Position numbers and translations under genes: made by a program
The notes under the pieces: generated by a model
The model's database searches: none
What the model saw: only the letters and a program-made list of their open reading frames with translations
What the model was told of the DNA's origin: nothing
IMG/VR virus record: IMGVR_UViG_3300050020_000079
Location: 1-21,097 of that record
DNA from: a virus
Reading direction: 5' to 3' (one strand)
DNA: 21,097 bases
Shown here: in pieces, positions 1-21,097 of the stretch
Layout: each line of letters starts with the position of its first letter
How positions within the stretch are numbered: the stretch's first letter is position 1

Positions 1-13
1 GCAAGGAGATACC

Positions 14-208
14 ATGTCCAGCGGATTGCCGGATTCGAGCCCGTCGAGCGGTTCCAAGAAGGCGAAGGGAATGAAGAACCAGGATGGCCGCGAAGGCCCG
101 CAGGTCGGACCGAAGCAGGCCGCGTTCAACGACAAGAAGGTTGACTCGATGCCCAACGAAGGCGCGCCGGAACTCACGGGCAAAGGCGTCATCGCAAAGT
201 TGATCTAG
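14..208 (+). CDS. Small basic hypothetical protein, MPNEG motif
   Basis: A 64-residue protein I do not recognise. It is rich in Lys, Gly, Ser and Pro, with no membrane segment and no clear domain. A good Shine-Dalgarno (AAGGAG, positions 3-8) lies just upstream of the ATG. Near the C-terminus it carries MPNEG, and the next gene has the same five residues near its own C-terminus, so the two may be related or bind the same partner. It opens a run of four small genes ahead of the portal. Low-complexity basic proteins here could be minor virion or packaging accessory proteins, but nothing in the sequence proves that. Confidence 0.6.
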   Translation: MSSGLPDSSPSSGSKKAKGMKNQDGREGPQVGPKQAAFNDKKVDSMPNEGAPELTGKGVIAKLI

Positions 209-220
209 ACCGGAGGCCCC

Positions 221-472
221 ATGGCGAAAGGAAAGAACTACCCCAAGGACGGAACGAACAAGGGCAAGGTTCCTGACGATGGTAAACGCCAGGGGCCTGT
301 CGGCGTCAAGGCCGGATGGTGCCGAACTGGTGGTGCCATCGGTGACGAGTCGATGCCCGAGATGGAAGAGTTCAACAAGCGCGGCGCTGGCGTTGACGAG
401 GGCGAGAAGGAAGTCGGGAACATGCCCAACGAGGGCGTTCATTTGTCCCAGCTTCCCAATCGCATTCGCTGA
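221..472 (+). CDS. Small hypothetical protein, MPNEG motif
   Basis: An 83-residue Gly/Lys/Glu-rich protein of unknown function. GGAGG (212-216) sits 4 nt before the ATG. The N-terminal third is basic (MAKGKNYPKDG...) and the middle is acidic. MPNEG near the C-terminus repeats the motif of the preceding gene. Its TGA overlaps the next ATG by one base, so the pair is probably translationally coupled. Another frame is also open across this interval (from 279), but it has no matching ribosome binding site and reads as an Arg/Ser-rich shadow. Confidence 0.62.
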   Translation: MAKGKNYPKDGTNKGKVPDDGKRQGPVGVKAGWCRTGGAIGDESMPEMEEFNKRGAGVDEGEKEVGNMPNEGVHLSQLPNRIR

Positions 473-759
473 TGCCTAGCCGAAGCCGCCGCGAAGAGCA
501 TGACGGGCGTGGGACTCGCTTTGAGTCCGAGGTCCGTCAAACCGAGATGGAGTCGGCGCACTTCGCGGGGGCTCGTAAGTTCATGTGCAGCGCTTGTCAT
601 ACGATGTTCGAGGAGCGCAGTCGGACGTGCCCTCGATGTGAGAAAGGCCGCACGATGGGAGAGTTGAAACCTCTCTCAGTCAGCGAACAGGAACGCAAGA
701 ACTCGATCAATCGCGCTCGCCAACATCAGGGAGCGAGATTGCCGGGACAAGGGCTCTAG
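472..759 (+). CDS. Small zinc-ribbon protein
   Basis: A 95-residue protein with a four-cysteine zinc ribbon: C39-x2-C42 (FMCSAC) and C53-x2-C56 (TCPRC), ten residues apart. Such modules bind one zinc and commonly mediate DNA, RNA or protein contacts; the partner here is unknown. The N-terminus is Arg-rich and the C-terminal tail is basic. The start overlaps the previous stop (TGATG), and its own stop overlaps the AGGAG that serves the next gene. A second, unrelated two-knuckle protein lies beyond the scaffold (4414-4887), so zinc proteins flank the portal/scaffold block. Confidence 0.75.
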   Translation: MPSRSRREEHDGRGTRFESEVRQTEMESAHFAGARKFMCSACHTMFEERSRTCPRCEKGRTMGELKPLSVSEQERKNSINRARQHQGARLPGQGL

Positions 760-762
760 GAG
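758..762 (+). promoter_or_regulatory. RBS fixing a GTG start at 768
   Basis: AGGAG overlaps the TAG stop of the zinc-ribbon gene and sits 5 nt before GTG 768. This supports GTG as the start of the next small gene. Confidence 0.6.
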
Positions 763-767
763 ATCGC

Positions 768-959
768 GTGTACAAAAAGACCAAGCAGGGAATCGAGATC
801 GACTCGCAGGCCGCTGACAAGAAGATGGCCCCTCGCTTTGGCAAGCGTCCTGCGCTCACTGCTCCCGAGGAACCGGACTCGAAGCCTCGTCCCGCGTTTG
901 GCAAAAAAAAAGCGCGAAAGTCTAAGATCGCCGCGATGATCGGCAAGGCCAAGAAATAA
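768..959 (+). CDS. Small Lys-rich hypothetical protein
   Basis: A 63-residue, very basic protein starting at GTG. Two similar blocks can be seen, RFGKRPA and AFGKKKA, separated by an acidic/proline linker, and the chain ends in a Lys/Ala-rich tail. The second block is encoded by a run of nine A (903-911). The stop lies one base before the portal ATG. I do not recognise a family. A short basic protein right before the portal could bind nucleic acid or act in packaging or assembly, but this is a guess from composition and position. Confidence 0.58.
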   Translation: MYKKTKQGIEIDSQAADKKMAPRFGKRPALTAPEEPDSKPRPAFGKKKARKSKIAAMIGKAKK

Positions 960-960
960 C

Positions 961-3132
961 ATGGCTGTCGAGGTCAAGCACCTCCCGCCGCCCGCAGACA
1001 TTATCGCTGGCGAGATGAAGGCGGCGAAACGTGTTGACCAACTGCTCAAGGGTCGCCTCCAGCAACTAAGCGAAGACCAACTCGACCGCCTCCAGAAGCA
1101 CGTCAAGAAACTCCTCAAGAACGCTCGTCGCGAGTCTGAGCCCCTGCGTAAGAAACTCGTTCGATGCTCCGACCTCCTCGAAGGCATCGTTGAAGAAACC
1201 AACTTCCCCTTTGAGGGAGCTTCCAATGTTACTCTGCGAGCTGCTGCTGGAATCGCTCGTACATTCGAGGCCACCTTCAACCCCGCGCTCTACGCTGACA
1301 CCGAACTTTTCGCTCCCGACATCGACCCTGGCGCGGAACAAGAGCTAGGGCTTGGTGACGCCGCATCCCTGACGAAACTCCAAGAGGGTTTCAACCACTC
1401 GTTCTCGCGCAAGTACAACGGCCTCAAGACCCTCAAGGGCGGCACCATCCCAGCGTTCCGAGATGGAACGTTCCTCGTGTCGGGCTCCTGGGAGCGCGTC
1501 GTCCAATGCGTCAACGACCAGCGCACCTACCGGAGCTATGAAGAATTCAAGAAGGACTACCCCGACGCGGCGTCATCCAAGATCGAAGGCTCGACCTACG
1601 CCGATCTGGCAGATTTCTTTCTCATCGAAGGGAAGGACGCCGAACTCATCGTCCGGTTCCATCACAACCACGTCCAGTTCGATGGGATTGAATACCGGCA
1701 GCTCCTGCGAACCAAATTTCTCCTGTACCCTACCACTTCTCTAAAGCTGGAGAGGGCCGAGATGTACGGAGCGATGTATGACCTCGGCAAAGAAGAACTC
1801 AAGCGGCGGGCGAAGAAAGGGGAGTTCTACAAAGACCAAGTTGAAGTCGCCATCAAGCGGCGCGGGTCAACGGTCGCAGATAACTGGGACAAGAACCGAC
1901 TCTACGTTGAAGGATTTGTTACCCCCGACCCAGAGTCCGCTCCGCTACGTCTGGGGTCATTCGTTGTCAAGTTCGACCTCGATAAAGACGGGGTAGTCGA
2001 GCAGTACCACGTCACTGGGATCAGCGAGGGCGAGGCGTTCATCATCATCGCCTGTCGGCCCTATGACCTCCGCCACAACGTGCCTGATGTCATCCCGTTT
2101 CGTCTCGTCGCCCGCGACCACGCGTTTGACGGCATCTCGTTGGTGTCCGACGGCGAGGACATGTTCAACCAGATCGACACGCTGTTCCGCCACGACAACA
2201 ACGTGATGATGCTGACGACCTCTCCCATGTTCATGGTCCAGCAGGACCTCAAGGAAACCATCGACATGGGCCGGGCTGAGTGCGTCATTCGCCCCGGCGT
2301 CACCTACTACGTCCCCGACATCACGAAGGCGATGAAGCAGTTGGAGGTTGCCGATGTCGCGGCGGCGTCGGGTGACAACAACATCAAACTCTCTACCATC
2401 GCCCGCTTCCTCGAAATGCTCATCGGAGTCTCCCAAGGTGAATCAGGCCAAACGTCGCCATCAGACCCTCGTGCCCCGGCCGCCAAAACGACTCTGCTCC
2501 TCATGCAGGCGGGTAAGCGTACGGATAGATGCCTGGATGAATGGTGCGAGTCTCTGCCTGATCTTGCCAAACTCCACGCGACCCTGCTGTATCAGTATTC
2601 GGGTGAGTCGGACTACAAGTTCACGGACCAGAAGGGCGCGCAGCAGTCCTTTCCTCTAAAGATTTTGGCTGACCCCAGGCTTCGCTGGGTCGCCCGCCGT
2701 CGGAGTGTGACTCTAACCCCGGAGTTTGCGCTTCAACGGTTGGGAACTTTGATTCAGACGTACACCAACATGAGGCCGTTGTTGCTTCAAGGCGACCCCA
2801 TCGCGCTGGAGACTTGGAACCGGATCGTGCGGAACTCCGGCGAGCCCCAGTGCGAGAAGCTCATGATGGACCCGTCGCAGGCCCCGCAGATGGCGATGAT
2901 GGCGATGGAGAAGGCCAAACAGCAGTTCCTTCACATGGCCCATCTCAAAGCCATCGAAGCTGGCGAGAAGAAATTGGCCCAGGCTTCTGCCGCCGAACTT
3001 GTTAAGATACTCGGAGAGGCAGACCGCGCCCACATCTCTGGGTTAAACCAGGAGTTGGAAACCGAGCAGGTTGAGGCGCAACAGGCATCAGGACAACAGC
3101 CGAATCCGAACCAAGTTCCCGTCACAAAATAA
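961..3132 (+). CDS. Portal protein (P22-sized, podovirus type)
   Basis: A 723-residue portal, close in length to the P22 portal (about 725). Portals form the dodecameric ring at one capsid vertex that docks terminase, passes DNA and anchors the neck. Recognisable features are an N-terminal helical region, the FPFEGASNV segment near residue 82 (portals of this type have a similar P-W/F-x-GASN motif), a beta-rich middle, and a region near residues 490-530 (GVSQGESGQ, then AAKTTLLLMQAGKRTDR) like the stem/crown transition. The C-terminus is helical and Gln-rich, as in P22-like portals. It has seven Cys in 723 residues and no signal peptide. It is followed by a small helical protein and the scaffold, the usual portal-scaffold-capsid order. 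The terminase is not in the window. Assignment is from motif recognition and gene order. Confidence 0.9.
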   Translation: MAVEVKHLPPPADIIAGEMKAAKRVDQLLKGRLQQLSEDQLDRLQKHVKKLLKNARRESEPLRKKLVRCSDLLEGIVEETNFPFEGASNVTLRAAAGIARTFEATFNPALYADTELFAPDIDPGAEQELGLGDAASLTKLQEGFNHSFSRKYNGLKTLKGGTIPAFRDGTFLVSGSWERVVQCVNDQRTYRSYEEFKKDYPDAASSKIEGSTYADLADFFLIEGKDAELIVRFHHNHVQFDGIEYRQLLRTKFLLYPTTSLKLERAEMYGAMYDLGKEELKRRAKKGEFYKDQVEVAIKRRGSTVADNWDKNRLYVEGFVTPDPESAPLRLGSFVVKFDLDKDGVVEQYHVTGISEGEAFIIIACRPYDLRHNVPDVIPFRLVARDHAFDGISLVSDGEDMFNQIDTLFRHDNNVMMLTTSPMFMVQQDLKETIDMGRAECVIRPGVTYYVPDITKAMKQLEVADVAAASGDNNIKLSTIARFLEMLIGVSQGESGQTSPSDPRAPAAKTTLLLMQAGKRTDRCLDEWCESLPDLAKLHATLLYQYSGESDYKFTDQKGAQQSFPLKILADPRLRWVARRRSVTLTPEFALQRLGTLIQTYTNMRPLLLQGDPIALETWNRIVRNSGEPQCEKLMMDPSQAPQMAMMAMEKAKQQFLHMAHLKAIEAGEKKLAQASAAELVKILGEADRAHISGLNQELETEQVEAQQASGQQPNPNQVPVTK

Positions 3133-3144
3133 AAGGAGTTCACC

Positions 3145-3522
3145 ATGGCGAATGTGAAGTTCACAAACGACGGACAGCAGAAGCGACTCGAACGTCTTGA
3201 GGCCCTCCGTGCTACTCGCAAGGATATCGCTGACCTCGCGGACTTGAAAAATGATGCTTCCTGGGGTAAACTAGCGAAGGTGTACCGGAAGTATGAATCC
3301 TACGCGAAGAACGAGGAGAAAAGGACCAACCTCGAACATGACTCCGGCGACATCGACGCGCAGACTTTCAGCAAGTTGGCTACTCGGTTCCGTCAGAAGC
3401 AGGCTGATTTCGATTTGGCCGCAAGCATTCTCGACAAGCACTCCGAGATGGTGAAGGAGTTTGACGATCAGATTTCATTCCTTGAGAAACAGTTCAAGGT
3501 CGCAAAAGAAGCATTGGCGTAA
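3145..3522 (+). CDS. Small helical head-region protein, unknown
   Basis: A 125-residue charged protein predicted to be almost entirely helical, with heptad-like Leu/Ala spacing (RLERLEALRATRKDIADLADL near the start, FLEKQFKVAKEALA at the end) and no Cys. AAGGAG precedes the ATG. It lies between the portal and the likely scaffold. A scaffold cofactor or small head-assembly protein is plausible, but no specific family is recognised. Confidence 0.78.
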   Translation: MANVKFTNDGQQKRLERLEALRATRKDIADLADLKNDASWGKLAKVYRKYESYAKNEEKRTNLEHDSGDIDAQTFSKLATRFRQKQADFDLAASILDKHSEMVKEFDDQISFLEKQFKVAKEALA

Positions 3523-3540
3523 CAACAGGAGAATCCCACC

Positions 3541-4413
3541 ATGGCGATCCACGAGATTGATTCAGAGAAGGAAGAGAAGTCCCGCACCGACCGCGAGGAA
3601 GCCGACAAGGCTCGCCAGGCCCGCGAGGACGCGACCAACGAGAAGCTTCGCGCCGAGGAACTTCGCGCTGCCCGCGCGGAATCAGCTCTTGAAGAGGCCC
3701 GCCGCCGCCCCGTCGAATCCGCCCCTCTCGGCCCCACCGAGTCCCAGTGGCAACAGCTCGAAGCCGAGAATCCCGGCCGCACTCGCCAGGAGATTCAGGC
3801 CGAGGCCAACAAGATCGCGGCCATCACTGACGCTCGCCTTCGCCCGCTGTCCGACCGCGCCCAGGCCGCAGAGGATCGCGCCAAAGCCGCCGAGGAACGC
3901 GCCGCCCGCATCGAGGGTCGCCATTCCATAGATAAGGTGGAGTCGCGGTTCTACAAGGACAACGCCGCGCTGGAACCTCATAAGAAAGAAGTCGAGGCGT
4001 TCCTTGCTGAGTTCCCTGAGACTCAGGACGCGAAGACCTACGAAAAGCGCCTCGGCCTCGCGGCTGACTATGTGCGCGGGAAGGTGAAATCATTGAGAAG
4101 CGAGCCCCGACGTGGAGAGTTCTCCAGCCGCCAGGTGGAGTCGGACGACCGCGACGACCGCCGCGATGGCGAGTTCGATGGTCGCGTGGATGCGCGTGGG
4201 CTTGGTGGGAATCGTGGGGCGCTGACGCTGGTCGAGAACGTGGCGGAATCCTTTGGCCGCGACACGAAGCATGAGGATTCGGTCAAGGTCTGGAAGGAAT
4301 CACAGGACGATGAGGGTCGTGGCGTCCAGATCGACTCGCGCGAGGAAGTGGAGCGCGCCCGTAAGATCATCGCGAGGGGTTCCAACATCGGAGGGCAGCG
4401 CGGCGACAAGTAA
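3541..4413 (+). CDS. Probable scaffolding protein
   Basis: A 290-residue, highly charged protein with no Cys. Residues about 5-60 and 90-130 are long Glu/Arg/Ala coiled-coil-like stretches; residues about 200-220 are a low-complexity Asp/Arg patch (SDDRDDRRDGEFDGR); the C-terminus is basic. Scaffolding proteins guide coat polymerisation and then leave the procapsid. They are typically helical, charged and encoded between portal and coat, as here. AGGAG lies 9 nt before the ATG. There is no protease domain, so any removal of the scaffold would need another factor or exit intact as in P22. The function is inferred from composition and position. Confidence 0.72.
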   Translation: MAIHEIDSEKEEKSRTDREEADKARQAREDATNEKLRAEELRAARAESALEEARRRPVESAPLGPTESQWQQLEAENPGRTRQEIQAEANKIAAITDARLRPLSDRAQAAEDRAKAAEERAARIEGRHSIDKVESRFYKDNAALEPHKKEVEAFLAEFPETQDAKTYEKRLGLAADYVRGKVKSLRSEPRRGEFSSRQVESDDRDDRRDGEFDGRVDARGLGGNRGALTLVENVAESFGRDTKHEDSVKVWKESQDDEGRGVQIDSREEVERARKIIARGSNIGGQRGDK

Positions 4414-4887
4414 ATGGACCAGCAAAAAGAGAACAACAACTTCCTCTCCAAGTGGGAGGCGCGTCTCGTCAACCCGAAAGGTGATCCGGGCTTCACTGAC
4501 GTTTGGCCGAGTGAATCTAAGGGTAACGGGAAGATGCGCCTCAACAACCTGCGGACTGGTGGAGCGCAGGGGAAGGGAACGCTTCTACGCAAGGCCGCTT
4601 GTTTGCGTTGCGGGTTCATTAACGATTTGAACCTCATCGACCACACAGGAGGAAGCATCGACGGCAAGGGTGGTTACGGTGACGTGACCACCGCGACTGC
4701 GACATTCCCGGTCAGCGGGCCGCCCGACGTTCTTGGAAATTTTGCGACCGGAACCGAAAACTACGGCGACCAGACGATTGGAAAAGGGAGCGGGTGCGCT
4801 CTTTGCGGCTCAAAAAACAGCACACAAATCCGCACGATCCTCGACTACGTTTGGCCGACCAACAGTCCCGCGAATTTAGGATTCTGA
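4414..4887 (+). CDS. Hypothetical protein with paired CxxC knuckles
   Basis: A 157-residue protein starting directly after the scaffold stop (TAAATG). It has C63-x2-C66 (CLRCG) and C128-x2-C131 (CALCG), together able to bind one zinc. About 60 mostly beta/Gly-rich residues separate the knuckles, longer than in a classical zinc ribbon, so an inserted loop or domain is likely. There is no signal peptide and no recognised family. It is the last gene before the promoter at 4897, so it probably ends the upstream portal/scaffold transcription unit, although I see no terminator. Confidence 0.76.
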   Translation: MDQQKENNNFLSKWEARLVNPKGDPGFTDVWPSESKGNGKMRLNNLRTGGAQGKGTLLRKAACLRCGFINDLNLIDHTGGSIDGKGGYGDVTTATATFPVSGPPDVLGNFATGTENYGDQTIGKGSGCALCGSKNSTQIRTILDYVWPTNSPANLGF

Positions 4888-4896
4888 AAATAGGTG

Positions 4897-4925
4897 TTGA
4901 CAACATTGCGTAGTCATGTTATATT
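4897..4925 (+). promoter_or_regulatory. Strong sigma70-type promoter for capsid genes
   Basis: The -35 is TTGACA (4897-4902), a perfect match. The spacer is 17 bp, and the -10 is TATATT (4920-4925) preceded by TG at 4917-4918, making an extended -10. The predicted start is near A4932, giving a leader of about 76 nt before the ATG at 5008. It lies in the only long non-coding gap (4888-5007) and would raise expression of the decoration and major capsid genes, which are needed in hundreds of copies. It is the only promoter I can support in the window. Confidence 0.78.
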
Positions 4926-4964
4926 TCGCTCAGACGTTCACTAGTCGCTGACGTTCACCATCGA

Positions 4965-5003
4965 GTCTCCCATAACAGAATAAACTTTCTGTCGCAGGGA
5001 GAC
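4965..5003 (+). promoter_or_regulatory. Leader hairpin covering the capsid-operon RBS
   Basis: The outer stem pairs GTCTCCC (4965-4971) with GGGAGAC (4997-5003), seven base pairs, five of them G-C. The inner stem pairs ACAGAA (4975-4980) with TTCTGT (4987-4992), six base pairs closing a six-base loop. A small 3x4 internal loop separates them. The right outer arm contains the GGAG Shine-Dalgarno (4998-5001), six bases before ATG 5008. The ribosome site is therefore paired in the folded state. This could be translational control or a 5' stability element. It is seen directly in sequence; the effect is inferred. Confidence 0.6.
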
Positions 5004-5007
5004 ACCC

Positions 5008-5844
5008 ATGGCCGCAGTGACCTCGGTTGTAAACTACGCCGACGCTCGCGAAATTCTTTTCCCCGTTTCTGGCGCGGGTGCGAACATCCCGACGGGAACG
5101 TTGCTGATGCCCGGCGTCACGGCTGGCACCAACATCGGTGTCCTCATCCCGGTGACTGCCTCTTCCAATGCCCACGCCATCGGCGTGTTGAACGGCAACC
5201 ACAACTACGCGGCGTCTGGCGATGCGCTGACGACCACGCTCAACCAGTGGTTCCCGTTGGCTGGGTTCGCTGGCTCTTCCTTTCTGATGGGGACCGCGTT
5301 CGCGGCCACCCCCCTCGCGTATCCGTCGCATCAGGTTGACCTCTGTGACACCGCCGTTCTCGTCAAGGTCAGCTACAGCCTGGCCTCGACCATGGCTGTC
5401 GCCTCCGCGACGACCACGGCCATCACGATCACCAACGAGATCACGCTGAAAGACTCCGCGTTCGACTACATCAACGCGGGAACTGCGATTGGCGAGTTGG
5501 CTTTCGTCACCATCTCCAACGCGGGCTCCGACACGCTGGTTTCCGCGACTCCCCTGACGGTCGCTCCCGACTCCACCTCGAAGATCACGCAGATTCTTCC
5601 CCTGTTCTACGATCTGCTCGTCTGGAAGGTCAACACGACCACGGTTTCCACGCTCCTGGATTCCACTGCCGCCGTCGGCACGGGTCGCGGCCTCATCGTC
5701 GCCAACTACATCGGCCTCAACGGCGACTCTTTCCGCCTCGACCCCAAGACTTGGCATAACGCGCAGAAACTCAACCTCGTCAACAATCTGGACTTCTACT
5801 CGTACGTCGCGCTTCAGGACTCGGGCTTCCATCCGATCAGCTGA
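5008..5844 (+). CDS. Probable capsid decoration/structural protein
   Basis: A 278-residue protein, rich in Thr, Ala, Val and Ser and apparently mostly beta, with one Cys and no signal peptide. It is the first gene after the strong promoter and leader hairpin and lies just before the major capsid gene, so high expression is expected. Decoration (head-stabilising) proteins often take this place. An alternative is an abundant fibre-like or minor capsid protein. It lacks the features that mark the 6432 gene as the HK97-type coat, so I do not call it the coat. I do not recognise a specific family. Confidence 0.75.
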   Translation: MAAVTSVVNYADAREILFPVSGAGANIPTGTLLMPGVTAGTNIGVLIPVTASSNAHAIGVLNGNHNYAASGDALTTTLNQWFPLAGFAGSSFLMGTAFAATPLAYPSHQVDLCDTAVLVKVSYSLASTMAVASATTTAITITNEITLKDSAFDYINAGTAIGELAFVTISNAGSDTLVSATPLTVAPDSTSKITQILPLFYDLLVWKVNTTTVSTLLDSTAAVGTGRGLIVANYIGLNGDSFRLDPKTWHNAQKLNLVNNLDFYSYVALQDSGFHPIS

Positions 5845-5857
5845 TTTTGAGAGAGAA

Positions 5858-6430
5858 ATGACCGAAGAACAGATCGTCGCTAAGTATACGAAGGCCACGG
5901 GGAAGTTTAACCGTGGCGGTGAACCATATTCCATTCGCCGGTTCATTTATAGCTACGTCTGTTCTGGATGTGGAGAAGTCTCTTTCACTACGACGACCCG
6001 GATTTCTGGGTACTGCACGATGAGTTGCTATATGCTCCGGTACTGGGACAAGAATACGACGCGAGAAAACAAGATCGACAAAGACGGATACGTCAAGGTT
6101 TTCTCTCGCGGACATTCCGTCTCCCGGGAAGCCGGTCACTGCCGAGTCTCTGAACATGTTCTTGTGATGGAAAAAGAACTTGGGCGTTCTCTGAGAAAAG
6201 GGGAGAACGTTCACCATAAGAACGGAATCAAAAACGACAACAGAATTGAGAATCTTGAACTCTGGACTTCTCACCAGCCCGCAGGACAGAGAGTTTCTGA
6301 TTTGATTTCATTCGTCGTCGATAATTACCAGACCGAACTGAAGGCCAAACTAGAAGTGCGCGAGTTGGTTCAAAGCGTAATCCGTCGCGTTGAAACGCAC
6401 GGAACATTGTCAGTCTTACAGGAGAAATAA
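5858..6430 (+). CDS. Free-standing HNH homing-type endonuclease
   Basis: A 190-residue protein. Residues 35-57 hold a zinc finger (C35-x2-C38 and C53-x3-C57). The HNH core follows: VSEHVLVMEKELGR (about 97-110), then H119-H120, N122, N128 and N132 in VHHKNGIKNDNRIENLEL. Such enzymes nick or cut DNA with a divalent metal and spread by homing into alleles that lack them. It sits between the decoration gene and the major capsid gene, a typical free-standing homing site, and is more AT-rich than its neighbours. Its 3' end supplies the ribosome site of the capsid gene. No intron or intein boundary is visible. Confidence 0.9.
   Translation: MTEEQIVAKYTKATGKFNRGGEPYSIRRFIYSYVCSGCGEVSFTTTTRISGYCTMSCYMLRYWDKNTTRENKIDKDGYVKVFSRGHSVSREAGHCRVSEHVLVMEKELGRSLRKGENVHHKNGIKNDNRIENLELWTSHQPAGQRVSDLISFVVDNYQTELKAKLEVRELVQSVIRRVETHGTLSVLQEK
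6420..6424 (+). promoter_or_regulatory. RBS fixing the GTG start of the capsid gene
   Basis: AGGAG lies 7 nt before GTG 6432. An in-frame ATG at 6390 would add 14 residues encoded inside the HNH gene and has no good ribosome site, so GTG 6432 is preferred. Confidence 0.65.
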
Positions 6431-6431
6431 A

Positions 6432-7325
6432 GTGGCAATTGTCAACTCCAGTCAGTGGCCTTCAGTCGTTCAAAGGGACTTATCCCTACTTTTTGTAGAT
6501 CAGTACAGAGGCTGGCCGAGTATGTTAAGTTTGATGTTCGACTTCAAGCCTGCCGAACAGGGAACCGAGTACGACCTGGAGGTCGGTGACTTCCCGGCCG
6601 TCCAGCTCTTCAACGGGTCGGTTCCTTACGTCCCCGTCACGGAAGGCTACAAGAAGTCGATCCAGGAGACGCAGTACGCGGTCGGATTCATCGCGACCCG
6701 CCAGCTTCTCCGCAACGACCTGTACGGCGCGGTGCGATCCACCGTCCGCAACATGGCCGATTCGTTCCGCCAGCTCCGCGAGCAGCAGGGAGCGTTCTGC
6801 TTCGTGAACGGGTTCAACGGCGCGTTCACGACCGGTGATGGCCTGTCGCTCTTCAACGCGGCCCACACCAACGCGAACGGTGGTCCGAACTTCTCGAACA
6901 CGAACTCGCTGGCGTTCAGCGCGGCGAACCTCCAGAACAACCGCCTGCTCATGAAGGCGTTCCCGTCCAACGCGGGCAACATCATCATGAACGTGGCGGA
7001 TACCATCATCGTCCCGATGCAGCTTGAGGATGTTGGCTACGAAATCCTGGAGAGCATGGGTAAGGTTGACACCTCGCTCAACAACCGCAACTACTCCGAG
7101 GGCCGCTACAAGCTCATCGTCTGGGACAACTTCCTCACGTCTCCGACCAACTGGTTCCTGGTCAACTCCGAGCGGATGCGCCGCGAGTTGATTTTCCGCG
7201 AGTGGGAGAAAGTCTCTTTCATGCGGTCGGGAGAGTTCGACACGCTCGCCACGAAGTGGGCCGGATATACTTCTTTCGGCATCAGCACAGTTGAACCGCG
7301 ATGGGGCTTCGGGTCTAGCAACTAG
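6432..7325 (+). CDS. Major capsid protein (HK97-fold type)
   Basis: A 297-residue protein starting at GTG with AGGAG upstream. The sequence LFNAAHTNANGGPNFSNTN near residues 140-158 and the region around TIIVPMQLEDVGYEILES are like HK97-fold coats of the Mu gpT type, where LFNAAHxN is characteristic. HK97-fold coats form the icosahedral shell; the scaffold upstream fits that. It has one Cys and no signal peptide. It lies in the transcription unit driven by the promoter at 4897, beyond the decoration and HNH genes. No N-terminal delta domain is seen, consistent with a separate scaffold. Family assignment is by motif and context. Confidence 0.88.
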   Translation: MAIVNSSQWPSVVQRDLSLLFVDQYRGWPSMLSLMFDFKPAEQGTEYDLEVGDFPAVQLFNGSVPYVPVTEGYKKSIQETQYAVGFIATRQLLRNDLYGAVRSTVRNMADSFRQLREQQGAFCFVNGFNGAFTTGDGLSLFNAAHTNANGGPNFSNTNSLAFSAANLQNNRLLMKAFPSNAGNIIMNVADTIIVPMQLEDVGYEILESMGKVDTSLNNRNYSEGRYKLIVWDNFLTSPTNWFLVNSERMRRELIFREWEKVSFMRSGEFDTLATKWAGYTSFGISTVEPRWGFGSSN

Positions 7326-7366
7326 GGTACCAATATATACGAGTGATCGAATAGGAGACATTCACC

Positions 7367-7909
7367 ATGGCTAATCCCACAACGCAGACGTTCGTGAAAG
7401 ATACCGCGCCGACGCCGCCTGTTCGCAGAGTTCTGACGGTGTACGAGCGCGAGTCTTTGAAGCAAGCCGCGAACGTGTACGGTGCGGGTCAGGTCGCAAG
7501 CGAGAATTTCAGCAACGGCGCGATGGGTGCGTCTCCTACCAACGTGCCGTGGATGCGGACGAATCGGGTCCGGTTGAACGAGCAGCAGAGGAACGTGATG
7601 AAGGTTCTGGAAGATGGTACGCCCGAACCCACGAATCCTGACGAGCGGGACAAGCTGGCGCGTCGATCCACCGCGTTGCTGGAGCAGTTCAAGCCGTTTA
7701 TTCAGACGCGCAGAGAAATCCGCTCGCACTCGCACCGCGATCCTGATTTCATGAGCGCTCTCAAGAAAGCTGGCGACTGGACCAAGCCGCAGAAGGAACT
7801 GGGCGGTCGTAGCCCCCAGGAAGTCGAGGAAGAGTACAAGAATATCTGCCGCCGACTTGACCCGGAGAACCCGGACGCAGGGAATATCGAAGAGTTTCGA
7901 CCGAAGTAG
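7367..7909 (+). CDS. Hypothetical head-region protein
   Basis: A 180-residue charged, soluble protein with one Cys and no signal peptide or membrane segment. AGGAG lies 9 nt before the ATG. The N-terminal 20 residues are Thr/Pro-rich, the centre is helical, and the last third is acidic/basic helix (SPQEVEEEYKNICRRL). It follows the coat gene and precedes the first exported protein, so it probably belongs to the head module (completion or internal protein). No family recognised. The 41-base gap before it (7326-7366) contains only this ribosome site and an AT-rich stretch. Confidence 0.76.
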   Translation: MANPTTQTFVKDTAPTPPVRRVLTVYERESLKQAANVYGAGQVASENFSNGAMGASPTNVPWMRTNRVRLNEQQRNVMKVLEDGTPEPTNPDERDKLARRSTALLEQFKPFIQTRREIRSHSHRDPDFMSALKKAGDWTKPQKELGGRSPQEVEEEYKNICRRLDPENPDAGNIEEFRPK

Positions 7910-7913
7910 ACGC

Positions 7914-7919
7914 AGGAGG
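7914..7919 (+). promoter_or_regulatory. RBS fixing a TTG start at 7926
   Basis: A full AGGAGG six bases before TTG 7926. The only upstream ATG in this frame (7857) would overlap the previous gene and put 23 Arg-rich residues ahead of an otherwise perfect signal peptide. Confidence 0.7.
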
Positions 7920-7925
7920 AATACC

Positions 7926-8984
7926 TTGAACAGATTTCTGACCGCCATCGTCTCCCTTGCTCTACTCTGCGGTGTCGCGGATGCTCGCCTGCTGGGTGTC
8001 AACCCGACTGGAGTGACCGGCGACATCCTTTGCAATGGTGGTAGCCCGACTGGGACCAACAACGAGATTTGCCACGACTACCTGGGCGACTGGGGGCCGA
8101 CTTCCGTGGGTGGCTCTCAGACTCTTGGGACCTCCGCGTTCCCTTGGGATGGTATTTATCTTGGCTCCAACCCGTCAACTCCTCTTCCCGCCTTCCAGAT
8201 GAATGGTTCAGTCAGCACTACGACGATTGCGACGACCAACCTTGGATTCTCTGAATTCATCGCGGTCAGCCCCTCGGGCGCGTTCCTCGCTCTCTGCATC
8301 AGCACGGGCGGCGTGGGCGGTTCCGTACTAGTTTCCGATGGCGTCACTGCCTGCTACGGCGCAACGTTCGCGGCGGCGGCTGGCGCGGGGTCCATTCTTG
8401 GCGTGGATACGTTCTACACTCTGTTAAGCACCGGGGGAGCCCCATCATCGTTGACGCTCACGAACTCCACGGTGTCAATCAACGCCGGTTCGTCTGGCGC
8501 GTCTTACACGAACACGGCCAGCACGGTGACTGGACTTGCCGTGACGCCGATCTCAGCCGCTGACGTCGCGGCGTTCAACGCGGCCACCACCACAATCGCG
8601 GCCATGGCTTGCGCGACCACGCAGACCGGGACGTTGGCTGGGGCCACGCTCCAGCCCGGTGTTGCCTGCTTCACCGCTGCGGCCACCCTTACCGGAGTCC
8701 TCACTCTCAACGGTGGACCCAGCAGCCTCTTCGTTATCAAGTCTGGAACGGGCGGTTCGGGAGCATTGACTGGGACCAACCTCACGGTCGTCTTGACTGG
8801 CGGTGCCAAGCCCGGGAACGTCTACTGGTACACTCCCAGTGCCGCAACGTTCACTGATACGACGATCAGCGGGAACATCCTGTCGGGAACTAGCGTGACT
8901 TTGACCCGTGTGACTCTGATCGGTCGCGCGTTCGCGGCGGGAACGGTCACTGGGACGAACGTCATCGCCAGCGCACCGCAATAA
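7926..8984 (+). CDS. Secreted protein with DUF3494 ice-binding-like domain
   Basis: 352 residues from TTG 7926. Residues 1-20 are a Sec signal peptide (MNRFLTAIVSLALLCGVADA, likely cut after ADA). Residues about 21-160 are a Gly/Ser/Thr-rich beta region with phage-structural flavour (SAFPWDGIYLG). Residues about 162-352 match the DUF3494 ice-binding fold: FYTLLS start, a helix AADVAAFNAATTTIAAM, then GTLAGATLQPGVACF, LTGVLTLNGGPSSLFVIK, GNVYWYTPSAATF, GNILSGTSVTLT and GRAFAAGTVT. In this family a long helix packs along a three-sided beta-solenoid that can bind ice or act in adhesion. The mature chain has six Cys; C229 and C248 could clamp helix to solenoid. It follows the head genes, so it may be a virion or host-surface protein. 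The domain is confident; ice binding is not shown. Confidence 0.85.
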   Translation: MNRFLTAIVSLALLCGVADARLLGVNPTGVTGDILCNGGSPTGTNNEICHDYLGDWGPTSVGGSQTLGTSAFPWDGIYLGSNPSTPLPAFQMNGSVSTTTIATTNLGFSEFIAVSPSGAFLALCISTGGVGGSVLVSDGVTACYGATFAAAAGAGSILGVDTFYTLLSTGGAPSSLTLTNSTVSINAGSSGASYTNTASTVTGLAVTPISAADVAAFNAATTTIAAMACATTQTGTLAGATLQPGVACFTAAATLTGVLTLNGGPSSLFVIKSGTGGSGALTGTNLTVVLTGGAKPGNVYWYTPSAATFTDTTISGNILSGTSVTLTRVTLIGRAFAAGTVTGTNVIASAPQ

Positions 8985-8995
8985 CCGGAGCCAAC

Positions 8996-9439
8996 ATGAA
9001 CGCCCGACGACTTGGCCTACTACTCGGGCTGGCTGTTTTGGCTGCCTGGGGATCGCGCGAAGCCTATGCCGCGGACAAGCACGACTACTTCATCCAGCCA
9101 AACACGCTGGCGGTTGCTCTGACGGGTGGAGATACACCTAACACGTACTCTGTCTCCTGCTCATCCAACACGCCCACAGCCGGAGCGACTCAACTGCGTC
9201 CTGCCGTCACTGACCGCTCGCGTCGCAAGGTCTGTTTCGCCAACCGAGGCAACGTGACCGTCGTCATCGGTAGCTCAACGGTCGCCGCGTCCGACTACTA
9301 CGTTCTAGGCGAGGCGACAAGCACCGCAGTCTCGTCCCAGTACTGCACGAACGCCTCGGGGGCGTACTACTGCGCGCCCAACCTCGGCAACGGCGCTCAG
9401 ACCGTGGTGATAATCGAAGAGATGCAGTCGGTTCCCTAG
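8996..9439 (+). CDS. Small secreted beta-rich protein
   Basis: 147 residues. Residues 1-25 form a signal peptide with a two-Arg start, Leu/Ala core and AYA|AD cleavage site. The mature part is beta-rich with four Cys (in VSCSS, KVCFAN, QYCTN and YYCAP). The segment RRKVCFANRGNVTVVIG resembles small beta-sandwich domains of phage surface proteins (a basic residue, then hydrophobic-x-N-x-G and V-x-IG). CGGAG lies 5 nt before the ATG. It follows the DUF3494 protein and may be a partner of it or a virion surface component. Not assigned to a family. Confidence 0.78.
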   Translation: MNARRLGLLLGLAVLAAWGSREAYAADKHDYFIQPNTLAVALTGGDTPNTYSVSCSSNTPTAGATQLRPAVTDRSRRKVCFANRGNVTVVIGSSTVAASDYYVLGEATSTAVSSQYCTNASGAYYCAPNLGNGAQTVVIIEEMQSVP

Positions 9440-9446
9440 GAGTCTC

Positions 9447-9887
9447 ATGAAATTCCTCGCTCTCGTCGTGTTGCTGGCGTCCCAGGTCCTGGCCGCTCCG
9501 TACTTCCGGCCTCTTGACTACCAACACCCCAAGCCTGTATTCGGCGCGTTAATTGCCCCTGAGGCGTTGGGACAGAGCGAGGCGTCGTCGTTGCTTCCCC
9601 TCATCACCCACAGCCCCAAGGATGGTTGCTTGCTCCCCACCATCGTCTGCGAGGACTGGACGCCGCTGGCGGTTGGTGCGTCGATGAACGCGGGGAAAAT
9701 CACTCTCATCGTCGCCCCCCTCGCCAATGTCGTCCCGTGGATTCAGTCTGCGGTTCAGAATGCGACTGGGAAAACGTATGTAAAAAACCCTTCTGTGACG
9801 ATTTCCGCTGGGCCTGCGCTTGAGTACAAGCAAACCACCAACAAGGGCTACCTGAGAATCTTCACAGGGTTGGCGCTGAACTTCTAA
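9447..9887 (+). CDS. Small secreted protein with OMP-like C-terminus
   Basis: 146 residues. Signal peptide 1-16 (MKFLALVVLLASQVLA, cut before APYF). The mature chain has two Cys eight residues apart (DGCLLPTIVCEDW). The last 30 residues read as a beta hairpin, SVTISAGPALEYKQ, a short turn, then YLRIFTGLALNF, ending in Phe with alternating hydrophobics. That resembles the C-terminal beta-signal of outer-membrane proteins, though 130 mature residues allow only a small barrel. It could equally be a soluble periplasmic protein. AGGAG (9438-9442) overlaps the previous stop. Confidence 0.78.
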   Translation: MKFLALVVLLASQVLAAPYFRPLDYQHPKPVFGALIAPEALGQSEASSLLPLITHSPKDGCLLPTIVCEDWTPLAVGASMNAGKITLIVAPLANVVPWIQSAVQNATGKTYVKNPSVTISAGPALEYKQTTNKGYLRIFTGLALNF

Positions 9888-9888
9888 A

Positions 9889-10044
9889 ATGGACGTTTCA
9901 ACTCCACAGGCCCTTGCCGATCTAGTCAAAATGGTGGGATTCCCCATCATGTGCGCGGCCTATTTCATGTGGAAGGATAAGACGTTCACACAGAAGATTT
10001 CCGACGACCTCGCAGCCATCAGAGAACACACAAAAGTGATATGA
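9889..10044 (+). CDS. Small YvrJ-like membrane protein
   Basis: 51 residues (MDVSTPQALADLVKMVGFPI...). One membrane segment around GFPIMCAAYFMW (residues 17-28) is followed by a charged helix ending in DDLAAIREHTKVI. The layout (short lead, G-F-P-I, one membrane helix, then amphipathic helix) matches the small YvrJ family found in Gram-positive genomes and phages, whose role is unclear and sometimes suggested to be holin-like. The ATG lies one base after the preceding stop, and the TGA overlaps the next gene (ATGA). Family call is moderate; a holin role is only a possibility. Confidence 0.58.
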   Translation: MDVSTPQALADLVKMVGFPIMCAAYFMWKDKTFTQKISDDLAAIREHTKVI

Positions 10045-10163
10045 ACCCGACAAACGTTGGAATTGTTATCCTACTCGCCCTGGTGTTGGTGTCCGAGGTC
10101 CAGATGTGGAAGCGAAAGGCTCAGATGTCCAAGAAGTCAGTCAAAGAATCTCGCTGGGTATGA
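10041..10163 (+). CDS. 40-residue single-pass membrane protein
   Basis: MNPTNVGIVILLALVLVSEV followed by a basic tail (WKRKAQMSKKSVKESRWV). One hydrophobic segment (about residues 6-18) and a strongly positive C-terminus predict N-out, C-in single-pass topology. It overlaps the YvrJ-like gene by four bases and ends five bases before the adaptor start, so it fits the operon, but the ribosome site is weak. Function unknown; small lysis or membrane-remodelling proteins look like this. Confidence 0.48.
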   Translation: MNPTNVGIVILLALVLVSEVQMWKRKAQMSKKSVKESRWV

Positions 10164-10167
10164 AATT

Positions 10168-10884
10168 ATGCGGAGAGCGCGGAGTTTAGTCGCAACCATC
10201 GTACTCGCGCTATTAGCGTCGGCACCCTGTCGCGCGGCGGAAAATCTTACCCAGCTAATCGCAGACGTTCGCAATCTCACTCTGGACGGTGCTTCCGCTA
10301 CCCGCCAGCACTTCACGGACTCCCAGATCACCGTATTCCTCAACCAAGGTCAGCGCGAGGCTATGGCTGGCAGCAGATGCCTCCAGCAGACGGCCGAGTT
10401 TACTCTTGTGCCGGGAACGACGTACTACCCTCTTCCTACGAACTACAACGTCATCGAGCGAGTTACGATTGGACTGAAATCCATCCCCCAGATGACGCCT
10501 GCGGCCCTCGACTCCCAATCTCTCGGATGGCAGGCGGCGACCGGATACCCCAACCGCTACTTCATCAACTTCTCGTCGCGCGGTTTGATTGGATTCGCGC
10601 CTTGGCCTGCGGCCTCCACTGACACCGACATCATCAAAGTCGATTTCGATGTGTCGGCCAACGACTTGGTGGCACCGACGGACGTTCCTTTCAACGGGAT
10701 CAACGAGTTGCAAGACTACCAACACATCCTTGCCTACTGGGCCGCGTCCACCATCGAGCAGATCGACCAGCAACCGGGCCGGGCGGGCTACTATCTGACA
10801 CTATTCCAGGCAGTTGGCGGTCAATTCTCCAAGAAATGCCGGGACCTGACCAACTACAGGCCCAACGCGAGTGGCGCACCGTGA
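10168..10884 (+). CDS. Head-tail adaptor (gp4-like) with a signal peptide
   Basis: 238 residues from ATG 10168. Residues 1-23 are a signal peptide (MRRARSL, hydrophobic core, CRA|AEN). The mature part reads like podovirus adaptor/tail-tubular-A proteins: LTQLIADVRNLTLD, HFTDSQITVFLNQGQREA, LVPGTTYYPLPTNYNVIERV, and a helical C-terminus that includes YQHILAYWAASTIEQID. This class forms a ring beneath the portal. A signal peptide on such a protein is unexpected, since the portal is in the cytoplasm. Two Cys in the mature chain. An upstream in-frame start (10057) would cross two small genes and bury the signal. Its stop overlaps the next start (GTGA). Confidence 0.82.
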   Translation: MRRARSLVATIVLALLASAPCRAAENLTQLIADVRNLTLDGASATRQHFTDSQITVFLNQGQREAMAGSRCLQQTAEFTLVPGTTYYPLPTNYNVIERVTIGLKSIPQMTPAALDSQSLGWQAATGYPNRYFINFSSRGLIGFAPWPAASTDTDIIKVDFDVSANDLVAPTDVPFNGINELQDYQHILAYWAASTIEQIDQQPGRAGYYLTLFQAVGGQFSKKCRDLTNYRPNASGAP

Positions 10885-13763
10885 AATGGCTCCTACTCCT
10901 AGCCCTCGCCTCGCCAGTTCTCGCGCAAACTCCTAGCGCGACGGAGCAAACCATCGACGTTGGTGGTGGGCAGTCGGGTGGCATCCAGATGTGCGGGTTG
11001 ATTACTCGATTCCCCGGCGACATCATCTCGCCCAACTGCTTCCAGCAGTCAACCAACATCCTGTCGGACAGAACCGGGACGATGACTCGGCGTCTCGGCT
11101 ACGCGCAACAGAACCAGACTGCCTGCGAGGGTTCCGCGCCCATTCGCGGCATGTGGCCGTTTTTCCTGCAGAACGGCGTCCAGTACCTCGTGATGTTCTC
11201 GTCAACCTCGATGTTCTATTCCCCTGGCGATGGTTCATGTACGCCAATTCCCGGCCTCCATAGCGTTTTATCGCCCACCGCCACCATGGAATGCGTCCAG
11301 GCGCTCGGGCAACTCTGGTGCGCGGATGGCGTCGATCCAGTGTTCGCCACCACCGTTACGTCCACCCAGGCCGTCACGCAAGCCCCGATTGGCTCTCATA
11401 TTGGCACATTCCGCAACCGAATCCTGGTTTCTGGAGTCCCCGGGGTTGGGCCGAACGGAGCAGGGTCGGCTGTCTACCTGTCGGGAGAACTTAACGGGCT
11501 CGATTACACAATCCCTGCGGTTCAATTAACCACCTCCCCCGCTATCATCCAGGTGAACGGGACGAATGATGGTCTTGCGGTGAACTGCCTGATGGGGGAG
11601 TTCCAGAACCAGTTTCTAATCGGTCGGCCGTACGATCTATGGGGATTGTCGGGCTACGACCTGTCCGACTTCGCACTACGCAAGATTTCCAGCCAGATCG
11701 GATGCCTGGAGCCCAGAAGCGTCCAAGAAGTCACCAACGTCCTCTACTGGCTGTCGTATCGCGGGGTGGAAGGGCTCTCTGGCACCCAGATCAACCGCGT
11801 GTCCTACCCAATCGACTCGCAAATCCTCCCCATCATCACGACTGCGAAAAATACGCTGACGCAGACGTTGACGACTCAGGCAGATTGGCAGTCTGGGAAT
11901 TTGACCGCCTCTGGTCCCGGCGCACCAATTTCGGCCACCATCTCTCCTGGTGACTTGGTGCCATCGTCGGCAACTTTCGTGGACAACACAACATCCACTT
12001 ATGTAAATGGAACGCTAGTCAACGTTTCGACTCGGGGATCATCTTCGTTGGCCTTGTCGATATCCACGGGCTCTGTTTTCGATCCAAACTTAACGGGAAC
12101 TGGTTGGATTTCTTCATCTACTCCCCCATCAGGGTTGCCTTGGGTTCTGAACGCCTCTAATGGATCGGTTATTCCGTTATCGGGCGGAGCTACAGTACAG
12201 TGTCCAAATGGTGAAGCAATATGCGCGTATACACAGATTGTTGGTGGTTCTAATGCCACCTGTTCCGCGAACACCAGCAATGTGTTTGCCTGTATTTATG
12301 ATGGAGCGACATACGCGGGTCTTGGAAATTTCAATACTTCTTCGTCTCTAAATTCGTCAATGAACATAGCATCAGTCGAAAAGTCGTCATCAATAATTAT
12401 CGCGTTCTCTAAGTTTACGCCCACATGCGAATACCCGTTCACGCTTACCCGTGCCTTCCAAAAGAATACAACGCCTATCGGTTTCAACCTTGTTGTGGAT
12501 TCGACTAGAACATGTAGCGGCAGCGGCCCTCAGTGCGGAGGTGGTAGCAACACGTGCCAATTTATAAGCGTTTCAAATGTAAGAGTTTCTTCCTATTCTC
12601 CGACAGGGACATATACGTCGTCTGCCTTCGACACCACCTTCTCAACCCCGATCATCGGACCCCCATTCATTGTCGCTTATACCAGCTCCTCAGTCGCGGC
12701 CCTCACTTATACGAATGAGAATTCAAGCGATGGGATATCCTGGAGTGCGCCGGTCGCCCTCAGCACTGCAGGTCCATCTCTTTCTGGAAAACGCTACTGG
12801 CGGTATCTTGAGAATTTCACGACATCGAATGGGACGACAACAGCAATCTCCAATGGGTTGGTCACTGAGGCCGAGACAACGGGTTACTACATCACTCCCT
12901 GTATCCTGGTCGCCTCGCCAACATCATTCGGGAACCTCATCGTCAATGGTGTGACTAATGGAGGATCGTTCACCTTCTGGGTGGCGACTGGAGCGACCTG
13001 CGGGTTGGCGACCGCAACCAATGCGCCGTGGGTTCTCCAGACTGCTAATGCTGGAATAACGGTATCGACGGGCTCCACCTACATCGCGGCGAGGATTTTA
13101 TTCAACGTCGATGTGGCGACAGAGGTGCCGACGCTCAACGACATCACCTTCACCTGGGTCAGTGGAGCGTTTAGGCCAGCGACGACCTCTGCCCGATGGG
13201 ATGACAGGTATTTGCTTTTCTTCACCACCAGCACATCGGTCACTGCGGCCAACGACCACATCTTTATCTACGACCAGAACCAGAAGTGGCAGCTGTGGGA
13301 CGATGAGCCTGCGGCGTCAGCCACGCTATATCTCAACAGGCTGTATACGGGCGACTCTGGGCCTACCGGTCTTTTCTACCAGCAAGACATCGGCCAGTCC
13401 GACAACGGCAACCCCTTCACCATGACGTTCCAAACCGCCGACTTCGATGGTGGCGATCCGAACATGCGGAAGCAGTTCACGCGGGCGTACATGATGCTCG
13501 GAGCGCCAAGTGGGAGCAACGGGACGGCGACGTTGAACTGCACCTACACTATTGATGGTTCGGCAAACACCTATCCGCTGGGAAACGTGGTGTTAAATGA
13601 ATCCCCCGAGAACACTGGGTATTTTGTAGCCAAACTTCCATTCCCAGCATCGCAACCGTCAACTGGACATTGGCTTTCTATGACCTGCGGGGCATCCGGG
13701 CTTGTGGGCCCCATTGCGATACACCGGATACGCCTGGTATACTCTAGTCTCAGCTGGGACTGA
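10881..13763 (+). CDS. Tail-tubular-B-like protein with a signal peptide
   Basis: 960 residues from GTG 10881, which overlaps the adaptor stop (GTGA). Signal peptide 1-15 (MKWLLLLALASPVLA|QT). Residues about 20-340 match podovirus tail-tube/stabilisation proteins: QQSTNILSDRTGTMTRRLGY, QALGQLWCADGVDPVF, HIGTFRNRILVSGVPG, LRKISSQIGCLEPRSV and NVLYWLSYRGVEGLSG. The C-terminal third returns to the family pattern (ARWDDRYLLFF, HIFIYDQNQKWQLWDD). Such proteins form the tail nozzle below the adaptor. Residues about 370-580 are a Cys- and Ser-rich insert coded by more AT-rich DNA. Twenty Cys in the mature chain, far above what a cytoplasmic tail protein needs, suggests disulfides. The start at 10836 is rejected because it would put 15 polar residues ahead of the signal. 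Confidence 0.86.
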   Translation: MKWLLLLALASPVLAQTPSATEQTIDVGGGQSGGIQMCGLITRFPGDIISPNCFQQSTNILSDRTGTMTRRLGYAQQNQTACEGSAPIRGMWPFFLQNGVQYLVMFSSTSMFYSPGDGSCTPIPGLHSVLSPTATMECVQALGQLWCADGVDPVFATTVTSTQAVTQAPIGSHIGTFRNRILVSGVPGVGPNGAGSAVYLSGELNGLDYTIPAVQLTTSPAIIQVNGTNDGLAVNCLMGEFQNQFLIGRPYDLWGLSGYDLSDFALRKISSQIGCLEPRSVQEVTNVLYWLSYRGVEGLSGTQINRVSYPIDSQILPIITTAKNTLTQTLTTQADWQSGNLTASGPGAPISATISPGDLVPSSATFVDNTTSTYVNGTLVNVSTRGSSSLALSISTGSVFDPNLTGTGWISSSTPPSGLPWVLNASNGSVIPLSGGATVQCPNGEAICAYTQIVGGSNATCSANTSNVFACIYDGATYAGLGNFNTSSSLNSSMNIASVEKSSSIIIAFSKFTPTCEYPFTLTRAFQKNTTPIGFNLVVDSTRTCSGSGPQCGGGSNTCQFISVSNVRVSSYSPTGTYTSSAFDTTFSTPIIGPPFIVAYTSSSVAALTYTNENSSDGISWSAPVALSTAGPSLSGKRYWRYLENFTTSNGTTTAISNGLVTEAETTGYYITPCILVASPTSFGNLIVNGVTNGGSFTFWVATGATCGLATATNAPWVLQTANAGITVSTGSTYIAARILFNVDVATEVPTLNDITFTWVSGAFRPATTSARWDDRYLLFFTTSTSVTAANDHIFIYDQNQKWQLWDDEPAASATLYLNRLYTGDSGPTGLFYQQDIGQSDNGNPFTMTFQTADFDGGDPNMRKQFTRAYMMLGAPSGSNGTATLNCTYTIDGSANTYPLGNVVLNESPENTGYFVAKLPFPASQPSTGHWLSMTCGASGLVGPIAIHRIRLVYSSLSWD

Positions 13764-13764
13764 A

Positions 13765-14337
13765 ATGCCATATAAAGATAAGGAAAAAGAACGGGCGTGT
13801 AAGAGGGAATCCGCTAGAAGAATGCGGAAACTCCATCCTGGGCGGTATCGCCGTTCCGTAGAAGAAAATAAAATTTACTACCTAAAAAACAAAGATCGGA
13901 TAAGAGAGCGTGGACGTTCTCCAGAAATCCGTAAACGAAATACGGAAAATCATCGAAAGTATGTTTTAAAAAACAAGGAGAATGTGTACGCCAAGAGAAG
14001 AGAGTGGGAGTTAAAAAATAGAGAGCGATGCAAAGAAGTGAATGCATTGTGGAATAAAAATAATCGCTTGAAACTGAAGTCGTATTGGCGCTTAAATGGA
14101 TCGAAACGAAGGGCTTTAAAATTAAGTGGTATGCTACCCGGTTACGAAAAAGAAATCGCTTTGATTTACAGAAAGTCATCTATAATGACCAATATAACTG
14201 GCGTCCAGTACTCCGTCGATCACATATGGCCTCTTCAAGGGAAGCAGGCGTCTGGTCTTCACGTTCCATGGAATCTACAGGTCATGCGTTTGTCTGAGAA
14301 CTGCCAGAAGCACAACTCCGAACCAGTGGGAGTCTAA
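13765..14337 (+). CDS. Second HNH endonuclease, AT-rich
   Basis: 190 residues, starting one base after the tail gene stop. Residues 1-125 are a Lys/Arg/Asn-rich helical arm with repeating Y-x-K/N-x patterns (KIYYLKNKDRIRERG, RKYVLKNKENVY, WELKNRERCKE), probably DNA binding. The HNH core has V-D152-H153-IWPLQGKQ, then GLHVPWNLQVM and a final N-C-x-KHN. This is a common phage HNH subtype (DHxxPLxG...GLHVPWNLQ) and differs from the HNH at 5858. The gene is clearly AT-rich compared with both neighbours, a sign of recent acquisition. It separates the tail-tube gene from the ejection-protein genes. Confidence 0.87.
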   Translation: MPYKDKEKERACKRESARRMRKLHPGRYRRSVEENKIYYLKNKDRIRERGRSPEIRKRNTENHRKYVLKNKENVYAKRREWELKNRERCKEVNALWNKNNRLKLKSYWRLNGSKRRALKLSGMLPGYEKEIALIYRKSSIMTNITGVQYSVDHIWPLQGKQASGLHVPWNLQVMRLSENCQKHNSEPVGV

Positions 14338-14338
14338 A

Positions 14339-15235
14339 ATGCCAATCACGAGTCAGCCCGCGCAGTCAAACGCCCCCGCCGCTGGGGCAACTCCTGTGAA
14401 TCCTCTCGCCGGAATGTCGCCCGTCACGACGCAGAATGTGAATCCGGCGTCACTCCAGCAGACCTCCACTGGCGCGATCAATATGCTGGCGAACAACGCG
14501 CCTGCGTCGTTGACCTCGATGCTGATGCCTCTCTACCAACAGCTTTTCGGGTCGCAGACTGGGGCGCTGGGCCAAACCACCGCGCTTCAAGGCCAGCAGG
14601 GGATGGCGCAGGCGCAATCCAACTCTCAACAGCGCGGGCTCACGGGCTCCAGCATCGAGGCCGGGGCGATGCAGGGGGCTCTCTCGTCCTCTCAGCGCGA
14701 CTACACCCAGGGCTACGCTTCCCTGCTCGGGAACTACGTCAATTCCTACGCGAATGCCGCTGGTTCCGACATCTCGAACAAAAACACCTACTACACCAAC
14801 CTCGCCCAGGCTCTCGGCCAGGCGTCGGCCTCGAATATCCAACAAGAGCAGTTCCAGCAACAGCTACAGGCGGGATTGAGTGTTGCATCGGAGAACGCCG
14901 ACGCTCAAAAGACCGCTGGCCTATATTCTGGAATCGGAAGTGCCGTGGGAGGAATCGCAGGAGGCATCGGCGCGGCCGGTGGTTTCTCTGCGATGTTCTC
15001 TGACATCCGTCTCAAGAAGAACGTTCGACTGATTGGGAAGAAATATGGATTCAACGTTTACACCTACGAGTACGACCGCGAGGAGTGCCCGGAACTCAAG
15101 GATAGACTCCCTGTTGGTACATTCGTCGGGTTCATGGCCCACCATGTCGCACAAAAATACCCCGAGGCGGTCAGAGTGATGAAAGGCTACCTGATGCTCG
15201 ACTACAATAAACTCGCGGAGGTGGCGCTTGCCTGA
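14339..15235 (+). CDS. Probable internal virion protein with S74 chaperone
   Basis: 298 residues, no signal peptide. Residues 1-195 are Gln/Ala/Ser-rich and helical; residues about 197-218 are a glycine-zipper hydrophobic stretch (SAVGGIAGGIGAAGGF); residues 221-298 are an S74-type intramolecular chaperone beginning with the SDIRLKK motif (S221, D222 the self-cleavage pair), then FVGFMAHHV and LDYNKL. Such chaperones trimerise a protein and cut themselves off. Here it is fused to what looks like a DNA-ejection protein, not a fibre. One Cys only. It leads a block of three overlapping internal-protein genes. Confidence 0.84.
   Translation: MPITSQPAQSNAPAAGATPVNPLAGMSPVTTQNVNPASLQQTSTGAINMLANNAPASLTSMLMPLYQQLFGSQTGALGQTTALQGQQGMAQAQSNSQQRGLTGSSIEAGAMQGALSSSQRDYTQGYASLLGNYVNSYANAAGSDISNKNTYYTNLAQALGQASASNIQQEQFQQQLQAGLSVASENADAQKTAGLYSGIGSAVGGIAGGIGAAGGFSAMFSDIRLKKNVRLIGKKYGFNVYTYEYDREECPELKDRLPVGTFVGFMAHHVAQKYPEAVRVMKGYLMLDYNKLAEVALA
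15217..15222 (+). promoter_or_regulatory. RBS fixing a TTG start at 15228
   Basis: GGAGGT lies 5 nt before TTG 15228, inside the end of the preceding gene. This supports a TTG start that overlaps the upstream coding region by eight bases. Confidence 0.62.
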
Positions 15236-16454
15236 GTTCATTCCCCCGCCGCAACTTCCTACCGGGATGGCCGAGAGACTGATAGAGTTGAAATCTCAGT
15301 CTGGAAACCCGTGGGCCGCGCTAGCCCAGAACCTTGGGAACACCGTTGGGAATACGGCCCAAAACATCGGCCAGTCGATTGGGCAGAGAAGGGAGAGTAT
15401 GGCTACCCCAGCCGAGATGCAGGCGATGAATCTACGACAACCCGCGCAGGGGCCGACCCGGCCTGGGCAGGCACCACTTACCCAGCAGGCCACTCAACCG
15501 ATGAGGTTGTCGCTGGCTGAAAAATTAACCCAGCAACAGACCGCCAACACCGAGAAGGAGAATCTGCTTAGGATGCAGGGGAAAGGGTCGGGAGTCCCTG
15601 CCAACCACTTTGTTGTCACGCAGAAGGACCTCGATGGCAACCCTGATTGGGTCAAGAAGGGGATCGCACTGAACGATACGTTGCCTGACGCCATGAGGAC
15701 GAATTCGACGAAGCCTCCTGCCGCCAATAAAGCAGTCGCTGACCAGGGTAACATGAAACTGGTTACAGACTATGCTTCCAAGAACGGCGTGTCCCTCGAT
15801 GCCCTTCGCCCTGGTGGAATGGGTGGATGGAACTCGAACAATCTTGCCATGGTCGCACAGATGATTAAGGACCATCCAGACTACGACGCCGCTAACTTGA
15901 AAAAGGAGTTCGCCGGACAACTTGCCGCTTCGACTCGTGGGGCTGGTACGACTGCGGCAACGGGCGCAGCCATGAAGGTGAACCTGGAGTCTGCACACAG
16001 CGGCTTCACCGCCGTCATGGACATGGCGAAGGATGTCGCGGCCAAGATGGACAAGGGGCAGATCGGGATATTCAACTCTGCCATCCAGCGTGGGGAAACC
16101 GAGTTCAACGACGAGAACTCCATCGCCATGAACACCTACCTCGACATGGCGGCGGGAAACTACGCCAGGATCACGAAGGGCGGGATGGCCTCAATCTCCG
16201 ACGAGGACAAAGAGGACGCGAAGAAGATTCTGTCGAAAAAGCTCAACGCTGGTGGCCTCGAAGCAGTCCAGAAGGCGATGGATGTTGAGTACAAGGGACG
16301 AATCGCTGGGTTGCCTGGTGGGAAGAAAGAGGCGAAGGCGGAGAAGTCCCCATCCGGCAAACCCGCCGCTGAACATGATGGGAAATCGACCGAACACACC
16401 TACCCCGATGGCACCAAGGCTAAATGGGATGGGAAGCAGTGGGTGAAGGTATAA
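15228..16454 (+). CDS. Probable internal/ejection virion protein
   Basis: 408 residues from TTG, no signal peptide, no Cys. The N-terminal 100 residues are Pro/Gln/Asn-rich. Residues about 245-365 are helical and resemble a domain I know from phage internal proteins: TTAATGAAMKVNLESAHSG, then GIFNSAIQRGETEF, MNTYLDMAAGNYARI and ISDEDKEDAKKIL. The C-terminus is a basic linker plus TYPDGTKAKWDGKQWVKV, a small W-rich motif. It overlaps the S74 gene upstream and its TAA overlaps the next ATG. Ejected internal proteins of podoviruses are encoded in such blocks. Role by similarity of pattern and position. Confidence 0.78.
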   Translation: MPEFIPPPQLPTGMAERLIELKSQSGNPWAALAQNLGNTVGNTAQNIGQSIGQRRESMATPAEMQAMNLRQPAQGPTRPGQAPLTQQATQPMRLSLAEKLTQQQTANTEKENLLRMQGKGSGVPANHFVVTQKDLDGNPDWVKKGIALNDTLPDAMRTNSTKPPAANKAVADQGNMKLVTDYASKNGVSLDALRPGGMGGWNSNNLAMVAQMIKDHPDYDAANLKKEFAGQLAASTRGAGTTAATGAAMKVNLESAHSGFTAVMDMAKDVAAKMDKGQIGIFNSAIQRGETEFNDENSIAMNTYLDMAAGNYARITKGGMASISDEDKEDAKKILSKKLNAGGLEAVQKAMDVEYKGRIAGLPGGKKEAKAEKSPSGKPAAEHDGKSTEHTYPDGTKAKWDGKQWVKV

Positions 16455-17899
16455 TGGACATCCCCCCTCCTCCTGACGATCCAAAGCAACTTTCTGTCGC
16501 GGGGTCTATACCGCCGCCTCCAGATCAATCGCAGTTGATGTCTCAAGATGCTCTGGCCCATCACGACCCCGGCCTCGCCAGCATGGTTCGTCATGCCAAC
16601 ATGGTTCTCCAGCCTGTCGCAGACCTGGGGGCAAAGGCCGCTGGGTATCTCGATAAGAAGGCTGGGCAGACCGCCGAAATCCTAGGTCACGCAGGCGTCC
16701 CTGCACCCATCTCCGCCGCTGTTGGCATGCCTGCCGCCATGGCCGCTGAGGCTATGCCGAAGGACAAGGCTGGTGTCGCGCTCGCCGCGATCCCCACCGA
16801 AGAGGCCGCGCAGGCCCTGGGGAAAGGTCTGGAGCCTCTGGCGCAAGGAACCAAGGACGTTTTCTCGCAACTCCTCGGCACCTGGACTGGACGATCCCCC
16901 GAGGCCGTCAAGGAACTGATCGGGAGTCGTGGTAGCGAGGTCTGGAAGATGGTGTCTCAGAAGTTGTCGGATTTTGAGCAGGCGACACTGACCACCCACA
17001 TCGAGAATAGCCTCTCCGAGGTTGGCAAGAAGTTTCATGCGGTCCAGGACGCTCTGGCTGGGTTCCCCGGCACCCGCGCGGCTGGTCAGGCGGCGCAGAT
17101 CAACCTGAAACCCGCCCTTGTTTCCACCATGCGCGACATGGAGCGCAACGGGCATATTTTGCCAGAAGCTCTGACCGGATACGCCTCCAGGCTGAAAGAG
17201 AGCGGTATCAAGCAGGGAACTCCCGACTACAACACAGTCGTCGAATTCCTCGGCCAGGTCAAGAAGGCGTCTGCTGAGGGACGAGACTTCGGTGAAGTCC
17301 TCAACATCAAGCGCAACCTTGACGACGCCATCGACTACGGGATTCCCGGTCAAGGTGGGCTCCAGAAGATCGGGAACAAGGCGAACTCGGCCCTCCAGTT
17401 CCTACGCGACCGCCTCAACCTCCAACTCCGCGCTGCTCTGCCATCAGACAAGAGGGCAGAGTGGGACGCTGTGAACTCGTCCTATTCCAAGGCTCGGAAA
17501 GCCTACGACGAGATCAGGAAAGAGGTCATCAAGAGCGACCCGCAGGCTACGATGGCGAGGGTGTTGAGAGAGCTTAAAAGCGGGCGGTCGGAAAAGAGCA
17601 TCGGAGGCCGGGCTTCACAGATTGGCGAGGAAGCCCAACGCGCTCTCCAGGAAGTCCATGACCGCGTGGTGGCGTCCCAATTCCGAGACTTCATCTCTGG
17701 CCGCGCCAGCGGTCTTGAGGCTGTTGTCACCACCGCGCCTCCCAGGCTGGTCGGTAAAGCCGCCGTCACTGGAGGTCAACTCGCTCGCGCCGGTCAGAAC
17801 ATGGCCGCGCTCGTCCTCGCCCATCCCCAGGCTACCCGCTCTGCCATCGAGTCGATCCTGAACAACGCTGAGAAAGAAAAGGCTCGGAAGACCCAATGA
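16454..17899 (+). CDS. Probable internal/ejection virion protein
   Basis: 481 residues, no signal peptide, no Cys. ATG 16454 overlaps the previous stop (TAATG); an earlier in-frame start at 16424 lies inside that gene and is rejected. Residues 1-25 are Pro/Asp-rich (MDIPPPPDDPKQ); residues about 35-120 are Ala-rich helices with amphipathic or weakly hydrophobic stretches (APISAAVGMPAAMAAEAM); the rest is long helix (EVLNIKRNLDDAIDYGI, WDAVNSSYSKARKAYDEIRKEV). Composition and placement fit a large DNA-ejection protein that interacts with membranes. No enzymatic domain is seen, so cell-wall cutting during entry is not supported by this gene. Confidence 0.77.
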   Translation: MDIPPPPDDPKQLSVAGSIPPPPDQSQLMSQDALAHHDPGLASMVRHANMVLQPVADLGAKAAGYLDKKAGQTAEILGHAGVPAPISAAVGMPAAMAAEAMPKDKAGVALAAIPTEEAAQALGKGLEPLAQGTKDVFSQLLGTWTGRSPEAVKELIGSRGSEVWKMVSQKLSDFEQATLTTHIENSLSEVGKKFHAVQDALAGFPGTRAAGQAAQINLKPALVSTMRDMERNGHILPEALTGYASRLKESGIKQGTPDYNTVVEFLGQVKKASAEGRDFGEVLNIKRNLDDAIDYGIPGQGGLQKIGNKANSALQFLRDRLNLQLRAALPSDKRAEWDAVNSSYSKARKAYDEIRKEVIKSDPQATMARVLRELKSGRSEKSIGGRASQIGEEAQRALQEVHDRVVASQFRDFISGRASGLEAVVTTAPPRLVGKAAVTGGQLARAGQNMAALVLAHPQATRSAIESILNNAEKEKARKTQ

Positions 17900-17982
17900 C
17901 CTGCCCCCGACCTATCGACCGCGCGGAGGTTGTTGGGGATGAGCCCGAAGACGCCTACATCATCGACGACGACCAAGACTGA
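17896..17982 (+). CDS. Tiny acidic ORF
   Basis: 28 codons (MTCPRPIDRAEVVGDEPEDA...). ATG overlaps the preceding stop (ATGA), and it ends one base before the next tiny ORF. The C-terminus is very acidic (DAYIIDDDQD). The tight overlaps favour a real coupled gene, but the ribosome site is weak and it is too short to judge. Confidence 0.35.
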   Translation: MTCPRPIDRAEVVGDEPEDAYIIDDDQD

Positions 17983-17983
17983 T

Positions 17984-18082
17984 ATGACGCCCGATAAAAT
18001 CTACTTTCTCTGCGGGATGGCGATAGGGATGGCGTTGGTTGGTTTCCCGTTGTTGGTTTTTCTGCGCGTGGGATACAAGTGA
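17984..18082 (+). CDS. 32-residue single-pass membrane protein
   Basis: MTPDKIYFLCGMAIGMALVG followed by FPLLVFLRVGYK. One hydrophobic span (about residues 7-27) ends in a basic tail. It overlaps the next gene's GTG by four bases (GTGA). It is similar in plan to the 40-residue protein at 10041 but not in sequence. Function unknown. Confidence 0.45.
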   Translation: MTPDKIYFLCGMAIGMALVGFPLLVFLRVGYK

Positions 18083-19383
18083 ACGTCCTTTACCTGTCTA
18101 GGCACGGGGAAGGAGCAGACATTGCATTCAGAATGTCGCTCGATGGCGTGAAGGTTCGCCTTTGGATCGAGAACCCAGCGATGAAGGATGTCGCGGATGG
18201 CCTCGTGCCTAAAGTCACAGACTGGCGACCGTCCGTCAAGTGGGCCGACCTCATCGTGATGGATTACAACTCCGACGAGTTGGCGAAGATTTGGGATCAG
18301 GTTCACAAGCAGGTGCCAACATTCGGGGGATCGTCATTCGGGAATCGCCTGGAATCCGACCGCGCGTTCTCCCGCGCCATCATGAAGCGGTGCGGGATTC
18401 CCAACCTCAAGAACAAATCGTTCAAGACCCTCAAGGAAGCTCACGCGCATCTCAAGTCCAACCCCGGCCCCTGGGTGGTCAAGAGCGAAGGGAAGCTTGT
18501 CGAAAAACACCACATGGTCATTGGTGAGAAAGAAGATAATTCCGATGCCATCCTCCAGGTTGAACGACTCATCGACCAGGGGTTGGTGGTCGAGTCCGTC
18601 GAGGTCGAGGAAAAGAAGAAGGGCGTGGAGGTGGGGCTATCCCGGTTCTTCAACGGGTCGGACTGGGTTGGTCCCATCAATGTCAATTTCGAGCATAAGC
18701 GGTCGCACGACCGGGAGACGGGCTATTTGACTGGGGAGTGCGGCACCCTCATGAAGTATTCCCAGGACCCGGACCTCCCTCTATTCAAAGAGACGCTAGG
18801 CAAGATGGCCCCGATTCTACGCGCCGCTGATTACAAAGGCCAGATCGATCTTAACATGGTGATCGGGCGGGACGAGCATGGCGAGAGATTTGTCGCTCCG
18901 CTTGAGTTCACGCCTCGACTCGGCTATCCCTCCTGGGCGTTGGAAGATGAGATTCATGTGACCCCCTGGGAAAAGATCATGATGGGTTGCGCGACCGGGC
19001 AGCGCGTCGATGTCCAAACGCACTACGACTGGAGCGTTGGCGTCCTTCTCTGCGCGTTCGGCTTCCCCTTCGACGATAAGGTGGCGAAGATATCGAAGGG
19101 ATTGGTTGTCGAGGGCGTGGACGAACACAATGTTGGCGGGCACATCCATCCGATGAATCTCTCGCTCAACAAGAAAGGCCAGTTCGTGGTATCATCCGGC
19201 CAGGGCTACGTCCTCGTCGCCACTGGACGCGGCCCGTCGATCTGCGATGCCAAGGAAGCGGCGTATGGGGCGATGGATGGTATCAAGCTCCCGAACAGTT
19301 TCAAGCGGTTCGACATCTCCGACAAGATTCAGCCCCATGAACTCGACGACTTGGGTATCCTTCCACTTGAGGAGTGCGCGTGA
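18079..19383 (+). CDS. PurD-like ATP-grasp ligase
   Basis: 434 residues from GTG, close to PurD length (about 430). PurD (GARS) joins phosphoribosylamine and glycine with ATP in purine synthesis. Matching blocks: FGGSSFGNRLESDRAFSRAI with CGIP (82-108; PurD has a similar SK-x-F-x-K...GIP block), PWVVKSEGK (131-139), HKRSHDRETGYLTGECG (206-222, in place of GPNTGGMGA), PLEFTPRLGYPS (274-285, in place of EFNxRFGDPE) and GYVLVATGRG with AAYGAMDGI (376-402, the C-terminal domain). Odd points: the N-terminal GGREH-type motif is absent (SRHGEGADIAF instead), and the metal-binding Asn is Thr278. The substrate may therefore differ. Four-base overlaps at both ends tie it to the structural operon. No signal peptide. 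Confidence 0.85.
   Translation: MNVLYLSRHGEGADIAFRMSLDGVKVRLWIENPAMKDVADGLVPKVTDWRPSVKWADLIVMDYNSDELAKIWDQVHKQVPTFGGSSFGNRLESDRAFSRAIMKRCGIPNLKNKSFKTLKEAHAHLKSNPGPWVVKSEGKLVEKHHMVIGEKEDNSDAILQVERLIDQGLVVESVEVEEKKKGVEVGLSRFFNGSDWVGPINVNFEHKRSHDRETGYLTGECGTLMKYSQDPDLPLFKETLGKMAPILRAADYKGQIDLNMVIGRDEHGERFVAPLEFTPRLGYPSWALEDEIHVTPWEKIMMGCATGQRVDVQTHYDWSVGVLLCAFGFPFDDKVAKISKGLVVEGVDEHNVGGHIHPMNLSLNKKGQFVVSSGQGYVLVATGRGPSICDAKEAAYGAMDGIKLPNSFKRFDISDKIQPHELDDLGILPLEECA
19369..19374 (+). promoter_or_regulatory. RBS fixing a GTG start at 19380
   Basis: GAGGAG lies 5 nt before GTG 19380. Another in-frame GTG at 19374 overlaps this site and so is unlikely to be used. Confidence 0.6.
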
Positions 19384-20912
19384 GATGGCTCCTATCCCTC
19401 GCTCTGCTCGCGTCGGTCGCCCACGCTGATCCTGCGTTCTACCTCAGAGGTGCAAACACCAACCAGGCCATCGGTGGTCTGAATGGCAACTTCCTAGACA
19501 GTGAAACCCAGCGCAACGACCGCCTGACGCAAACCATCACCCCGAAGAACTGCCCTGTTGGCTTTGCTCTAACTGGCGCGTTCTTCCACAACGGCTACAC
19601 CTTCGGCGGGCTCTGCTCGCAGGCTGGATCATCCTCTGGCGTGACTCAGATCATCGCTGGGACGGGAATCACTATATCGCCTGCTGGCGGGACTGGGGTA
19701 GTCACGATCAATTCGACTGGCGGGACTGATTTTGGCCCATCAACCGCGGCGCTGTCGATAAGACTCAACCAGGTCGCAGTGTCTACTACCGCGCTGTCCG
19801 CCTCCACTGTGTCGCTATCAGGCAGGCTCGATCAAGTAGCCACCGCCACAACCACTCTCAGCGCATCGACTGTAACCCTATACGGGCTGATCGTAAATGT
19901 GGGAGCATCGACACAAACCCTCGCCAACGCCGTAGCCCTGTCCACGACAAATCTGGTGGCAAATAGCACAGCCTACCTCCACGTCGATGGGTCGAATTCA
20001 ATGGTCGGGCAGTTGACGGAACAGTCGAGCGCGACATTCCAAGGCACTGTCAAACTCGCCACCATCGCTGGCCAATGCCTCCAGACCGACGGATCGGGGA
20101 ATGTGACCGGGACAGGTTCAGCTTGTGCCGCGTCCACTCTCGGCACCATCGGCTTCCTCTCGGACAACTTCCTGGCGCAAGCAAACGGAACGAATAAATC
20201 GTTCACCCTCACGACTACGCCTTCACTTAACAGCGAGCATGTCGTCTTGGATGGAACTGTTTTATCTGGGACCTCGGACTATACGCTATCTGGCGTAACA
20301 CTGACTCTAACGACGGCTCCGGTAACGGCATGTACGTCCGCCAAGCCAAACAACTGTACATCCGAGTTCTTCGTCAAGTACGCATCCGGTGCGGTGTTGG
20401 CATCGAATGCGGCGGTGTTGAACGCGACGCAGACGTTCACGGGCACCAATTCGTTCCTGGGCGCGGCGTCATTAACGGGTCCGGTGTATTTTACCGCCGA
20501 CAGCGCGGCGAACATGCTCAACAGCTACGGCCCTGGGGCCGTGTGGGCCACCTCTATTGACGGTGCCTCGGAGTCATCGGGGTGCGTCGTCGTCGTCACT
20601 TCACCCAACAACGTCGCCAGCACGATATCCACCTACACGTTTACGTCAACGACGACGGCGACGTTCAATTTCTTCTCCAACATGTCGGTCCCCGGAGTTC
20701 TCCTGCAAACATGCGCGTCGGGGGCGTCTTGCCTTGTTGCGCTTTCTGGCGGTCCTTTTAGGGTCCAAACGACGAACACGAGCGTGAATTATCTGGAAAC
20801 ATCAGCGACAAGGTGCCAAGTTCAGAACGAGACTGGTTTCGACGCGCTCACCTTGGGATACCCCATGACTAAAAACGTAGGCGCGTCTTTCATTTGGATG
20901 AGGCTGCGATGA
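19380..20912 (+). CDS. Secreted fibre-like protein
   Basis: 510 residues from GTG 19380, overlapping the ligase stop (GTGA). Signal peptide 1-16 (MRWLLSLALLASVAHA|DP). The mature chain is Ser/Thr/Ala-rich. Residues about 118-200 contain heptad-like repeats (LSIRLNQVAVSTTALSASTV, then LSGRLDQVATATTTLSASTV) typical of trimeric fibre stalks, followed by fibre-type text (GSNSMVGQL, TFQGTVKLATI, QTDGSGNVTGTG). The C-terminal half is beta-rich, possibly the receptor-binding head. Ten Cys in the mature chain. It most likely is a tail fibre or spike. An alternative is a host-type surface protein acquired by the phage. Confidence 0.8.
   Translation: MRWLLSLALLASVAHADPAFYLRGANTNQAIGGLNGNFLDSETQRNDRLTQTITPKNCPVGFALTGAFFHNGYTFGGLCSQAGSSSGVTQIIAGTGITISPAGGTGVVTINSTGGTDFGPSTAALSIRLNQVAVSTTALSASTVSLSGRLDQVATATTTLSASTVTLYGLIVNVGASTQTLANAVALSTTNLVANSTAYLHVDGSNSMVGQLTEQSSATFQGTVKLATIAGQCLQTDGSGNVTGTGSACAASTLGTIGFLSDNFLAQANGTNKSFTLTTTPSLNSEHVVLDGTVLSGTSDYTLSGVTLTLTTAPVTACTSAKPNNCTSEFFVKYASGAVLASNAAVLNATQTFTGTNSFLGAASLTGPVYFTADSAANMLNSYGPGAVWATSIDGASESSGCVVVVTSPNNVASTISTYTFTSTTTATFNFFSNMSVPGVLLQTCASGASCLVALSGGPFRVQTTNTSVNYLETSATRCQVQNETGFDALTLGYPMTKNVGASFIWMRLR
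19738..19980 (+). repeat. Degenerate stalk repeats in fibre gene
   Basis: Protein-level repeats of about 22-23 residues with the pattern L-S-x-R-L-x-Q-V-A...T-T-x-L-S-A-S-T-V, two clear copies plus a third weaker copy beginning LYGLIVNVGAS. The DNA copies have diverged, so the repeat is maintained as protein, as in coiled-coil or beta-stalk fibres. Confidence 0.55.
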
Positions 20913-21097
20913 AATACCTGTTTCTACTCCTACTGGCCTCGTCGGCCCATGCGTACCAGAACATCGAGCCGCAGGACCTAAGTTTTAGCACTTACAACGT
21001 CATGGCCCTCTCAATCGCCACGACGACTCCGCCGACTACCGCCATGACGGTCTACGGGATCATCGCGTCGTCCACGACAAGCCCGACCGTAGTCTGT
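20909..21097 (+). CDS. Secreted protein, partial (runs off window)
   Basis: The first 63 codons of a gene whose end lies outside the window. ATG overlaps the fibre stop (ATGA). Signal peptide 1-15 (MKYLFLLLLASSAHA|YQ). The mature part begins YQNIEPQDLSFSTYNVMALS and then Thr/Ser-rich sequence (ATTTPPTTAMTVYG). The AHA cleavage site and LLAS core are nearly the same as in the fibre gene just upstream. Probably another fibre or tail surface protein. Confidence 0.78.
   Translation, partial: MKYLFLLLLASSAHAYQNIEPQDLSFSTYNVMALSIATTTPPTTAMTVYGIIASSTTSPTVVC

Follow-up and report, generated by a model that had tools for sequence, protein, structure and literature searches.

Sec-type leaders on the neck and tail proteins of a short-tailed phage clade suggest virion assembly in two compartments

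Introduction

The assembly of tailed phages is taken to be a cytoplasmic process in which the tail is added to seal the packed head, and a T7 study describes this sealing (PMC6702177). Relatives of the tail proteins considered here have been described in Escherichia phage SU10 (Kuravirus; adaptor gp11, nozzle gp17; PMC9509320), and these are leaderless by the scoring matrix used in this work.

Here we analyze a 21,097-base linear virus fragment from IMG/VR (hereafter, the window) in which neck and tail proteins carry predicted signal peptides. The window shares with SU10 the families PF23899 and PF24175 and the portal-coat-adaptor-nozzle gene order. On the other hand, its coat protein belongs to PF25209 and that of SU10 to PF17236, so the window coat is not of the Kuravirus type. 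Furthermore, none of the 18 SU10 virion-region proteins scores as having a signal peptide, and the SU10 adaptor starts at its domain, unlike that of the window. In the HMO-2011-like podoviruses and the Manatee Spring phages, the propeller region of the nozzle (phage stabilization protein) aligns with that of the window clade, and HMO-2011 and CRP-9 resemble the window in having the adaptor gene immediately before the nozzle gene. In both groups, however, adaptor and nozzle lack the leader and the cysteine sets of the clade.

In filamentous phages, the coat proteins are Sec-exported: signal peptides take them into the inner membrane before the virion is assembled. These phages have no tailed virion and no separate head filled in the cytoplasm, whereas the window phage has a portal, a scaffold-like protein and a tailed-phage coat. 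T4 Spackle (gp61.3) has a cleaved signal peptide and a periplasmic function (PMC7650644), but it is a tail-lysozyme inhibitor and not a structural neck or tail part, unlike the window proteins. In the Pelagibacter phage HTVC023P, gp45 and gp46 have signal-peptide-like starts and lie near the structural block, as in the window, but its adaptor-like genes (e.g. gp54) were negative in our leader scoring, unlike the window adaptor. A search limited to open-access papers returned no precedent for the export of neck and tail in a tailed phage.

Results

A preliminary description of the window had assigned Sec-type signal peptides to seven genes, which we name by their start coordinates (7926, 8996, 9447, 10168, 10881, 19380 and 20909; Table 1), and all seven are predicted in our analysis as well. 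Most of them are preceded by a Shine-Dalgarno-like site. For detection we used a home-made weight matrix derived from a set of 33 signal peptides of E. coli and, independently, a home-made rule asking for a basic n-region, an uncharged h-region and an AxA-type site. With the matrix, the seven leaders scored 5.5-11.4, and their hydrophobic cores reached 2.7 or more; the remaining window genes scored at most 4.2, with cores of at most 2.4. Matrix positives numbered 0 of 37 genes in the virion regions of SU10 and T7, and 2 of 123 in six further phages. The rule accepted 7 of the 25 window genes, exactly the same seven, vs 4 of 548 control start codons (P ~5e-10). As judged by these two detectors, the leaders have the features of type I Sec signal peptides, namely a basic n-region, a hydrophobic h-region and small residues at -3/-1. 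No head or ejection gene of the window was called, in line with the earlier claim that head and internal proteins have no signal peptide.

Table 1. Features of the window, ordered by position; signal peptides, exported status and disulfides are predictions.
Feature	Coordinates	Strand	Basis
Portal, without signal peptide	961..3132	+	PF23899 SU10_portal, E 2.3e-9
Scaffold-like protein, without signal peptide	3541..4413	+	Position, composition
Decoration-like protein, without signal peptide	5008..5844	+	Position
Major coat protein, without signal peptide	6423..7325	+	PF25209 (Phage_capsid_4), E 7.1e-15
Fibre-like protein, predicted exported, TTG start, signal peptide residues 1-20	7926..8984	+	Matrix score 6.9
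Small tail-module protein, predicted exported, signal peptide residues 1-25, 4 Cys	8996..9439	+	Matrix score 5.5
Small protein, predicted exported, signal peptide residues 1-16	9447..9887	+	Matrix score 7.8; G003 homologue with leader
Small holin-like membrane protein, inside exported block	9889..10044	+	phrog_4898 holin, E 3.5e-5
Adaptor (head-to-tail connector) preprotein, 238 aa	10168..10884	+	PF24175, AF2 model match, leader scores
Adaptor signal peptide (predicted), MRRARSLVATIVLALLASAPCRA	10168..10236	+	Matrix and leader inspection
Adaptor Cys71 codon; inferred disulfide partner Cys224	10378..10380	+	Paired presence/absence, 15 lineages
Adaptor Cys224 codon; inferred partner Cys71	10837..10839	+	Paired presence/absence, 15 lineages
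Tail nozzle/stabilization protein preprotein, 960 aa, GTG start	10881..13763	+	tblastn of clade nozzles, propeller-region alignment
Nozzle signal peptide (predicted), MKWLLLLALASPVLA	10881..10925	+	Matrix, rule
Nozzle Cys38 (10992-10994) and Cys53 (11037-11039), inferred disulfide	10992..11039	+	Agreement 13/13 lineages
Nozzle Cys138 (11292-11294) and Cys147 (11319-11321), inferred disulfide	11292..11321	+	Agreement 15/15 lineages
Nozzle Cys236 (11586-11588) and Cys275 (11703-11705), inferred disulfide	11586..11705	+	Agreement 14/15 lineages
Three ejection/internal-type proteins, without signal peptides (14339-15235, 15228-16454, 16424-17899)	14339..17899	+	Position, relatives
Fibre-like protein, predicted exported, GTG start, signal peptide residues 1-16, 10 Cys	19380..20912	+	Matrix score 11.4; G003 homologue with leader
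Start of further predicted exported protein, signal peptide residues 1-15, cut by contig end	20909..21097	+	Matrix score 9.1

The role of 10168 as the adaptor was borne out by a match to PF24175 SU10_adaptor (E 1.1e-19, 72.1 bits against a gathering cut-off of 27) and by an AlphaFold2 (AF2) model resembling solved podovirus adaptors. This model, built with six relatives (pLDDT 71), retrieved with Foldseek the adaptors of the KHP30, GP4, Pa223 and SU10 tail entries in the PDB (E 4e-7 to 2e-6, TM ~0.5), pointing to an adaptor fold. The signal peptide is predicted to span residues 1-23, leaving a mature protein that would start with AENLTQ and contain Cys71 and Cys224. The PF24175 match begins at residue 26, the third residue past the predicted cut, and at residue 12 in SU10 gp11. 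Removal of the leader would therefore leave essentially the adaptor domain.

The assignment of 10881 as the tail nozzle, or "stabilization" protein, also holds, through the homology of clade nozzles to annotated members of the family. The nozzles of two clade members match annotated phage stabilization proteins (for L010, tblastn E 3e-15 and 7e-9), and the clade alignment contains propeller motifs common to HMO-2011, CRP-9, MaAM05 and others. The window nozzle itself, with 20 cysteines in its predicted mature part, had no Pfam match, nor did it match a phage directly, and its predicted structure (pLDDT 37) is too poor for fold comparison. Searches of adaptor and nozzle profiles against single SU10, T7, AP1 and QDWS535 proteins gave nothing significant, and a PDB sequence search gave no match. 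PHROG comparison also gave the nozzle the labels "amidase" and "internal virion protein", which we disregarded because the matches were weak and partial.

The adaptor and nozzle roles proposed earlier stand. For the other genes, three corrections apply: 7926 encodes a fibre-like protein with a C-terminal Ice_binding domain (PF11999, E 5.6e-17), 20909 is truncated by the contig end, and the three "internal proteins" owe that name to position and gene order only. The product of 8996 has a leader-bearing relative in L045/L048 (51% identity in the best segment).

We collected relatives from IMG/VR scans with the portal, coat, nozzle and adaptor, obtaining 15 lineages including the window (GC 33-61%). 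No relative turned up when genome contigs were scanned for a host with the coat and portal alignments, and tblastn against phages gave distant coat matches only. A hydrophobic leader precedes the adaptor and nozzle domains in 15 of 15 lineages. When the strict rule is applied with the called start, it accepts about two thirds of the adaptors and four fifths of the nozzles, the failures being due to an unclear start codon, a long n-region or the lack of a called basic residue. For instance, the G008 adaptor leader crosses a 10-T run, and L044, L048, L053, L054 and L060 have at least one unclear start each, with the basic n-region or the called start missing in some leaders. Leader identity is 28% vs 45% in the mature part for the adaptor, and 29% vs 53% for the nozzle. 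Since the leaders have diverged far beyond the mature parts, it is the property, and not the sequence, that stays conserved.

The restriction of leaders to tail genes is conserved as well. Of the 17 tail genes in nine relatives, the rule called 15. Of their 56 head or ejection genes, which comprise coat, decoration, portal, scaffold, small head genes and ejection-type proteins, it called one (Fisher P 1.4e-12, indicative only because the sequences are related). The 45.5-kb record G007 has 60 gene calls, of which only five were given a signal peptide, namely adaptor, nozzle and three tail-module genes next to them, and in G011, G012, G014 and G015 the majority of calls lie within the same tail block. 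By contrast, the adaptor leader is absent from HMO-2011, CRP-9, MaAM05, ctYwJ313 and AP1; as previously proposed for known podoviruses, adaptors and nozzles of the outgroup phages have no leader but start directly with the domain, and they also lack the clade cysteine sets. Neck and tail proteins free of export signals, the mark of ordinary cytoplasmic tail assembly, are thus not what the window clade encodes.

One might suspect chance or misread start codons, given that three of the seven leader genes start with GTG or TTG (the other four with ATG) and that a few relatives have no clean start. However, the excess over control starts and the attachment of leaders to tail genes in 15 lineages of widely different GC leave this reading with virtually no probability, and we consider it ruled out by conservation.

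Each record contains one adaptor and one nozzle gene, in normal order, and no alternative neck protein candidate was found. Some phages do export proteins that are not part of the virion, as T4 does with Spackle, and the leader-bearing proteins could likewise be surface decoys or superinfection-exclusion factors. With the adaptor and nozzle in single copy, this is very unlikely. The same finding rules out a second cytoplasmic copy. An internal restart yielding a short cytoplasmic form was also rejected: no start codon lies near the predicted cut in 17 of the 19 leaders examined, so a second cytoplasmic form is not built in.

Disulfide bonds in bacteria are usually formed outside the cytoplasm. 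Across the 15 lineages, adaptor cysteines 71 and 224 are both present in seven and both absent in eight. In the nozzle, the pair 287/300 agrees in 15 of 15 lineages, alongside the three pairs listed in Table 1. On the coat-protein tree, the state of 287/300 changes three times and that of 38/53 twice, both members being identical in state. As a control, the coat protein had one recurrent cysteine column and no pair, and the portal columns (7 rows only) contained no perfect pair. Counted after the predicted cut, the cysteines of the six full-length window proteins with leaders number 6, 4, 2, 2, 20 and 10, always even; odd numbers occur in the nozzles of some relatives. Such paired gain and loss is the pattern expected from disulfides, which the adaptor and nozzle would then form. 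Because the leader is retained in lineages missing a given pair, export would be more general than any one disulfide, and the absence of the adaptor pair in eight lineages indicates that the adaptor would not be exported for the sake of its disulfide.

The leaders are hydrophobic, and podovirus entry needs a channel through the envelope (PMC9509320). They might therefore remain uncleaved and either tether the tail proteins to the inner membrane or serve as membrane-active segments at entry. We regard this as unlikely: most of the uncharged runs have 9-16 residues, too few for a comfortable membrane-spanning helix, and AxA-type sites come after them, a short distance before the conserved domain, the feature is common to seven different proteins including fibres, and the paired cysteines imply an oxidizing compartment for the adaptor and nozzle bodies.

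Discussion

In this work we describe a clade of short-tailed phages in which predicted signal peptides follow the position of the protein in the virion. This division between tail and head, pointed out in the preliminary description, proved real and conserved, with independent backing from the co-varying cysteine pairs. Based on both, the earlier proposal that tail proteins leave the cytoplasm is well supported at the sequence level. Their passage through Sec and subsequent oxidation is very probable, judging from the leaders and the cysteine pattern. Taken as a whole, the construction of the virion in two compartments is the best explanation of our data and, in our opinion, a likely one.

We envisage that the head (portal, scaffold, coat and decoration) and the ejection proteins would be made and packed in the cytoplasm, while the adaptor, nozzle and fibres would be translocated by Sec across the inner membrane, lose their leaders and form disulfides outside. 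If all of these parts are outside, the tail would assemble there, and its joining to filled heads would have to wait until the membrane opens. The filled heads would meet the tails late, most simply when a holin opens the inner membrane, or else in the lysate. In G007, a leaderless M15 endolysin with a holin-like gene close by makes lysis look holin-gated and, together with the holin-like gene inside the exported block of the window, suggests holin opening as the simplest moment of joining. We consider this late joining somewhat probable, and we lean to the same degree towards the complete scheme, in which Sec would export the whole tail, from adaptor to fibres, folding and disulfide bonding would take place outside the inner membrane, and the tail would be joined to cytoplasm-filled heads only once the membrane opens.

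Export alone is silent on when heads and tails meet, and it could serve another end, such as the docking of heads at the inner membrane, surface display or release without lysis. We find this rather unlikely, since the G007 lysis genes fit a late opening of the membrane; moreover, an unsystematic look noticed no secretin or other release gene.

Late joining at the opened membrane would have consequences for the head. As the tail of known podoviruses seals the packed head, heads without an adaptor would here need another closure. The DNA would have to be retained by a head protein that stays unexported, and one may speculate that the small genes at 4414 and 7367, conserved and leaderless, encode such a protein.

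The individual parts of this system belong to known families. The new element would be two-compartment assembly, which is absent from the tailed-phage literature we searched. For annotation, the lesson is that a protein with a signal peptide may still have a role in the virion. If our interpretation is correct, the head and tail of a phage can be built in separate compartments, filled heads need a different closure, and completion of the virion is tied to the timing of lysis. Moreover, the tails of these phages would depend on the host Sec machinery, on signal peptidase and possibly on oxidative folding, and the loss of such host functions could give phage resistance.

Further observations in the window and in related phages

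The exported fibre-like protein carries an Ice_binding (DUF3494) domain at its C-terminal end (residues 176-342), and its homologue in the related record G003 has the N-terminal part and lacks this domain. At the end of the first of the ejection-type proteins lies a weak match to Peptidase_S74 (endosialidase chaperone); the protein has no signal peptide, although this domain is usually found on fibres.

We found the coat and nozzle genes adjoined by two HNH-type endonuclease-like genes, only the first of which had a Pfam match (HNH_3). The virion module also contains a gene for a PurD/GARS-like ATP-grasp protein, whose match to TIGR00877 (E 8.6e-28) falls under the curated cut-off; G003 and G008, another related record, have genes of similar appearance at the equivalent place.

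Within the G008 adaptor leader there is a run of 10 T, and the assembly puts the leader start out of frame, which reflects either an error or a frameshift. In the Pelagibacter phage HTVC023P, two neighbouring genes close to the structural block have signal-peptide-like starts.

Positions of the features discussed
Record	Position	Feature
Window	5858-6430	HNH-type gene
Window	7926-8984	fibre-like protein
Window	13768-14337	HNH-type gene
Window	14339-15235	first ejection-type protein
Window	18079-19383	PurD/GARS-like protein
G003 (L004)	3688-4158	fibre-like homologue
G008 (L010)	11680-11760	adaptor leader, T run
G015	8817-9152 and 26710-26994 (reversed coordinates)	small genes, lipobox-like starts
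HTVC023P (L034)	12475-14550	gp45, gp46

Small genes of the related record G015 have lipobox-like starts (LLSGC, LMAGC). They possibly encode outer-spanin-type lipoproteins, which would hint at a diderm host.
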